A DNA stretch of 61,461 nt from a virus. Both the position numbers and the translations under genes were made by a program. Below are positions 1-61,461 of this stretch, piece by piece. The stretch lies in IMG/VR virus record IMGVR_UViG_3300002231_001522, positions 1-61,461 of that record; one strand, given 5' to 3'. How positions within the stretch are numbered: the stretch's first letter is position 1; each line of letters begins with the position of its first letter. The notes under the pieces were generated by a model, which saw nothing but the letters and a program-made list of their open reading frames with translations, did not search any database and had not been told where the DNA came from.

Positions 1-99
1 ATCACGTACCGGCTCTTCGTTTCAACAAGTAACTATTAAAAATACTGGTGGAAGAAACGAAACTAAATTTGTTTTCACAACAAACAAAGATTTCGAAGG
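1..99. repeat. Terminal direct overlap (circular assembly join)
   Basis: Bases 1-99 are identical to 61363-61461. A 99-base exact overlap is a typical assembler k-mer size, so it most likely marks closure of a circular or circularly permuted genome rather than a biological terminal repeat. The coding frame of the gene that crosses it stays open, because the offset of 61,362 is divisible by three. The unique genome length is therefore 61,362 bp. Confidence 0.93.
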
Positions 100-679
100 A
101 AGAGATGTTCAAATTGGTAGATGTGCAACATTTAGTCCATGTGGGTTATTAGGATCATTATTGACTATTATACCCGATACACCTTTTAATAGAGATTTGA
201 TTGCTAAGTCATACGGTGCAAAAAAACCGTTGTACACAGTTCATAAAATGACTGAAGATTACAATGAGTTTATGATTGATATTCGTAAAAGAAAAGAGGA
301 AAAGTTTAAAGATGTTAAGAAAAAAACATTTATTACTGAAAACTCTGATCTTAAAACAGAAAATGAAGAGCTTAAAGAACAAATGAAAAAAATGCAGGCA
401 GATCTTGAGTTAGCCCGTGGTTCCAGAGATGTTGCTACAACACTTGAAACCAATATTCTTGCAAAACTTAAACATGAAGCTGAAGTTGAAGTTTTAAATG
501 AGAACGCTGATATTATCAACAAAATGCAAATAAAGAGCCCTTCAGGATATAAGCAAACAAAGGCTTATCGCCATATTGCAAATGAACTTATTCAGGAACG
601 ATATGATTCTAAGTGTTTGAAATATTCTGAACAAATGAGGTTAGCAAAGCAAAACAATGCGGAATCAAAAGAAAAGTAA
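1..679 (+). CDS. Virion-block coiled-coil protein, 3' part of a gene crossing the circular join
   Basis: This is the continuation of the gene that starts at 61202. The frame is open from base 2 through the stop at 677-679, and the joined product is 279 residues. The N-terminal third is a mixed alpha/beta stretch (RTGSSFQQ, TGGRNETKF). The C-terminal half is charged and coiled-coil-like, with repeated KTENEELKEQ-type heptads, and ends in a lysine-rich tail. The position directly after the major capsid gene and before the connector suggests a head-completion or minor virion protein. No family is recognised. The ATG at the window start is lost only because of where the circle was cut; the TTG at 161 is not a credible start. 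Confidence 0.85.
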   Translation, partial: SRTGSSFQQVTIKNTGGRNETKFVFTTNKDFEGRDVQIGRCATFSPCGLLGSLLTIIPDTPFNRDLIAKSYGAKKPLYTVHKMTEDYNEFMIDIRKRKEEKFKDVKKKTFITENSDLKTENEELKEQMKKMQADLELARGSRDVATTLETNILAKLKHEAEVEVLNENADIINKMQIKSPSGYKQTKAYRHIANELIQERYDSKCLKYSEQMRLAKQNNAESKEK

Positions 680-685
680 ATAAAT

Positions 686-1492
686 ATGATTAGAGATATT
701 TATAATAGAGTATCAAAATTCCTTCCAGCAGCATCGCCGACAGCAAGAATGCAGTTTATAGGTGATGCTTATATGGATTTATTAAGTCTTGATTGTGCGG
801 CACACATTTTGTATAATCAAGAAGATATGAATTTCCCATACCCAATATTGTACCCGTTTAATCCTGAAGCTGTTATGGATCCAGTATCAAATGCTTCGGC
901 TGATTGGGCTAAAAATTGGGATAATTCGGGATTATCGGATAAAGTACAATTTCCACTTGATGTAAATTGGCTTGTGAATACTGTATTAGGACAATATCCT
1001 CTTTATAAAACATTTAATACAACAACTATTCCGGTTAAAATTAGGAAAGTTATTAATGTATTTACTTTTAAAAATATTGATACAATGAGTGAGTTTTCAG
1101 AAATTTTTAGACCAATTAATGGTGTATATACTCTTTTTGATAGGTATTCTTTTGTTAAAGTTCCATTTACTCAAGAGGAAGGTACTGCCGACACTCCTTG
1201 TAAACTAACATTTTTTCACCCTCTCAATAAAATAAATTATCCATACTTTATTGAGGCTTATTTCATTCCTGAAGGTTTGGGCGTTTCCCCAAATGCAAAG
1301 TCTTTTATAGATACTATAAAATGGAAACAAGCATTAATTGACGGTGCTATTGGTTATGCTGAAGATGTAGAAAATGGTGATTCAAAGAAAATGGCAAAAT
1401 TTGAACAGTATTGGAAACCGAAATATAAACGTGAAAACAGTAAGAATACAGGTACAATTAATGTAGCCCGTTTTCCGACAAGGTTTATTTAA
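686..1492 (+). CDS. Putative head-tail connector/adaptor protein
   Basis: A 268-residue protein six bases after the previous stop. The N-terminus is helical (MIRDIYNRVSKFLPAAS) with a recurring 'IGDAYMDLL' pattern. The C-terminus has a helix with WKQALIDGAIGYAEDVEN, followed by a basic tail (KPKYKREN). Helical ends around a beta-rich middle and the position two genes after the capsid fit a head-tail adaptor of a short-tailed phage. This assignment rests on gene order and general character, not on a recognised family. Its stop overlaps the next start (TAATG), indicating coupled translation. Confidence 0.5.
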   Translation: MIRDIYNRVSKFLPAASPTARMQFIGDAYMDLLSLDCAAHILYNQEDMNFPYPILYPFNPEAVMDPVSNASADWAKNWDNSGLSDKVQFPLDVNWLVNTVLGQYPLYKTFNTTTIPVKIRKVINVFTFKNIDTMSEFSEIFRPINGVYTLFDRYSFVKVPFTQEEGTADTPCKLTFFHPLNKINYPYFIEAYFIPEGLGVSPNAKSFIDTIKWKQALIDGAIGYAEDVENGDSKKMAKFEQYWKPKYKRENSKNTGTINVARFPTRFI

Positions 1493-2658
1493 TGGGGTCA
1501 AAAAGAGTATTCTTAGACAGAACAAAGCAGTTTAATAATCGATCTATTAAACGTGTTTTTGATAATTGGGGTAATGGTTTAATTATTGACTATGAAAACC
1601 CTCAAAAATCATTTTCTATTCTAAGAAATGCTAATGATTACAAAACAGAAGTCAGAGGGCGTGCCGGTACTTTATTATACAATTTTGCAGATGCAGGTGT
1701 TACAATACCATTAGACACAACTTTCCAAACAGCCTTAGATACAATATTAAGTGATGTTATTGGTAATGGAAAAGTATTTATGGTATATGGCTTTGAGGAT
1801 TTTTCCGATACTCAAGCATTAAAAAAAGCTAAAAATAAACGTAATTTTGAAGATATTGATTATAAGGTGTATCCTTATGATATTTTTGAAATCACTAATA
1901 GTAGTCCAGATCCGGAAAATGATATTTATTATCACGGTAGTTTATTATGTCCAAGTATTTTTCCTTATGTGCCTGTTGAATTTACTAATGAAGGAAATAC
2001 AGAAGAAAAACTCTTTAAAGTCCAAAAAGATGGGAAACTGATAACCGTATTAGATGATTCTCTAATGCCATTTGAAATACCACAACAAGATATGTTTATT
2101 GTGTATGGACGGAAAGAGGGCGAGAACGTTTATTATGGTCAAAGAGATTATTTAATAGGCGGTAGTTACGGTACATTCGAGTCCAACAATTCACAATACA
2201 ATGGTATTTATGATTATTGTATGCTCCAATATCCGATTTGGGCGAGTCATTATCACCAAGTAAAAGAGAAAGTAGTAATTTTAGTTGGTGATAAGGTCTA
2301 TTATTTAGATATTCCTTTCCGTGGATTTAAAAGAATACATATTATAGATAATCACATATCTATACCGATTAGAGCAGAATCCAGATTTCATTCTGTTGAA
2401 CAGGACGTTTTATTAACCAATGAAAACGGATTATATAGAATAACTTTTCCAGTAGAAGATGAACCTTATGGATGGAAAACAAATACAGTCGTAAACCCTA
2501 ATAGACTAATACCAATACCAAAAAAGATATTTGGATTTGAAGATACTCCCTCTGGTGGAGATGATGATGAGAATCCTTTTGTTTCAGCAGGATTTTCCGG
2601 TATTGGAATTGACGGTAAAAGTGATAAAACAGGAGGTCTTTGTATAAATGGCAAATAA
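1492..2658 (+). CDS. Putative tail-hub / DNA-stabilisation type virion protein
   Basis: A 388-residue beta-rich protein starting on the A of the preceding stop (TAATG) after an AAGG ribosome binding site. It contains many short aromatic and glycine turns and a near-C-terminal segment (DVLLTNENGLYRITF) that resembles the repeated blades of podovirus tail-hub or stabilisation proteins. The C-terminal 30 residues are glycine- and aspartate-rich, probably a flexible tail. Gene order (connector before, fibre-like and hub-like genes after) supports a tail role. No named family is certain. Confidence 0.45.
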   Translation: MGSKRVFLDRTKQFNNRSIKRVFDNWGNGLIIDYENPQKSFSILRNANDYKTEVRGRAGTLLYNFADAGVTIPLDTTFQTALDTILSDVIGNGKVFMVYGFEDFSDTQALKKAKNKRNFEDIDYKVYPYDIFEITNSSPDPENDIYYHGSLLCPSIFPYVPVEFTNEGNTEEKLFKVQKDGKLITVLDDSLMPFEIPQQDMFIVYGRKEGENVYYGQRDYLIGGSYGTFESNNSQYNGIYDYCMLQYPIWASHYHQVKEKVVILVGDKVYYLDIPFRGFKRIHIIDNHISIPIRAESRFHSVEQDVLLTNENGLYRITFPVEDEPYGWKTNTVVNPNRLIPIPKKIFGFEDTPSGGDDDENPFVSAGFSGIGIDGKSDKTGGLCINGK

Positions 2659-3898
2659 TGATACAGTATTAACGTTACCAGATGAAACTATTGAGTGGTT
2701 TGTTAAAGGTAATGTAAATGATGAAACAAAATTTAGTGCTCCAACAGAAGAACATGCGGCTAATGGATATAAAGCAGAATTTCCATCATATAATGAATGG
2801 AATTATATGTTCAAAAGATTTGGTCAATTGTATAATTATACAAAATGGTTCACTGGTAATTATTTTGATAATTTACTTATCGATATTAAAGACAAAATTG
2901 ACCAATGGCTTGTGTCTACTCCACAATATGGAAATAATATTAGAGTTTACACAACTACAGTTGGATTAGATCAACGACAAAAGATCGCTCTTAGACTTTT
3001 TAATGGTAATTGGTATGACGATACAAATATTGGATTTGATACAAATGATCTTCCTTTATACTTTGATACGCTAAATGATTCACAGGATAATTGGAATTTT
3101 TATTCTAAAACGAATTTAGATGGTTCTGTCGTAGAAAACTCAAAGCCATTAGCAAAAAATTTAAGCCTTTATTTTTATATTTTATATGCAGAAACTACAG
3201 ATGATGTAACTAATGAGATAACACAATATAGTAAATTTCTTGCATCAACTTCAAAAGACCCAATTGATGTTGTGTCGGCATTCAGAACTGTAAATGAATT
3301 ATCTGGTGATACTCCAATATATTATAGAAGAATGGGGGCAACTGCAACATATCAATTTACTGTTAGTCCATTTAAGGTGTTTATGACTCCAGTTGTACAA
3401 AATGGCGATCGTTTTTATACAGAAGGAGATAAGGTAATAGATGTTATAGAGGCAGGAGATCACATTATTAATGATAGTTGGCTTAATTCTGGTGATCCAA
3501 ATTTAATCCACAAAGAAGGTTCTACTACAGAGAAAACAATTAATTTGACAGAAGATTATGGACTTGCTCCAGCCTTGATGGATGAATATAAAGTTTCACT
3601 TGGAATAGAAGGTGGGATTAGTGGTGAATTAAATTTTACTGATCCTTATGATATTAACAGGGCTGGTGTTATAAATCTTAGGATAAAATCAGAAAAAGGA
3701 TCCTTTGTCTCTAATGAATGGTTTGATACCTTCGCATCACCTATAGAAACTCACCCAAAAATTCATCTATACAAACAAATGGTAAAATTCACAGCTATTA
3801 ATAACTCAGTTATTCTTGAAAATTATGGCGGTGGAGCTTGTGATATTTTAGATCTTGATGTTCAGGTCCGTTACTGGATTGATAGAAGAGATGATTAA
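2648..3898 (+). CDS. Tail protein with phage fibre-type N-terminus
   Basis: A 416-residue protein that overlaps the previous gene by 11 bases, with GGAGGT about 11 bases before the ATG. The N-terminal segment (FPSYNEWNYMFKRFGQL, about residues 44-60) resembles the 'PPxxWFNWLxNxI' segment common at the start of phage tail and fibre proteins. The remainder is beta-rich with repeated aromatic residues. It probably forms part of the tail stem or a fibre anchored to it. No enzymatic motif is seen. Confidence 0.5.
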   Translation: MANNDTVLTLPDETIEWFVKGNVNDETKFSAPTEEHAANGYKAEFPSYNEWNYMFKRFGQLYNYTKWFTGNYFDNLLIDIKDKIDQWLVSTPQYGNNIRVYTTTVGLDQRQKIALRLFNGNWYDDTNIGFDTNDLPLYFDTLNDSQDNWNFYSKTNLDGSVVENSKPLAKNLSLYFYILYAETTDDVTNEITQYSKFLASTSKDPIDVVSAFRTVNELSGDTPIYYRRMGATATYQFTVSPFKVFMTPVVQNGDRFYTEGDKVIDVIEAGDHIINDSWLNSGDPNLIHKEGSTTEKTINLTEDYGLAPALMDEYKVSLGIEGGISGELNFTDPYDINRAGVINLRIKSEKGSFVSNEWFDTFASPIETHPKIHLYKQMVKFTAINNSVILENYGGGACDILDLDVQVRYWIDRRDD

Positions 3899-3900
3899 TA

Positions 3901-5445
3901 ATGTTAGATCAAGTAAAAAAAGAAAAACTAAGCACAGATATTGATGATTTAATAGATATTAAAGGTAAATATCGGTATTTATTATCATATTCAAAAATTG
4001 GGCGGTCTCCGTATAAATATAGTAGAGTAGATGGTGAAAATGGAGCTTTATATATGCAGGAAACAGCACCATGTAAAGCACCAGCAGTATTAGATACTAC
4101 TGATTACATAGAACAACACCAACCAACACCAATATCGATAGATACACCATTATCACTAAATATTAAAACAACTCCAGGTGGTAGCCATTATTCACATCTT
4201 ACCTTATGGAGAACAACAAATATTGTAGGAGCTGATGTAGATTATTATACCGCTTCAGAAACTTATGTATGGCTTGCCGATATTCCAATGGTATCTATGT
4301 TAAAAATTTCAAGTGTAGATAACAAAGATGAAAAATATTCTAATGCTGAAATTACTTTTACTACTCAAACTTATCCTAAAAACATTACTGGATTGAAATT
4401 TAGAAGTTATTCTATAGATGAATCTATAACTATTGAAAAAATCATATCTTATGACAATGACAAACTTACAGCCTTAGTTGGTTTTAGTGATTATTCTAAA
4501 TTTGATGGTTATAATGTGGGTGATACTTTATACCCAGAAGACATAGTTGAGAACGACACAGCTAAAGTTGTAGATATTAAAATTGATATAACAGAAGAAA
4601 AAGGTGTATATATAGTTTTCCCAACTGGAGACGATTTTCCTTTTAGTGATTTGGATCTTGGCACTAATATTTATACAGAAAAAGGTGATATTTTACATAT
4701 AATAAAAGTTAAAGATGACCGAACAGTATATGCTATAGATATAAACGAAAATATGCCAAGAAACGGTTTTGAAGGGACCGCTATTATTATAGATCAAAAT
4801 TCACTATATCCTTCAGTAAACATTATATACAATGACACAACGGATGATGAAGTTTTTACTGCAAGAAGATATTCTGGACAATCGTTGTTCTTTCTACAAA
4901 AAAGATTCCATATACACATGCCAAATGCCAAAAATAGTGCATTAAAGAACGCTATCATAGTAACATCTTCAAAAGATTCAAATAAATACCAATACTGTCC
5001 AGTTTTACCATTGTACAGGACAGGATATTTCCACGATGGGTATCAACAGCATAAAGTTTCAGAAGGTAAGATTACACGTTTACAAGAATATCCTGATGTA
5101 ATTGTAATTTTTGGCTCTCATTTTACCAAAATACTTGATATGAGTTTAATTAACAATGTAGGCGAACAGGATTTAGGCGAGTCAATTTTACAGATAAATT
5201 CGGCTGAACTTATTACAAATAAAATCGGAGTATCGAAAGTTGTAAAACCTACTCGCTTTAGAAACAACAGTGAATTTATATTAACTAATGAGCCAGCTGT
5301 TAGACTTTTTGATGGAAAAGTATATTCGGATGATATTACAAAACACTCTATTAGAGAAAAAAGGCTAACAAAATTGCAAGATAAAGCTATATTAAAATGG
5401 GTTCCAGGTCGAGGTTTATTTTTATGGGGTACTGTAGATGGCTAA
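3901..5445 (+). CDS. Putative tail stem / packaged-DNA stabilisation protein
   Basis: A 514-residue beta-rich protein. Its C-terminal third carries blade-like segments (LPLYRTGYFHDG, FILTNEPAVRLFDGK, GRGLFLWGTVDG) like those of beta-propeller or P22 gp10-type tail-hub proteins. The region TPGGSHYSHLTLWRT near residues 85-100 also fits that style. It lies two bases after the previous gene and overlaps the next by eight bases, so it is translated as part of the tail operon. Function is inferred from architecture and position only. Confidence 0.45.
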   Translation: MLDQVKKEKLSTDIDDLIDIKGKYRYLLSYSKIGRSPYKYSRVDGENGALYMQETAPCKAPAVLDTTDYIEQHQPTPISIDTPLSLNIKTTPGGSHYSHLTLWRTTNIVGADVDYYTASETYVWLADIPMVSMLKISSVDNKDEKYSNAEITFTTQTYPKNITGLKFRSYSIDESITIEKIISYDNDKLTALVGFSDYSKFDGYNVGDTLYPEDIVENDTAKVVDIKIDITEEKGVYIVFPTGDDFPFSDLDLGTNIYTEKGDILHIIKVKDDRTVYAIDINENMPRNGFEGTAIIIDQNSLYPSVNIIYNDTTDDEVFTARRYSGQSLFFLQKRFHIHMPNAKNSALKNAIIVTSSKDSNKYQYCPVLPLYRTGYFHDGYQQHKVSEGKITRLQEYPDVIVIFGSHFTKILDMSLINNVGEQDLGESILQINSAELITNKIGVSKVVKPTRFRNNSEFILTNEPAVRLFDGKVYSDDITKHSIREKRLTKLQDKAILKWVPGRGLFLWGTVDG

Positions 5446-6973
5446 GCCAAATGTTACATATAGCGTAAGTCCAACAAGCGGAAATAAACCGCTACAGATA
5501 GAGATCGCAGATTTAATAATTGCAGGTGGTGATCAACAACTTGACTTTGTTTCTGTGGCTCATTTGGGTGCGTTTAATGGTATTGAAATGAAACCAAGTG
5601 GATTACATCAAGCGTTATTAGGCTATACACTTAGTGGGTTTCAATACTCTTATTATTGGGATTTTGGAGATGGTGACACAACAAGTGATGGTGTACCTCT
5701 TTCACATACGTATTATTCTACCGGTTACTATGAATTAAAACTTGTATTAACTGTTCAAGGTGTATCATACGAATATCCAACGGTTATATATGTTGGTGTG
5801 GCAAATAACGTAAAAGATGTTATCGAGAATCCTGATCGTAGAAAGTGTTATAATTTTGGTACAACAGATGGCGAAGGTCAAGGGTGGGCAGAATATGACA
5901 CAGGAATAGTAGTTCCTCCTACTGATGGTTCATTATTAACATTGTTTGATGATGATAAAGAATTAAATATCTGTTTTGATTTAGATAATGGTTTGCCGTA
6001 TATCATGGATGTGCGGAAAGATTATGATTTTCCTAAATTAGTTTGGAAAGACAAAACTGATTTAATGCTTGAAGGTTCCGGCATTGATATTCCAAGTGAG
6101 ATAAAAATGGAACAAATCAAAGCGTCTGAAGAATCTTTTATAGTAAAACCAATGGATTTAAAACTTTACTTTAAAGCAAATGACCGTTTAAATCAAGGTC
6201 AAGACGGATTCGATGCGAATGGATTACCTGAAGATTTATCAGTTGATGTATATTTGTATCTTAATAAAATGTTAAATCCTACAAGCAAATTGATAAACGT
6301 GCCTTTAGACCGTGAATTGTTCTTCCCAGATAATTCACCAAAACAGGGAAATATTTTAGAGATAGGCTTACAGATGAATGTAAGTAATTATATTTTTACT
6401 AAAATGTTTCTTGATATTTGGGTATACGATAGGGCAATATTCCCATTTGCCGATCAAACAAACGAGGAAAACTATCAGGGGATAATTACCGATGTTAAAC
6501 TATGGTTAAGCAGATGGGATTATTCTAAATGTTTAGTTACATTAAATAAGCCATTTATTGACGATTTCGATGCAGATATAGCTTATATTACCGGTCCAGA
6601 CAAACAAGAATTGTCTGCATTTTCAATAATGAATATCCACGAATTTGATAACATTGTCTCTGGCAGTCTTGATGTTATGATATGGACTAATAATAGAACA
6701 CCTTTTGAAGGTGTGGACGAGGCTAATTATATAGTTTTGAATGATATTCTGTTTAATGGTGATTTAATTGATGGAAAATGGTATATTTTATGTTATAGGA
6801 TTAATAGCTATCTTGCCGATATGTCATTAAACCCTGGTGATTATTATGACATTAGAATGTTTAACATAGGTATTATTATGTCGAACTCCCTTACATTAAA
6901 AGAAAAAGATGCTATTAAGTATTATATTGATGATATAATTGAGAATCAAGGTAGGATATTTTGCCAAGAATAG
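5438..6973 (+). CDS. PKD-domain tail protein (putative adhesin)
   Basis: A 511-residue protein with a clear PKD (Ig-like) domain at about residues 8-120: WDFGDGD at 74-80, then SHTY at 89-92 and GYYELKLVLT at 96-105, the hallmark 'WDFGDG...HTY...G.Y.V.L.V' series. A long insertion (about residues 26-68) sits between the first strand and the motif. The rest (about 120-511) is beta-rich and could be a lectin-like or jelly-roll fold. PKD domains in phage tails usually mediate binding to host surface polymers. The start overlaps the previous stop by eight bases. Confidence 0.7.
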   Translation: MAKPNVTYSVSPTSGNKPLQIEIADLIIAGGDQQLDFVSVAHLGAFNGIEMKPSGLHQALLGYTLSGFQYSYYWDFGDGDTTSDGVPLSHTYYSTGYYELKLVLTVQGVSYEYPTVIYVGVANNVKDVIENPDRRKCYNFGTTDGEGQGWAEYDTGIVVPPTDGSLLTLFDDDKELNICFDLDNGLPYIMDVRKDYDFPKLVWKDKTDLMLEGSGIDIPSEIKMEQIKASEESFIVKPMDLKLYFKANDRLNQGQDGFDANGLPEDLSVDVYLYLNKMLNPTSKLINVPLDRELFFPDNSPKQGNILEIGLQMNVSNYIFTKMFLDIWVYDRAIFPFADQTNEENYQGIITDVKLWLSRWDYSKCLVTLNKPFIDDFDADIAYITGPDKQELSAFSIMNIHEFDNIVSGSLDVMIWTNNRTPFEGVDEANYIVLNDILFNGDLIDGKWYILCYRINSYLADMSLNPGDYYDIRMFNIGIIMSNSLTLKEKDAIKYYIDDIIENQGRIFCQE

Positions 6974-7155
6974 AGACAAAAACAACACCTATATTAAATA
7001 GTAGGTTAATATCTTCAAAAAAAAGTGATCCTGTTGTATATAATGTGGAAAAAACTTTGAGGAATTTATTATATAAACAGTCTTTGGATATGGATAAGAT
7101 GGGAAAAAGAATTACAGAAATGAAAAAAGACATTAAGCGTTTACGAGGTGATTAA
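6961..7155 (+). CDS. Small basic coiled-coil protein, TTG start
   Basis: A 64-residue protein starting at TTG 6961 inside the end of the preceding gene, with AAGGTAGGA upstream. The C-terminal half is amphipathic and strongly basic (KMGKRITEMKKDIKRLRGD), consistent with a short coiled coil. Its place between the PKD tail protein and the ejection-type proteins suggests a small structural or chaperone role. No family is recognised. The in-frame overlap and binding site make it a plausible gene rather than noise. Confidence 0.6.
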   Translation: MPRIETKTTPILNSRLISSKKSDPVVYNVEKTLRNLLYKQSLDMDKMGKRITEMKKDIKRLRGD

Positions 7156-7157
7156 TA

Positions 7158-8981
7158 ATGACTACAGAAAGATTTACTCAGCAAGTTGATCGTATGAATA
7201 ATAAACAAAATTTTGAACCAAGAATGTTAAATGTTCAAGGGCGACAACCTCAAAATCAAGGTTATAATACACAACAACCTAATAGTTATAGATATGCACA
7301 ACCATTACCGGCTCCAAGTGTTCCCACACGTCCACAACCACAACCACAAACCCGAACTCAACAACCGATACAAGCTGCACCACTATCAACGCAGACACAA
7401 CCTTCTCAATCAAAAGGTGCACCCACTCCAATTGATCCAAACGCTGTGTTAAGGCAAGGGCTTGAGGAAATATCAAATATAGCCTCTGGTGATAGTCCTA
7501 ATTTAGATCGTCTATTAGAAAAGTATCTAAACAGAGGTTCAAATGTTCAAGCGGCACAACAAGCTGGAATGCAACAACAATTTAATCAAGCTGGTTTAGA
7601 TCCTACTCAAAGTGCTACTTTAAGTGCTGATGCACAACGTAGATTTAATATGCAACAAGGGGAAACCACAGGACAAATAGCACAAGAACAGGGGCGTGAA
7701 CAATTTCAAGCAATTCAACAATTACCACAATTAGCACAACAAGCCCAACAGATGGATATTTTGAAGAAACAAGATTTACAGAATCAATTTAATAAGTTAA
7801 TTGAGCTTGGTGGGAGCAAAAATTTAATGGCGGCAGAGAAAATCGGAAGAGAAGTATTTGGCGTTGATACAGTTGATATGCATAAAATAGAAGAAATCGG
7901 TATTAACAGAATGCTTGCAGATTATGCTTCAATGCCTGGTTTTGATGTAAACGAGGCAGTACAGTTAATGAAAGGTAATGGTGAATTAGATTATTTAGGC
8001 ATTACCGAAGAGGAGGCAAAAGCTAAACTCGAGCCTATTTATCAAAATAATAATCCTCTTTCATCTATTCAAACTGGATACCAGAACATGTTAGATCAAG
8101 GATTAATCTCTCAAAATGAATATGATAATGCTATGGCTGTTCAAAAATTTAATCTATTGAACCCACAAGGATTAGAAATTAATGATTCATTCTTAGTTGT
8201 CGATTCTGCCGGAAACGAAATTGGTAACTTTTTAGACGAGGGAGAGGCTATTCGGTTTTCTCAACAGCATGGGGGTAGTATTCAAAAGGGTAAAATGGTT
8301 AATTTGGCTGGTGAAACTCCAGAAAACTTACCTTCAGAAGGTGAAGTGTTTACTGATAAAGGCAGTTTGTATATTGTTGAAGGTGGTCAAAAGGTATTAG
8401 CTAAGCCTGATTTCGATGATCCATTTAGTTCTCAAAACAGACAGATACTTAACTATTATAAAGACCACCCTAATGCAGATAAAACTGGTACGGTTAAAGA
8501 CATAATAGATACTCAAACTAAGCATATAATGAATAATCCAAATGATTTGGATATGATTAGTAGCTATGACGATCCAATTTACAATGAAGTTATTAGGAGA
8601 AAAGGACTTACTAATTATAGTGATCTTGCGAATTTAAATAAAGATGAAACAGGTACGGGTTCGGGTTCAAAAATAACTATACCAGAGTTTGAAAATATGC
8701 CTCCAGATAAATTAATTACAGTTACCGATCCAACAGGAAGAAAAGTAATAGTTAGATTCGATGGAAAAGGTGTTCATGATGCTGTTGGTGATAATAAAAG
8801 TTGGTATAAATTTGTAGATCCTATAAGTGGCAGAGAGGTTACAATAGAAACTTCAAGGGATAAATCGTCTAAACAAAAAAGTGCTGTAGTATGGTCAGAA
8901 GCTACAAACACCAACAACACAAATGAAAACGATTCCAATAATGGGAACGTTAATTCAAGATTAGGGAGGAAAAAACAATGA
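7158..8981 (+). CDS. Gln-rich virion protein (putative ejection/internal protein)
   Basis: A 607-residue protein whose first 240 residues are very rich in Q, P and A (for example repeated QPQPQTRTQ and QQAGMQQQF segments). A more ordinary alpha/beta body follows, with a Ser/Asn-rich C-terminal tail. Such composition is typical of internal virion or ejection proteins that unfold through the tail. It starts three bases after the previous stop and overlaps the next gene (ATGA). No enzymatic motif is visible. Confidence 0.55.
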   Translation: MTTERFTQQVDRMNNKQNFEPRMLNVQGRQPQNQGYNTQQPNSYRYAQPLPAPSVPTRPQPQPQTRTQQPIQAAPLSTQTQPSQSKGAPTPIDPNAVLRQGLEEISNIASGDSPNLDRLLEKYLNRGSNVQAAQQAGMQQQFNQAGLDPTQSATLSADAQRRFNMQQGETTGQIAQEQGREQFQAIQQLPQLAQQAQQMDILKKQDLQNQFNKLIELGGSKNLMAAEKIGREVFGVDTVDMHKIEEIGINRMLADYASMPGFDVNEAVQLMKGNGELDYLGITEEEAKAKLEPIYQNNNPLSSIQTGYQNMLDQGLISQNEYDNAMAVQKFNLLNPQGLEINDSFLVVDSAGNEIGNFLDEGEAIRFSQQHGGSIQKGKMVNLAGETPENLPSEGEVFTDKGSLYIVEGGQKVLAKPDFDDPFSSQNRQILNYYKDHPNADKTGTVKDIIDTQTKHIMNNPNDLDMISSYDDPIYNEVIRRKGLTNYSDLANLNKDETGTGSGSKITIPEFENMPPDKLITVTDPTGRKVIVRFDGKGVHDAVGDNKSWYKFVDPISGREVTIETSRDKSSKQKSAVVWSEATNTNNTNENDSNNGNVNSRLGRKKQ

Positions 8982-9499
8982 ATATGGCAGCAGCAGCATT
9001 GCCAATAGTAGAGGGAATATTAGGATCCGGGACTTCCGATGGAAAAAACGATTCTAATAAACAATCATCGCCTAAAAAAAGTAACGCTCCGTATGGAAAC
9101 GAGCAAAGTGATGAAGAAAATCCAGATATGAGTAACTCTGGCATGATAAGTGATGTACTTTCAATGATTCCTGGAACTCTTGATTTTATCACATCTCTTT
9201 CTAACATGTATTCGCAAAAAAATGCCGCTAAAGAATCCCAAAGACGGCAAACAATTGCGGAAAAAATGTACATGGAAGCAATGAATCGTAAACGTAATGA
9301 AATATTATCACAAAAAAGAATGCAAGCACAAGGACGTTTGTATAATAAAGGTAGAGTAGCGATGTCAGATAAAGAACGTCAACATAGTAATGCCTTAACC
9401 GAAAAAGGAATGCAATTTCAACAGACATTAAACCTTATGAATAGAAAACCTGCGTTGAGGAACTCATTAATTTCTCAAATGCAAGGAGGGGCATTATGA
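8978..9499 (+). CDS. Putative ejection/internal virion protein, small
   Basis: A 173-residue protein with a strong GGGAGG ribosome binding site; its ATG overlaps the preceding TGA. It has an N-terminal Ala/Gly-rich hydrophobic segment (MAAAALPIVEGILGSG), a low-complexity charged linker, then a basic helical C-terminal half (AKESQRRQTIAEKMYMEAM). This layout resembles T7 gp14-like and P22-like ejection proteins that sit ahead of very large internal proteins. The assignment is by architecture and gene order. Confidence 0.5.
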   Translation: MNMAAAALPIVEGILGSGTSDGKNDSNKQSSPKKSNAPYGNEQSDEENPDMSNSGMISDVLSMIPGTLDFITSLSNMYSQKNAAKESQRRQTIAEKMYMEAMNRKRNEILSQKRMQAQGRLYNKGRVAMSDKERQHSNALTEKGMQFQQTLNLMNRKPALRNSLISQMQGGAL

Positions 9500-10812
9500 G
9501 AAATCCTTTTACAGATCCAATTGATAATCCTTTTAAAGATGTTCCCGATTTAAGTGGTGTGAGTAATGCTGTTGGTGAATTATCAAAAGCAGGTATGAAT
9601 ATTGCAAATAGAGACCGTGCCGAAGAATATCGGCAGAAATTACTTACTCAACAAAGAATAAATGGTATTAAGGCAGCGTCTAAAAACCCAAAATTGGTGA
9701 AAGATGCTTACATGGCTTTGAATAGTATAATTAATGATGGTAAATCAAAAGCATTACGAGAAGGCGATAATGTAAAAGTAAGATACTATGATCTTCTTGC
9801 ACAAAAAAATAATACTCACATTGAATCATTAGATAATGCTCCTTATATGTCTCCTCAAAAAGTTGAAGAAAATATGAAAAAGATACAATCATCTTATAAG
9901 GATATAGCTAATTTTGAAGACAGAGGAATTACTAATGAAAAGTTAAAAGGATATGGTGTTGATACACAAGAAAAAATGTATAGTGAAGCCGCCACAAAAG
10001 ATCCAAGCCTAACTGTAGATCAAATTAAAAATTCAACCGCATTCCATGGCTTAGAAAAACAAAGTGATATTGTAAAGCAAGATATAAATGCTGGTAACCT
10101 TGATTTGAAAAAACGAAGAGAAGCTCGTCAAAACAAAAAAGATCTTCAGAAAGCCAGATCAGAGCAAAACAAAATTGCCCAAAAAAATAAAGAGCTAAGA
10201 TTGAATGCTATCAGACTAAAGGGTGATTATAGTAGTGACTTTGTGAATGCAGCAGAAAAAGACTTTGATATACAAGATAGAATAAGAAATATTAATTATG
10301 ACATTGAAATAATTAAAGATGATTTGTCAAATAGAAAATATGAAGATCCGACAAAGGCACAACTTCTAATTGACAAGAAAAAAGACCAAATATTTACATA
10401 TAATTGGCAATTAAGAAGTCTCAGGAATAGTAATACGGGTTTAGCCACTATTAATGCAGACCTTGATGAATTCCTCAACTCTGAAACTCCAACTTCTATA
10501 AAAAAAGCAAATACAGATAGACAGGAAAAATTGGCAGTTATACAAGACGAAAGTGCAAATTTAAGACCTTTGTATGTACCAAAACAGCATAAACAAGCAT
10601 TAACTAATATTATAACTACTAAATTACCCAAACTAAAAATAGCACAAGAAAAAGCAAAAAAAGGAACAAAGCAATACAAGCAATTAAACAATATTGTATA
10701 TTTTCTTGATACTGTAGATAAATTAAAAGACCATCCGGATCAATTAAATAGTTATTTTAATAGTTTAAAAGGTACAGATAATGAAGGGTTATTAAAACAG
10801 CTTGGATTATAA
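9496..10812 (+). CDS. Putative ejection/internal virion protein, helical
   Basis: A 438-residue, mostly helical and highly charged protein with an ATGA overlap to its upstream neighbour and AAGGAGG before the start. The N-terminus (NPFTDPIDNPFKDVPDLSGV) is a short polar peptide with a repeated NPF element. The body has long Lys/Glu/Gln helices consistent with coiled coils. Position immediately before the giant polyvalent gene supports a role as an internal or ejected protein. No family is recognised. Confidence 0.5.
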   Translation: MRNPFTDPIDNPFKDVPDLSGVSNAVGELSKAGMNIANRDRAEEYRQKLLTQQRINGIKAASKNPKLVKDAYMALNSIINDGKSKALREGDNVKVRYYDLLAQKNNTHIESLDNAPYMSPQKVEENMKKIQSSYKDIANFEDRGITNEKLKGYGVDTQEKMYSEAATKDPSLTVDQIKNSTAFHGLEKQSDIVKQDINAGNLDLKKRREARQNKKDLQKARSEQNKIAQKNKELRLNAIRLKGDYSSDFVNAAEKDFDIQDRIRNINYDIEIIKDDLSNRKYEDPTKAQLLIDKKKDQIFTYNWQLRSLRNSNTGLATINADLDEFLNSETPTSIKKANTDRQEKLAVIQDESANLRPLYVPKQHKQALTNIITTKLPKLKIAQEKAKKGTKQYKQLNNIVYFLDTVDKLKDHPDQLNSYFNSLKGTDNEGLLKQLGL

Positions 10813-10825
10813 CGAAAGGTAAAAA

Positions 10826-13800
10826 ATGCCAATTAATGAGAATGCTTTTGATTTTTTACTCGATAGTAATAAAACTGATACACAAAATCTATCTATTGAT
10901 GAAAATGCTTTTGATAATTGGATAGAAGAACCAGTACAGCCAGTCGAGAAAGCTAAAACTGATATTGGCACAGGTATTGTAGAAGGGTTAACAGCAGGAA
11001 TTAATAAAATTCCAGAATCTGATATAGAAATTAATCCAGAATTAAAAGCATTAGGTGAAAAAGCTGATATTTTTCTTCAAGGACAACGAAACAAAAAACT
11101 CGAAAATCTCTCTGATAGAATAGCAGAGAAGAATGGAACTAAACAAACCTTTGAGCCTGTTGATGTAAAACCATTTAAAACAAAAACAAAAATTCCCCTT
11201 GGTACTCCAGCCGAATTACGACCAGTAATGAAGGAGATTATAGAAAAACAAGGTCAAGATTATACCCAGCCATTAGCTGGTCCCGATGTTTCATTTTCCG
11301 ATAGATTAAAAGCAAATAAATTGGCTTTTAAGTCTGGTTTGGAAAAACACAAAGCTAAAGTAATTGGTGGTGATATTCCTCCTTATACCGGCGAACGTAA
11401 ATCTGATGGTAAAAAATACCAAGATGCTATTGATAGAGAAGACACAATTGGTGAACAAACTCTTTCCTCAAAGGGTGTAAAACCAGAACAATTCCAATAT
11501 TCAGGAGTTTACCCCACTAATGAATCTCTTAAACGTCTATTGGGCGATACCGATAATGATACTAAAAACTCAGTAAGATCTTATTTAGCAAGAAATGAAC
11601 AATCAAAACATATAGAGAAAGCTAAAACTCTTGGCGAAGAATCTGAAAAATTATATCCATATTCTGATAGAATGGAAAAATTATATGCTACTTTTGATCA
11701 AGCTATGGGTGTAAAAGGTGACAAAACATTAGGCTCTAAAAACATTAGAGAGATACAAAAGGGTTGGGATGCAGGATATGTTGATAAAGAATTAAATAAA
11801 ACCATAGCTACACTTGCGATGGTTTCTCCACAAAAAGCGGCAGAATTACTTCCAGTTGTAAAAGATCTACAGGGTGATATTCAGGAATCTATTGATACCG
11901 GCGACAAAGGTGTTTTTGTCAAAGGAGCACAACGATTAGCTCGTACATTAGAGCCTATGATGGAGGCTATGACCAAACAAACAGCAGCGATGCTTATACC
12001 TGGAGTTGGTCAAACTGTTTTAGTTCCATTGGCAGTTGCCAGTACATTTAATGAGTTTTCAGGTATGGAAACAGGGAGTGTTTTTCAACAATTAGTTGAA
12101 AATGGTGTCGAGCCAGAAGTAGCCGCTTCCATATCTGTACCCGAAGGCTTAATAAATGCCGCAATAGAATCTTTCCAAGTAGCAGAACCTATAAGTGCTG
12201 GTGTGGAAACTTTTGGTCATACACTCTCTTCTGCGATGTCAAAGAATTTGGCTAAATATGTAAAGAATAAAGGAATAAAAAAAGCATCTCAAATACCTAA
12301 AGATTTAATAAAACATGCTTTTCCTGAAATAATAGAAGAGACTATACAGGGTGGTATAACTGATGGAACGATAGAAGGTACTAAAGCAAATCAAATGCTT
12401 GGTAAAAACGGATTTAATACGATTAAGGCGGCAGGTAAAGGTGCATTAATGAGTGGGTTAACATCTACACCTGATATGATTGCTATTACAGCGTTAGGCA
12501 TGATGACCGGTGGACTTGCTGGTAAATTAAAAGGAGTTTCTTTAGGAAATAATAAAAACCATTATAATAAAATCAAATCAATTTCAGAAAGCAATAAATC
12601 TAAAGAAGAAAAAATTAAAGAATTAAAAAGATATTTACAAGATAATCCTAAATTCATGGAATCAATAACAAGTGATATAGCCGACAATATTATGGATAAC
12701 GTTATTGATTTAGATGTTAAAGCTAAAAACCCGTTAAAGTCTGAGCCTCAACAAGCGAAAGAAACAATACAACCTCAACAAGCGAAAGAAACAATACAAC
12801 CTCAACAAGCGGAAGATCTAAAAACACCTCAACAAGATAATGTTGAACCTTTACCAAGGAAATTAGAAAATGACCTCCAAACAGAAACAATCACGCCGGA
12901 GTCTGGAGAACAAAAGCAGATTGATACTAACGCAAGCAAAAGTGTTGATGGGAATGTTGACCAAGAAGGAAAAAACCAATTCCGAAGCGAACCTTCTACA
13001 ATTCAAAATGAAATTGCCACAAAAGAAGAGGAACCACAGAGCCCTACAAATGTAAGTAGTGCTGGTGAAATTGTTATAAATGAAGCCGCTTTTGATGATA
13101 TTTTAAATGATATTGAAAGTTCTACTGAAGATGTCGAGAATAATGTTAAAAAAGAAAGTAATAAAAAAATCAAAACTATTCGTGATGTTAAAAAACTCAC
13201 TTATGATACTATAGACAAAGATGCAAACATAAGAACTAAAAAAGATAAAAATGGCGAATTAGTTCCGGTATCAAAGAATAAAGAGATTACTGCAATTGCA
13301 GAAGATGGTTTTGAGCATAATTTTGATGTTACTGTGAACAAAAAAAATAAAGTAATTACTAAAGATAAAGGATTAACTGAGACTGGACAAGAGCAATCTA
13401 CTCTTAATGAGATTAATCGTTTAAAAGATGATGTAAAAGTTGAATTAGAAACTAATCCGAAATTGGTAAATTTATCTAATAAAGAGAAATATTTTATTGG
13501 TAAGCAATTAAACAAAGCATCAGAAATAGATAAAGCTCTACCAAAATTAGATGTTTTTATCAAAAAAGCTAAAACGCTAATAAAAGGAGAGATTAATGTT
13601 AAACAAAAAGCAAATATTGGAAAAGGCGAAAAAGGTGTTACCTCTGGACAAAAAGTCGAACCTATTGGAGAACCTAAACCAAATAGAAATGTCAGCAAGG
13701 CAAAATCCGGAAGTGGGAAAGAAGCTATTAATGAGGCTATACCCGTACCTGAATCTGCAATTGAAGACAATCGCACAAGCAATGAAGTACAGCCTAATAC

Positions 13801-16800
13801 AAAAAGAGTGGAAGGACTCGGAGCCGCTGGAAACAATGGGAGAACTTCACAAGGGAATACAGGAAAGCGACTGGTATCAGAAACAAATGGGCGAAATGAT
13901 ATTACCAACAGGAAGCAACCTATTCAACCTAAAAGTTCAGAAAGTATAAAACAATCTGAGCCAGAACAACTAAAAACACCTGAAAGTACACAGAAGAAAC
14001 CGATACCATCGGGCAATCATGCAGATCCAACTCCTTCAAGTGACCAGATAAAAGCCGGTAATTACAAGAAAAAACACCTTAAACGTGATGGAATGGATAT
14101 ATCTATCGAAGTTGAGAAAGGTGAAAATCGTGAGGGAATAGACAAAAACGGTAAGAAGTGGTCAACAACAATGACCTATGATTATGGGTATATAAAAGGT
14201 ACGGTTAGTAGTGATAAAGAGCATGTTGATGTTTTTATAAAATCGGATGATGCAGACTTGTCAAAAGTTTTTGTCGTTAATCAAACGAATCCAGATAAAT
14301 CATACGATGAACCAAAAGTTATGCTGGGTTTCAATGATTCTAAAGAAGCCGAAACTGCATATCTTGAAAATTACGAAGATGGCTGGAATAATTATAGTGA
14401 TATTGTAGAAATGTCCATGTATGATTTTAAGAAATGGGCTTATGATCCGAATAAAGCCGGTCCAGCAAAAGTAGAAGTAATCGATGAAAAAATAAAATCT
14501 GAGAATGATAATTATAATTTAACTAACGCAAAACCTATTTCTCTTAAACGTACAGCCAGAAAAAACATTAATAAACAAGTTAAAGATATTCTTGCGAAAG
14601 TTAAAGATGATCCTACATACAAAGTAACCGATGCCGAAAAGAATATATTAAGACAATATACAGGATTAGGAGGGCTTGATGAGGCTGTGACAGGGAGACG
14701 ATGGCAGCATTATACTTCTTATCCTGTCGTAAAAGCTATGTATAATGCTATAGACCAGTCAGGTTTTACGTATAAAAAAGCATTGGAGCCAGCAGTAGGA
14801 ACTGGTAATTTTGTAGGTATGAGACCAAACGCTAATTGGGTAACGGTAGATTTAGATAAAACAAATCACCAAATTATGGAAATTCTTTACCCTGATGCTA
14901 ATAATTACAATATGAGTTTTGAAAGATTATTGATAGATGACTTTGACCTAATAATCTCAAATGTTCCTTTCCAAGCTGATAGAACAAAAACGCCAGTATC
15001 ATATCGTCCTGAAATTAAAGCATTGCATGATTACTTTTTTGTGGAATCCTTAGATAAAGTAAATGACAATGGAATTGTTGCATTTATATCTTCAACTGGA
15101 ACTATGGATAAAATGGATAGTTCAGTAAGAAAAGAGATAATTAGCAAGGCAGATGTTTTAGGAGCTTACAGACTATCTTCAGAGGCTTTTGAGGACAATG
15201 CTTCTACAAGTGTAATTACAGATATAGTATTCCTTCAGAAGAGACCTAACGGTGTTGAGAGTATTCACAAAGATGACAATGAAGCATTTGTTGATAGTGT
15301 TCCATATAGTGATAATACTGAGTTTAATATAAATAAATATTATAAATTACATCCTGAGAAGATTTTGGGCGAGGCTTCAGTTGGTAAAATTCAAACAGCA
15401 ATGGGTAAAGAGGGGCTTACTGTAACGGGAAAACCGGATCTTTCAAAAATAGTAATACATCCACATAAATATGAGAATGCTGAAAAAAGAACATTCAAAT
15501 TTAAAAAGAATGGAAAATACCCAGCAAAGACAAAAGAAATGGACAAATGGATTAAAGATAATAATGCTATAGCATATCCTGATTATGAATTTTATTTAGA
15601 TGAAAATGGGAAAATGGTATTAGAATCAAACCGTAAATTTAATCTTGCCTCTGAAGTTATTGATGGAACATTGTGGATTAAAGATGATGTTGTGGAATTT
15701 TCTGATACTGATGTGAAATATGCAGTTTTCAAGAAAGCAGAAGGAGTACAAGTAAACAAAATTGATGCACTAATGGATATAGAAGATGCCGCTATTAAAT
15801 TTCAAAATACCCAAGATGATAATATTGCTAATAAAGGAATTCAACAGGTAAATGACTATCTTAAAAAATATGGTAATCCACATAAAGATAAAATATTAAG
15901 AAAATATTCTAAGACTACTGATACCGAAACTCTTTATTTAAGATTAGCTTCATTTATTGACAAAGAAGGTCGCCCAGCCGATGTGTTTTATGAGCAAACT
16001 CGGTATAAATCTGGTTTTTTGAAAGTAAATGAAAAAACAGGGTTTAATGAAAGAGCATTAGCGTCCGAAAACCGAAACGGTATTATAAATATTTCAGAAA
16101 GTGAATTTATCTCTAAAAATGATATTAAAAAGTTAAATGAAAACTATAGTATATTAGGAAAAGATAAAGATGGTAATTATATCTATCAAAATAAAGTGCT
16201 TTATCTTTCTGGTAACATCTTTGATAAAATTGATGCATTAAATGAATTAATTGTAGCAGAAACAAACAAAAGTCTTCAAGACAAAATGAAGATTCAGCTT
16301 GATGAGTTATATAAAATACTACCAAAGCAAGACAACCTTGAGTCTATTAATATAAATGGTAATGAGGAATGGTTTTCTGATTTTGCAGATATGCTGCCAT
16401 TCCATATTGCGAAAAATGGAGCAGGAAAATATGATATAGAACCACTTACACCAACAGAACTTTCGGAGCTTGATATAAAAGGTGATGAAAAATGGCTTAC
16501 TGAATTTGATAACATAATGGAGTATAAAGTTAGATTTCCAGCATATGGAAGACGAAGGATTAACAAAAAGACAGGAAGTGAAGCAAGAAAAGTCCGGAAA
16601 GCATTACTTATTTATTATAGATATTTAAACACAGGTAGGCTCATTAATTTTAGACCTAAAAGTGAATCAATTTCAACATACAAAGAAAACTTAAATAAGG
16701 CTTATGAAACAATAGCAAAAATCAAAAATGCAATAAAATCTAAAATAGCAAGTAGTGAAAATTTATCGGCTGTAGAAAACAAATACAATAGGCAATATAA

Positions 16801-19800
16801 TAGTCATGTAAGCCCAAATTATATGAAAGCGTCTTATTTAATTCAAGATGTAATAGACGAAATGGAAACTAATCTTTCTACTCCTGGAAAAAAAGGCAAA
16901 CTAAGACAAAACCAAATAGAATGGATGACACAAGCATATTTGGAAGGTGTTAGTCTAAATAGTCACGATACTGGCGGTGGAAAAACTTTTGCCGCAATTG
17001 GGTTAGCTCGAATATTAAAAAAACGAGGGTTAGCTAAAAAACCTCTTTTTGTTGTTCCTCCTAAAACTCTTAACAAATGGATACGTGAAACTCGGTTATT
17101 ATTCCCAGATGCTAAAATTGTTAATCTTGGTGAACTATACGCAAAAAAAAGAACAGAAGCGTTACTAAACATTGCGAATAAGAATGCAGATTTCACATTT
17201 ATTTCACATGAAGGACTTGGGCAAATAGCCCTAAAGTATGAAAATTTAAAAAGATACATTAATGATATTTATTATACACAAATTAAAGGTTCAGCAGAGG
17301 GGCTCTCCAATAAAAAAATAATAAAAGAACTTGAATCTTTTGAACAATACAAAGAAGTTATGAAGAATATAAGTAGTAAGAATGACCAAAACATTATTTG
17401 GGAACGATTGGGCTTTGATGCTATGATTACCGACGAAGCCCATGCTTTTAAAAATGTTGGTGTCAATAGTAGATTGTCAAATAAAGGTGTTGGTAAACCG
17501 TTTAGCGTGAAGTCTGGTGGTAAATTAGACTCTGTAAGATCGTATGATTTTAGATATAAAACAATAAATATATTGGAAAACAATAACAATAAAAATGTTT
17601 TTCTTCTCACAGCAACACCAACAGGTAACAAACCATTAGAAGTATATACGATGTTAGCACACATGGGAAATATTTGGGAGCAATATGGAATACACAATGT
17701 GATTGATTTTGCGAATATGTTTTATGAATTTAAAACTATTGTACCAGCAACAGGTGGAGAGCCTAAAGAAGTATTAGCTAAAATGATTAATCTTCACAAG
17801 TTACATTCAATTTTAGATAGATATGTTTCTTATTATCCAATGTCAGAAATGAAATGGATAAAAGTACCAGCGAAAAGCACACAGTTACACCATCTTGGTA
17901 GAAGTGATGAAGTTAAAGATGTTATGAACGAATTGACAGCCAGAGGTCAGATGATTAAAGGTCAATACAGGAAAGGAACAGGCGATGACACTTACACTTC
18001 TATATATGTACATGGGCGTAACGCCTCTGTTGATCCTCGTCTTTATCCTGGTGGAGATGCCGAAGCACTACATGCCACAGTATATCATAAAAACCGGTCT
18101 AAAAATTTGAGCAATGATAAAATCCAATATGCAATAAATTTAATGATTAAAAGGAAGAAAAATAATCCAGATATTGGACAATTGGTATTTATAGATAATT
18201 ACGGGAAACATTTATCAAAACAAAAGACATTAGAGGGTGAGCCTGTTATTTCTGAAGATATACAAATGGAAATTAGAAATGAACTAATAAAGAGGGGTGT
18301 ACCGTCCGAACAAATTGCTATTGTCAGGGATAAAATATTTGATCCTAAAACAAAAAAATTTGTATCAAAAGACGACGAAAAAGGTAGGAAAAAATTTCAA
18401 GAGATACAAGATGCTTACCAAAGTGGTGATATTAGATTTATGATTGGAACTACTAAAAGTATGGGTGAAGGTATTAACCTTGATTATAAAACAGGAAGTG
18501 TATATAATTTAGATTTTCCACATAAACCTGGTGAAGTTGATCAACGTCTCGGCCGTGCAGTTAGAGCTGGTAACTCTTTGAACAATGTAGATGTACATTT
18601 TTTCTTGATGGGAGGGACATTTGATGCTCTCTCTTATGGTATGATAGCTAAAAAACGTGGCTGGAACAGAGCTATATGGGAAGACAAAGCAGATGTACTT
18701 GATGTTACAGCTGAAATGTCAGAGGGCGATACTCCTTCAGACAAGGAAATTGAGATAGCGTTGATTGTTGATCCTATTGAAAGAGAAAAACGTAAAGTTA
18801 AATACAATATAGATAATCTCAATAAAACAATTCACGAAAACAATGAGGAGCTAATAAACATACGAGCCTCAAATAGATATTATGACTCAAAAATTGCTAT
18901 AATTAATGCTAAAAATATCGAGTTAAATAATACAATTCAAAAGACACAAAAGATTATGGGAACTGAAGAATTTAAAGAAAATAACAAAAAATCGCAAGTT
19001 AAAATTGATAAAATAAATACAGAAATTGCAAAAACTGATGCTAAAGAAAAAGGAAAAATAGCAACACTTGAAACTCGAAAGAATAATCTTAAGCAAAGAA
19101 TGACTACTGATAGCCGGAGAATACAAAATGCAGAAAATCATATTAAGGCTAATGATAAATCTATTCGTGATTACAAAGCGATTCAAGAAGAAGATGCAGA
19201 GCGTGGTAATAAACTAAGGGAGAAGTCTCTTGAAATACAGATAGAAAGAGAAGCTATTGAAAATAAATATTATCAAGATGGTAAATTTTCTATAAGTGAA
19301 GATATGGAAAAACAACTTATTGCACAAGATGAACTTGATAGAATAGGTTCAGAAACTGAGATCACAAAAGAATATTTTCTTACTGATGAAGCAAAAGATC
19401 AATATATTGTAGAACACCCTGAACTTGAAGATATGAGAAAAAATAAAGGGTCAATATCAATGAATCATCATGTTTCAAATAAATATTTACCTAAAGAAGT
19501 CATTGAAAATATTAAAATAATAGAATCCGATACGTTTACGTTTAGAGGGGAAAAACGCAGACTTGACAGTAACGGGCTAATTATTACAGATATGGATAGT
19601 GTCACAGTTGTATTGAAACCAGGGTTATCGGAACAAGAAAAATCTTCAGTTTTAACACATGAATTAATCGGTCATTTTGGCTTCTCTAATTTATTAAGGA
19701 ATGATCCAAAAATCTACAAGACTGTGATGGACATATTTGAAAAAGATGTAGATTTAAAAGAAGCTATAAGAAGAGAGTATAAAGAAGACCTTGCTCAAGC

Positions 19801-22800
19801 AGAACTTTCAGGTGGAATAGATGCGTATAATGATGTTCTTTTGGGCGAATGGCTTGCCCATGCTATCGATGTGAATGATAAAAAGAATTTTATCCAAAAG
19901 ATTTATGATGCAGTTAAAAAATTGCTCATTAAAATGGGATGGGCAAAACCTTCTAATATTGAAGAATTAATGCCAGTTCTTGTCCGTGAACTCAAAAATA
20001 CGAAAGCTCATAACTTTTCACCTTCTGTCAAAGTAACAAATGCGACTAACAAAGGATATGATAGTGCAATCCGATTTATGAAAAAGGTCGAAGTAAAAAG
20101 ACTAATGTCAAAAGATGAGTTAGTTAAAGAAAATTTAGTATTAGAGGAACAAGCCAAAAAAGACAAAAAACGAATTTATACTATTGATAGAGCAAAACAG
20201 AAAGTTATACAAGGTGTTAGAGACCATAAAATTAATGTAAAAAATTATCTTAAATACGCCAGAGAATATTCACGATTGGCTCTTGATCCAGGATTAAATG
20301 ATACTTTTAGAGCCAGACTTAGCACAATGTTAAATTCCCCAATATGGAAAAAATTAGATACTCCAAAACGGCAAGAACAAGCGAAATTACAACTGTTGAA
20401 TTTAATTAATCATCTTAATAGTATTCAGAGGCGGAAAGGTTCTATTGATAAGTTATTTAAAACTCTTAAACGTTCTAAAAGAGCAGAGGGTAAATCTAAA
20501 AAAGCTATAAGAGACATGCTTAAAGACGTTAGGAATAAACTAACGAATGGGAAGGGTAGATTAGATGCTAAATTTATCAACGAACTTGAAACTACACAAA
20601 TAAAAGAACTTACTAATGAGATTAATAAGATCCTTGCATATTCCAAAGGTGTTCAAGATGATTTTATTGCAGGAAGAATAGAAGATTTTGAGAAAAAAGC
20701 CGCTATTTGCGAAACAAACTTACGTAATACCCAGCCCAGTAAGGTTAAAGAGCTACCAAGAGGTGCTGGCGATAGCTTATTCCGAAAAGTATATGATTCT
20801 ATAGTTGGGATTGGAGCATCGACTACAGAGACAATTACAGAAGAATTAGACGGAATGGATAAAACAGAAGATAATGCAGTTATGTCCGATGTGTTTTTTC
20901 AAGCATTCCATGAAGCATCAAATGGTAAATTAAAATTCATGCAAGATTTGGAAGATAAATTCAACAAACAATTTAAGATTAATGATATAAAGGATTTGTC
21001 TGTCGTGTTTCATAGCAGTATGAAGGATATTTCTAAAATAGATAAACCTTATACTGTTACAGATAAAAATGGTGATGAACATACAATACATCTTTCTGGA
21101 GGACATAGAATTTCTTTATATCTTCATGGATTAAATGAGCATAACACAAAAGCATTAAAAGACGGAATTGCATTTGATTATGATTACGACAAGAAAAATC
21201 CTATTGAATTATCTGAAGAATCTATAGAAGAACTTACAAGCCCTGATATGTTGTCAGATACCGAACGGAAAATTGCAGATTTTATGTATAGTTTTCTAAA
21301 TGGTGAAGCTAAAACCGAATTAGAACGGGCATCTGATAGGATTAATGGTTATCCAATGGAATTAGTAGATAGTTACTTTCCATTACATAGAATAAACGTT
21401 TATAGAGATTTTCTAATAAAAGGTAGTAGTGATTTGTCTGGAACTGTGAATCAAGTATTCATAGAAGGAGCCGGAAGTTTCAAAGAACGAAAAAAAAACG
21501 CAGGTGGTTCTGTGTTAATTGAAGATGCTTTTTCTGCATTTTACAATTCTGCACTACTAACAGCAAGTTATTCCAATTATGCAATGCCTTTAAGATACGC
21601 AAAGCAAATGATTCACCATTTAAGACCGGTAGCAAGAGAAACACACCGGACGAAATATTTAGATGCATTGCAAAGATATGTTAAAAGAATTGAAGGTTCT
21701 AATAGAATAGTCGGTTTGGAATCTTATTTAAAATCAATAGTAGGTAACGTAGCGGCTAATGTCTTAGGTGGTAATATACCTGTTTTTTTAAGACAAGCTG
21801 GTTCTTATGCTTTAATAGCTACTGAAATTGATTCAAAATATTGGAGCAAAGCCGCTACAATGATACCATTAACTCAAAATGGTGGAAAACAATTAAGAGA
21901 TATTACTAAGAGATATTCTCCATTTTTTAGAGCAAGGTTTGAAAGTAACCTAATTAATGCGGAATTGGGACAACGGGCAGCCTCTCAACAAATTGGAAAA
22001 ACTTTTGGTAAAAAACTGCCTAAAACAGAATATGCAACACTTCCCATTCAATGGATGGATAGAGCAACTGTCACTCGAATTATACAAGCAGCTAAATTAA
22101 AAATTGAAGATACTACTAATTTAAAAGATGATGAAAAGTGGAACGCAATAGTTAAATTAGCTGAAGATATAACTATCCGTACCCAGCCAATGTATTCTAT
22201 TGAATACCGTTCAGAGATGGGGGCAAATCCTGCATTATGGGCGAGATTAACCTTTATGTTTACGTCTGCAACAAATGCGGTTTATAATACAATAAAAAGA
22301 ACATGGCTAAGATATAAAAGGTCTAATAGAACTCCTAAAGATAAACTGGACTTATTAGGTCGATTATTTGCTTGTTGGTTTTCTACATCATTACTAATGA
22401 CAGCTATTGATGAAGTAGCCGATTTTTTAAAAGGTAAATGGGACAGAGATGTTTGGAAACGTATTAATAGATTAATATCAAGGACATTCTCACCGTTTTA
22501 TTTTGGTGATAAAGTTGCAGGAATCGTTATTGATTCAATAAACTTTTTAAAAGGTGATGATTCATTTAAGCAAACAAACAATAGAGATCGTAATTTACTA
22601 AGTGTCATAAATCAAAACATTTTTCAAGGTTTTGGTGATGTTTATAGGTCATACAAAGACAAAGATCTACAAGCCGGCGATTATCAAAGACTGTTAAAAG
22701 GATCTGCCGAAATAGGTAATGCTGTCAGTATTTTAGCATTAAAAGGGTCAGTTCCTGTTTTAAATACATACCGATTGTTTGACGAAAGACTTAAGCCAAA

Positions 22801-23107
22801 ATGGCAAAAGTCAAAAGCAGATATTGAAGGTGAAAAAATTGGATACAAATCTAAGAAACAATTTATATTTTCTTACAAAGGATCAAAATATAAATTCACA
22901 AAAGGAGGTTATGAAACAGCCTCAAAGCAAGTATCTGAATATGAAAATAGAAAATTTGATTCAAATGTATATAAAAATCTTAAACCAGATGAAAAACTAA
23001 AGTATATTAAAGGTATAAATAGAGATTCATGGAGTGACTGGAAGAAAAAAAATAGGCACAAACTCCAACAGTTTACATTTATATACAAAAAGAAAGGTGA
23101 TGATTAA
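10826..23107 (+). CDS. Giant polyvalent virion protein: pyrophosphatase-like, N6-methylase, SNF2 helicase, zincin and LPD38-like regions
   Basis: A single 4093-codon gene with no internal stop. Visible order: N-terminus with repeated I(N/D)ExAFD motifs; hydrophobic/amphipathic stretches near 365-415 and 540-575; low-complexity linker with PQQAKETIQ repeats (about 641-665); an inorganic-pyrophosphatase-like domain (about 1065-1220, with TMTYDYGYIKG and EHVDVFIKSDD); an N6-methylase (motif I LEPAVGTGNF at 1320-1329, motif IV NVPF at 1379-1382); an SNF2-type helicase (Walker A HDTGGGKT at 2047-2054, DEAH 2203-2206, TATP 2262-2265, DQRLGRAVR 2572-2580); coiled coils (about 2640-2850); a zincin-like motif HELIGH at 2945-2950 with a downstream GEWLAH; and a helical C-terminus resembling the LPD38 region of large polyvalent proteins. 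In this family the protein is carried in the particle and injected, the methylase/helicase resembling P1 DarB anti-restriction proteins. Which activities work here is unknown. Confidence 0.9.
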   Translation: MPINENAFDFLLDSNKTDTQNLSIDENAFDNWIEEPVQPVEKAKTDIGTGIVEGLTAGINKIPESDIEINPELKALGEKADIFLQGQRNKKLENLSDRIAEKNGTKQTFEPVDVKPFKTKTKIPLGTPAELRPVMKEIIEKQGQDYTQPLAGPDVSFSDRLKANKLAFKSGLEKHKAKVIGGDIPPYTGERKSDGKKYQDAIDREDTIGEQTLSSKGVKPEQFQYSGVYPTNESLKRLLGDTDNDTKNSVRSYLARNEQSKHIEKAKTLGEESEKLYPYSDRMEKLYATFDQAMGVKGDKTLGSKNIREIQKGWDAGYVDKELNKTIATLAMVSPQKAAELLPVVKDLQGDIQESIDTGDKGVFVKGAQRLARTLEPMMEAMTKQTAAMLIPGVGQTVLVPLAVASTFNEFSGMETGSVFQQLVENGVEPEVAASISVPEGLINAAIESFQVAEPISAGVETFGHTLSSAMSKNLAKYVKNKGIKKASQIPKDLIKHAFPEIIEETIQGGITDGTIEGTKANQMLGKNGFNTIKAAGKGALMSGLTSTPDMIAITALGMMTGGLAGKLKGVSLGNNKNHYNKIKSISESNKSKEEKIKELKRYLQDNPKFMESITSDIADNIMDNVIDLDVKAKNPLKSEPQQAKETIQPQQAKETIQPQQAEDLKTPQQDNVEPLPRKLENDLQTETITPESGEQKQIDTNASKSVDGNVDQEGKNQFRSEPSTIQNEIATKEEEPQSPTNVSSAGEIVINEAAFDDILNDIESSTEDVENNVKKESNKKIKTIRDVKKLTYDTIDKDANIRTKKDKNGELVPVSKNKEITAIAEDGFEHNFDVTVNKKNKVITKDKGLTETGQEQSTLNEINRLKDDVKVELETNPKLVNLSNKEKYFIGKQLNKASEIDKALPKLDVFIKKAKTLIKGEINVKQKANIGKGEKGVTSGQKVEPIGEPKPNRNVSKAKSGSGKEAINEAIPVPESAIEDNRTSNEVQPNTKRVEGLGAAGNNGRTSQGNTGKRLVSETNGRNDITNRKQPIQPKSSESIKQSEPEQLKTPESTQKKPIPSGNHADPTPSSDQIKAGNYKKKHLKRDGMDISIEVEKGENREGIDKNGKKWSTTMTYDYGYIKGTVSSDKEHVDVFIKSDDADLSKVFVVNQTNPDKSYDEPKVMLGFNDSKEAETAYLENYEDGWNNYSDIVEMSMYDFKKWAYDPNKAGPAKVEVIDEKIKSENDNYNLTNAKPISLKRTARKNINKQVKDILAKVKDDPTYKVTDAEKNILRQYTGLGGLDEAVTGRRWQHYTSYPVVKAMYNAIDQSGFTYKKALEPAVGTGNFVGMRPNANWVTVDLDKTNHQIMEILYPDANNYNMSFERLLIDDFDLIISNVPFQADRTKTPVSYRPEIKALHDYFFVESLDKVNDNGIVAFISSTGTMDKMDSSVRKEIISKADVLGAYRLSSEAFEDNASTSVITDIVFLQKRPNGVESIHKDDNEAFVDSVPYSDNTEFNINKYYKLHPEKILGEASVGKIQTAMGKEGLTVTGKPDLSKIVIHPHKYENAEKRTFKFKKNGKYPAKTKEMDKWIKDNNAIAYPDYEFYLDENGKMVLESNRKFNLASEVIDGTLWIKDDVVEFSDTDVKYAVFKKAEGVQVNKIDALMDIEDAAIKFQNTQDDNIANKGIQQVNDYLKKYGNPHKDKILRKYSKTTDTETLYLRLASFIDKEGRPADVFYEQTRYKSGFLKVNEKTGFNERALASENRNGIINISESEFISKNDIKKLNENYSILGKDKDGNYIYQNKVLYLSGNIFDKIDALNELIVAETNKSLQDKMKIQLDELYKILPKQDNLESININGNEEWFSDFADMLPFHIAKNGAGKYDIEPLTPTELSELDIKGDEKWLTEFDNIMEYKVRFPAYGRRRINKKTGSEARKVRKALLIYYRYLNTGRLINFRPKSESISTYKENLNKAYETIAKIKNAIKSKIASSENLSAVENKYNRQYNSHVSPNYMKASYLIQDVIDEMETNLSTPGKKGKLRQNQIEWMTQAYLEGVSLNSHDTGGGKTFAAIGLARILKKRGLAKKPLFVVPPKTLNKWIRETRLLFPDAKIVNLGELYAKKRTEALLNIANKNADFTFISHEGLGQIALKYENLKRYINDIYYTQIKGSAEGLSNKKIIKELESFEQYKEVMKNISSKNDQNIIWERLGFDAMITDEAHAFKNVGVNSRLSNKGVGKPFSVKSGGKLDSVRSYDFRYKTINILENNNNKNVFLLTATPTGNKPLEVYTMLAHMGNIWEQYGIHNVIDFANMFYEFKTIVPATGGEPKEVLAKMINLHKLHSILDRYVSYYPMSEMKWIKVPAKSTQLHHLGRSDEVKDVMNELTARGQMIKGQYRKGTGDDTYTSIYVHGRNASVDPRLYPGGDAEALHATVYHKNRSKNLSNDKIQYAINLMIKRKKNNPDIGQLVFIDNYGKHLSKQKTLEGEPVISEDIQMEIRNELIKRGVPSEQIAIVRDKIFDPKTKKFVSKDDEKGRKKFQEIQDAYQSGDIRFMIGTTKSMGEGINLDYKTGSVYNLDFPHKPGEVDQRLGRAVRAGNSLNNVDVHFFLMGGTFDALSYGMIAKKRGWNRAIWEDKADVLDVTAEMSEGDTPSDKEIEIALIVDPIEREKRKVKYNIDNLNKTIHENNEELINIRASNRYYDSKIAIINAKNIELNNTIQKTQKIMGTEEFKENNKKSQVKIDKINTEIAKTDAKEKGKIATLETRKNNLKQRMTTDSRRIQNAENHIKANDKSIRDYKAIQEEDAERGNKLREKSLEIQIEREAIENKYYQDGKFSISEDMEKQLIAQDELDRIGSETEITKEYFLTDEAKDQYIVEHPELEDMRKNKGSISMNHHVSNKYLPKEVIENIKIIESDTFTFRGEKRRLDSNGLIITDMDSVTVVLKPGLSEQEKSSVLTHELIGHFGFSNLLRNDPKIYKTVMDIFEKDVDLKEAIRREYKEDLAQAELSGGIDAYNDVLLGEWLAHAIDVNDKKNFIQKIYDAVKKLLIKMGWAKPSNIEELMPVLVRELKNTKAHNFSPSVKVTNATNKGYDSAIRFMKKVEVKRLMSKDELVKENLVLEEQAKKDKKRIYTIDRAKQKVIQGVRDHKINVKNYLKYAREYSRLALDPGLNDTFRARLSTMLNSPIWKKLDTPKRQEQAKLQLLNLINHLNSIQRRKGSIDKLFKTLKRSKRAEGKSKKAIRDMLKDVRNKLTNGKGRLDAKFINELETTQIKELTNEINKILAYSKGVQDDFIAGRIEDFEKKAAICETNLRNTQPSKVKELPRGAGDSLFRKVYDSIVGIGASTTETITEELDGMDKTEDNAVMSDVFFQAFHEASNGKLKFMQDLEDKFNKQFKINDIKDLSVVFHSSMKDISKIDKPYTVTDKNGDEHTIHLSGGHRISLYLHGLNEHNTKALKDGIAFDYDYDKKNPIELSEESIEELTSPDMLSDTERKIADFMYSFLNGEAKTELERASDRINGYPMELVDSYFPLHRINVYRDFLIKGSSDLSGTVNQVFIEGAGSFKERKKNAGGSVLIEDAFSAFYNSALLTASYSNYAMPLRYAKQMIHHLRPVARETHRTKYLDALQRYVKRIEGSNRIVGLESYLKSIVGNVAANVLGGNIPVFLRQAGSYALIATEIDSKYWSKAATMIPLTQNGGKQLRDITKRYSPFFRARFESNLINAELGQRAASQQIGKTFGKKLPKTEYATLPIQWMDRATVTRIIQAAKLKIEDTTNLKDDEKWNAIVKLAEDITIRTQPMYSIEYRSEMGANPALWARLTFMFTSATNAVYNTIKRTWLRYKRSNRTPKDKLDLLGRLFACWFSTSLLMTAIDEVADFLKGKWDRDVWKRINRLISRTFSPFYFGDKVAGIVIDSINFLKGDDSFKQTNNRDRNLLSVINQNIFQGFGDVYRSYKDKDLQAGDYQRLLKGSAEIGNAVSILALKGSVPVLNTYRLFDERLKPKWQKSKADIEGEKIGYKSKKQFIFSYKGSKYKFTKGGYETASKQVSEYENRKFDSNVYKNLKPDEKLKYIKGINRDSWSDWKKKNRHKLQQFTFIYKKKGDD
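12746..12815 (+). repeat. 27-bp in-frame tandem repeat in the polyvalent gene
   Basis: Two full copies and a partial third of a 27-bp unit start at 12746, 12773 and 12800 and encode PQQAKETIQ repeats. They lie in the low-complexity linker between the N-terminal region and the pyrophosphatase-like domain. Copies 1 and 2 are identical in DNA, which suggests recent slippage expansion. Confidence 0.9.
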
Positions 23108-23109
23108 TA

Positions 23110-23742
23110 ATGAAAGAAATTACGGCAAATACGTCTGAGGAAATAAGAAAAGGTCTAATTGGTTTAACTATGTTTATTGATAAAGATTCCGATTCTTTAG
23201 TTCGTGTAATTAGTGATTATGGTAGTTCTGTCCCATCTTATCAACAAATGAACGAAGATAATAGTTCTCTTTTTAATGAATATCCAAATTTAGGATATTT
23301 TGTGGAAGATGATAAAACCGTAAGACAAAGATATTCTAATGGTGATACTGTTGAAGTTACTAAAGAATTAGATATAGGTTATGTCGTTAGTTTTGACTAT
23401 GAAGACTCAAAACCTTGGCTTGATATTACTGTTGACAAGTATGATGTGGATTGGAATCCGAATAAGGCAGACCCTAATATCGATAAGATTATAATGACTT
23501 TAAAAATGTTAAATGCAGATAAGACTTTGAACACAGATTACAATGGTATAATTAAAGTTCCAATTCTTACTCCAAGAGGCGTTATCCCTATTAAGGCTGA
23601 AATTAAAAACGGAATATGTGTAAGGGATTTTACTCCTCTTTATATGGGAGAATATGTTTATCCTGCATTTTCAAGAAAAATTAATGGGTATAGAGTTAAT
23701 AATCAATTTAAGATTGATTCATGTTTTGACACAAAAATGTAA
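23110..23742 (+). CDS. Hypothetical protein of the fibre block
   Basis: A 210-residue protein two bases after the polyvalent gene stop, with AAAGGTGATG upstream. It is acidic and beta-rich, with no signal peptide or membrane segment. Repeated aspartate/tyrosine turns (SDYGSSVPSY, YDVDWNPNKAD) suggest an Ig- or jelly-roll-like fold, but no family is recognised. Its neighbours are the giant internal protein and two fibre-like genes, so a tail or receptor-binding accessory role is likely. Confidence 0.5.
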   Translation: MKEITANTSEEIRKGLIGLTMFIDKDSDSLVRVISDYGSSVPSYQQMNEDNSSLFNEYPNLGYFVEDDKTVRQRYSNGDTVEVTKELDIGYVVSFDYEDSKPWLDITVDKYDVDWNPNKADPNIDKIIMTLKMLNADKTLNTDYNGIIKVPILTPRGVIPIKAEIKNGICVRDFTPLYMGEYVYPAFSRKINGYRVNNQFKIDSCFDTKM

Positions 23743-23745
23743 ATT

Positions 23746-24783
23746 ATGGCAAAGAAAAAACAAACACAAAAAGGTATATACAGTTTAACTGGCACATCTA
23801 ACGTTATTACTATCAATTCAAGTGCAATGACCCACAGTATTGTAGAAGGTCAGGTAATAGGTAACGGTGGGGCTATAACCGATATGGCAAATCTTGGTGT
23901 TTCTATACAACAAATTTCAGATACCCAAATAAAATTAGAAAGATACGCTTCATATTCTGGCTCAGTAACTATACATTGGCAAATTGTTGAGTATGATTCA
24001 AATGTTACGGTTCAAAGAGGTTCTGCCTCAATGGACACAACAAGCGAACTTGTAACTATTTCTACTGTAAATTTAGCAAATACATATTTAAAATGTACTA
24101 CTCGTGGTGGATCTATGCCAACAATGTTAGACGATGGATTAATAGAAGGATATTTCTTTGATGCATCAACTGTGGGTTTTAGATGTTCTTTCCCAAATAT
24201 TACTAATATAGTCGAATGGCAAGTTGTAGAATCTCCAGATTTTAGTGTTCAATCTATCAATGCGATAGCTTCTAACTCTACTTATGACGACATAACTATA
24301 TCGTCAGTAACAACAGCACAAACACGATTAGAAATTTCATACGATAAAGATACCACAAATATAGACACTAACCAGTTACGTGGTGCAAGATTATTAGATT
24401 CTACGACAGTTAGATTAAGTGCTTATGCTTCCGGTGATTGTAGGTTTAGTTTATTTGTTATTTCAGATATAGATATTACAATTCAAAGAGGATGGACGAT
24501 TGTATCCTCTAATATTGTAAATATAGCAATTTTAACTTCGCCAATATTAGATAGCATGTATCATTGTGTTGGGGCTTATTCATGGTGCGTTATTACTGAT
24601 CCTGGCGGCAATATAGATCAATATGGATTTCATATAATACCTAATAGCGATACTCAAATAGCATTAACTCGTAGAAATACAACTCCTGATGCTGTTGTAT
24701 CATGGGAAGTTGAGACTTTATCTGATGTTGTTAATGTAAATACGTTTATTTGGAACAATATACTAATGATGAAAAGGAGATAA
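23746..24783 (+). CDS. Tail fibre-like beta protein with repeated modules
   Basis: A 345-residue protein made of about three related beta modules. Each has a strand pattern like DTQIKLERYASYSG / VTVQRGSASMD, then STVNLANTYLKC, recurring near residues 60-130, 150-230 and 240-325. Such modules with conserved 'W.(I/V)VE' edges are typical of phage fibre or decoration proteins with H-type-lectin-like folds. No strong ribosome binding site is seen before its ATG, so it may be translated by coupling to the upstream gene. The function as receptor-binding accessory is inferred. Confidence 0.5.
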   Translation: MAKKKQTQKGIYSLTGTSNVITINSSAMTHSIVEGQVIGNGGAITDMANLGVSIQQISDTQIKLERYASYSGSVTIHWQIVEYDSNVTVQRGSASMDTTSELVTISTVNLANTYLKCTTRGGSMPTMLDDGLIEGYFFDASTVGFRCSFPNITNIVEWQVVESPDFSVQSINAIASNSTYDDITISSVTTAQTRLEISYDKDTTNIDTNQLRGARLLDSTTVRLSAYASGDCRFSLFVISDIDITIQRGWTIVSSNIVNIAILTSPILDSMYHCVGAYSWCVITDPGGNIDQYGFHIIPNSDTQIALTRRNTTPDAVVSWEVETLSDVVNVNTFIWNNILMMKRR

Positions 24784-24788
24784 ACTGT

Positions 24789-27191
24789 ATGACAGTTAAA
24801 TATCTACCAAAAATAGAAAGTGGAACTTTAGTAATAAGGTTTGGGCCGTTTCTCGATGCTGATGGTTTTACACCATACGAAACCTCAGTTCCCAGTAGTC
24901 AGATTTTAATATCAAAAGATAACGGGGCGTATGCTTCAAAAAATGATGCAACTAATACAGTCCACGATAGAAAAGGATTTCATACATTAACATTAAATTC
25001 AACAGATTTAAATACATTAGGTGTATTTAATCTTCTTTGGGAAAGCCCTCCTCCAAATGGTTCTTCTCATGCACCGTTGTTTGATGAATACCAAGTTATT
25101 CCAAAAACCGATTACGATCATTGGAAAACAACAGGACAATTACCTGTTAATCGTAAAATTAGTTACCAAGATGTTGTTGATGATAGTACAGTTACTCCAA
25201 CAATAAATTCTTTTGCGTTATTGAATGGTAGTACAGGTGATGACTATTATAATGGTCAAAAGGTTATTGTTAAATATGCAAACGGAAAATCATTTTCAAC
25301 AACAGTAAGTAATTACGTCGGGGCTTCAAAAACTATTACAACAAGTGATAATATGCCGTCTGCACCTTCCGATGGTGATTTTATCACCTTAGAAGATGTT
25401 GATCCTTATTTGGTAGATATTCAAAACCAAATAACATCTAAACTTGATGTAGTTTTATCTACTGTTAGGGATACTATCCTAAAGTATTCAGAAGAAGGCT
25501 TTGCCACAACTGTTGATACAAGTTTTCCACCTACATCTACTCAATTTAAAATAGCGAACGGGAATCCTAATAATAATACATATCTAAACCAAGAAGTATT
25601 GGTTAAGATTGGAGATTACAATAAATTTGCGAATATTTCTGGTTATGATGGGACAACAAAAATACTTACATTAGATTCTGCAATGCCAACACTAACAAAT
25701 GGTATGCAAGTGCTAATTAGACCAAGAAGATTAGCTAATTTAAATGACATTCCGAATACAACGTTATATGATACTTTCAGCAAAAAATTAGCCGATAGAA
25801 GTATAAATATAATTGCATCATCTCCAGCACCAACAACGACTGTGTTTGCTTTAACTTCTGGTTATTCTTCAACAAGTGATGATGTTTATAATGGAATGTT
25901 AATACATATTAATTCAAATCAAACAACATTAGTAGGCGAGATTCTTGATTATGTTGGTTCAACAAGGACAATTACCCTGAAGAAACCATTAAGTGAAGCA
26001 CCTGTAGGCGGCTCTGATGCCACATTAATGCAAATAAGCCCAGCGGACTTAGTCGATGGCTCTATATCCAAAGATACTTATGACAATGTAACCGCTTTTG
26101 CTGTTGAGGATGCTGATGCTGGTAATACCTATTTAGGGAGAACTGGTGCTGGAAATGAAAATCTTGAAACAATAAGAACAGCTATTGATGAAATACCTTC
26201 TTCAGTTAGTACGGAAATAGCACCTTCTAAATACAATGGAGTTTGGTATGACAATGTACATGGAGAAAGTGGAATTAATATAACAGCAGGTATAGGACTT
26301 GAAGGAAGACCTATTGATAATTTAGATGATGTTTTCGCTACAGCAAGTTTTCTACAAATTCGTAAAATAATGATAGCTTCTGGTACAGCAACTATCCTTG
26401 ATAGAGATGTAGATAGATGGAGAATTGAAGGACATGGTAGTATTTTAGATTTTAATAATCATGAAATTTATGGTTCTTTTTTTAAAACTTGTATAATAAC
26501 CGGAACAGCAATATCTGTGGGTGGTTATATTCCACACTTTGAAAATTGTAGTTTTTTAAGTTGTATCTTACCTCCGTGTAATATTATTAAAAGTGGTTTT
26601 TTGGGTAATATAACATTGAATGTTGCAGGAAGCTATGTTTGGGATTCTTGTTATGCTGGTAATTCTGAAAGCATAATTCCAGAGATAACCCTTTCTCCAA
26701 ATGTTGAATTAAAAATTGGTCATTATTCTGGTAATATAATTTTCAAAAACATGGATTCTACCAATAAAATCACGTTAGAGGGGTATGGTCATGTTATTAT
26801 AGATTCGAGTTGTGTCGGTGGAGAGCTTACAGTAAGTGGAAATTTTAAATGCACAGACCAAACTGATACAGGGTTAGGTACAGAACTTGATATGATTGAT
26901 ATTCAAGCTAATGTTTCCATAAATGCTATTAAAGAGACTCTTATCAAAGCCGTAGCTGGTGAAGTCGATGATGCTTCTGTAATGGGTTATTTGAAATTCG
27001 TAACCGCAGGAATATTAGGCAAAATGATTGCAGAAGAAGATGCTGTCACAGGAGAAGTGATAGCAACGTTTGAACCTCCGTTACATGAAAATGATGGAAC
27101 AACAAAATATAAGACAAAAACAGTTAAATCTCAAAACGGTGGTAATTCTGTAATAACTCGAACTCTTGAGGAGCCAACACCATTACCATAA
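24789..27191 (+). CDS. Tail fibre/adhesin with beta-helix-like C-terminal half
   Basis: The start is set at ATG 24789 (AAAAGGAG nine bases upstream), giving 800 residues; the frame is open further upstream but without a site. The N-terminal part holds a module resembling an upper-fibre domain. The middle has three repeated modules beginning near 'FALLNGSTGDDYYNGQKV', 'FKIANGNPNNNTYLNQEV' and 'FALTSGYSSTSDDVYNGM'. The C-terminal half (about 480-690) has GRPIDNLDDVFATA followed by short strands (GSILDFNNHEI, FENCSFLSCIL), typical of parallel beta-helix fibre shafts. It is the last gene before a terminator and the likely main host-binding protein. Confidence 0.65.
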   Translation: MTVKYLPKIESGTLVIRFGPFLDADGFTPYETSVPSSQILISKDNGAYASKNDATNTVHDRKGFHTLTLNSTDLNTLGVFNLLWESPPPNGSSHAPLFDEYQVIPKTDYDHWKTTGQLPVNRKISYQDVVDDSTVTPTINSFALLNGSTGDDYYNGQKVIVKYANGKSFSTTVSNYVGASKTITTSDNMPSAPSDGDFITLEDVDPYLVDIQNQITSKLDVVLSTVRDTILKYSEEGFATTVDTSFPPTSTQFKIANGNPNNNTYLNQEVLVKIGDYNKFANISGYDGTTKILTLDSAMPTLTNGMQVLIRPRRLANLNDIPNTTLYDTFSKKLADRSINIIASSPAPTTTVFALTSGYSSTSDDVYNGMLIHINSNQTTLVGEILDYVGSTRTITLKKPLSEAPVGGSDATLMQISPADLVDGSISKDTYDNVTAFAVEDADAGNTYLGRTGAGNENLETIRTAIDEIPSSVSTEIAPSKYNGVWYDNVHGESGINITAGIGLEGRPIDNLDDVFATASFLQIRKIMIASGTATILDRDVDRWRIEGHGSILDFNNHEIYGSFFKTCIITGTAISVGGYIPHFENCSFLSCILPPCNIIKSGFLGNITLNVAGSYVWDSCYAGNSESIIPEITLSPNVELKIGHYSGNIIFKNMDSTNKITLEGYGHVIIDSSCVGGELTVSGNFKCTDQTDTGLGTELDMIDIQANVSINAIKETLIKAVAGEVDDASVMGYLKFVTAGILGKMIAEEDAVTGEVIATFEPPLHENDGTTKYKTKTVKSQNGGNSVITRTLEEPTPLP

Positions 27192-27218
27192 AATAATCGA
27201 TACTATATAATAGAAGAG

Positions 27219-27246
27219 GGAGGCAATTTTTTAGCCTCCTTTTTTT
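27219..27246 (+). terminator. Rho-independent terminator of the virion operon
   Basis: Stem GGAGGC (27219-27224) and GCCTCC (27234-27239), with a nine-base T/A loop and a run of seven T. It lies 27 bases after the fibre gene stop and before the next promoter, separating late from early genes. Confidence 0.9.
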
Positions 27247-27274
27247 GTGTGGTCTTAAAAAAACAAAATAGTTA

Positions 27275-27303
27275 TTGACTTACAACATTTGTTGTGGTAT
27301 ATT
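27275..27303 (+). promoter_or_regulatory. Sigma70-type promoter of the early operon
   Basis: TTGACT at 27275-27280, a 17-bp spacer, and TATATT at 27298-27303, followed 37 bases later by the start of the RecE-like gene. It is the clearest + strand promoter in the window and drives the recombination/replication operon. Confidence 0.8.
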
Positions 27304-27309
27304 ACAACA
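27282..27309. promoter_or_regulatory. Operator-like inverted repeat plus third half-site
   Basis: ACAACA (27282-27287), two bases, TGTTGT (27290-27295) form a perfect dyad lying wholly in the promoter spacer. A third ACAACA (27304-27309) directly follows the -10 box. A protein bound here would block RNA polymerase. The XRE-type protein encoded at 29095 in the same operon is the natural candidate, which would make the operon self-regulated (inference). Confidence 0.65.
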
Positions 27310-27340
27310 TAAGGAATTAACATTAACGAAAGGAATATTT

Positions 27341-28261
27341 ATGTTGGGAAGAAGTGTACCTACAGATAATAACGGTGAGCCGTTGCAAGATGGAATATAT
27401 TTCAATGTTCCTGATGCTGAGTATCGAGATTGGGATTGTTTCTCATATTCAATGATAAAGAGTCTTATCATATCGCCTAAACATTTTTTAAATAATCATA
27501 AAAACTTTAAGCCCACAGAAGTGATGGAATTGGGTAATATTTTTGAGACTGAACTACTTGAGCCAGAGAAAATGTCAGAAGTTTGCAGGCAAACTCCAGA
27601 TAAAGCACCAAATGCGAAAGATTTGATGGTCCCGTTTTCACTACGTGTGCCAAAACATAGAGAAATCCTTCAAGAATATAGAGATGGCGGCTATATTCCT
27701 GTCTTTCCAGAAACGATGTCTAAAGTTAAAAAAATGGTTCAATCTGTTAAAACTCTAAAACATCACAAAAAATACCTATTTAAAGGGCAAGCACAAGTTT
27801 CGTTACTTTGGACTTGCCGTGATACTGGTATCCGTTGTAAAGCCCGTTTAGATGTCTATAATCCGCAGATAAACAATGTAACTGATGTAAAGACTACCTC
27901 GTCGGCTTTTGAGGAAAATTGGCGTACTCAGATAGGTAGAATGTATTATCATTGTCAGGCGGCACATTACTTATCTGGATTAGATCATTTACTTAGTGGT
28001 GGTCAAATATTCAGTTGGACTTTTGTAGTTGTTGAAAATGAAGAACCTTACGGGGCAAGAATTTTTCATTTAAGACCTGGTAGTGTATGTACTGGTGCGG
28101 AAACGGTAGGAATTTGTAAAAGAATATATAAAGAAATTCAGGATATTCCGGAAGAGGAATGGCCATGTTATCCTGTTGATGAAGAAATTGATATTGACAT
28201 TAGACCATATTTATTAAGAAGTGACGTTGATGATATGGGAGAGGGAGAAGGTGTATTATAA
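27341..28261 (+). CDS. RecE-type PD-(D/E)XK exonuclease
   Basis: A 306-residue protein starting at ATG 27341, seven bases after AAAGGA; the frame opens earlier but without a site. The region CKARLDVYNPQINNVTDVKT holds the nuclease core, with D171 and the D182-V-K184 pair. The N-terminal 'SYSMIKSLIISPKHFL' matches the start of RecE / exodeoxyribonuclease VIII-like phage nucleases. The enzyme would resect double-stranded ends 5'-3' to give single strands for the annealing protein encoded next, with which it overlaps by one base (TAATG). This is the first gene of the operator-controlled operon. Confidence 0.85.
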   Translation: MLGRSVPTDNNGEPLQDGIYFNVPDAEYRDWDCFSYSMIKSLIISPKHFLNNHKNFKPTEVMELGNIFETELLEPEKMSEVCRQTPDKAPNAKDLMVPFSLRVPKHREILQEYRDGGYIPVFPETMSKVKKMVQSVKTLKHHKKYLFKGQAQVSLLWTCRDTGIRCKARLDVYNPQINNVTDVKTTSSAFEENWRTQIGRMYYHCQAAHYLSGLDHLLSGGQIFSWTFVVVENEEPYGARIFHLRPGSVCTGAETVGICKRIYKEIQDIPEEEWPCYPVDEEIDIDIRPYLLRSDVDDMGEGEGVL

Positions 28262-29091
28262 TGAAAAGCTATGAAGATATATTTGAAGAGTTAAAAGCAC
28301 CGTTTCCAACTAAAGAAATTTATTGGCGGGTGGCTACAAGCCATTTAGACAGTTGGGGAAAATTTAGAGTTTCTATTGTAGCTTATGTAACTGCCAGAGC
28401 TATAAAAAATAGACTAAATAAAGTTCTTGGTATGTGTAATTGGGAAACTTACCACAAGCTGTACACAATTCAAAAAGCGAAAGGGACATACAAGGAAGTG
28501 ATTGCTGGAGATATTTGTACACTCCGAATCCGAAACGGTATTGACCAACCTTGGATAACCAAAGAAGATGGGGCAGGAGTTACAAATCAATCACCATTTA
28601 AAGGTGCTCTTTCTGGTGCAGAGAAGAGAGCCGGTGTTCAATTTGGTATTGGTCTTTATTTGTATGATTTTGAAAGAGATGATCTTTCAATTGATACGAA
28701 TAAAACTGAGTTTACAATTAATGACGACATTTGGTATGGGAAAGAGCCAAAAGATTCTATTGACTGTTCACCAGACAAAAGGGCGGCTTGGAAATATTCA
28801 CCATACCAAGCATTCAGGGATAAAAATAACAAGAACCATTATTTTTACTTTAAAATTCCTCAAATTCCTGATTGGGCATTACCTGAAGAGGAACGTTCAG
28901 ACAATATAGACTCTGTATTTAAAGAATTGAAGTCTTATTGTAAAAATAGTGTAGCTCGTGATATGATGATAAGCGAACTACTAAATTCTTACCCTGGTGG
29001 AGATTTTTATTCCCCTCGTAGATTAGTATTATTAAATGTCGTAGATATAAAAAAACGACTTAAAAACAAACAATTTAACTTTCAGAGGTAG
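28261..29091 (+). CDS. Rad52/22-family single-strand annealing protein
   Basis: A 276-residue protein. The central signature QSPFKGALSGAEKRAGVQFG followed by IGLYLYDF (about residues 114-140) matches the conserved core of the Rad52/Rad22 family of phage annealing proteins. NWETYHKLYTIQ and CTLRIRNG upstream are the usual beta strands of that fold. Partnered with the RecE-like exonuclease, it would anneal complementary single strands for recombination and concatemer formation. The C-terminal part (after about 170) is less conserved and may bind partners. Confidence 0.87.
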   Translation: MKSYEDIFEELKAPFPTKEIYWRVATSHLDSWGKFRVSIVAYVTARAIKNRLNKVLGMCNWETYHKLYTIQKAKGTYKEVIAGDICTLRIRNGIDQPWITKEDGAGVTNQSPFKGALSGAEKRAGVQFGIGLYLYDFERDDLSIDTNKTEFTINDDIWYGKEPKDSIDCSPDKRAAWKYSPYQAFRDKNNKNHYFYFKIPQIPDWALPEEERSDNIDSVFKELKSYCKNSVARDMMISELLNSYPGGDFYSPRRLVLLNVVDIKKRLKNKQFNFQR

Positions 29092-29094
29092 ATT

Positions 29095-29319
29095 ATGACA
29101 AAAAATGACATGAACCGAAGGCTTGCTGTACAAATTCGGTATCGGTTAAAAAAAGATAGAAGAACTCAGGCTGAAATTGCTCAATACATTGGGGCTAATA
29201 GGTCTAACTTTTGTCACATGCTAAGTGGAAGAGGAAATTTTTCCGTGTTTCAACTTCAACAGATAGCCGAATTTTTCGGATTAAAACTATCCTCATTACT
29301 AAAGGAATGTAGAATATAA
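29095..29319 (+). CDS. XRE/Cro-family helix-turn-helix protein
   Basis: A 74-residue protein that is essentially one HTH domain: TQAEIAQYIGANRSNFCHML forms helices 2-3, and FSVFQLQQIAEFFGLKLSSLL the C-terminal helices. It has AGAGGT upstream. Its size matches Cro-like repressors. As the third gene of an operon whose promoter contains a dyad operator, it is the likely autoregulator. It has no protease or inducer domain, so it resembles Cro more than a RecA-cleavable CI. Confidence 0.8.
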   Translation: MTKNDMNRRLAVQIRYRLKKDRRTQAEIAQYIGANRSNFCHMLSGRGNFSVFQLQQIAEFFGLKLSSLLKECRI

Positions 29320-29813
29320 TGAGTAAAAAACTTTCAAAGAAAGATAGAATAAAAGCTCAACAAGATGCTTTTGAAAAGGAAAAAACCAAAGCAAATATGG
29401 AACAAAAGATTTCTATATTAAATGACATTGTAGCTCAAGAGGGTGGTTTATATAGGTTTCAGGTATTGTTAGCCGATTTTATGAAAATAAAAAGAGAACA
29501 TCTTATTCAATACATAAATAATAAAAAATTTATGTTTAATAACGAAGAGATGAGAATGGCTACAGCAGTATATGAGGCGGATGGTACTACATGTATAACT
29601 GTTTTTGATAGTAAAGATCTGCCATACGCAAAATTAACTGTTTGTATTCCTGAAGCTTCTGTATGTTTTGATGAAATATTAATTAAAACATGGAGTGAGA
29701 ATAAAGAACTAACAGATTGTATGAGAGATTTTAATTGGATAAAATACGGCGGTAGGAAATACGATTGTCCAAATGGTGTGGAAGCAGAAATTTGGAGAAT
29801 TAAGGGAATTTAA
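29319..29813 (+). CDS. Hypothetical protein of the recombination operon
   Basis: A 164-residue protein starting on the last base of the preceding stop. The first 35 residues are a highly charged helix (SKKDRIKAQQDAFEKEKTK). The remainder is a mixed fold with several cysteines (CITVF, CIPEASVCF, CMRDF, CPNG) but no regular zinc motif. No family is recognised. Its position between the HTH gene and the SbcC-like ATPase suggests a DNA metabolism accessory role. Confidence 0.6.
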   Translation: MSKKLSKKDRIKAQQDAFEKEKTKANMEQKISILNDIVAQEGGLYRFQVLLADFMKIKREHLIQYINNKKFMFNNEEMRMATAVYEADGTTCITVFDSKDLPYAKLTVCIPEASVCFDEILIKTWSENKELTDCMRDFNWIKYGGRKYDCPNGVEAEIWRIKGI

Positions 29814-29836
29814 CAAACTAAAAGAAAGGAATACAC

Positions 29837-31297
29837 ATGTCTAAAACAAAGTTAATAGGTATAGACGTGAAGGATTACAAACGGATTCAGGCATTTGAAC
29901 TTGGATTAAATGAAGATGGTGGGCTTGTTTTGATAAAGGGACCAAACGAACAAGGTAAATCCAGCCTGATAAATGCTATTCAATGTCTGTTTGAAGGAAA
30001 AAAGGTATTGAAAGGCGAACCAATTAGACGTTCGGCGAAAAATGCTACTATTATTGGTCATTTGTCTGTTGATGGAGAAAAATTTGTTGCAAGAAGACGT
30101 TTCACCCCGAAGAGCGATGACCTTGTTATTACAAAAGAGGACGGGACTGAAGTTAAAAGCCCTGCAACATTTATGAAAAATATGATAAATGCTCTTACGT
30201 TCAATCCTATGCCGTTTATCGATTCAAAACCGGCAGATAAATTGGCTACTCTAATGAAAGTCGGCAAAGTTGATTTATCATTAGAAAATTCTAAAATTGC
30301 AAACTTAACTCAAGAACGTTTACTTGTTGGTCGTGAAATTAAATCATTTGGTGAAATTTCATATGTTCCTGGATTAAAAGAAGTTAAAGTTTCAGAATTG
30401 ATCGCTGAAAAAAAGAAGATTGAGACTATTAATGAACAACTTAGGTTAGATTATGATGCTAAGTGCGAAAAAGAACGGTCTATAGTCGATAAATGGAATG
30501 AAGGCGTATCTGAAATAATTTCTGCAAAATTATCTGCCCAAAATGATATAGATAAATTAAAAAGCAAAAGGACTAATATTAATGATAGTCTTGCTGATTT
30601 ACAGGAACGTAAAAACGAATATAAACACCAAATAGAAGAGTTACAAGCAAAAATTAAATCTATTGATGACAATATGTCAATTGGTCAAGAACAGTTTGAT
30701 AACATGACTAAAGAAATTATTAAAAAAGATAATGATCTTGCTTGTATGCCAGAAACACCAGAAAAAAAATTGTTTGACAAATCAACTGTTGAAACTCCTT
30801 ATTATAAATCAACTGAAGATATTGATTTAAAAATTCAAAATGCCGAAGACCAAAACAAAGAATTTTTTGATAATGAGGAAAAACGGAAAAAATACAAGCA
30901 AAAGGAAAGTAAAAAAGAAATTCGGGAGGAATTAACAACAGAGATTGAAAAATATGAGGCTCAAAAAATAAAGAAGCTATCTGAGGCTGATTTTGGAGTT
31001 CCTGGTTTATCTATTACAGAATCGGATGTGTTTATGAACGGAGCTCCGTCTGAAGAATGGAGTAGTTCATTAGGTATGATTACAGCTTGTCAATTATGTA
31101 TTGCCCAGAACCCAGATTTAAAATCAATATTTTTAGACAATGCAGACCTTATCGGTCGTCCTCGTATGGAAGTTTTAAGAAAATGGGCTGAAGATAATAA
31201 TATTCTTGCAATATTAACGAAAGTTGATGATGACATTCTACCAGCAGATAAAACACCAGATAATGTGTTTTATATTGTTGATGGAAACCTTGCATAA
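29837..31297 (+). CDS. SbcC/RecF-like SMC-type ATPase
   Basis: A 486-residue protein with Walker A GPNEQGKSS at residues 35-43 and a long central coiled coil (about 200-390). The C-terminal lobe SLGMITACQLCIAQNP...KSIFLDNAD has the signature and Walker B-like features of SMC/Rad50/RecF ATPases. It is far shorter than bacterial SbcC (about 1000 residues), as in other phage recombination cassettes. No SbcD-like nuclease lies beside it; the RecE-like enzyme upstream could be its functional partner. AAAGGA precedes the start. Confidence 0.82.
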   Translation: MSKTKLIGIDVKDYKRIQAFELGLNEDGGLVLIKGPNEQGKSSLINAIQCLFEGKKVLKGEPIRRSAKNATIIGHLSVDGEKFVARRRFTPKSDDLVITKEDGTEVKSPATFMKNMINALTFNPMPFIDSKPADKLATLMKVGKVDLSLENSKIANLTQERLLVGREIKSFGEISYVPGLKEVKVSELIAEKKKIETINEQLRLDYDAKCEKERSIVDKWNEGVSEIISAKLSAQNDIDKLKSKRTNINDSLADLQERKNEYKHQIEELQAKIKSIDDNMSIGQEQFDNMTKEIIKKDNDLACMPETPEKKLFDKSTVETPYYKSTEDIDLKIQNAEDQNKEFFDNEEKRKKYKQKESKKEIREELTTEIEKYEAQKIKKLSEADFGVPGLSITESDVFMNGAPSEEWSSSLGMITACQLCIAQNPDLKSIFLDNADLIGRPRMEVLRKWAEDNNILAILTKVDDDILPADKTPDNVFYIVDGNLA

Positions 31298-31306
31298 ATA
31301 ACTAAA

Positions 31307-31335
31307 TATAGCCGTTATGTTAAATGGCGGCTATA
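31307..31335 (+). terminator. Hairpin, possible attenuator or weak terminator
   Basis: Stem TATAGCCG (31307-31314) pairs with CGGCTATA (31328-31335), followed by AAAATTTTT. It lies ten bases after the SbcC-like gene stop. The T run is short, so partial termination is likely. Confidence 0.6.
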
Positions 31336-31374
31336 AAATTTTTAAACAATAAGTAATTGAATTGGAGTATTAAA

Positions 31375-31860
31375 ATGGAAAAATGTAATATTGACAAAAA
31401 AAAAGTTTGTGATTTTTGTAGAAAAAATGGTATTTGTTCGTTTAGTACTGTTAGTGGTTGTGGGAATAGGGATTGTGAAAAGGCTTTGGAGTTATATTGC
31501 GAAGATAAGGGACTTGTTATTGACGAAGATAATATAACCTATGCAAAACATTTAAGAATAGGAGATCCTGTATATTATTTTAGGAAAGATTCCGGTGATA
31601 CCATTTTGAAAATGGAGGATATTACAGAATTGGCAATAAATCGAGATAATAAAAATGAAATTATTATATCAACAAATGGGGTGTTAAGTGATTTTCGATT
31701 AAAATTAGATGAGTCGTCATTAAAATGTAACATAACAGAATATTATATCAATTACAATGATTGTCGAGATGCATTGCTAAAATATTGTGAAGAAATGATA
31801 ATTAAATTTTCCAAAACTCTTGGGCAATATTCATACGATAAAAAAAAAATTAGAAAATAA
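31375..31860 (+). CDS. Hypothetical Cys-rich protein
   Basis: A 161-residue protein starting at ATG 31375 (TTGGAG eight bases upstream). The N-terminus has a dense cysteine cluster (CNIDKKKVCDFCRKNGIC, then GCGNRDCEKA), which looks like a metal-binding knuckle. The rest is an acidic alpha/beta region with no recognised family. It is the first gene after a possible attenuator in the early operon. Confidence 0.6.
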   Translation: MEKCNIDKKKVCDFCRKNGICSFSTVSGCGNRDCEKALELYCEDKGLVIDEDNITYAKHLRIGDPVYYFRKDSGDTILKMEDITELAINRDNKNEIIISTNGVLSDFRLKLDESSLKCNITEYYINYNDCRDALLKYCEEMIIKFSKTLGQYSYDKKKIRK

Positions 31861-31894
31861 TAATATTTCTTTTTAAGAAAGGTAATATAGAGAA

Positions 31895-32845
31895 ATGACA
31901 AAAACAGATATTTTAATTAAATTAATAATTTCAGCTAAAAAAAATGATATGGTTTCTTTTGAAAAATATGTAGAGACTTTGATTGCGGTTGAAAAATCCA
32001 AAAACCATTATATATTAGCAGATAGATTATCGGTAGCGTTAAATTCCACAAATAAAATTAATAGTGTTAATTCTGTTGGTATCAAGAGCCCAGCCAAAGA
32101 TTTAATTTTTGAATTAAATCCACAAAAAAAATTTGATGATTTAATAATTAATGATATTTCTTTAAACGTATGTAAGGATTTAATAGCCGAGCAACAAAAT
32201 ATTGATTTACTTAAACCGTACGGTATATATCCGAGAAATAGAATATTATTAACTGGTGAGTCTGGTAACGGTAAAACAAGTCTTGCAGAAGCAATATCAA
32301 CACAATTAAATTATCCATTGTTTGTAATACGATATGATAATTTGATAAAAAGTTATTTGGGCCAAACGGCGAAACGTCTTAATGACGTTTTTGATTTTGT
32401 AAAAACAAAAAATTGTGTTTTATTCTTTGACGAATTTGATATGATAGGAAAAGAACGAAATGACATAAATGAGGCAGGAGAAATAAAAAGAGTTGTTAAT
32501 TCTTTGCTTTTACAAATAGACAGACTACCAAGCAATGTTATAATAATAGCTGCCAGCAATCACCAAGAACTTCTCGACAAAGCTATAAGACGAAGGTTTC
32601 AAATAAAATTAAACTTAGGAAGACCAAATAAGTTGCAAATAGAAATGTTTGTAAAAAAGATTTTCCACAGAACAAATATAAAATTTGATTATAATATCAA
32701 AAATCTTGCAGAAGAATTAATTGGATTAAGTTTTGCTAATATTGAAGAATTTTGTTTAGATGTTTGTAGATATGTAATATTAAACCATCAAATAGATAAT
32801 ATCAAAGATATAATACCCATAACGCTTAAACAAATAAAGGGGTAA
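31895..32845 (+). CDS. AAA+ ATPase
   Basis: A 316-residue classical AAA+ protein: Walker A GESGNGKTS (121-129), Walker B LFFDEFD (with D179-E180), sensor 1 IIAASNH, and a paired-arginine finger (AIRRRF). The 'SYLGQTAKRLNDVFDF' segment matches the post-Walker A region of FtsH/Vps4-like AAA proteins. The N-terminal 100 residues are a likely substrate or partner-binding domain. In phages such single-ring AAA proteins often remodel replication or transcription complexes; the target cannot be told here. GAAAGG precedes the start. Confidence 0.82.
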   Translation: MTKTDILIKLIISAKKNDMVSFEKYVETLIAVEKSKNHYILADRLSVALNSTNKINSVNSVGIKSPAKDLIFELNPQKKFDDLIINDISLNVCKDLIAEQQNIDLLKPYGIYPRNRILLTGESGNGKTSLAEAISTQLNYPLFVIRYDNLIKSYLGQTAKRLNDVFDFVKTKNCVLFFDEFDMIGKERNDINEAGEIKRVVNSLLLQIDRLPSNVIIIAASNHQELLDKAIRRRFQIKLNLGRPNKLQIEMFVKKIFHRTNIKFDYNIKNLAEELIGLSFANIEEFCLDVCRYVILNHQIDNIKDIIPITLKQIKG

Positions 32846-32847
32846 AG

Positions 32848-33174
32848 ATGAATATAGAAGTTAAAAAAGTAAAACTAACAAAAAGTTTAATATCTCAAAT
32901 GATGTTTATTAGTATGAAAAACATTAGTAAAGCTAAAGTATTGGGATTTTTGGTGGGTGTTAGAAAAGGGTATGATAAAATTATTCTGTTAGAATATAAT
33001 AACGATTATTATTTATGTGATGAAAGATGGATAAAAAGAGAAAAAAGTTTTTCCTTTATGTATAAAAGATGGTCATATAGTAAAAAGTTTAAAAGTGCAG
33101 AAGAATGTAATTTAATGTGGGAGGCTTATTCAAAAAAAAGAGGAGAGGCATTGAAAACTCATTTATATGTTTAA
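32848..33174 (+). CDS. Hypothetical basic protein
   Basis: A 108-residue, lysine-rich protein with AAAGGGG upstream, two bases after the AAA+ gene. It has repeated aromatic/basic patches (DERWIKREKSFSFMYKRW), which could be nucleic acid-binding, but no motif is recognised. It is probably co-translated with the AAA+ ATPase. Confidence 0.55.
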   Translation: MNIEVKKVKLTKSLISQMMFISMKNISKAKVLGFLVGVRKGYDKIILLEYNNDYYLCDERWIKREKSFSFMYKRWSYSKKFKSAEECNLMWEAYSKKRGEALKTHLYV

Positions 33175-33190
33175 AAGGAGGATTAAAATT

Positions 33191-33343
33191 TTGAACAATC
33201 AACAAAACATACCTAACGAACAAGAGGAAAACTTACCGTTAAATAAACAATGTTCTTGGTGTGATCCGTTAGATAATAACTGCCGATACTTTGTAAAGAA
33301 TAAATGTTATTGTAGAAAATATAATATTAAATTGGAGGTTTAA
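33191..33343 (+). CDS. Small Cys-rich protein, TTG start
   Basis: A 50-residue protein starting at TTG 33191, preceded by AAAAGGAGG at 33174-33182. It ends one base before the next ATG. The C-terminal half holds six cysteines (CSWC, C, CYC pattern within residues 21-41), suggesting a small zinc-binding fold. No family is recognised. The strong binding site and tight packing between neighbours support it as real. Confidence 0.6.
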   Translation: MNNQQNIPNEQEENLPLNKQCSWCDPLDNNCRYFVKNKCYCRKYNIKLEV

Positions 33344-33344
33344 A

Positions 33345-33902
33345 ATGGAATTAGAGGTATTAAGATTTAGTAGTCAAAAGGATGATACACTTGGGTTATT
33401 GTTTGATTGTACAAACATGGAACGAAAATTCTTATGTTTTATTCTTGAAGATGAATATAGAGAAAAAAAAGTTTTGGGTAAAACGAGAATACCTGCATTG
33501 AAGTATGAAGTTACATTACGAACTGTCGGTGGTATGAATAGTAGATATAAAAAAGAGTTTCCTGATATACATAAAGGGATGTTATGGGTTAGGGATGTTC
33601 CTGGATTTAATTATATATATTTAATCCACATAGGAAACTTTGAGAATCAAACTAATGGATGTGGTTTATGTGGGGATCAAGCTAAAAGTAATATTGCTGG
33701 TCGTGGAGCTGTTTATGATTCCGAATTGGCATATAAAAAAGTTTATCCATTAATTGCGAATAAGATATTACTTGGTGAACGTGTTTATGTAACTTATAGT
33801 GCTTTTGATGGAAAGATGGATAAAGATATTGTTCCAGTAAAAACACAAATCCGTGAAGTTTTTGCTGATATTGCTGGAAAAATAGCAATTGCATTAAACT
33901 AA
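33345..33902 (+). CDS. DUF5675-family protein
   Basis: A 185-residue protein with the DUF5675 hallmarks: KTRIPALKYEVTLRTVGGMN, then GMLWVRDVPGF, YLIHIGNFENQTNGCGL. This family is common in phages and has been discussed in connection with cell-wall or lysis modules, but its activity is not established. The conserved H-I-G-N and Cys of the family are present. It lies in the early operon rather than beside a holin. TTGGAGG precedes the start. Confidence 0.75.
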   Translation: MELEVLRFSSQKDDTLGLLFDCTNMERKFLCFILEDEYREKKVLGKTRIPALKYEVTLRTVGGMNSRYKKEFPDIHKGMLWVRDVPGFNYIYLIHIGNFENQTNGCGLCGDQAKSNIAGRGAVYDSELAYKKVYPLIANKILLGERVYVTYSAFDGKMDKDIVPVKTQIREVFADIAGKIAIALN

Positions 33903-33919
33903 GAAACGAGGATAAAATA

Positions 33920-34258
33920 ATGGTAGAAAATTGTATAAAAAGATTAACATCGGACATATTAATTGATACTTACAAAAACTATGGTGTTAAATCACAATGG
34001 TTAGGTTTTACAGTAGAAATGAAAGCGGAAGATTATGTTTTAAGCTGGTATTCCCGTGACAATAAAATAGGAGGTGTAAATGTATGTGACATAGATAAAG
34101 CTCATTATTTTACCCCAAAAGAACTCTTGAAATATTGGGAGAAAATAGTCGTTAAAATAAATGAAGAAGTACAAGTTTCTGCCGTATGTAAGTCGGAGAA
34201 TGAATATTACAAATATCCATTGCCACCTGCAATACTATCTGATGTCTTGTATAAATAA
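33920..34258 (+). CDS. Hypothetical protein
   Basis: A 112-residue protein with ACGAGG upstream. It has a mixed alpha/beta character with tryptophans in the N-terminal half (SQWLGFTVEM, YVLSWYSRD) and a Tyr/Pro-rich C-terminus. No motif, signal or membrane segment is seen. It closes the gene cluster before an AT-rich promoter-like gap. Confidence 0.55.
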   Translation: MVENCIKRLTSDILIDTYKNYGVKSQWLGFTVEMKAEDYVLSWYSRDNKIGGVNVCDIDKAHYFTPKELLKYWEKIVVKINEEVQVSAVCKSENEYYKYPLPPAILSDVLYK

Positions 34259-34275
34259 AATTATTAGTTTTATTA

Positions 34276-34304
34276 TTGTTATTGTGATTGTTATTGTATA
34301 TATT
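34276..34304 (+). promoter_or_regulatory. Promoter-like site in an A/T microsatellite tract
   Basis: TTGTTA (34276-34281), a 17-bp spacer and TATATT (34299-34304). They lie in a low-complexity ATT/GTT-rich gap (34259-34352) before the replication genes. The same spacing and -10 box occur at the clearer promoters, but the tract is so A/T-rich that chance is possible. Confidence 0.45.
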
Positions 34305-34352
34305 ATTATTATTACATATTATTTTGTTTAATTTAAAAAAGGAGTATTTTCT

Positions 34353-34550
34353 ATGAACCAGAAAACGTATATAGATGATCTAAAAGACCGTTGTAAGGCA
34401 TTTGGATATAAAAGAGTTTGTAAAGAGATAGGATGGCCCCATTGGAAATTGACACAAAAATTGGGAGGGTTTACCGCCAAACCTATGAGCCCAGAAGAAA
34501 GAGGATTGATTGAACAAGTGTTGGAAATATTAGCAACTAAGGAGGGATAA
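34353..34550 (+). CDS. Small HTH-like protein upstream of the initiator
   Basis: A 65-residue basic protein with AAAAAAGGAG upstream. The segment CKAFGYKRVCKEIGWPHWKLTQKL resembles a helix-turn-helix, followed by an acidic C-terminal helix (SPEERGLIEQVLEIL). This could be a Cro-like or replication control protein. Its stop is adjacent to the TTG start of the initiator-like gene. Confidence 0.6.
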   Translation: MNQKTYIDDLKDRCKAFGYKRVCKEIGWPHWKLTQKLGGFTAKPMSPEERGLIEQVLEILATKEG

Positions 34551-35504
34551 TTGCCTAATAAGAGATTACCGTGGTTTAAGTTTAATGTTAATGAATGGCT
34601 ATCTGGTAACATAACACTTGAAAATGAGTTTTACCAAGGTTTGTTCATTAATATCTGTGCATATTACTGGAAACGTTCGTGTAATGTGACTTATAATAAT
34701 TTGATGAAAAAATATAAACATTTAAAAGAAAGTGATATTAATTATCTTTTTGATATTAAAGTTATAAATAGAAAAAATAATGTTATTGTAATATCTTTTC
34801 TTGACGAACAATGGAAAGAAAGAATCAAACTAAGCAAAAGAAATAGTACAAATGGGAAAAAAGGGGCAATTCAACGCTGGAAAGAAGATAATAATAGTTG
34901 TGAAACACCTAAAAAAGAAAATGGCGAATGCTATGGCGAAAGTATGGCGGTCGCTATAGATAAAAATGGCGAATGCTATGGCGAAAGTATGGCGGTCGCT
35001 ATAGATAAAAATGGCGAATGCTATGGCGAAAAAATAGCGAACGCTAAAGATAAAAATAGCGAACGCATGGCTATCTTAGATATAGATAAAGATATAGATA
35101 AAGAATATATAAATACTATGTCTAAAAAATTTGATAAAATAGAAAATTTATGTTCTTATTGTATTTTTTCTTACTGGTTGGAATGTGGATTGTTAAAACA
35201 TCGGAAGTTAAAAACGGAATTAAAAAAGAAAATTATTTTAGCAATTAAAAAATACGGTGTTACCCATATTAAAAATGCTATAAAAAATTATTCTACAATT
35301 ATTAGAAATAATGATAAATATTGGTTTTCGTACAAATGGAATATGGATGAATTTTTCCGGCAAGGGACAAAAAAAACTCCACCATTAGAAATGTTTAGTG
35401 ATGAACGTTGTCCATTAGTGCAATATTCTCGAAACAATATTACCGAAAAACAAACTCACCAAGTTCCTAAACCGGTAAATGGTGCAGATACAGGACTTTT
35501 TTAA
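34551..35504 (+). CDS. Replication initiator-like protein (DUF1376/replisome-organiser N-terminus)
   Basis: A 317-residue protein starting at TTG 34551, four bases after GGAGGG. The N-terminus (LPWFKFNVNEWLSG...LENEFYQGLFINICAYYW) matches the winged-helix start of DUF1376-type phage replication proteins. A central hydrophilic linker contains direct repeats NGECYGESMAVAIDK (about residues 124-170). The C-terminal third is a conserved-looking helical region ending near WFSYKWNMDEFFRQG, a frequent replisome-organiser ending. By analogy with lambda O, the repeated linker DNA may be the origin itself. No helicase or primase gene is adjacent, so it probably recruits host enzymes. Confidence 0.75.
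   Translation: MPNKRLPWFKFNVNEWLSGNITLENEFYQGLFINICAYYWKRSCNVTYNNLMKKYKHLKESDINYLFDIKVINRKNNVIVISFLDEQWKERIKLSKRNSTNGKKGAIQRWKEDNNSCETPKKENGECYGESMAVAIDKNGECYGESMAVAIDKNGECYGEKIANAKDKNSERMAILDIDKDIDKEYINTMSKKFDKIENLCSYCIFSYWLECGLLKHRKLKTELKKKIILAIKKYGVTHIKNAIKNYSTIIRNNDKYWFSYKWNMDEFFRQGTKKTPPLEMFSDERCPLVQYSRNNITEKQTHQVPKPVNGADTGLF
34921..35105 (+). repeat. 45-bp iterons with adjoining A/T-rich tract inside the initiator gene (candidate origin)
   Basis: Units start at 34921, 34966, 35011 and (degenerate) 35056, with exact 45-bp period for the first two. Each of the first two units contains an imperfect dyad (CTATGGCGA ... TCGCTATAG). The array is followed at about 35080-35115 by an A/T-rich run with repeated GATATAGATAAA. 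Iterons followed by an easily melted tract inside an initiator gene is the layout of lambdoid origins. Confidence 0.75.
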
Positions 35505-35518
35505 ATAGAGAGGTTAGT

Positions 35519-36043
35519 ATGAATGATAATGATAAACGGTTTTTTCTGGATAAAATGGAGGAATTAAGGGCTTATTACGGTTGTAATAGTATTGATTTTT
35601 CTCTTGCAAACGAAAAAGATACGGTCAATATTACTAAAATTGGTGATTATTGGTTTGTATTAAAGAGATTGTCTAAATTACAATTGTATGAATTGATAAC
35701 ACATGTTAGGAGAAACTGGGATAGTACATATAAAAAATTTCCTGGTGTACCTGTATTTAAAAGATTTGCAGATGAGAAATTCCCAAAAAAAGTATATTCT
35801 AATTACATACCGGTTAAAAATGACAATACTATTGATGATAAAAACGAAGGGCTATCATTCAAAGATCTTGTTAATAAATTCCGGTCTGGGAAAATACCAA
35901 AGGGAGACATAATACCTGAAGGATGTTGTATTAATCCTGCAACTGGTAAAATACTTAAAATAGATGAAGCCCGTAAAATTCCTGGGGCTTATACTTTACC
36001 TAATAAAACAGCTATGATAGTAACCCATAACGACAATACTTAA
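35519..36043 (+). CDS. Hypothetical protein next to the initiator
   Basis: A 174-residue protein with GAGAGG upstream. The N-terminal half is helical with a conserved-looking 'YYGCNSIDFSLANE ... LYELITHVRRNWDS' region. The C-terminal part has GDIIPEGCCINPATGKILKI, a compact turn-rich motif. No family is recognised. Adjacency to the initiator suggests a replication partner, perhaps helicase-loading, but this is inference only. Confidence 0.5.
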   Translation: MNDNDKRFFLDKMEELRAYYGCNSIDFSLANEKDTVNITKIGDYWFVLKRLSKLQLYELITHVRRNWDSTYKKFPGVPVFKRFADEKFPKKVYSNYIPVKNDNTIDDKNEGLSFKDLVNKFRSGKIPKGDIIPEGCCINPATGKILKIDEARKIPGAYTLPNKTAMIVTHNDNT

Positions 36044-36072
36044 AACAAACAAAAAAGGGCAAGCGTAATAAA

Positions 36073-36483
36073 ATGAAAATGGAAAAAAGAAAAGATATGG
36101 ATGTATTGTATGTTGTAGATAAAAATGGTAGAGAATGTATTAAATGTGGAGTTTATAAAAGATTTGATGAAGGTCATTTCCAGAAGAATGATAAAATGAA
36201 AACAGGTTATATTAGAATCTGTAAGCAATGTAATTACGAGGCACACAAAAAATTGTATATAAGTAAGCCATGTGACAAAACGTGTTTTAATAAAGATGCA
36301 AATCAAAAACTGTTGAAAATATTTGGATATAAAAAGTATTTTGTCGTACCTCAAATTGGTGGTTATTTCAAAATTAAATGTTTTACTAAAAGTGGTGTCT
36401 TCATAAAGTTTAAAATTGGTGAATTTAATAAGCCACAAGTTACGGAATGGCTAAGACAACAAGAAACACAAAACAAAGAATAA
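36073..36483 (+). CDS. Zinc-ribbon protein
   Basis: A 136-residue protein with a four-cysteine knuckle: CIKCG near residue 23 and CKQC near residue 52, separated by a lysine-rich loop (KRFDEGHFQKNDKMKTGYIRI). This spacing resembles the zinc-binding part of HNH or recombination endonuclease VII proteins, but the catalytic HNH residues are not evident. The C-terminal half is basic. It may be a DNA-binding or relic nuclease protein. Confidence 0.55.
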   Translation: MKMEKRKDMDVLYVVDKNGRECIKCGVYKRFDEGHFQKNDKMKTGYIRICKQCNYEAHKKLYISKPCDKTCFNKDANQKLLKIFGYKKYFVVPQIGGYFKIKCFTKSGVFIKFKIGEFNKPQVTEWLRQQETQNKE

Positions 36484-36498
36484 CAGGGAACAAGTAGA

Positions 36499-36696
36499 AT
36501 GGCATATATACCCAAACAAAAACAAAAAAGGACAATAGAAAAAGAAAAAAGGGAGGAAAAAAATCGTATTTGGCTTAGTCGTTCTACTCAATTTAAAATT
36601 AAGAAATACGAAGAGGCTCTTTTAAGTTATCCTGTTAATCACCCTGATGTTCCTAAAATGAAAAAAATAATTAAAGAATATAAAAAAAAGGTTTAA
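36499..36696 (+). CDS. Small basic helical protein
   Basis: A 65-residue protein, about one third Lys/Arg/Glu, with CAGGGA upstream. It is predicted entirely helical (KRTIEKEKREEKNRIWLSRS). No family. Probably nucleic acid- or partner-binding. It ends two bases before a 28-residue hydrophobic ORF. Confidence 0.5.
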   Translation: MAYIPKQKQKRTIEKEKREEKNRIWLSRSTQFKIKKYEEALLSYPVNHPDVPKMKKIIKEYKKKV

Positions 36697-36698
36697 AA

Positions 36699-36785
36699 AT
36701 GAGTTTAACGGACAGGATAATAGTACAAATATTAGTAATTTTGATAAAGGTAATAAAACTTTTTAAAAAAAGGATTTTAAAATGA
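36699..36785 (+). CDS. 28-residue hydrophobic peptide
   Basis: ATG 36699 to TGA 36783-36785, 28 residues: one hydrophobic helix (IIVQILVILIKVI) with a basic end (KLFKKRILK). AAAAGG lies just upstream, and its stop overlaps the next ATG (ATGA), so translation is probably coupled. This looks like a small membrane peptide. Too short for family assignment. Confidence 0.45.
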   Translation: MSLTDRIIVQILVILIKVIKLFKKRILK

Positions 36786-37027
36786 AAACGCTAATAATAG
36801 ATAAAAAGTACCCTAATTTGATTAACAAAGGTGATAAATATGTTTTGTGTGAAAATATAATTTTTGATGGCGATGTTGATATTTATGGTGATGTTATTAT
36901 TTACGGTGATATTGTTATTTGTGATGACACTACTATTTACGGTAATTTTGACTATTTTAGTAAAATTGAAATTTATGGGAAAATTAACATTAACGGTAAT
37001 GTTAACAAAAAAACAAAACAAAAATAA
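36782..37027 (+). CDS. Beta-repeat (bactofilin/beta-helix-like) small protein
   Basis: An 81-residue protein made of about six-residue beta repeats (FDGDVDIYGDVIIYGDIVI...DTTIYG). The (I/V)YGD/ING pattern is typical of right-handed beta-helices such as bactofilins. The N-terminus MKTLIIDKK matches that of the larger beta-repeat protein encoded on the other strand at 41581-42261 (MKDLIIDRK), so the two are likely related. Function unknown. Confidence 0.6.
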   Translation: MKTLIIDKKYPNLINKGDKYVLCENIIFDGDVDIYGDVIIYGDIVICDDTTIYGNFDYFSKIEIYGKININGNVNKKTKQK

Positions 37028-37072
37028 ACAAAAACAATAAAACAGTTTAAATATAAAAAAGGAAACATTAAT

Positions 37073-37525
37073 ATGACTCTTAAATTTTCTAAAGCAAATC
37101 AATTATATAAACACCGTGATAAAAAGCAAGGTTCAGAACTCGAAGCACCTGTTCAAGAGTGTATAGACGATTGTGTAAAATTATTTTCTATGGATTCCTT
37201 CAGGGTAACAGATTCTTTTTGGAGATGGATTCATAACCCAGCAAATGGAGTTAGACCACAAGACAAAAAAATGTGTTCTAAATTGTTTGCAGGATGGCCC
37301 GATACTATGATTTTTGAACAACTAACAGATAAGTATTTAATAGTATTACCTCTGGAGGCTAAAAGTCGTACGGGGCGGTTTAACGGTAACAAGCAAAGGA
37401 ATATGGCTAAAAGATTAAATTACCAAGTTCCAAGATCTCCGGAACAAGCAATGGAGATGATTGTAAAATTTCGGAAAGAAGCTGAACGGTTAAGAGAGTT
37501 GTTAAAAGGTGAGAATGATAAATAA
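37073..37525 (+). CDS. VRR-NUC domain nuclease
   Basis: A 150-residue protein with the VRR-NUC core: GWPDTMIF (catalytic Asp), then LPLEAKSRTGR (the E-x-K of the PD-(D/E)XK fold) and a C-terminal QxxMAKRL...Y helix. Phage VRR-NUC enzymes are thought to act as structure-specific nucleases, for example resolving Holliday junctions. It would finish recombination begun by the RecE/Rad52 pair. AAAAGGA precedes the start. Confidence 0.82.
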   Translation: MTLKFSKANQLYKHRDKKQGSELEAPVQECIDDCVKLFSMDSFRVTDSFWRWIHNPANGVRPQDKKMCSKLFAGWPDTMIFEQLTDKYLIVLPLEAKSRTGRFNGNKQRNMAKRLNYQVPRSPEQAMEMIVKFRKEAERLRELLKGENDK

Positions 37526-37763
37526 AGGATTCTTTTTATCATTCCCTGAGTTTTTTAATACATACGATTATGCATTAAAACAATTATTTGCTTGTGTATC
37601 TGATATAAAATTGGTGCATTCAAATCCTGATGCACCTTTTTTAATTTATGAAGGTATTAGTGAATATTTTATCCCTATACCTGATGACCAGCCGATACCG
37701 TTTTATACTATTTTTGATAACGGTGGTTTTATTTCATTTAGAATTGCTTTTTTGCCTTTTTAA
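37515..37763 (+). CDS. Hypothetical protein closing the early operon
   Basis: An 82-residue protein. ATG 37515 is chosen over GTG 37509 because AAAGG lies six bases before it; the gene overlaps the VRR-NUC stop. Aromatic-rich with FIPIPDDQPIPFYTIF. No family is recognised. It is the last rightward gene before the convergent accessory arm. Confidence 0.5.
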   Translation: MINKGFFLSFPEFFNTYDYALKQLFACVSDIKLVHSNPDAPFLIYEGISEYFIPIPDDQPIPFYTIFDNGGFISFRIAFLPF

Positions 37764-37867
37764 CTTATTAATTATTTCACACACAGCTTTTATAAGTTTA
37801 GCATAATCAAACGTAAACAACCTGTACCATATATTTTTGCTATTGTAATAATACATAAAGTACCCCT

Positions 37868-38302
37868 TTAGAATGTATCTTTTTTTTTGACAGTTCTTTC
37901 TCTTTGTTTAGATTCGATGTTTTTTTTGAGTGTGGTAAGTATATTTTTAACCGTTCGACATTGTGCTATATCAAACAATTCAATCCTACAAACATCATTT
38001 TTAATATTAATCTCATTAGCGATCCAATTTAACATCTTCTCTTTGGCTTCAGAAATACGCATATCGGACACAAGGGCTTTACATACAGCTATTGGGTCAA
38101 AGGCAACTAAAACGGCTCTACGGGCTTCCCTGAGCTCTAAATTAGCAAACGTTCCAATTGGCTTATTGTCACTATCGAGTTGGATGTGAGCATTACATTC
38201 GTCACATCTCCCATATTTGATATTATGAAATTTCGGATAACGACGGTATAGCTCTAATCCATTAGTTATCCTTGCTTCTTTACCACAAATTGTACATTTC
38301 AT
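37868..38302 (-). CDS. DUF3268-type zinc-finger protein
   Basis: A 144-residue protein with CTICGKEA (residues 3-10) and GRCDECNAH forming a Cys4 zinc ribbon, followed by GTFANLELREARRAV and AFDPIAV. That series matches the DUF3268 'zinc-finger-containing' phage family. The C-terminal quarter is strongly basic. Function is not established. GAAGG lies upstream. It is the last gene of the left leftward arm. Confidence 0.7.
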   Translation of the reverse strand: MKCTICGKEARITNGLELYRRYPKFHNIKYGRCDECNAHIQLDSDNKPIGTFANLELREARRAVLVAFDPIAVCKALVSDMRISEAKEKMLNWIANEINIKNDVCRIELFDIAQCRTVKNILTTLKKNIESKQRERTVKKKDTF

Positions 38303-38329
38303 TGGTTATTACCATTCCTTCTTTTGATA

Positions 38330-38593
38330 TTATTCCATTCCAAGATTTTTAAAAAAATCTACCATAGCATCGTATGGTTTTACCCCAAAACCAGCTACAC
38401 CGGACTGTAAATCTTTACCAAGCAATACACACCATTCTTTACCGTCTTTTGTTAATACTGCACCTGTGTTGTGGAAAGTGTTAATTACCCGTTGTTCGTA
38501 CATGTTACAATGTGTCATATACGTAGTTCTTTGTTGATCCATTTGTCTTTGACTACTCTCTATTTGTTCATTGTGAAATTTGTCTTGTGACAT
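38330..38593 (-). CDS. Hypothetical protein
   Basis: An 87-residue protein with AAGGAG at good distance. The N-terminal 40 residues form a Gln-rich helix (NEQIESSQRQMDQQRTTY). The C-terminal part (KEWCVLLGKDLQSGVAGFG) looks like a small compact domain. No family is recognised. Confidence 0.55.
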   Translation of the reverse strand: MSQDKFHNEQIESSQRQMDQQRTTYMTHCNMYEQRVINTFHNTGAVLTKDGKEWCVLLGKDLQSGVAGFGVKPYDAMVDFFKNLGME

Positions 38594-38607
38594 TCTTTTA
38601 CTCCTTT

Positions 38608-39285
38608 TTAAAATTTGCCATGTTCTAATATAAACAATTGTTTAGTTAGCTTAAATATTTTCAATCTTTCGGACTTGGTATAATTACTTTTCATTGCCAT
38701 TATACCAGCTATTTCAATTTTATTTCTAAGATTAAGCTGTTTTTCGCTTGCCTCATTCCAATTTTCAACTCCTACACAGGTTTTAATTTCGTTAGCTATT
38801 TGGATATAAATTTCTCTTGGGGCTTTTTGATCATGCATGTTATAATATCTATCAGCTATTGATCTTCTTAATATATTATAATTATCACCCGAATCAACAC
38901 GGTATTTAATTAAATTATCGTGAACCCATTTGATTGCTTTGTATTTTATTTCTGGTGATAACCACATTGCAAAGTCTATAAAAAGATATGGATGCATCCA
39001 TGTACCATTTTTTTTATTTGTAGTATATGCCTTTTTATATAATGCACCTGTGGAGGACATTAAACCCGTATCGGCGTTATTTTCAATGACTTGTATAAAC
39101 TCTTTAGTGTGTGAATAAGTAATAAATTTATTTATTCTCTTTTTTGAGTTTGTTAGTTTATTATATATTTTTAGTAAATCTGTAGCATTGAAAAAAGAAT
39201 CTTTGGTCCGCTGTCTAACTGTAGATTTATTATAAATCTTATTTGACAACGGAAAGTTACGTTTCATGACTTGATTGATTTTCAT
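38608..39285 (-). CDS. KilA-N domain protein
   Basis: A 225-residue protein with a KilA-N DNA-binding domain across about residues 20-130: FFNATDLLKIYNK, then TWMHPYLFIDFAMWLSPEIK, the family signature. The C-terminal 90 residues are helical and may be a partner domain. KilA-N proteins in phages act as antirepressors or host-regulating DNA-binding proteins. Its isolated placement among unknown small genes gives no direct partner. Confidence 0.85.
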   Translation of the reverse strand: MKINQVMKRNFPLSNKIYNKSTVRQRTKDSFFNATDLLKIYNKLTNSKKRINKFITYSHTKEFIQVIENNADTGLMSSTGALYKKAYTTNKKNGTWMHPYLFIDFAMWLSPEIKYKAIKWVHDNLIKYRVDSGDNYNILRRSIADRYYNMHDQKAPREIYIQIANEIKTCVGVENWNEASEKQLNLRNKIEIAGIMAMKSNYTKSERLKIFKLTKQLFILEHGKF

Positions 39286-39287
39286 AT

Positions 39288-39440
39288 TTAACTCTTTTTA
39301 GTTAAATTAAACTTATATAAATTATCCCTTTTCTCTATTTTATTAATAACCCAGCCATCTGTTAGTTTTTTTTCAACACTTTTCAATGATGAACCTTTTT
39401 CGGCTATTATTGACACATTCCTCTCAAATTCTGTCCTCAT
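39288..39440 (-). CDS. Small basic protein, possible truncated paralogue
   Basis: A 50-residue protein from ATG 39440 to TAA 39288-39290, overlapping the upstream gene by 17 bases and preceded by AAAGGCAGG. Its first four codons (ATGAGGACAGAA) are identical to those at 42568 and similar to those at 39765, yet the rest differs. It may be a small wing-like DNA-binding protein (LTDGWVINKIEKRDNLYKF). No family. Confidence 0.5.
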   Translation of the reverse strand: MRTEFERNVSIIAEKGSSLKSVEKKLTDGWVINKIEKRDNLYKFNLTKKS

Positions 39441-39765
39441 TTTGTACCTGCCTTTTTCGTATTTCTGGTTTAAATTGCATTGGTGCTATTTCAGTATGTC
39501 TTAAATTGTAATTTGTTGTGGTCACAACACGGTCAACACTCATATCATACTCCCATTGACCTCCGTACCTGTATTCAATGTCTTTAATTGCTGTTTCTAA
39601 TGTCTTATATGTGGTGATAATATCCTTTTTTCCGCCATCTTTATCAATAATACTATCTGTTATGTATTTATATGCTCTTAAATTCCTAAAATGTGTTATT
39701 TCTAATAGCACAAGTGTACTATTATCGTTTTTCAGAATTTTATCGATTTGTTCCGCTGTTCTCAT
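39424..39765 (-). CDS. 'DIEYRYG' family protein, copy A
   Basis: A 113-residue protein. It shares with the gene at 42269-42568 the N-terminus MRT(A/E)xQI, the core KxLxxAIxDIEYRYGxxWEY and the C-terminal NLRHTEIAPMQFKP. These two are clearly paralogues 3 kb apart. It is alpha/beta with many aromatic residues, perhaps a nucleic acid- or protein-binding inhibitor. No family is recognised from memory. Confidence 0.6.
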   Translation of the reverse strand: MRTAEQIDKILKNDNSTLVLLEITHFRNLRAYKYITDSIIDKDGGKKDIITTYKTLETAIKDIEYRYGGQWEYDMSVDRVVTTTNYNLRHTEIAPMQFKPEIRKRQVQNEDRI

Positions 39766-39786
39766 TTTAAAATTCCTTGTTTTATA

Positions 39787-39972
39787 TTAAATTTTTTTAA
39801 GTATGTTGTTAATTTTTTCAATATCATTGTTTGAAGATTTTAAAATTGATTTTACATGATCAATGTCACGTGTTAAAGATACAATTATTTCATTCATAGA
39901 TTTTTTAAGATGTTCAATTTCGATCATTGATCGATCTGTATTGTTTTTTGAAATTTTAGTATTTTTATCCAT
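39787..39972 (-). CDS. Small coiled-coil protein
   Basis: A 61-residue, entirely helical protein (SMIEIEHLKKSMNEIIVSLT) with heptad-like spacing of Ile/Leu. AAAGGT precedes the start. No family. Could be an oligomerising partner of a neighbour. Confidence 0.5.
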   Translation of the reverse strand: MDKNTKISKNNTDRSMIEIEHLKKSMNEIIVSLTRDIDHVKSILKSSNNDIEKINNILKKI

Positions 39973-40042
39973 ATATATAGACCTTTCGGGTTAATAAACG
40001 CAATAATAAAATTAAATACTGCGTTTATTAAATAGGTTTATT

Positions 40043-40396
40043 TTAATCAGTCACTTGACTGACAAATATGTTCATAACTTCTGGTAAGTCCTCAAATTCT
40101 ACATTACCAATAAAACTATCATACTGTTCCCTCAGCTCTTCACGGTGTAAACTATCTACAGATTGTATAGTATCATAGACAGACTTATCTGCCAATTCGT
40201 AATCTTGGCAGTATTGGGACAACCAGTCAATTTGTTTTTGGTCTCCGGCCAAATACTCTGCACCGTCGGGCATTTCAATGATGTCTAAGTCGTTGCAGTT
40301 ATTACCGATTAAATCCTCTGCCCAATCAATACCGTATTGTGGATCAACAACAGTAATTTCAACTAATTCTTTTTTTGTTGTGTTATAAATTTGCAT
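40043..40396 (-). CDS. Acidic hypothetical protein
   Basis: A 117-residue protein. ATG 40396 is preferred because GAAGGAG lies seven bases upstream; the open frame extends 19 codons further without a site. It is very acidic (many D/E, with DWAEDLIGNNCNDLDIIEM), a feature common in DNA-mimic anti-defence proteins, although acidity alone does not prove that role. No family. Confidence 0.55.
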   Translation of the reverse strand: MQIYNTTKKELVEITVVDPQYGIDWAEDLIGNNCNDLDIIEMPDGAEYLAGDQKQIDWLSQYCQDYELADKSVYDTIQSVDSLHREELREQYDSFIGNVEFEDLPEVMNIFVSQVTD

Positions 40397-40543
40397 AATA
40401 ACTCCTTCTCTACTATAGGTATATCTAAATTGTTTTTGTTTTTTTGATAACATTTTTTATACGATATTTTTCATTTTCTTACCTCTTGGGCAACCGAAAA
40501 GACTTTTTTAGTATTTTCAGATATATATTTTAATTCCAATTCC

Positions 40544-40569
40544 GGAACAGGGTATTAATTCCCTGTTCC
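40544..40569. terminator. Perfect 9-bp hairpin after the clamp-like gene
   Basis: GGAACAGGG (40544-40552) and CCCTGTTCC (40561-40569) with an eight-base loop, 13 bases past the leftward gene stop. There is a short T run only on the + side (TTTT), so it may protect mRNA ends rather than terminate. Confidence 0.5.
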
Positions 40570-40581
40570 TTTTACGATAGG

Positions 40582-41136
40582 TTATAGATTTATTTTTTTA
40601 ACAATATCGGTCGATCTAATATTCCCTTTTACCGCCCTTGCAGGCATAACAAATAAAAAGATATTATTATCTTCACCAAGGATTGTTAATGTTATGGATA
40701 TTTTTGAGTTCCAGTATTGAGGCTGTAACCACTCATCTTTAACTCCGATGAGTTTTGTTATTTTATTAATGGATTTTCTAATTTTGAACGTAAACAAATG
40801 ATAGACTGTGCTATCATTTTTGAACTCTTTAGGAATTGCCTGTTCGTAACTCGGATAGCTACCTTTTATCGCTTTTTCTACCAGCGGTTTGCCCGCCATG
40901 TTTCTTGTTTTTTTATCCAGATACAAAATTACACTTTCCTCTGGTTTTTCAAGCCCAAACTCTTGAAAAACTTCAGTCCAAAACTTATTAACATTTTCAC
41001 TATCTTTAACCAAAAACACTAAATGGCCATTTGTTGATACAACACGGTTATTCGTGTGGTCGTAATAAACACCACACAATGATTTACGATTAGCATCTTT
41101 ACTCGTACATTCTAAAAAACATTTTAATAAACTCAT
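40582..41136 (-). CDS. Sliding-clamp-like or hypothetical protein
   Basis: A 184-residue protein starting at ATG 41136 (AAAAAGGA eight bases upstream). The region GVYYDHTNNRVVSTNGHLVFLV (about residues 19-40) resembles the 'LVATDGHRLA' strand of DNA polymerase III beta clamp domains, and SYPSYEQAIP resembles 'FPDYRRVIP' of the same fold. If so it would be a fragment-size clamp-like decoy or partner. The match is by eye and short, so the call is tentative. Confidence 0.45.
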   Translation of the reverse strand: MSLLKCFLECTSKDANRKSLCGVYYDHTNNRVVSTNGHLVFLVKDSENVNKFWTEVFQEFGLEKPEESVILYLDKKTRNMAGKPLVEKAIKGSYPSYEQAIPKEFKNDSTVYHLFTFKIRKSINKITKLIGVKDEWLQPQYWNSKISITLTILGEDNNIFLFVMPARAVKGNIRSTDIVKKINL

Positions 41137-41175
41137 ACATATTCCTTTTTTGAAATTTTCATACAACCATAAACC

Positions 41176-41196
41176 GCCCATTATTGCGGACGGTCT
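41176..41196 (-). terminator. Hairpin after a leftward gene
   Basis: On the minus strand ACCGTCC pairs with GGGCGGT (one G-U), with a seven-base loop, followed by TTTATGG. It lies just past the stop of the gene at 41207. The T run is weak. Confidence 0.45.
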
Positions 41197-41206
41197 TAAT
41201 TAATTA

Positions 41207-41524
41207 TTAATATAATCCTACAGGTGCTAACCCATAACCATTCTGGGGCAATTCCAAATCCATAATTGCCCTCTCCAACAGTTCGACAGTTAGTAAAATT
41301 TGACAATTATTAGCCTGTCGAATTTCATTGATTATAATTTTATACCCCGAATCCATATTTGCGGTTAAATTCTGGATTGCGGACAAAATATCTTCCGTAA
41401 TTTTACCATCATTATCTCTAATGACTAATACTTTTTTCAAAACAGATCTCAATTTTTTAGCCTGTTCCCTGTTTTGTATCTCTTTTTTCTTTACCTCTTC
41501 CTTGTACTCGAAATAATCCTTCAT
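41207..41524 (-). CDS. Helical hypothetical protein
   Basis: A 105-residue protein with AAAGGAG upstream. It is helical throughout, with a strongly charged N-terminus (EYKEEVKKKEIQNREQAKK), probably a coiled coil. The C-terminus (GYGLAPVGLY) is short and hydrophobic. No family. Confidence 0.5.
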   Translation of the reverse strand: MKDYFEYKEEVKKKEIQNREQAKKLRSVLKKVLVIRDNDGKITEDILSAIQNLTANMDSGYKIIINEIRQANNCQILLTVELLERAIMDLELPQNGYGLAPVGLY

Positions 41525-41548
41525 TTTTTACTCCTTTGTTTACAATAA

Positions 41549-41576
41549 AAGCCGGTACACAAATGCATACCGGCTT
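41549..41576 (-). terminator. Terminator after the beta-repeat gene
   Basis: Nine-bp perfect stem AAGCCGGTA / TACCGGCTT with a ten-base loop; on the minus strand it is followed by TTATTG. It lies five bases after the stop of the gene at 41581. Confidence 0.65.
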
Positions 41577-41580
41577 ACCA

Positions 41581-42261
41581 TTATATTTTAAAAAACATAT
41601 TTTTATTATCGTTCCAGAATTTTAACCCATCTAAACCAAGATAGTCTTCAATTTCTTGGTTAGACATTTTTTTCCATACATCTTTCCTTCGTAATATACG
41701 GTCAATACGGATATGTTCATCGTAAATGGCCACACAATAAAACATTGACAGGGATATAAATTTCTTAGTTTCTAAACCATCTATTCTTTTTATTGATCCG
41801 TATCTAATTTTTTCTTTTACTTTAAGATAATCTCCAATATTTATGCTACCATCAACGTAAAAATTACCTCCGACACCTACATTGTCAGTAACTTTCATGT
41901 CTTTTTTTACTTCAATATTTAAGCCGACAATAATGGATCCGTTTACCTTTAAATCTCCGTCGGTAATGACAGATCCACCGGAAAAAAAAGAATCATTAAT
42001 ATTAATGCCTCTATAGGCATTAATAGTTTGATCAACATGTGTTAATCCTTTACATGTTAATTGGCCATCGCATAACAAATATCCACGGACATAAATGTTA
42101 CACATCGCTGAAAAATCACCACTACACTCAATGCCGCTGTTGAATGTTACTGGTTTTTCAGCGTTGACTATTACATTGCCATCGAACAATATAGGATTGT
42201 CGTAAATATATCTCCCAGATTCTTCACGTAAGTTTTTTCTATCAATAATTAAATCTTTCAT
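41581..42261 (-). CDS. Beta-helix-like (bactofilin-type) repeat protein
   Basis: A 226-residue protein of short beta repeats (SGGSVITDGDLKVNGSIIVG, then NVGVGGNFYVDGSINIG), as in right-handed beta-helices or bactofilins, spanning about residues 25-160. The C-terminal 60 residues are an unrelated helical tail. The N-terminus MKDLIIDRK matches the smaller protein at 36782. Bactofilins polymerise into filaments; whether this one does is unknown. Confidence 0.65.
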   Translation of the reverse strand: MKDLIIDRKNLREESGRYIYDNPILFDGNVIVNAEKPVTFNSGIECSGDFSAMCNIYVRGYLLCDGQLTCKGLTHVDQTINAYRGININDSFFSGGSVITDGDLKVNGSIIVGLNIEVKKDMKVTDNVGVGGNFYVDGSINIGDYLKVKEKIRYGSIKRIDGLETKKFISLSMFYCVAIYDEHIRIDRILRRKDVWKKMSNQEIEDYLGLDGLKFWNDNKNMFFKI

Positions 42262-42268
42262 TTTTTTT

Positions 42269-42568
42269 CTATCCCTTCTTCACGATTGGCTGAAAATTCA
42301 TTGGAGACATTTCACCATGCCTCAAATAGTAAGTTCCCCTCTGGTGGATCCTACCGGTTATACAGTTATACTCCCATTTAGAACCGTATCGGTATTCTAT
42401 ATCGTCTATAGCATCATCCAAGCTTTTGTATTTTGCAATAACGTTCTCATTGTTACATTTTGTAACATATCGGTTAGGTCTTAAATCTGCAAAATACGTC
42501 CGTTGTAACAACGTAACGCATTTTTTCCCATTGTTTAGCTGTTTCTTGATTTGTGATTCTGTCCTCAT
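42269..42568 (-). CDS. 'DIEYRYG' family protein, copy B
   Basis: A 99-residue protein if started at ATG 42568, as its paralogue at 39424-39765 suggests. An in-frame ATG at 42607 also has a good AAGGAG and would add 13 residues (MSLTSLLTGRGTE). The shared core is DAIDDIEYRYGSKWEY and the shared C-terminus LRHGEMSPMNFQP. The two copies differ most between these blocks. Function unknown. Confidence 0.6.
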   Translation of the reverse strand: MRTESQIKKQLNNGKKCVTLLQRTYFADLRPNRYVTKCNNENVIAKYKSLDDAIDDIEYRYGSKWEYNCITGRIHQRGTYYLRHGEMSPMNFQPIVKKG

Positions 42569-42620
42569 TTCAGTCCCTCTCCCTGTTAATAGACTCGTTA
42601 ATGACATTTTTACTCCTTTT

Positions 42621-43010
42621 TTAAATTTTATTTATACGAAAAAAACACATTTTTTCGGTATTATCCAAATATTCAGTCTTATTGACAATTACACCGCCTA
42701 ATTTACGGATTAATTTACGAGACGATTGTCTACAATCCATATAAACGCTGTCATAATTCGACCATATATATTTTTTTAATGAGAACAAATCGGATAGTTT
42801 AAATTTACCAGCAATGTCACATATTTCCCCGCTGTCGGATATTAGACAATAACCTGTATTATCTACAGCAAAAAATATTTTTAATCCGTTAATTGTTGAC
42901 TCACAATAATCCGCTATGTCACTAATTGTCCTACAATCCTGCATACACCACCACTTTGCAGGATAACTTTTTTTTTCTATTTTCTTTATTATTTTTACTA
43001 TTTTATTCAT
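42621..43010 (-). CDS. Putative GNAT-like small protein
   Basis: A 129-residue protein starting at ATG 43010 (GGCAGG upstream), overlapping the stop of the upstream 556-residue gene by eight bases. KSYPAKWWCMQDCRTISDIADYC and a C-terminal SSRKLIRKLGGVIVNKTEY...MCFFRI resemble small phage proteins with a GNAT-like fold. No acetyl-CoA loop (Q/RxxGxG/A) is evident, so it may be catalytically dead. Co-translation with the larger neighbour suggests they act together. Confidence 0.45.
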   Translation of the reverse strand: MNKIVKIIKKIEKKSYPAKWWCMQDCRTISDIADYCESTINGLKIFFAVDNTGYCLISDSGEICDIAGKFKLSDLFSLKKYIWSNYDSVYMDCRQSSRKLIRKLGGVIVNKTEYLDNTEKMCFFRINKI

Positions 43011-44673
43011 TTTTGCCTGCCAATAATCGTGTGTCATATTTTGCGTCGGAATAAAATGTGTTTTGGTCTTTAGCAATCATATAATCATTAGTTTTCTCAG
43101 GGAAAAAATCTGGTGATATTTTTGTGTAGCCGATACCAGTAACACAGCGTTTTATACAAAATTTACCAATAATTTGTTCTGCGAATTTTTTATAAATATT
43201 TGCAATATCGGTACTATTTGCATCATTAATTTTGTATCCTTCGATATTATCAAAATACATGACGTTGTTTTTAACCCAAACAAATGATTGTGCTATTATT
43301 TGTCCGTTTTTTTCGACAACGAAAAAACCGCCATTTGGATTTTTCCATCCATACTGGGCACATGTTTTAGCCGCACCATTTGGGTGTTGACAACAATGTG
43401 TAATAACACCTAACAATGGTCCTCGATAGTCATCACGTTGTAAAAACTGGCCAATATATCCATTTTCCGAATATATCAAATTTCTGGGGATGCTTTCGTA
43501 TGTAGTGTTAACATTGCAATTCTTTAACCAATTTTCGTATGCTTGGTATTCTTTATCTGCCATATTTAAATCTTGACAAACAATTGCAATATCAAAGTTT
43601 TCCACATTTGTATATTTTGTACGAAATTCTTTCCCAATTGCTATGATTTCAGACATAGTCATTTTTTTAGACAGTTTTATGTTTTCTGGGATACATTTTA
43701 ATGATGCGATATATTCCTGATTTTTTCCTGATTTTTTAACATATTTTAACCTGTCTATTGCTATGTCTGACAGGAAAAATATTGCCTGTTCGTAGCTGTC
43801 GTAATTTGACATTAGCGAATTAAATAAATTTTTATCACCATTTACTAATTCGATAATTTTAAAACAGGCATCGACCTCATGTGTATCTCCGCTACCTATT
43901 GATACACACAAATTATTTACAATATTAAAATATTTTTTGTATTTTTTTAATAATTTGATATTATTAAAATTAATATTGTAAATTGCTGAACTCGGGATCC
44001 TACCAAAATAGGATAACCAGATATACTCTCTATTTGTGTTCTGGTTATTTTTAGTGTCCCAAATTTCATCTCTATTATCAAGTTCACCCCAATAACTCTC
44101 ACAATTCATTTCAACGTTATGGAAAAAACTCGTTGCGTGATTAAACGAAATATTATTTCCTTTTATTTGCACAGTATTTTTATTAATAAACTGTGCAAAA
44201 TTTTCTACTGTGTGTGGGTATTCCCATTGTTCAGGTGTGACATTTGGGAATAAATTCCGGCAGTATTTTTTTGCAATATAAAAATCAATGATTATCTTAT
44301 TTTGTATTTCAAGATAATATTTTTTTATATTGCCAATGGAGTCCGTAGAATACTGGAATGATTTTTCCAGAAAAAACCATTTTGGTTTGACGATAAATTT
44401 AATATTTTTCAAATTATCGTCATTCTCAAACGAAGGTTTTTTTTCCTCGCTAATATATACAGATCCATCTATATCGATATAAATGTAATCTGTAACATTT
44501 TCCCATGTACTAATACGTACACAGTCCAATATTCTTCCGGACACGTCCACATTAAATTCGACGTGTCCGGACTTAAAATTATCATAATTATACAACACAT
44601 TACCCTTGTCCATAATTCGGACAAGGTCGAAAAAAAACCAGTGATAGCTTAATTTTTCTAACGTGTTGTACAT
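43003..44673 (-). CDS. Large hypothetical protein with possible GNAT-like C-terminus
   Basis: A 556-residue protein, the largest of the leftward arms. The C-terminal region ITHCCQHPNGAAKTCAQYG, NPNGGFFVVEKNGQIIAQSFVW and MYFDNIEG resembles a domain found in other phage and large accessory proteins that looks like an acetyltransferase fold, although the link is uncertain. The N-terminal 350 residues are unrecognised, with a helical DLVRIMDKG start and repeats of aromatic-rich strands. It is the first long gene after the strongest leftward promoter and so is probably highly expressed. Confidence 0.5.
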   Translation of the reverse strand: MYNTLEKLSYHWFFFDLVRIMDKGNVLYNYDNFKSGHVEFNVDVSGRILDCVRISTWENVTDYIYIDIDGSVYISEEKKPSFENDDNLKNIKFIVKPKWFFLEKSFQYSTDSIGNIKKYYLEIQNKIIIDFYIAKKYCRNLFPNVTPEQWEYPHTVENFAQFINKNTVQIKGNNISFNHATSFFHNVEMNCESYWGELDNRDEIWDTKNNQNTNREYIWLSYFGRIPSSAIYNINFNNIKLLKKYKKYFNIVNNLCVSIGSGDTHEVDACFKIIELVNGDKNLFNSLMSNYDSYEQAIFFLSDIAIDRLKYVKKSGKNQEYIASLKCIPENIKLSKKMTMSEIIAIGKEFRTKYTNVENFDIAIVCQDLNMADKEYQAYENWLKNCNVNTTYESIPRNLIYSENGYIGQFLQRDDYRGPLLGVITHCCQHPNGAAKTCAQYGWKNPNGGFFVVEKNGQIIAQSFVWVKNNVMYFDNIEGYKINDANSTDIANIYKKFAEQIIGKFCIKRCVTGIGYTKISPDFFPEKTNDYMIAKDQNTFYSDAKYDTRLLAGKNE

Positions 44674-44738
44674 TATAATATTGCTTTCAATTCTTTATCG
44701 AGGTCTTCTAAATCCAATTTGATTTGCTTTTTATTCAT
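44673..44738 (-). CDS. 21-residue leader peptide
   Basis: ATG 44738 to TAA, encoding a charged helix (MNKKQIKLDLEDLDKELKAIL). AAAAGGGG lies six bases upstream, and its stop overlaps the next start (TAATG). It lies directly after a strong promoter. It may serve only to deliver ribosomes to the next gene, or be a small functional peptide. Confidence 0.55.
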   Translation of the reverse strand: MNKKQIKLDLEDLDKELKAIL

Positions 44739-44780
44739 TTTATCCCCTTTTTTATGATTGTTATTATTATTGTTATTTAT

Positions 44781-44809
44781 AATATAACACCAAAACTGGG
44801 AAATGTCAA
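44781..44809 (-). promoter_or_regulatory. Consensus leftward promoter
   Basis: On the minus strand TTGACA (44804-44809), a 17-bp spacer, TATATT (44781-44786). A perfect -35 and optimal spacing make it the strongest promoter in the window. It drives the leader peptide and the left accessory arm. Confidence 0.85.
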
Positions 44810-44908
44810 CTTTTTTATTAAAATAGTTATTATTATTACATTTTTACGACACAATTGCCGATTCTGTGTCATATGACGCAATATTATGTAATTTAAAACC
44901 AATACATT

Positions 44909-44980
44909 CTCGGGGCGGCGGAACAATTCCTATCAATGGAGCGAAGCGAATGATTTTTTTTCCTGCGGGCTCGCCATTGT
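44909..44980. other. GC-rich island with stem-loop potential
   Basis: In a strongly A/T-rich genome this 70-bp stretch is GC-rich. On the minus strand CAATGG pairs with CCATTG at either end of a block, with further AGC/GCT pairing inside. It includes one GGAAAAAAAATC..GCTTCGC element (44940-44963, minus). It could be a structured RNA or a protein-binding site. Confidence 0.5.
44940..44963 (-). repeat. GGAAAAAAA..GCTTCGC element, copy 1
   Basis: Minus-strand copy of an element also found at 46593-46616 and 46699-46720 on the + strand: GGAAAAAAA, a short A/T spacer, then ATT(C)GCTTCGC. The copies point toward each other around the putative small terminase gene. Confidence 0.6.
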
Positions 44981-45089
44981 TAATTAATTGTATATAATAA
45001 ATAATAGTTTTTATTTTAATTTAAATTAGATATATTAATAGTATAATTAACCTGTTTCTGCGTTTTTTTACCATTTTTAAAGGATTTTT

Positions 45090-45701
45090 ATGGATAAGAA
45101 TAATTTACCAGTCGTTCCGGACTCGGCAGAATTAGATAAATATAAGTTAATAGATAGTGAATACAAAACATTAAAAAGTTTAATAGCTACACAACCAAAG
45201 CATTGTCTTAATCTCAAAGATTTTGGCAGTATCAACGGTACGCCCATTAAGGCTCGCCCAGAAGACGTATTAAAAGCATTAATCCAATACGGATACACCA
45301 CAGATTCCCTCAAAAAATGCCTGAGGGACAATAATGTTGGTGATTCCACATATAATGTTTACCTGTTTAAGGCTTATCCAGAACTTTCTGAACTGCAAAA
45401 ATTTATGCGTTCACGCAAGGTAGACGTGTTCGCTCAAAAAAGCATAGAACCTTTTGTAAATCCTTTGCCGGCAGAGGCTTACGACACTATACGCGATGAC
45501 CAAAAACTGTCTATGGCATACATACAACATCTAAATAATGGATCCAGGGCTATGACTAATATGGCTAAAATCGCCGAACGTGGATACAACAACGAAAAGA
45601 AAACAGAGATGTATGTTAGTGTATTAATGACAGGAGATACCACTCTAAAACTGGAAGATATTGAAGAAATGACTATCAAAGATATGTCCGATCTCCTTTA
45701 A
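45090..45701 (+). CDS. Putative terminase small subunit
   Basis: A 203-residue protein, the only rightward gene between the two leftward arms, with AAAGGA upstream. Residues about 53-100 (RPEDVLKALIQYGYTTDSL, then NNVGDSTYNVYLFKAYPEL) have the helix-turn-helix shape of phage small terminases, where a 'step' residue precedes a PEL-type helix. A helical oligomerisation segment follows (YIQHLNNGSRAMTNMAKIAERG). Small terminases bind the pac site and guide the large subunit. Its distance from the large subunit gene (8 kb) is unusual, so the call is moderate. Confidence 0.5.
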   Translation: MDKNNLPVVPDSAELDKYKLIDSEYKTLKSLIATQPKHCLNLKDFGSINGTPIKARPEDVLKALIQYGYTTDSLKKCLRDNNVGDSTYNVYLFKAYPELSELQKFMRSRKVDVFAQKSIEPFVNPLPAEAYDTIRDDQKLSMAYIQHLNNGSRAMTNMAKIAERGYNNEKKTEMYVSVLMTGDTTLKLEDIEEMTIKDMSDLL

Positions 45702-46035
45702 ACTGCCAAATCCTTTCCATTTGTCAAGAAAATAGGGGTGTTAAAACACGTATTTATTCGGTTATTCTCTCAAATACTAACAAATCGGTGCCATTCTGAA
45801 AAAATGGTTAGACTTTTCTCGGGGGTAATACTTTTGGTTATGCCTAAATTCCGAATATTCTTCGGTTTGGCTCAAACAGTACTAAAAACAGCAATTATGG
45901 TGATTTTATCTCTTCTCTCATGGTTTAACCTGTATAATCACACAGGATTGTTTTAATTAATCAATCCACGGACGGTTAACTCGGTATTATCACCTATTAC
46001 ATTATATATAGATACAATTAACACCGTGTTCCCAA

Positions 46036-46195
46036 ATATCCACAAAACATTTTACACCACGATTCTGTGTAAATCTAATAGATTCAGGTAGTTCCAATGA
46101 TAAATCACCAAAGTTAACCCCTTTTTCAGGCAATAATCAGAAATTCACGGGCAATTATACAGGATAATCCACAAATAACACCTATAATATCCACA
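46036..46195 (-). promoter_or_regulatory. Cluster of DnaA-box-like sites
   Basis: Three nine-base sites in one orientation: on the minus strand TGTGGATAT (46036-46044), TGTGGATTA (46165-46173) and TGTGGATAT (46187-46195). Each differs by one base from the bacterial DnaA box TGTGGATAA. A fourth, weaker site (TCCACGG, about 45963) lies upstream. Confidence 0.5.
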
Positions 46196-46542
46196 TATAT
46201 AAAGAATATCAACATAACAATGCCGTGGTTCCAAGGTTTCCCAAAAACATTCATCGAAAAATCTTCCACTAAAACAGTCACGGCGGAAAAAACACTTATA
46301 CCACAATCACTAATAATTCCCACCAACATTTTTCACCAACCTAATTATTAATTCATACTCTCATAAAATCCTTGGGGATCATTCCAGAATCATATCCATC
46401 GTTCAAAAAGGGGTACACGGCAACGGGGTGAGGAAAAAATTCATGCGAAATCGGCGGGAAGAGTCCAACCAAAATACAAACCAATAAACCACCACACGCC
46501 ATCCCCATCGGATATATTAGAGTCCCGAATAACAGATAAAAC

Positions 46543-46579
46543 AGAGGAGAAAGGAGGGGAAGAGGAAAAGGAGGGGAAA
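46543..46579 (+). other. 37-nt polypurine tract
   Basis: Uninterrupted A/G run made of AGGAG/GGGGA/GGAAAA blocks, unusually G-rich for this genome. It could form triplex or R-loop structures, or bind a packaging or replication protein. It contains AGGAGG-like sequences but no ORF follows. Confidence 0.7.
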
Positions 46580-46592
46580 CGACGGTAAGCTT

Positions 46593-46616
46593 GGAAAAAA
46601 ATCGAATTGCTTCGCA
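46593..46616 (+). repeat. GGAAAAAAA..GCTTCGC element, copy 2
   Basis: GGAAAAAAATCG followed by AATTGCTTCGCA. The last 12 bases are identical to those of copy 3 at 46709-46720. Opposite in orientation to copy 1 at 44940-44963. Confidence 0.65.
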
Positions 46617-46698
46617 TAGTATTAGTTATAGGTGCAGTGGTTTCGTTTTTTATATTATTTGGATGAAAAAAATTTTTGGAATTAAAAATGGTCTAATG

Positions 46699-46720
46699 GG
46701 AAAAAATTAATTGCTTCGCA
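46699..46720 (+). repeat. GGAAAAAA..GCTTCGC element, copy 3
   Basis: GGAAAAAATT followed by AATTGCTTCGCA, 106 bp after copy 2. It lies 14 bp before the strong hairpin at 46734. Confidence 0.65.
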
Positions 46721-46733
46721 AGGGTATATAGGA

Positions 46734-46766
46734 GGAGCCAGCTTGTTAGTTATTCAAGCCGGCTCC
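46734..46766 (+). other. Strong GC-rich hairpin (possible RNA element)
   Basis: GGAGCCAGCTTG (46734-46745) pairs with CAAGCCGGCTCC (46755-46766) with one A-C mismatch and a nine-base loop. It is not followed by a T run, so it is unlikely to be a terminator. AGGAGG-like sequence overlaps the left arm. Confidence 0.6.
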
Positions 46767-46840
46767 GAAGCAGTAGAAATAAGGAATACGGAAATCTACA
46801 AACCTATCAATTGAAAAGAAGTATTGCTACTTGGTAATAT

Positions 46841-46871
46841 AGTATAAGATTATACTTCCGTGTTGTTTTTA
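46841..46871 (+). terminator. Possible rightward terminator facing the right arm
   Basis: AGTATAA and TTATACT form a seven-bp stem with a two-base centre at 46841-46856, followed by TCCGTGTTGTTTTT. It would end rightward transcription before the convergent leftward genes. Confidence 0.4.
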
Positions 46872-46873
46872 AT

Positions 46874-47245
46874 TTAGTATTCTTTAAAAAATTTTCCTTT
46901 TGTTCTAATTAATATATCTTTATAGTCATTCGCATCGTAGATACAGCGAAAGAACTGGTCAAACTCTGCCCAAGTTTCTCTTTTAGATTCTATATGTCGT
47001 CCGTAGCAGAAAAATTTAAATAACTCCCATACTTGATTTTCACTCATAATTGCAAAAAAGTACTCTTCTAAACATTCCCTTGAACAAAAATCAATATGAC
47101 CATCGGATTTTACTAATCTGTTGTATTTGTTATTGTTTATTACTTTGCCGTAAATGCTTATCCAACCTTCGGGAATACCGTTTTTTGTGTTTGATTTATC
47201 TAATGTTATCTGATGATTACAGTTGTCACATTTCATTGTTATCAT
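46874..47245 (-). CDS. Zinc-finger hypothetical protein
   Basis: A 123-residue protein with KCDNCNHQ (residues 5-12) and DFCSRECLEEYF (about 52-63), a Cys4-type zinc ribbon. AAAGGA lies nine bases before ATG 47245; ATG 47236 is an alternative. The C-terminal half is aromatic and acidic. No family. Last gene of the right leftward arm. Confidence 0.55.
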   Translation of the reverse strand: MITMKCDNCNHQITLDKSNTKNGIPEGWISIYGKVINNNKYNRLVKSDGHIDFCSRECLEEYFFAIMSENQVWELFKFFCYGRHIESKRETWAEFDQFFRCIYDANDYKDILIRTKGKFFKEY

Positions 47246-47249
47246 TTTT

Positions 47250-47786
47250 TTATTCCTTTTTTAATATTTCTTCTTCGACTTTACCATAAACTGCATCAAA
47301 TATTTCATTTATAAAAAGTATAGCCCAATCTGGAAGTTTTGTTTCATCTATATTATCGTTGTAATAGTGCCGTGCATTTTTTTTAAATTTTAAACTCATG
47401 GCAATCCAATCCACAACCATGTGTACACAATATACAATTTTTGCATGTGGATGACAGCTTGGATATTTAGTCCAGTTTTCAAAATGGTGTTTATTAACTT
47501 TTTTATGATGTTTCCATGCCTTTTTAATATTCCCAGTTTTGATCTCATCATCAACAGCAAAATATTCTTCTCGATAAGATATAAATTCATTATGTCCTAA
47601 TTTAGAAAGATCATGAAGCCGAATATCATAATCTATCGTAAGTAAAATAAGATCGTCATTCATAAAATCCATATTTTTACATGTTTTTTGTACCATTCTC
47701 CATGCTTTTTGTACATTGTTGTAATGCTCTTCAATGTAATCAAGGTATTCCCTTGTCTTTCTTATCTTTTCAATTACTATTGACAT
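47250..47786 (-). CDS. DUF5662-family (HD-like) protein
   Basis: A 178-residue protein with RLHDLSKLGHNEF (HD motif) and AWKHHKKVNKHHFENW, then HMVVDWIAMS. The histidine/aspartate series is typical of DUF5662 and HD-domain phosphohydrolases, so a metal-dependent nucleotide or phosphate hydrolase is plausible. Activity is not established. AAAAGGGG upstream. Confidence 0.75.
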   Translation of the reverse strand: MSIVIEKIRKTREYLDYIEEHYNNVQKAWRMVQKTCKNMDFMNDDLILLTIDYDIRLHDLSKLGHNEFISYREEYFAVDDEIKTGNIKKAWKHHKKVNKHHFENWTKYPSCHPHAKIVYCVHMVVDWIAMSLKFKKNARHYYNDNIDETKLPDWAILFINEIFDAVYGKVEEEILKKE

Positions 47787-47804
47787 TGCTACTTTTCCCC
47801 TTTT

Positions 47805-48095
47805 TTATAGTTTTTTGTACTTCATTTGTCTGTACAACTGTTCGTGAGCTGCGTTTATCTCCTCTTTTGTTACATGCTTTAAATATTCAGCCGTGTTTAA
47901 TTCTATTTGTTGTTTTGCAGTTAATCCATCGTATTCGTAAGCATTAAACTTATGCACATTTTTCCATACATCTTTATGTACAAATTTAGTGAGCACATAA
48001 AAAGTATATATAAATTCACCATTCACTAAAAACACAGAAACAATTATCTTGTATAGTCTGCCGTCTACTCTTGTTACTATTTTTGTTGTTTGCAT
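47805..48095 (-). CDS. Hypothetical protein
   Basis: A 96-residue protein starting one base after the previous stop, with GGGG upstream. The N-terminal half is a beta sheet (VDGRLYKIIVSVFLVNGEFIYTF-type strands) and the C-terminal half helical. No family. Confidence 0.5.
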   Translation of the reverse strand: MQTTKIVTRVDGRLYKIIVSVFLVNGEFIYTFYVLTKFVHKDVWKNVHKFNAYEYDGLTAKQQIELNTAEYLKHVTKEEINAAHEQLYRQMKYKKL

Positions 48096-48167
48096 TTATA
48101 ACCCCCATTGTTTAGCCATAGCTTTTGCTACAGCTTGGTTTTCTTCACATGATACTAATATCTTCAT
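48096..48167 (-). CDS. 23-residue ORF resembling a methylase N-terminus (relic or micropeptide)
   Basis: ATG 48167 overlaps the upstream gene's stop (ATGA), and the product is MKILVSCEENQAVAKAMAKQ plus WGL. The first 14 residues strongly resemble the start of a widespread phage SAM-dependent methylase family (MK(I/V)LVACEESQAV...). The rest of that enzyme is absent. It is probably a decayed fragment kept in translation register, or a coincidental micropeptide. Confidence 0.45.
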   Translation of the reverse strand: MKILVSCEENQAVAKAMAKQWGL

Positions 48168-48331
48168 ATCAACTCAGTATCTAATTCTGTGCTCTCTATT
48201 TGCGATATGTCGAATAACTCATTCTCTATATCGTCTGTTTGAGATTTAAACTTCTTAGCACAACTTGTACATGCCTTTCTCGGTTTGTTTTTCTTTAACT
48301 TCCTATTGCAGTATGGACATCTATTTTTCAT
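48164..48331 (-). CDS. Small zinc-ribbon protein
   Basis: A 55-residue protein. ATG 48331 overlaps the upstream TGA (ATGA); a longer frame starts at 48364 but within the upstream gene. CPYCNRKLKK and ACTSCAKKF give a Cys4 zinc ribbon, followed by an acidic tail (DISQIESTELDTELI). Confidence 0.55.
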   Translation of the reverse strand: MKNRCPYCNRKLKKNKPRKACTSCAKKFKSQTDDIENELFDISQIESTELDTELI

Positions 48332-48639
48332 AGCGGGCCCTTTTTGGGCTTTAATAATTCCCACATTTCCAATTTTGCCTCATATATCTCATCTTCAGAT
48401 ATAAATTCAATGTTATTTATGTCGTTATATCCCATATAATCACAAAAACTTAAGAATCTATATTCGCAATCTGCAAGGTTTTTTCCCATTTCAAGCCATT
48501 TTCGTTTACATTTAGGCTTGAAAAAAATATTTATATCATAATCTATACTTATTAATTTACTATGATTACCAATAAAAATGAAAATATAGATTTTAAATTG
48601 GTCTCCGTTTTCTCTTTTTATTATCTTTTCGTATTCCAT
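48328..48639 (-). CDS. Hypothetical protein
   Basis: A 103-residue protein with GAAGG upstream. It has a beta-strand N-terminus (DQFKIYIFIFIGN) and a helical C-terminus (SEDEIYEAKLEMWELL). No family. Coupled to the zinc-ribbon gene downstream. Confidence 0.5.
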   Translation of the reverse strand: MEYEKIIKRENGDQFKIYIFIFIGNHSKLISIDYDINIFFKPKCKRKWLEMGKNLADCEYRFLSFCDYMGYNDINNIEFISEDEIYEAKLEMWELLKPKKGPL

Positions 48640-48658
48640 ATAACCTTCTTTTTAATTA

Positions 48659-48826
48659 TTAACAAGACTCTTTTTTCACAAAAACGGAATATAAAATGTA
48701 TTGACCATGATTAATATAATAATCATGGTCCAATAATAAATTAGTTTTTTTTTCATTGAAACATTCAGTACAAGGTTCACATATATTAATAGATATTGAA
48801 CAGGTGTCATATTTATTATCTGCCAT
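48659..48826 (-). CDS. Small Cys-rich protein with an internal DNA palindrome
   Basis: A 55-residue protein, ATG 48826, AGGG upstream. It has four cysteines in CSISINICEPCTEC and a C-terminal Cys. The coding DNA contains a perfect 11-bp inverted repeat (48703-48713 / 48720-48730, arm GACCATGATTA) that encodes DHDYYINHG. No family is recognised. Confidence 0.6.
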   Translation of the reverse strand: MADNKYDTCSISINICEPCTECFNEKKTNLLLDHDYYINHGQYILYSVFVKKESC

Positions 48827-48844
48827 TTTATGCCCTATATTAAA

Positions 48845-49174
48845 TTATAATTCAGCTTTGCAATGTGAACATTTTATTGATGTTCCTTCTTGATACAATG
48901 TGTCCTCTCCGCATAGCGGACACAGAAATATATCGTTTTTGGTTTTTGTGACAAATGCCATTTCATAATCGGTTACTTCTCTGTAAGCACTATTAAAAAT
49001 GCTTTTAGGGCTCCAACTGTGATATTCTTTTCCGTTTGGATTAGGATATATAACATGGTAGCCGTTTTCGTTTTCAACTTCAGCTATAGGTTCCTTCTCT
49101 TGTATTGTCCTTGTGAATGTATCCCTGTCCATCTGTTCGGCTTTAATTAACTTACAACCTAAATAATACCTCAT
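48845..49174 (-). CDS. Zinc-ribbon C-terminal protein
   Basis: A 109-residue protein, AAAGGAG upstream. The N-terminal part is beta-rich (NGYHVIYPNPNGKEYHSWSP). The C-terminus is a clear zinc ribbon, FLCPLCGEDTLY...IKCSHCKAEL. The family is not recognised. It overlaps the gene at 49171 by four bases. Confidence 0.6.
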   Translation of the reverse strand: MRYYLGCKLIKAEQMDRDTFTRTIQEKEPIAEVENENGYHVIYPNPNGKEYHSWSPKSIFNSAYREVTDYEMAFVTKTKNDIFLCPLCGEDTLYQEGTSIKCSHCKAEL

Positions 49175-49362
49175 AACTTCTCCTTTATTAGTTTAATTGG
49201 TTTATAACACTCTGGACAATGGAATTTACCCAAGTCTCCAAGTGGCAATTTAGTTTTTTTTTGTTTTTTCCCATGTGCCGCTTTATGTGCGTTTATTGAT
49301 TTACCTAATACCGCTTCTGGAAAGATCCCTTTCCAATCACAAAAATTGCATTTTATTTTCAT
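49171..49362 (-). CDS. Small zinc-finger protein
   Basis: A 63-residue protein with two metal sites: CNFCDWKGIF ... HKAAH (Cys2His2-like) and CPECYKPI near the C-terminus. AGGAG lies 13 bases upstream, a long spacing. Probably DNA-, RNA- or protein-binding. Confidence 0.6.
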   Translation of the reverse strand: MKIKCNFCDWKGIFPEAVLGKSINAHKAAHGKKQKKTKLPLGDLGKFHCPECYKPIKLIKEKL

Positions 49363-49371
49363 TTTTTGACA

Positions 49372-50193
49372 CTATACTCCTAATTCTAATTCTGTTTGGT
49401 AATATTCGATTGTTGAATGCACTCTATTACGAGCATAAATAGCATACTCTTCTGAAATTTCGCTACAGATATATCTCCGTTGATTTAATTTTGCCATTTT
49501 TGGCGTTGTTCCACTACCACAAAATGGATCATAAACCATATCAAATTCATTAGACCAAGATAATATATGATCTTCAGCTAATTTCTCTGGGAATGCCGCA
49601 GGATGTTTTACTCCATATTCTACAGAATTACCCCCTCCTACTACATATTTCCAAATATTATCTATTTTAACATCTCCTACAAGTGAAACTTTACTTTTTT
49701 TGAAATTACCATCTGCATTCCTTGAAAACGATTTAATCCTTTCAGTACGTTTGTCATTCCATTTATTCCTTCTTTTCCGCAATATTGGATTAAATGTTAC
49801 CGGTTTACCCTTAGACAAGACAAACATATACTCAAATGATTGATAGTATCTGTTTGGTCCTCCTATTGGAATCGGATTTTCTTTTTGATATATCATTGTG
49901 TCATGCAAGTTGAAACCGCATTCCAAAAAATATAATGCTTGTCTGAAACTTGTACCAGATTCACTCCCCTTATTCGTAGCATCACCAACAATCCATACAA
50001 CTATACCTCCAATTTTAGTTACTCTAAATAATTCTTTTGCTACATTTTTGAAATCAAATATATAACCGTTATATTTTCTCAAATTATCATAAGGCGGCGA
50101 AGTAACTGTCAAATCAATACAATTATCTTCCATTTTACTCATTGTTACAAGACAATCTTCATTGTAAATTGTGTTTTTCTTTAAGTTTTTCAT
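49372..50193 (-). CDS. Orphan DNA methyltransferase (beta class, TSPPY)
   Basis: A 273-residue protein starting at ATG 50193 two bases after the upstream stop; the open frame extends further without a site. TSPPYDNLR is the catalytic motif IV and DPFCGSGTT motif I, in the IV-before-I order of beta-class enzymes. The SPPY form is common in N4-cytosine methylases. GFNLHDTMIYQKENPIPIGG and NIWKYVVG are typical recognition-region segments. No restriction enzyme is adjacent, so it probably protects phage DNA from host restriction. Confidence 0.87.
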   Translation of the reverse strand: MKNLKKNTIYNEDCLVTMSKMEDNCIDLTVTSPPYDNLRKYNGYIFDFKNVAKELFRVTKIGGIVVWIVGDATNKGSESGTSFRQALYFLECGFNLHDTMIYQKENPIPIGGPNRYYQSFEYMFVLSKGKPVTFNPILRKRRNKWNDKRTERIKSFSRNADGNFKKSKVSLVGDVKIDNIWKYVVGGGNSVEYGVKHPAAFPEKLAEDHILSWSNEFDMVYDPFCGSGTTPKMAKLNQRRYICSEISEEYAIYARNRVHSTIEYYQTELELGV

Positions 50194-50194
50194 A

Positions 50195-50443
50195 TTAATG
50201 AATAAACAACTTTTGTAGCCATGACATATTTGCTTTGCTTTTAATATGTTCACAGCATATACGGTCAAATTCTTTTATATCCGTAATCATATTATAACAA
50301 TTTTCTCCAAGTACAGATTCTACCAATGAACTGAAATGATTTCTCAAGTTCTCATATTGTGATATTATGTTCTTGTTATCTTCATAAAACTTCTTATAAA
50401 ATTTAAACTCACGGTGTTCGCCGTTATCTATATCTTCAGTCAT
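50195..50443 (-). CDS. Helical hypothetical protein
   Basis: An 82-residue, mostly helical protein with GAAGGAG upstream. It has acidic and aromatic content (DIDNGEHREFKFYKKFYEDN) and a C-terminal KANMSWLQKLFIH. No family. The next start, the methyltransferase, follows immediately. Confidence 0.5.
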   Translation of the reverse strand: MTEDIDNGEHREFKFYKKFYEDNKNIISQYENLRNHFSSLVESVLGENCYNMITDIKEFDRICCEHIKSKANMSWLQKLFIH

Positions 50444-50449
50444 ACTATA

Positions 50450-50608
50450 CTACTCCTTCTCTTTTTTAACTTCGCTGATTATTGTTTTGTATATGGCATA
50501 CGCCAATACTAACATTGGTGCAAACGGAAAATTATCAATTGATTCTCCAACTTCTTTAACATCACAATTAGATTTTACATTTGTAGTAAATTGTGAAAAT
50601 GTCAACAT
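50450..50608 (-). CDS. 52-residue protein with a hydrophobic segment
   Basis: ATG 50608, AAGGAGAG upstream, stop at 50450-50452. The C-terminal half contains FPFAPMLVLAYAIYKTII, a likely single membrane helix or buried helix, ending in a basic tail. No family is recognised. Confidence 0.5.
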   Translation of the reverse strand: MLTFSQFTTNVKSNCDVKEVGESIDNFPFAPMLVLAYAIYKTIISEVKKEKE

Positions 50609-50631
50609 TATTTACTCTCCTTTTTTTTAAA

Positions 50632-50829
50632 TTAAAAATTATCAATTCTATTTGTTAGTATTTCCGAATACGCCTCCATAATCCTTAATTGTGTTACAAT
50701 TCTTATTTGCTCGTATTTGTCAATAGTTTTAAAAATATCACTAACATTGATAAAGTTATCTAAATCTTTAATTTTCTTGTTAAGTTCAGATTTCTCTTCT
50801 ATTACTCTTTTTTGATAATTTAACATCAT
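50632..50829 (-). CDS. Small coiled-coil protein
   Basis: A 65-residue helical protein (KSELNKKIKDLDNFINVSDI) with AAAAGGA upstream and tandem start ATGs. Leu/Ile spacing suggests a coiled coil. No family. Confidence 0.5.
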   Translation of the reverse strand: MMLNYQKRVIEEKSELNKKIKDLDNFINVSDIFKTIDKYEQIRIVTQLRIMEAYSEILTNRIDNF

Positions 50830-50839
50830 TTTCCTTTTG

Positions 50840-51613
50840 TTAATACAAGATACTCTCTAATGATTTAATATAATCATCAAGATTATGGTCTTTAAATGAG
50901 CCAATTCTACGTTTTCTTTTAAATGATACATTGCCTTTTCCATCGAGGAAAAGTGGCTGTCCTACATGTCTGTAGCCAAATTTGGGCATTTTTGTTACTG
51001 CGTCACGTTTATTTACGAACCTATAAGCGAAATAGTTTTTAATATCCATGACCATTGCTTTAAATAATTTATAACCTTTTTTATTAAACACTCTTGGTGA
51101 GCCATAAGTATATAAATCTATTTCCGAAAATTTCAATAAATTGCCTTGGGTAATTACTCTTACAAAAAACAATGTAGTTACTGCCGCTCCAAGACTATGT
51201 CCAACAAAATTAATTTTCATATTACTTTTGTCTTCATGGTTTTGCACAATTTCTGTGAGTTCTTTGAAAACTTTTAATCTAACTCTTTGATAGCATCTTG
51301 TAAATCCATAATGGGCTTTTACGCCTTTTCTAAATATTCGTTTCATAAATGCCAAAAAATCAAAGAACCAATCACGCCATTCTCTTGAGCCTTTGAATAC
51401 TACATGATACTCATTCCTACTGAAAAGAATATAGGCTTCAACACTTGAGTATTTGTCATATATCCGGCTTATTACTGTAGCTATTTCAATTTTGCCATTT
51501 AATTTTATATTAAAGACTGAACCTTTTAAAAATTTCCCATCTTTTGGGGGAAAATCGTAAACGAGTTTTGCTAATTTTGCAAAAAATAGGGCTTTTAAAA
51601 TTAATTTTCTCAT
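50840..51613 (-). CDS. Class 3 lipase-like alpha/beta hydrolase
   Basis: A 257-residue protein with the class 3 lipase pattern: VVFKGSREWRDWFFD (oxyanion region), FVGHSLGAAV (nucleophile elbow, Ser in GHSLG), YTYGSPRVFN, then VNKRDAVTKMP (Asp) and YRHVGQPL (His), a complete Ser-Asp-His set. The first 20 residues are hydrophobic/basic (MRKLILKALFFAKLAKLVY) and may be a signal or membrane anchor. Lipases are rare in phage genomes; here it could damage host membranes at lysis or act on lipid substrates. Confidence 0.85.
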   Translation of the reverse strand: MRKLILKALFFAKLAKLVYDFPPKDGKFLKGSVFNIKLNGKIEIATVISRIYDKYSSVEAYILFSRNEYHVVFKGSREWRDWFFDFLAFMKRIFRKGVKAHYGFTRCYQRVRLKVFKELTEIVQNHEDKSNMKINFVGHSLGAAVTTLFFVRVITQGNLLKFSEIDLYTYGSPRVFNKKGYKLFKAMVMDIKNYFAYRFVNKRDAVTKMPKFGYRHVGQPLFLDGKGNVSFKRKRRIGSFKDHNLDDYIKSLESILY

Positions 51614-51623
51614 AATAAACTTT

Positions 51624-52160
51624 CTATTGTTTAGGTTTATATAATTTTACAAGTTCTTGAAGCATGTGTAAATACTTTATATTCTTACCAGAGTAAAGTG
51701 TAACAAGTGAATCAACAAAGTTTATCCAGAACTTTTCTGAACCTTTTTTTGGAGTTGAATAACTATCTTTATCAAACATTTGAATTTCATTTGTTGCTTT
51801 GAATTTAATGTATGATTTTAACAAAAAACGAGACTTGTCGGCACAACAGGCAGGACTTTCAAAATGTGAAAATAACTCATTAAGATTATTATCAAAGAAT
51901 TCCCATTTTGTATATATTGTTTCAATATCATAAACATTCTGTTTGTAAATACCTTTTAAGCCAGAACCTATTATATTAAATAGTTTTTGTACGACCATAA
52001 TATTCATTGTCTCTGGGTTATTAAGATATTCTTTGTTATTGACAATAATACCATATATTGGATCTTTTTTTGATTCTTTGTTTATTGTAGATGAAATAGC
52101 ATCATACAAATCAACAAATGCTTTTTTTACTTCCTTTTCGTTAATTGTTAGTTTTCCCAT
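51624..52160 (-). CDS. Hypothetical protein
   Basis: A 178-residue helical protein overlapping the upstream gene by 20 bases. It has scattered Cys (SPACCADKSRFLL) and a C-terminal SGKNIKYLHMLQELVKLYKPKQ. No family. It lies just upstream of the lipase gene and may be co-translated with it. Confidence 0.5.
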   Translation of the reverse strand: MGKLTINEKEVKKAFVDLYDAISSTINKESKKDPIYGIIVNNKEYLNNPETMNIMVVQKLFNIIGSGLKGIYKQNVYDIETIYTKWEFFDNNLNELFSHFESPACCADKSRFLLKSYIKFKATNEIQMFDKDSYSTPKKGSEKFWINFVDSLVTLYSGKNIKYLHMLQELVKLYKPKQ

Positions 52161-52332
52161 TATTTTCGCTCTCCATGGCTAATGTTATTGCATTATATAC
52201 ATCACTTACTTTGAAATACTCTCCATTTTTCCTACGTACCATTCTTGACGTTGGTTTTGGCTTGGTGTTCTTAATTTTAGGGATATAAGATTTTATATCA
52301 CCCAGTTCTTTAAAGATTGCTTCTATTTTCAA
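52141..52332 (-). CDS. Small basic protein, TTG start
   Basis: A 63-residue protein starting at TTG 52332, with AAGGAG six bases upstream. It is basic and partly helical (PKPTSRMVRRKNGEYFKVSD). No family. Confidence 0.5.
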   Translation of the reverse strand: MKIEAIFKELGDIKSYIPKIKNTKPKPTSRMVRRKNGEYFKVSDVYNAITLAMESENNGKTNN

Positions 52333-52335
52333 TTG

Positions 52336-52614
52336 TTACTCCTTCCAAGAATAAGTAAATGAAGTTTTTGAATTATCATAAGTTACTTGCATATCTATAG
52401 GCATAGTTACGATATAGCCGTTAAATGGATTAAACTCTATTGGACAGTCTTTGTGTTTTAATAAGGCTTTTATGAAAAGATCTAAAGGATAGTTTTCCGG
52501 ACATGATGTTATTTCGTTATTTGAAATAGTTGTGTATTTAATTTTACCGTTTTTACGAACTTTGTCATCATGGAACATCTTTTCTGTTAAAGGCATTTCT
52601 GTAGATTTACTCAT
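52336..52614 (-). CDS. Hypothetical protein
   Basis: A 92-residue protein with AAAGGAG upstream, overlapping the ASCH-domain gene stop by eight bases. A beta-sheet-like half (KIKYTTISNNEITSC, YIVTMPIDMQVTYDN) suggests a small compact fold. No family. Confidence 0.5.
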   Translation of the reverse strand: MSKSTEMPLTEKMFHDDKVRKNGKIKYTTISNNEITSCPENYPLDLFIKALLKHKDCPIEFNPFNGYIVTMPIDMQVTYDNSKTSFTYSWKE

Positions 52615-53248
52615 CGTAAGTCTCCTTTTTTATAATATCACCAATCTCAGTAATAAAACAATATTGATTTTTCCCAGTTATCGGGTAGTTTACTTTTTTT
52701 ATAGAAATTCCTTCCCAATTTGCTACAATAAATGGTGCAATTTTTTTTTCATCATACCCTTGTTGTTTTCTTGCAAAGCCGTTTCTAATAGTAATAATGT
52801 CAAATGCTTTAAACCTGCAACCGTATGCTTTAAAAATTTCATCTACTGTACTATATGTTATAAATGGATTTTTGAATAAATCTTCCATATCTTCTAAATC
52901 CAAAGGATACATATAATTTACAGGATCAATTAATCGCTCTAACCAATGAACTGAAACTGGTCTTATTTCAGTTTTCTTTTTGCCTGAAGATATTTGACCA
53001 AAGTAAGGCTGTGAAACATTAAATTGAACTATTGATTTACTATTACTATTTTTTAAATAGCTTATTTTTGCAAATGCATCATCTATGATTTGTTGTGCGT
53101 TTTCAGGGATTGAACCGATATTGTTCAATATTTGCACCATATAATTATACGACTTAAATGATGTGTACTTGAAAAATTCTTTTAGGGTTAGACCATGTTT
53201 CATAGCCTCTTTTTTAACCCATGAAAAATTTTGTTTTGTTTCATTCAT
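52607..53248 (-). CDS. ASCH-domain protein
   Basis: A 213-residue protein. QFNVSQPYFGQISSGKKK with TEIRP following (about residues 74-96) is the ASCH (PUA-like) signature, with the basic GKK and EIR residues. The C-terminal half has beta strands (FDIITIRNGFA, CFITEIGDII) of the same fold. ASCH domains bind nucleic acid or act on modified nucleosides. It is the first gene of the right leftward arm, just after a promoter. Confidence 0.65.
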   Translation of the reverse strand: MNETKQNFSWVKKEAMKHGLTLKEFFKYTSFKSYNYMVQILNNIGSIPENAQQIIDDAFAKISYLKNSNSKSIVQFNVSQPYFGQISSGKKKTEIRPVSVHWLERLIDPVNYMYPLDLEDMEDLFKNPFITYSTVDEIFKAYGCRFKAFDIITIRNGFARKQQGYDEKKIAPFIVANWEGISIKKVNYPITGKNQYCFITEIGDIIKKETYDE

Positions 53249-53289
53249 AGATTTTTCCTTTGAATGGTTACTATTAATAAGTTATTAGT

Positions 53290-53318
53290 AATATAATAAA
53301 AAAAAAGATAGAATGCAA
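53290..53318 (-). promoter_or_regulatory. Leftward promoter of the right arm
   Basis: Minus-strand TTGCAT (53313-53318), 17-bp spacer with a T-run, TATATT (53290-53295), 42 bases before the ASCH gene start. It is divergent from the + promoter at 53324. Confidence 0.65.
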
Positions 53319-53323
53319 ATTAT

Positions 53324-53352
53324 TTGTTGAAAAAGAAAATTATAATTATATT
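53324..53352 (+). promoter_or_regulatory. Rightward promoter of the packaging/virion block
   Basis: TTGTTG (53324-53329), 17-bp spacer, TATATT (53347-53352), 65 bases before the first virion-block gene. It forms a back-to-back pair with the leftward promoter, only 5 bp apart at their -35 ends. Confidence 0.6.
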
Positions 53353-53416
53353 AATAGAGAATGTAGGTTAAAATATATCAAATTATTCAGTAAACATTCA
53401 TCAACACGGAGTTTGG

Positions 53417-53731
53417 ATGGCGGAATATAACAGTAACTTAGTACTTCTTGTTTTGGGAATTATATTTGCTCTCGTAAAATTATTTGATTATTTTGCAAAG
53501 AATAAATCAAATAAAGAGATTCTTGAAAAAATAGAGTCTCTGTCAGAATTAACAAGCCAAATACATGTTTTATCTTCTGATTTAAATAAGGTTAATAATA
53601 TTAGAGATGAGGATGGAGTACCACTTATTTATGTTCCTCGATCTCTCGGAAGAGACCAGAAACGTATAGCGGAAATAATACAAGGTATGGTTTTTACATT
53701 AGAATCAATGTTAAGGGAATTACAAAAGTAA
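53417..53731 (+). CDS. Small membrane/coiled-coil protein (possible holin or spanin-like)
   Basis: A 104-residue protein with one N-terminal membrane helix (LVLLVLGIIFALVKLF, about residues 8-23) and a long charged coiled coil after it, ending in MVFTLESMLRELQK. It is the first gene of the virion block, just before the terminase. The single helix plus cytoplasmic coiled coil fits a lysis or membrane-anchoring role, but no holin family is recognised. CGGAG precedes the start. Confidence 0.55.
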   Translation: MAEYNSNLVLLVLGIIFALVKLFDYFAKNKSNKEILEKIESLSELTSQIHVLSSDLNKVNNIRDEDGVPLIYVPRSLGRDQKRIAEIIQGMVFTLESMLRELQK

Positions 53732-53747
53732 TAGAAAGAGGTGGAAT

Positions 53748-53981
53748 ATGGCGAAACATTATCAAGGTCTTCTAAATGGTAGAAGTCTTATGCAACCATT
53801 GGCTCCAGGAAATAACGTTAATGAAGATGAGTACAATCGCATTTTCGGTGAAAAAAAACTTAATATAATATCTGATGAATATAGAGAAAAACTTGCTGTT
53901 AATTCTACTATTTCTCAATGGGATATTATAAAGAATAGAGATTTGGGCAATAAAGATATTTCAGAAAAGCACAATGACTAA
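53748..53981 (+). CDS. Hypothetical protein upstream of the terminase
   Basis: A 77-residue protein with AGAGGTGG upstream. It contains APGNNVNEDEYNRIFGEKKL and a polar C-terminus. Its stop shares a base with the terminase start (TAATG). No family. Position suggests a packaging accessory, but no HTH is evident. Confidence 0.55.
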   Translation: MAKHYQGLLNGRSLMQPLAPGNNVNEDEYNRIFGEKKLNIISDEYREKLAVNSTISQWDIIKNRDLGNKDISEKHND

Positions 53982-56317
53982 TGGGTAAATATCCAAAAGG
54001 TGAAGGTGTATCCGTAAAAGGATTTTCAAAAAGATTTAATACTTACAATGGTATTGAGTGTAAATTTAGTAATATTGTAATATTTTCAAGAAAAATGTTA
54101 GAATGTTTTGCCCAATATGAGGAATATCGATACAAAAAAATGTATGCGATAACTCAAAATGAAATTTACAACTATTCTAAAGAAGAAGAAGATACAATTG
54201 CAGATATAAAAAAACAAGTACAATGGTATTATAAAGTCTTGGTATTCCTTAGATATAAATTTAAGGAAATTTATGAGAAAAACCCAGCGGCAAAAAAAGC
54301 AATTGATGAAAGATGTGAGAATGATCCTGTTTATTGGATTAATCATTTTGCAGTTACACATGATCCAAGATTAATACGTTTTGGCATAAATCCTAAAGTT
54401 CCTTTTATTTTATATCCTTCACAAGAATATTTAGTTAAACGTGTTCACAAATCATTATTTGATGGTACTAAACTATTAGTTGAGAAAAGTCGTGGTGAGG
54501 GTGCAACAGAGACATTATGTGCTTATACAACATGGGCTTTTGCTTATCAATCCGATTGTACAATAGGCTGGGGCTCAAGAACAAAATATCAAGTAGATTT
54601 GTCAGACAATCCAAATACTATTTTTGAGAGAATTAGAAGAATAATTAGGCATTTACCAAAAAACATGATTCCTGGCTATTCAAAGAAAAATGATAAAACC
54701 CTACGTATTATAAATCCATATACCAAAAGTGTTATTTATGGTAGTGGAGGTAAAGATATTGGTCGTGGTGATAGAGCCACACAGTTTTTTGTAGATGAGT
54801 TTACAACAATAGAAGATAAAGTTTCTGCATTATCTGGTATGAGTGATACTGCATTCTCTAATATTATTTTCTCTACACCAATGGGAAGAGATAAGTTTTT
54901 TGAAGAAAAGAATGTACGTGAAGTAATCACTATGGCTTGGTATTATAACCCAGCAAAAAATTTAGATTGGATAAAGAAATGCCGTCCGGAAAAATCATGG
55001 TGGTATGAAAATGAGAAGATGAGTAAAGATGAGGCTACAATTAAACAAGAAGTCGATATTTCTTACGATGCTTTTGCTGGTAGTTCAATGATTCCTATGG
55101 AATGGATAAATGCTGCCATAAGTCTTCATACTAAAATTGAAAACATGGGATATGGTGTAAATAGAGCCGGTTTTGATATTGCGGCTTCTGGACAAGATAA
55201 AAATGTATATCAAGCCCGAACTGGTAGGATTGCGTTAAAACCGAAGGAAATACAAGGAGTATCAACACCATTAGAAGCGGCAAGAAGAGTGGCAAGATAT
55301 GCAGAGGAAGACTATGTCGATTGTATAAATTATGATGAAAATGCCTACGGTGAAGATGTTCAGACCGAAATGGGAAAAGAATTTCCATCATTATCTTGGA
55401 AAGGTATAAAAGGACAAAGATCACCAACAGATAGATTTTTAGAAGACGATACTGTAAGAGCCTGTGATAAATTTATGAATTTAAGGGGAGAAGTCTGGTA
55501 TAGTGCGAGAAAAGCATTTGAAAGGACATATCAACATGTTAATAGAATTAAAATATGGCCCGTTAATAAACTAATTAGTATTCCTGATGACAATAGACTA
55601 ATAAATGAACTATCACAACCGTTAATGTTAATTGATTCCGGTAAAATTGGTGTTGAGTCAAAACGTGCAATGAGAGCAAGAAAAATAAAATCACCAAACT
55701 TTGCGGATGCTTTTGTTTATTGTTTCTTTGATGATGGCGAAGCTCCATTAATGTCAGGTTCGTTTAATTACAAAGCGTCTGCCGTTTCTCCTGATGTTAT
55801 TGTTGATCCAAATAGAGCTATTGAAATATTTGGTTCAATATACTGTCCTGATGATATAAATGTGTTTACTATTGCAGGGTCTTATGACCGTACTACTAAA
55901 TCTATTCGGATTGTATATGCTTCAAAAACCGGAATATCGGAACTCGATTATATTAATTCAGAGATAAAAGATGTTTGTAGAAATTTACAAGTCAATAATT
56001 GGTTTGCTCCTGAGAAAATAATTAAAACATGTGAAGATGGTACAAATGGATTATTTTACAAATTACGTAAAAAAGGGATAAGGCCTTCAGTTGTTTATTT
56101 AAAAGATTTAACCACAGTTTACAGCGTTATTGAAAATTTATTTAAACATGACAGATTGCTGATTAATTCAGAGTTAGACAATTTTGTTAATAATATAAGA
56201 AATTGGAAAATTGATAAAGGAAAACCTGTAAATGATTTACCTTATGTTAATTGTTTATTGCTTTTTATGTCGGGGTTACTACAGAACAGAATGCGGAAAA
56301 TGTACGATTTAGAATAA
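53981..56317 (+). CDS. terL: Terminase large subunit
   Basis: A 778-residue protein. The ATPase has a deviant Walker A, KSRGEGATET (169-178), and Walker B FFVDEF (D272-E273). The nuclease starts at FDIAASGQDKN (D399) and continues to SPNFADAFVYCFFDD, the last nuclease Asp region. It pumps DNA into the prohead and cuts it. At 778 residues it is much longer than the usual 450-600, with an extra C-terminal region from about 600 that looks like a second, degenerate RNase H-like fold. No obvious small subunit lies directly upstream. Confidence 0.9.
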   Translation: MGKYPKGEGVSVKGFSKRFNTYNGIECKFSNIVIFSRKMLECFAQYEEYRYKKMYAITQNEIYNYSKEEEDTIADIKKQVQWYYKVLVFLRYKFKEIYEKNPAAKKAIDERCENDPVYWINHFAVTHDPRLIRFGINPKVPFILYPSQEYLVKRVHKSLFDGTKLLVEKSRGEGATETLCAYTTWAFAYQSDCTIGWGSRTKYQVDLSDNPNTIFERIRRIIRHLPKNMIPGYSKKNDKTLRIINPYTKSVIYGSGGKDIGRGDRATQFFVDEFTTIEDKVSALSGMSDTAFSNIIFSTPMGRDKFFEEKNVREVITMAWYYNPAKNLDWIKKCRPEKSWWYENEKMSKDEATIKQEVDISYDAFAGSSMIPMEWINAAISLHTKIENMGYGVNRAGFDIAASGQDKNVYQARTGRIALKPKEIQGVSTPLEAARRVARYAEEDYVDCINYDENAYGEDVQTEMGKEFPSLSWKGIKGQRSPTDRFLEDDTVRACDKFMNLRGEVWYSARKAFERTYQHVNRIKIWPVNKLISIPDDNRLINELSQPLMLIDSGKIGVESKRAMRARKIKSPNFADAFVYCFFDDGEAPLMSGSFNYKASAVSPDVIVDPNRAIEIFGSIYCPDDINVFTIAGSYDRTTKSIRIVYASKTGISELDYINSEIKDVCRNLQVNNWFAPEKIIKTCEDGTNGLFYKLRKKGIRPSVVYLKDLTTVYSVIENLFKHDRLLINSELDNFVNNIRNWKIDKGKPVNDLPYVNCLLLFMSGLLQNRMRKMYDLE

Positions 56318-56379
56318 GTAATAAAAATTTTAATAACATTTTTTTGATACAGATAGTATATTATGTATAGGATATAAAT

Positions 56380-58458
56380 ATGTCAACACGAATTGATACA
56401 TTAATAAAACAACAAATAGCCACAGATAGTGACTTAGCGAATCTAATGCAATCATACGAAGATGCTTTAGACAATCACCGTCCATTCCGTAATAGAGCTA
56501 TTAGAAATATAAAATACCATGCGTCATTAACCCCCACAGATGTAATTCAAAATGTATGGTTAAGAGAATTAGCACAAAAAGGATTACCGGCAAAAAATTA
56601 TAATCTGATACAATTATTTGTTGAAGGTCATGTCGGAAATTATTTAAATTACCGAACAACACCAAAGTTTTCTACACAAGAGGTGTATAAAAAATCAACG
56701 GATAAGCTAAATGAGATATTTCTAACCGATGCTGATAATTTTAAATACGATGAAGCATGGCAAGAATTTGCTCAAAATGCTTGTCTAATACGTGGAGTAT
56801 CTGAAATTAAAATCATAAGGTCAGACGCATATCCTCGTGGAAGAATCAAATTAGTGAATCACCAGTCTACTGATGTTATTTTCGATGCTACTGTAAAGAG
56901 CAATAACATCGCCAGAGATTCTAAATATTGTTTTAAAGAATATAATTTAACTCCATTAGACTTAGTTTATATGTTTCCTGAAAAACGTGATCAACTGGAA
57001 ATGATGTTATATAACTTTGCTAAAGAATATACAGATGGCGGCAATTTACAATCAAAATTTGAAACAGTTAGACAGGCGTATTGGAATAATACCGTTAAAG
57101 TTGTAGAATCTTTTCATATTTATCCAAAAACCACGGTCAAAGAATTTGATGTAAAAAATGGAGTATTGCTTCCTAATACTGGTTTTAGTCTCGGTTCAGA
57201 AGATGATGCGATTGCAAAACAAGTCTGGGCGGGTGAAAAAGGAATTGAAATAAGTAGCGATATTAAAAGAATTATAAAAAAGTCAGAGGTGTTAATGGTT
57301 ACTACGATGGTTCCTGAATGGGGGCTTTTGCTGGAACACAGAAAAGACCAAAGACAAATAATGCGACCAGATGGCACAATAAGACTTCCTTTTTTTACAT
57401 GTTCTTTTGTTACTGTTGGTGGTGAGAGTATTGGTGTGCCTGATTATGCGATAGATTCCCAGGATGATATTAATTTAGCTGAATTAAATAAATCAAAATA
57501 TTTACATAAAATGCCAATTGGTGGAAAAACAATATATCACCCCTTAATACATGGCGATAGACCTGAAAAAAAACAAGACTTTATTGACAATTTTAATGAT
57601 AATACAATTCCCTTTGAAATGTCACATGATGCTCCTTTAGGGCAAAGATTAGTCGATATTGTTGGACAACAGAGTATCCCAAGAGATGTGCTTGGAGATG
57701 AGAGTTTTAAGATTTCATTATTAAAAGAAATATTAAGATTGCCTCCAGCAATGCAAGGTCAAGTTGGAAAGTCTGGTGAAAGTGCATTATTGCATAGTAG
57801 AAAAGTTGCCGATGCGAATAGTATGTTACAAAATTCAATTGAATCATGGCAAATTGCACAAAGAGAATTTCACGAATCATGGCTGTTCTTAGCAATCAAA
57901 ATATACGGCGGTGATAGTCAAGATGCTATTATAACTAATATGGATAGAAAATTCACCAGAGAAGGCGTAACCGTTGAAGTTAATAAATTTAAAGGTATTA
58001 GTCAAAATGGTGAAATACAGTTAGAAGATGCAATAAGTGACATTGATCCATTTAAAGTTCAGATTATTCCTGTTAAAAAGAATTATAATATGAGGTCAGT
58101 ACGCAGAGATATTGTTGCGGCTATATTACAACAGATACCAAGAACAGACCAAAATGAGGCTATTTTTGCCGTATTGCAAAGTGAATTGATTGATAATGTT
58201 GAGGAACTTGATCCAAATGATAAGATTATTCTTGAACAAATTAATAAACTAATATTGGAAGAAAGCAGAAATAAACTCTTACTAAGAAACTTAACCATAG
58301 AATCGGAGATAAATGCAAGAATAGCTCAAACAAATGCAGTTTTAAATAGTCCAGAGAATATGAATACAGCACCAGACCAAGGTGTAAATGTTAATAATCA
58401 AGTGCAAAATCAAATTGCACCGAATCCACAACAGGTGAATCAGCCTGCCCAAATATAG
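56380..58458 (+). CDS. Portal protein
   Basis: A 692-residue protein after the terminase, at the portal's usual place and within the size range of podovirus portals. The N-terminus is helical (LANLMQSYEDALDNHRPF). The middle contains wing-like beta segments (IFDATVKSNNIARDSKYCF), and SGESALLHSRKVADANSML with DSQDAIITNMDRKF is typical of the portal stem/crown region. The C-terminus is Asn/Gln-rich. It forms the DNA entry/exit ring. AGGA precedes the start. Confidence 0.8.
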   Translation: MSTRIDTLIKQQIATDSDLANLMQSYEDALDNHRPFRNRAIRNIKYHASLTPTDVIQNVWLRELAQKGLPAKNYNLIQLFVEGHVGNYLNYRTTPKFSTQEVYKKSTDKLNEIFLTDADNFKYDEAWQEFAQNACLIRGVSEIKIIRSDAYPRGRIKLVNHQSTDVIFDATVKSNNIARDSKYCFKEYNLTPLDLVYMFPEKRDQLEMMLYNFAKEYTDGGNLQSKFETVRQAYWNNTVKVVESFHIYPKTTVKEFDVKNGVLLPNTGFSLGSEDDAIAKQVWAGEKGIEISSDIKRIIKKSEVLMVTTMVPEWGLLLEHRKDQRQIMRPDGTIRLPFFTCSFVTVGGESIGVPDYAIDSQDDINLAELNKSKYLHKMPIGGKTIYHPLIHGDRPEKKQDFIDNFNDNTIPFEMSHDAPLGQRLVDIVGQQSIPRDVLGDESFKISLLKEILRLPPAMQGQVGKSGESALLHSRKVADANSMLQNSIESWQIAQREFHESWLFLAIKIYGGDSQDAIITNMDRKFTREGVTVEVNKFKGISQNGEIQLEDAISDIDPFKVQIIPVKKNYNMRSVRRDIVAAILQQIPRTDQNEAIFAVLQSELIDNVEELDPNDKIILEQINKLILEESRNKLLLRNLTIESEINARIAQTNAVLNSPENMNTAPDQGVNVNNQVQNQIAPNPQQVNQPAQI

Positions 58459-58463
58459 GAGAA

Positions 58464-59828
58464 ATGATGAAATTAAGTGATCCAAGATATTTAGATGCAA
58501 TTAAAAAAATCAATTCAGGTAATGGCGAATTAATTCGTCAAGGTCGTGACGAACTTATGCAAATTAAAACTGAATTAGATACTGAAGCTACTTCACAACA
58601 ACAGGAGTCTAATACCCAGCAACAAGATATTAACAATCAACAAACAACTCAAACTGAGAATGTTGATGGTTCACAATTAACACAACAAGAAAAAAAGTTT
58701 ACTACAATAATTGATGGGAAAGAAGTAGTAATTGATGATCCTGATGGTTTCCTAAATAGGAGAGACCTTTCTGGAATGAAGACAAAAATGGTAAATCAAG
58801 ACCGTTTTATCGATAAAATTACAAATGAAAATTTAGATTTAAGACAACAGATAAATATGGTTAATCAAAAATTAGCCAAATTTGGAAACGAACAAACTAC
58901 ACAGCAGAATCAAACTCTTGATAACATAAATCAACAACAGCCGCAAACACAGCAACAGACTCAAAACCAAGAAAAAAGTGGATACCAAAATAACATAGAT
59001 TCTGAGTATAATTTAGATTTTTTGGATACTGATCCAACTTTATGGACAGAAGACCAAGCAAACCAATTTAAAGATTACACAAAACGGACAAACGAACGCC
59101 AATTAGCACTTGAAAAACAGGTACAAGAGCAAAGTCTATATATAAACGAAAAAAAACAATTAGAAAAACAAACAGTTGAGGAAGAGAATATTAAAAAGTT
59201 TTATGCTGAAGGTGATAATTATGCAAAGACACATTTAAAACCTCTTTCAAAACCTTTACACGAAGTACATAATGAAATAAACAACTGGTCTGATAAAATC
59301 GCATTAGCGGCTGGATTAAAAAAACCACCTGAAAATGATTTAGGTTTTTCAGATTATATTAACAAAAGAAATGAACTTGCGGCTAAATACTATTCTGGAG
59401 ATCCAGAAACAGTACAGTCTTTAAGTGCGATTACGCCTCCTGATGATTTAGATACATACTATAAAGTTAGTGATGCGTATAATAAAAGAGCAGAGCTAAT
59501 AGCTCGTAAGGAATTAGGCGAGAATGCTACATTAGAACACTATTGGGCACATTCAAATTACTCGAATGGGAATTTTAGTAAAGTGGCGGATTTGTCAAAA
59601 GCCGAAGGATTAGCACAAGGTAGAGAGTCGGTAATCAACGTTATGACAAATAACGATGAACAAAATGCTCGTACAATAGACCAAGTACCAGCAAGCGACG
59701 GTCAAAACAAAATGCAAAGAGTTTTGCAGGTAATGAAAGCTACTCCAGAACAGAGAGCTGGAAATCCAGCGTTACAAGCGGAGTATGAACAATATTACCA
59801 AAAGTATAAACCAAAGAATTTATTTTAA
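58464..59828 (+). CDS. Scaffold protein
   Basis: A 454-residue protein between portal and major capsid genes, the usual scaffold place. Its composition is typical: long Gln/Asn-rich low-complexity stretches (QQESNTQQQDINNQQTTQ) and highly helical charged regions, with no enzymatic motif. AGGAG lies just before tandem ATGs (58464, 58467). It would guide capsid assembly and then leave or be degraded. Confidence 0.75.
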   Translation: MMKLSDPRYLDAIKKINSGNGELIRQGRDELMQIKTELDTEATSQQQESNTQQQDINNQQTTQTENVDGSQLTQQEKKFTTIIDGKEVVIDDPDGFLNRRDLSGMKTKMVNQDRFIDKITNENLDLRQQINMVNQKLAKFGNEQTTQQNQTLDNINQQQPQTQQQTQNQEKSGYQNNIDSEYNLDFLDTDPTLWTEDQANQFKDYTKRTNERQLALEKQVQEQSLYINEKKQLEKQTVEEENIKKFYAEGDNYAKTHLKPLSKPLHEVHNEINNWSDKIALAAGLKKPPENDLGFSDYINKRNELAAKYYSGDPETVQSLSAITPPDDLDTYYKVSDAYNKRAELIARKELGENATLEHYWAHSNYSNGNFSKVADLSKAEGLAQGRESVINVMTNNDEQNARTIDQVPASDGQNKMQRVLQVMKATPEQRAGNPALQAEYEQYYQKYKPKNLF

Positions 59829-59849
59829 AATTAACGGAGAAGAAAAATT

Positions 59850-61124
59850 ATGGCAGATTTTGTACCACAAGAAGACCTCGCAACCAAAGAAGTAGAAGCT
59901 CTTATTCGTCATGCTTGGTCTAATGAGATTAATTATTTTGCCGTTCAGGCAGATCCAATGGTTCCGGCTGTAGGTTCAGGAATTATTGGTGATATAGATG
60001 CAGGAAAAAGAAGTGATAACAACGAAGTAACTTCTATTCCTGGAAAAGTAATACAGAATATTGAAGTTAACGGAGAAACCAAAACGGTACGTTCAGTTAC
60101 ACTTCAAAAAACATTGCCTCTTCAGGGTGATGGGTATACTGGTTTAACTAATCCAACTAATCAAGAGCAAGTCCGTTTTCGCTATTGTAAGGTATATGCA
60201 AATGACATGGGACATTCAACATCTTACAAAGATTGGGGAATAACATCTCGTGAAATGGAAAAAACTGGCTGGAAAGATAACGTTAAAAAACTTTTAGCCG
60301 CATGGCGTGGTGAAAAAGAAGGTTACGACATGAGACATGCGTTAATATGGGGTGTTTCTCCAAATTTAACTGATGCTCCTCATTCTTTGACTGAAGCGTT
60401 TAATCCACAAGCAATTTTGCTTACTGATGGTGCATTAGATAGCATTCAACCTGCGTATACCTTTACACCAGCATCATACAATACTAATGTAATGAATGCT
60501 TGTCTTAATGCTGCCACTACGGTAGCTGCAACAAGTCCAACCATTCCTAAACTCGTTTATTTAGCGTCTACATTAGAAGAACGTTATATCATGCCTTTTA
60601 AATGGGAAGGTCGCGAATTATGGGCTTTGTATATGCACCCTAAAGATGTTGATATTCTTAACAACTTTACAATTGCAGGTTCCTATGGTGCATACATAAA
60701 AGATGTTGCCGCTTTTGGAAAAGGCGATCTTGCGTCTGTTATTCCTCATGCTGCATTTATCGTAAGTGAACGTTTAGTTATTGTACGTGATAAAAGAACA
60801 CCGCTTCTTGGTATTACCGACAACGTAACATACGAAACAGCTTTCATGAAACCTGGTAGAAAAGACCAACGTCCAACGGTAACAGGTACGACTGTAATGG
60901 CTTGTAACCTTCTTATGGGTGAAGATGCGTTAATTCGTTTTAGTCCTGAGCCTTGGAGTTTTCATTATGACGAGTTGAATCATGCTAAAGATAAATTTGT
61001 ATCTTATGATACAGCTTTGTCTTATCAACGTTCTGAATACGATGATGATAATGGGTCAACCTCAGCGGATAACTTTTTGTCAGAAGGTAGTGCTGTAGTT
61101 CTAACGAAACATATTGCAGCATAG
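59850..61124 (+). CDS. Major capsid protein
   Basis: A 424-residue protein with the gene order portal-scaffold-capsid. The region LPLQGDGYTGLTNPTNQEQ, then CKVYANDMGHSTSYKDWGITSREM, matches N4 gp56-like HK97-fold capsid proteins. The ACGGAG binding site is strong, codon use is smooth, and a hairpin terminator follows immediately, as expected for a highly expressed protein. Confidence 0.85.
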   Translation: MADFVPQEDLATKEVEALIRHAWSNEINYFAVQADPMVPAVGSGIIGDIDAGKRSDNNEVTSIPGKVIQNIEVNGETKTVRSVTLQKTLPLQGDGYTGLTNPTNQEQVRFRYCKVYANDMGHSTSYKDWGITSREMEKTGWKDNVKKLLAAWRGEKEGYDMRHALIWGVSPNLTDAPHSLTEAFNPQAILLTDGALDSIQPAYTFTPASYNTNVMNACLNAATTVAATSPTIPKLVYLASTLEERYIMPFKWEGRELWALYMHPKDVDILNNFTIAGSYGAYIKDVAAFGKGDLASVIPHAAFIVSERLVIVRDKRTPLLGITDNVTYETAFMKPGRKDQRPTVTGTTVMACNLLMGEDALIRFSPEPWSFHYDELNHAKDKFVSYDTALSYQRSEYDDDNGSTSADNFLSEGSAVVLTKHIAA

Positions 61125-61136
61125 GTTTAATTTAAT

Positions 61137-61166
61137 TTCTTGCACTTATTGTCGTAAGTGCAAGAA
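61137..61166 (+). terminator. Hairpin after the capsid gene
   Basis: Perfect 12-bp stem TTCTTGCACTTA (61137-61148) and TAAGTGCAAGAA (61155-61166), six-base loop, then CATCTTTTT. It is the strongest hairpin in the window. It probably limits transcription past the capsid gene so that the capsid is made in excess. Confidence 0.8.
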
Positions 61167-61201
61167 CATCTTTTTAACATATATTTTAGGAGAGTAAGCA
61201 A

Positions 61202-61461
61202 ATGATATATAGTAATGCAGTTAAAGGTCTAAAACCAAGTCAATTTATAAAACTTCCTGGTGATTACCGTGGATTAGGTATTGATGAATTTCTTTCAGTA
61301 TGCGAAATGGCTGAGTTAAAATTAATAATACTTCAACATGGTTTAAAAACAAGTAGATTAGGATCACGTACCGGCTCTTCGTTTCAACAAGTAACTATTA
61401 AAAATACTGGTGGAAGAAACGAAACTAAATTTGTTTTCACAACAAACAAAGATTTCGAAGG
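61202..61461 (+). CDS. 5' part of the gene crossing the circular join
   Basis: ATG 61202 has AGGAG upstream; the frame is open to the window end and continues at base 2 to a stop at 677-679 (279 residues in total). The start MIYSNAVKGLKPSQFIKL is soluble with no signal or membrane segment. See the entry at 1-679 for the rest and for function. Confidence 0.85.
   Translation, partial: MIYSNAVKGLKPSQFIKLPGDYRGLGIDEFLSVCEMAELKLIILQHGLKTSRLGSRTGSSFQQVTIKNTGGRNETKFVFTTNKDFE

What the first reader, a model, noticed from the sequence alone, without database searches (positions are those of the whole stretch)
10826..23107. 4093-residue polyvalent virion protein combining DNA-modifying, motor, hydrolase and protease-like domains
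Seen: motifs of a pyrophosphatase-like domain (about 1065-1220), N6-methylase (1320-1382), SNF2 helicase (2047-2580), zincin-like HELIGH (2945) and an LPD38-like C-terminus in one open frame. Known: proteins of this layout are described as large polyvalent proteins co-injected with DNA, and P1 DarB is an anti-restriction relative. Inference: this one protects incoming DNA and may also cleave or remodel a host target. It takes up about one fifth of the genome.
Basis: partly seen in the sequence, partly recalled or inferred. Interest (0 to 1): 0.75.

Follow-up and report, generated by a model that had tools for sequence, protein, structure and literature searches.

The report
Giant virus-carried DNA-protecting phage protein
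This phage spends one fifth of its genome on a single 4093-residue protein, very probably packed in the virus particle and sent in with the DNA, that combines a DNA-methylating motor, a pyrophosphatase and a metal-dependent protease; the protein type is known, but its short repeated N-terminal tag looks like an address label that has not, as far as I could find, been described.

Summary
The 4093-aa ORF is real and is 20.0% of a complete 61,362-bp phage genome (99-bp terminal repeat). It is a DarB-type polyvalent protein: InPase (E 1.5e-47), gamma-class adenine methylase with NVPF (as in P1 DarB), intact SNF2 motor, then a zincin. HELIGH is HEXXXH, not HEXXH; it falls in a HEXXXH sub-clade found at the same place in 16 of 139 relatives (74 more have HEXXH) and homologous to the HEXXH type (99.4%, E 5e-22); that clade was described in 2017. 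LPD38 is not detectable; the C-terminus is phrog_28077 with YFPLHRI (PLxRFG type) and a hydrophobic segment. The JC1 relative (4515 aa, 22.1% of genome) is virion-borne by published mass spectrometry, and gene order here mimics the gp14/gp15/gp16 ejection trio. Best reading: a giant ejection protein that protects entering DNA, probably cut into parts by its own zincin. Side finding: 29 of 96 such giants carry a lineage-specific tandem aromatic/acidic motif in the first 70 residues (0-4 of 96 elsewhere), a candidate capsid-addressing tag; here NENAFD-type copies at 4, 25 and 752. New member of a known kind.

The parts
10826..23107 (+). 4093-aa giant polyvalent (DarB-type) virion protein
   Evidence: DarB phrog_10089 E 8e-144; 20.0% of genome
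10832..10861 (+). N-terminal tag copy 1, INENAFDFLL (residues 3-12)
   Evidence: tandem repeat test p 0.004 in first 70 aa
10895..10924 (+). N-terminal tag copy 2, IDENAFDNWI (residues 24-33)
13076..13105 (+). third tag copy, INEAAFDDIL (residues 751-760), after a low-complexity linker and before InPase
   Evidence: scores 35 against a shuffled-ORF maximum of 23
11813..12400 (+). N-terminal helical/hydrophobic domain (residues about 330-525) shared with several relatives; holds hydrophobic segment 387-405
   Evidence: iterative HMM to L013, L010, L047, L111, L064 and others; hydropathy 1.77
14042..14440 (+). InPase domain PF18823 (residues 1073-1205); acidic signature D1130-K-E1132-H-V-D1135
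14510..15373 (+). gamma-class DNA adenine methylase (1229-1516): GLGG 1280, HYTS 1295, GTGNF 1325, NVPF 1379
15371..16780 (+). conserved linker region between methylase and motor (1516-1985), part of the contiguous block shared with nearest relatives
   Evidence: BLAST block about 1210-2780 at 29-38% identity
16778..18745 (+). SWI2/SNF2 ATPase motor (1985-2640), motifs I, II, III, V, VI intact
18785..19465 (+). charged, probably coiled-coil spacer (2654-2880)
   Evidence: composition K+R 0.19, D+E 0.20; fold inferred
19505..20005 (+). zincin-type metallopeptidase (about 2894-3060): H2945-E2946-LIG-H2950, third ligand E3008
   Evidence: models
20573..22504 (+). C-terminal module (3250-3893), phrog_28077, with YFPLHRI at 3517 and hydrophobic segment 3843-3861
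9496..10812 (+). 438-aa protein directly upstream, gp15-like size, with its own N-terminal tandem motif NPFTDPID/NPFKDVPD
   Evidence: p 0.008
8978..9499 (+). 173-aa protein, gp14-like size and position
   Evidence: size comparison with PMC8954989
53981..56317 (+). terminase large subunit (start of the virion gene block, which wraps round the record ends)

Best explanation
It is a DarB-type giant ejection protein. It is made late with the other virion proteins, is drawn into the head by its N-terminal repeated tag, leaves the particle with the DNA as the third and largest member of an ejection trio (173 aa, 438 aa, 4093 aa), and reaches the cytoplasm on or with the entering DNA. There the SNF2 motor tracks along the DNA and the coupled methylase marks adenines (or the complex simply shields the DNA), which blocks host restriction; the InPase clears pyrophosphate or a nucleotide-like defence signal; the HEXXXH zincin cuts the chain so that the activities separate. 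Shown here: ORF, domains, motif integrity, homology, gene order, tag repeats. Supported by published work on relatives: virion location. Inferred: delivery in this phage, DNA protection, self-cleavage, role of the tag and of InPase.
For: Homology to P1 DarB over methylase and motor and to hundreds of phage giants (540 phage records). All catalytic motifs of methylase and motor intact and invariant in nearest relatives. Position in the late virion block after terminase, portal- and capsid-position genes and two ejection-size genes; sizes match gp14/gp15/gp16-type trios (PMC8954989) and JC1 gp67/gp68/gp69 of 196/510/4515 aa, all three virion-associated by mass spectrometry, gp69 with 51 unique peptides (PMC9144972). 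Zincin at a conserved place: 90 of 139 giants have HEXXH or HEXXXH within about 700 aa of the motor, against about 1.5% in shuffles for each motif. N-terminal tandem tag in 29 of 96 giants; P1 DarB's first 30 residues are sufficient for capsid targeting (PMC9024508). C-terminal hydrophobic segment in 104 of 116 giants, as in gp16-type ejection proteins.
Against: No virion proteomics, host or phenotype for this phage. No peptidoglycan hydrolase domain at the N-terminus, unlike BcepIL02, SopranoGao and Atu_ph08, although P22 gp16 also lacks one. No sequence homology to T7 or P22 gp16 was detected. The InPase acidic signature has one D-to-E change. Zincin models of moderate confidence gave only non-significant PDB matches. 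The phage has a separate N6/N4 methylase gene (49372-50268) that could do the protective methylation alone.
Confidence: 0.74

Rival explanations
1. The zincin is an effector: after injection it cleaves a host protein (for example a restriction or other defence component) rather than the giant chain itself.
For: Zincins act as effectors in other conflict systems and Iyer et al. 2017 leave this open (PMC5512222). The domain is retained across very divergent giants while flanks are swapped. Best structural neighbour is MATCAP, which acts in trans on tubulin (PMC10499314).
Against: P1 DdrB, with a C-terminal domain of this group, is processed before packaging (PMC5512222). Chains of this size with unrelated activities give an obvious self-cleavage rationale. 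The MATCAP match is not significant (E 0.3-0.8).
Confidence: 0.2
2. Mainly a structural ejection protein: the enzyme modules are remnants and the real job is building the DNA conduit across the envelope.
For: Gene order and sizes of an ejection trio (PMC8954989); hydrophobic segments and a shared C-terminal YFPLxR element; zincin motif departs from HEXXH.
Against: Every methylase and SNF2 catalytic motif is intact and invariant in relatives; HEXXXH is a working motif in DPP III and TMCP/MATCAP enzymes (PMC3268031, PMC10499314) and recurs as a clade.
Confidence: 0.13
3. A non-virion protein made early after infection or in the lysogen that modifies phage DNA inside the cell.
For: Methylase-SNF2 fusions also occur in conjugative elements and bacterial chromosomes (PMC5512222), and this phage has another methylase gene.
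Against: It lies inside the late virion block, next to ejection-size genes, and the JC1 and P1 relatives are virion-borne (PMC9144972, PMC9024508).
Confidence: 0.07

Closest known systems
P1 DarB (2255 aa) and phrog_10089
   Same: Methylase with NVPF plus SNF2 motor, homologous over both; virion-borne in P1
   Different: No InPase, zincin or PLxRFG C-terminus counterpart was matched in P1 DarB; this protein is almost twice as long
Lessievirus (Bcep22-like) giants: BcepIL02 gp70 (4667 aa), JC1 gp69 (4515 aa, 22.1% of genome)
   Same: Same size class, place behind two virion genes, methylase-motor-zincin order
   Different: BcepIL02 starts with a transglycosylase and ends in LPD38; here neither is found, but InPase is present
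Atu_ph08 gp21, Mwe-JY07 WWT39866, BKO1-TP3 gp55
   Same: InPase, methylase and SNF2 motor in one chain of 4877-5553 aa
   Different: Atu_ph08 and Mwe-JY07 carry LPD39, and Atu_ph08 a cell-wall hydrolase at the N-terminus; 24-48% identity by domain
IMG/VR loci L008, L009, L010, L012, L088, L249 (nearest found)
   Same: Contiguous 1210-2780 block at 34-38% identity, methylase up to 54-55%
   Different: N- and C-terminal modules differ; L009 and L012 carry HEXXH and LPD38
Polyvalent MPTase, HEXXXH clade (Iyer et al. 2017, PMC5512222)
   Same: HEXXXH, glutamate in the following helix, phage polyvalent context
   Different: No difference of kind seen
T7 gp16 / P22 gp16 ejection proteins
   Same: Third and largest of three consecutive internal-protein genes; hydrophobic segments
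   Different: No sequence homology found; no transglycosylase; 3-7 times longer, with enzymes T7 and P22 gp16 lack

Membership tests
DarB-type methylase-SNF2 polyvalent proteins | Homology to P1 DarB over methylase and motor | tested here: met
   BLAST E 7e-20, 5e-16, 4e-11; phrog_10089 E 8e-144
DarB-type methylase-SNF2 polyvalent proteins | Gamma-class methylase motif I and N-[PV]-P-[FY]; GxGU motif upstream | tested here: met
   GTGNF 1325, NVPF 1379, GLGG 1280; NVPF also in P1 DarB
DarB-type methylase-SNF2 polyvalent proteins | Intact SWI2/SNF2 motor | tested here: met
   motifs aligned; invariant columns
DarB-type methylase-SNF2 polyvalent proteins | Carried in the virion | not testable with these tools
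   Only by analogy: JC1 gp69 and P1 DarB by mass spectrometry (PMC9144972, PMC9024508)
DarB-type methylase-SNF2 polyvalent proteins | Protection of DNA against restriction in cis | not testable with these tools
   Needs experiment
InPase PF18823 | Profile match above gathering score | tested here: met
   161.2 bits against 26.8
InPase PF18823 | Acidic metal-binding residues kept | tested here: inconclusive
   D1130, E1132, D1135 and D1161 align with D, D, D, D of relatives; one D-to-E change
Zincin MPTase of polyvalent proteins (HEXXXH clade) | HEXXXH motif | tested here: met
   H2945-E-L-I-G-H2950
Zincin MPTase of polyvalent proteins (HEXXXH clade) | Third metal ligand, glutamate in the next conserved helix | tested here: met
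   E3008 aligns with an invariant or nearly invariant E
Zincin MPTase of polyvalent proteins (HEXXXH clade) | Homology to the HEXXH members | tested here: met
   profile-profile 99.4%, E 5.2e-22 over 155 columns; the HEXXXH profile includes this protein
Zincin MPTase of polyvalent proteins (HEXXXH clade) | Zincin fold | tested here: inconclusive
   Models pLDDT 77 and 73; strands then HEXXXH helix; top PDB hit MATCAP probability 0.82-0.94 but E 0.3-0.8
Classical HEXXH zincin | HEXXH | tested here: not met
   HELIGH has one extra residue
LPD38 C-terminal domain (PF18857) | Profile or profile-profile match | tested here: not met
T7/P22 gp16-type ejection protein | Third gene of an internal-protein trio in the virion block | tested here: met
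   173, 438, 4093 aa in order; sizes of known trios in PMC8954989; the roles of the two smaller genes are inferred from size and place
T7/P22 gp16-type ejection protein | Sequence homology to T7 or P22 gp16 | tested here: not met
   No Pfam or PHROG hit of that kind on any segment
T7/P22 gp16-type ejection protein | N-terminal transglycosylase (T7 type only) | tested here: not met
   No SLT or hydrolase hit in residues 1-1058 at E 10

The most novel reading that the evidence does not exclude
Giant phage polyvalent proteins carry a general address system: two or three copies of a short, lineage-specific aromatic/acidic peptide at the very N-terminus (here NENAFD, repeated again at the next module boundary) that docks them, with avidity, to a symmetric internal partner such as portal or core protein. 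The sequence changes from phage to phage because it co-evolves with its partner. If so, the tag is a transferable label for loading other proteins into phage heads.
Probability: 0.5. Interest if true: 0.65.

Novelty: new member of a known kind. Interest (0 to 1): 0.45.

Why it matters
It gives a complete, uncultured phage in which one fifth of the genome is one probably ejected protein, and a corrected domain map for it. The comparison across about a hundred such giants yields two testable generalities: a zincin at a fixed place after the SNF2 motor (self-processing), and a lineage-specific tandem tag at the N-terminus that may explain how chains of 4000-6000 residues are loaded into heads. 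The second would turn an open question (how giant ejection proteins are packaged) into a simple fusion experiment.

Tried and rejected
Close relatives of the whole protein by exact peptide patterns in IMG/VR: none; alignments were needed. DNA-level match in phages: none. LPD38 tested four ways and LPD39 once, both rejected. phrog_28077 relatives in fetched records and eight bacterial genomes: only a short weak hit in one record, so the C-terminus stays poorly sampled. A C-terminal HMM from L020 did not reach this protein, though plain BLAST did weakly (E 5e-5). A fixed N-terminal motif (NPFD, AFD) shared by all giants: no clear enrichment; only the within-protein repetition is enriched. Same tag in other virion proteins of the same phage: not in general; exceptions are L056 and, loosely, the window's 9496-10812. 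My first motif scan with HEXXH silently missed this protein, which exposed the HEXXXH difference. Terminase as a handle to sister phages: no relative in IMG/VR by patterns. A tblastn against plasmids failed on length and was not repeated.

Full report
Observation. The ORF 10826-23107 is one uninterrupted frame of 4093 codons. The first and last 99 bases of the record are identical, so the record is a complete genome of 61,362 bp and this gene is 20.0% of it. Pfam finds InPase at 1073-1205 (E 1.5e-47), ResIII/SNF2 at 2030-2266 and Helicase_C at 2519-2582, all above their cut-offs. PHROGs gives DarB-like antirestriction over 1287-2304 at E 8e-144. Aligned with known phage giants, methylase motifs (GTGNF 1325, NVPF 1379) and SNF2 motifs (GGGKT 2050, DEAH 2203, TATPTGN 2262, GTTKSMGEGIN 2541, QRLGRAVR 2573) are intact. 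NVPF replaces NPPF in this clade and is also what P1 DarB has. None of this is chance.

Correction 1, the zincin. HELIGH has three residues between E and the second H, so it is HEXXXH, not HEXXH. In 139 non-redundant giants with the SNF2 motor, 74 have HEXXH within 700 residues after the motor (1.4% expected from shuffles; 0 of 139 in an internal control stretch). Of the 65 without it, 16 have HEXXXH at the same place, this protein among them, mostly with a shared context H-x-G and a later conserved E (1.5% expected). An alignment of 15 HEXXXH members has H, E, H invariant and the later E (E3008 here) invariant or nearly so. Profile-profile comparison with 16 HEXXH members: 99.4%, E 5.2e-22 over 155 columns. 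The HEXXXH clade was already described for polyvalent proteins (Iyer et al. 2017, PMC5512222), and HEXXXH is a working zinc site in DPP III (PMC3268031) and TMCP1/MATCAP (PMC10499314). Two AlphaFold2 models (pLDDT 77 and 73) place strands before the HEXXXH helix; their best PDB match both times is MATCAP (probability 0.82 and 0.94) but with E 0.8 and 0.3, so this is only consistent, not proof.

Correction 2, the C-terminus. LPD38 is absent by every test, although close relatives L009, L012-L017 and L256 have it and 5 of 10 relatives scanned with Pfam do. Residues 3250-3893 belong to phrog_28077 (E 4e-51) and resemble L020 weakly (E 5e-5). YFPLHRI at 3517 looks like the PLxRFG element seen in SopranoGao, Atu_ph08, Mwe-JY07 and L082; a YFPLxR-like pattern occurs in the C-terminal part of 35 of 116 giants and in 1 of 116 mid-protein controls. 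A hydrophobic 19-mer (mean hydropathy above 1.3) lies 150-700 residues from the C-terminus in 104 of 116 giants, at 3843-3861 here, against 25 of 116 in the whole long middle region.

Architecture and relatives. The nearest relatives share one contiguous block, about 1210-2780, at 29-38% identity, with different N- and C-terminal modules. InPase is present in only some of them. Other phages have the InPase-methylase-SNF2 chain too (Atu_ph08, Mwe-JY07, BKO1-TP3). Unlike BcepIL02 and SopranoGao, no transglycosylase is found at the N-terminus. So this is a new member of a known kind, with its own module mix.

Context. The virion block runs terminase (53981), portal-position, scaffold-position and capsid-position genes (named by place and size only), then wraps to 2-10812, with a 173-aa and a 438-aa gene directly before the giant. 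Known ejection trios have sizes such as P22 229/471/609 and T7 196/747/1318 (PMC8954989). In podovirus JC1 the proteins at the same three places are 196/510/4515 aa, all virion-associated by mass spectrometry, the giant with 51 unique peptides and 22.1% of the genome (PMC9144972). This is the main support for virion location, by analogy.

A side finding on the N-terminus. The protein starts MPINENAFDFLLD..SIDENAFDNWIEE, and a third copy INEAAFDDIL sits at 751 after a low-complexity linker. I asked whether this is general. For 119 non-redundant giants, the best ungapped 8-residue self-match in the first 70 residues was compared with shuffles: 30 have p at most 0.01 (25%), against 6 of 357 internal segments. 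After thinning to 96 representatives: 29 of 96 at the N-terminus, 0-4 of 96 at ten other positions. The repeated peptides differ between lineages (NPFDQVYK, LKPWEEY, MFDDLIP, PYESLED, GYGEDFYR, NDPFxDI and so on) but are rich in aromatic (16.8% against 7.6%) and acidic residues (25.4% against 16.3%), and the first copy mostly begins at residue 1-9. Other genes upstream (3.3%) or elsewhere (1.6%) in the same loci show far less. In this window, of 13 virion-block genes tested only the giant (p 0.004) and its upstream neighbour (NPFTDPID/NPFKDVPD, p 0.008) show it, and in L056 the upstream 194-aa protein carries the giant's own motif. The first 30 residues of P1 DarB suffice for capsid targeting (PMC9024508), though P1 DarB shows no evident repeat. 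A docking or packaging tag is the natural reading; it is an inference. Caveats: starts were taken as first ATG, the lineages are related to some degree, and three cases (L003, L152, L160) are longer repeats of about 30 residues.

Mechanism. Shown: domains, motifs, order, gene context, tag repeats. From known families: DarB-type proteins protect P1 DNA in cis (PMC5512222); whether by methylation, shielding or both is not settled to my knowledge. Inferred: delivery through the ejection conduit, self-cleavage by the zincin, and the InPase role (clearing pyrophosphate or a nucleotide signal, as proposed in PMC5512222). A host target for the zincin remains possible but has no specific support.

Verdict. 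The protein itself is a new member of a known kind; the N-terminal tag is the part worth following.

Noticed in passing
10832-10861, 10895-10924, 13076-13105; many loci: Lineage-specific tandem aromatic/acidic motif at the N-terminus of giant DarB-type proteins, 29 of 96 representatives against 0-4 of 96 elsewhere; candidate packaging tag.
   Followed up: partly
9496-10812: The gene before the giant has its own N-terminal tandem NPF[TK]D motif (p 0.008); in locus L056 the upstream 194-aa protein shares the giant's motif.
   Followed up: partly
1-99 and 61363-61461: Identical 99-bp ends, so the record is a complete (circular or terminally redundant) genome of 61,362 bp.
   Followed up: yes
49372-50268, minus strand: Separate N6/N4 DNA methylase (PF01555, E 4e-40); confounds any methylation test of the giant.
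   Followed up: no
50840-51613, minus strand: Class 3 lipase (PF01764, E 7e-26) in the non-structural block of a phage; unusual cargo.
   Followed up: no
27275-29091: Exonuclease VIII-like gene followed by a Rad52-type annealing protein (PF04098, E 2e-11): a recombination pair right after the virion block.
   Followed up: no
39424-39765 and 42269-42607, minus strand: Two small proteins look like paralogues (MRTAEQIDKIL.. and MRTESQIKKQL..) in a cluster of short genes.
   Followed up: no
36782-37027 and 41581-42261: Short proteins with repeated IYGDVxI/hydrophobic-turn units suggesting small beta-helices.
   Followed up: no
C-terminal 150-700 residues of giants in many loci; here 22352-22408: A hydrophobic segment is conserved in 104 of 116 giants, plus a YFPLxR element in 35 of 116; possibly a common membrane-entry module under different LPD names.
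   Followed up: partly
59850-61124: Protein at the major-capsid position has no tblastn match at E 1e-5 among 50,697 phage records, so the phage lineage is poorly sampled.
   Followed up: partly
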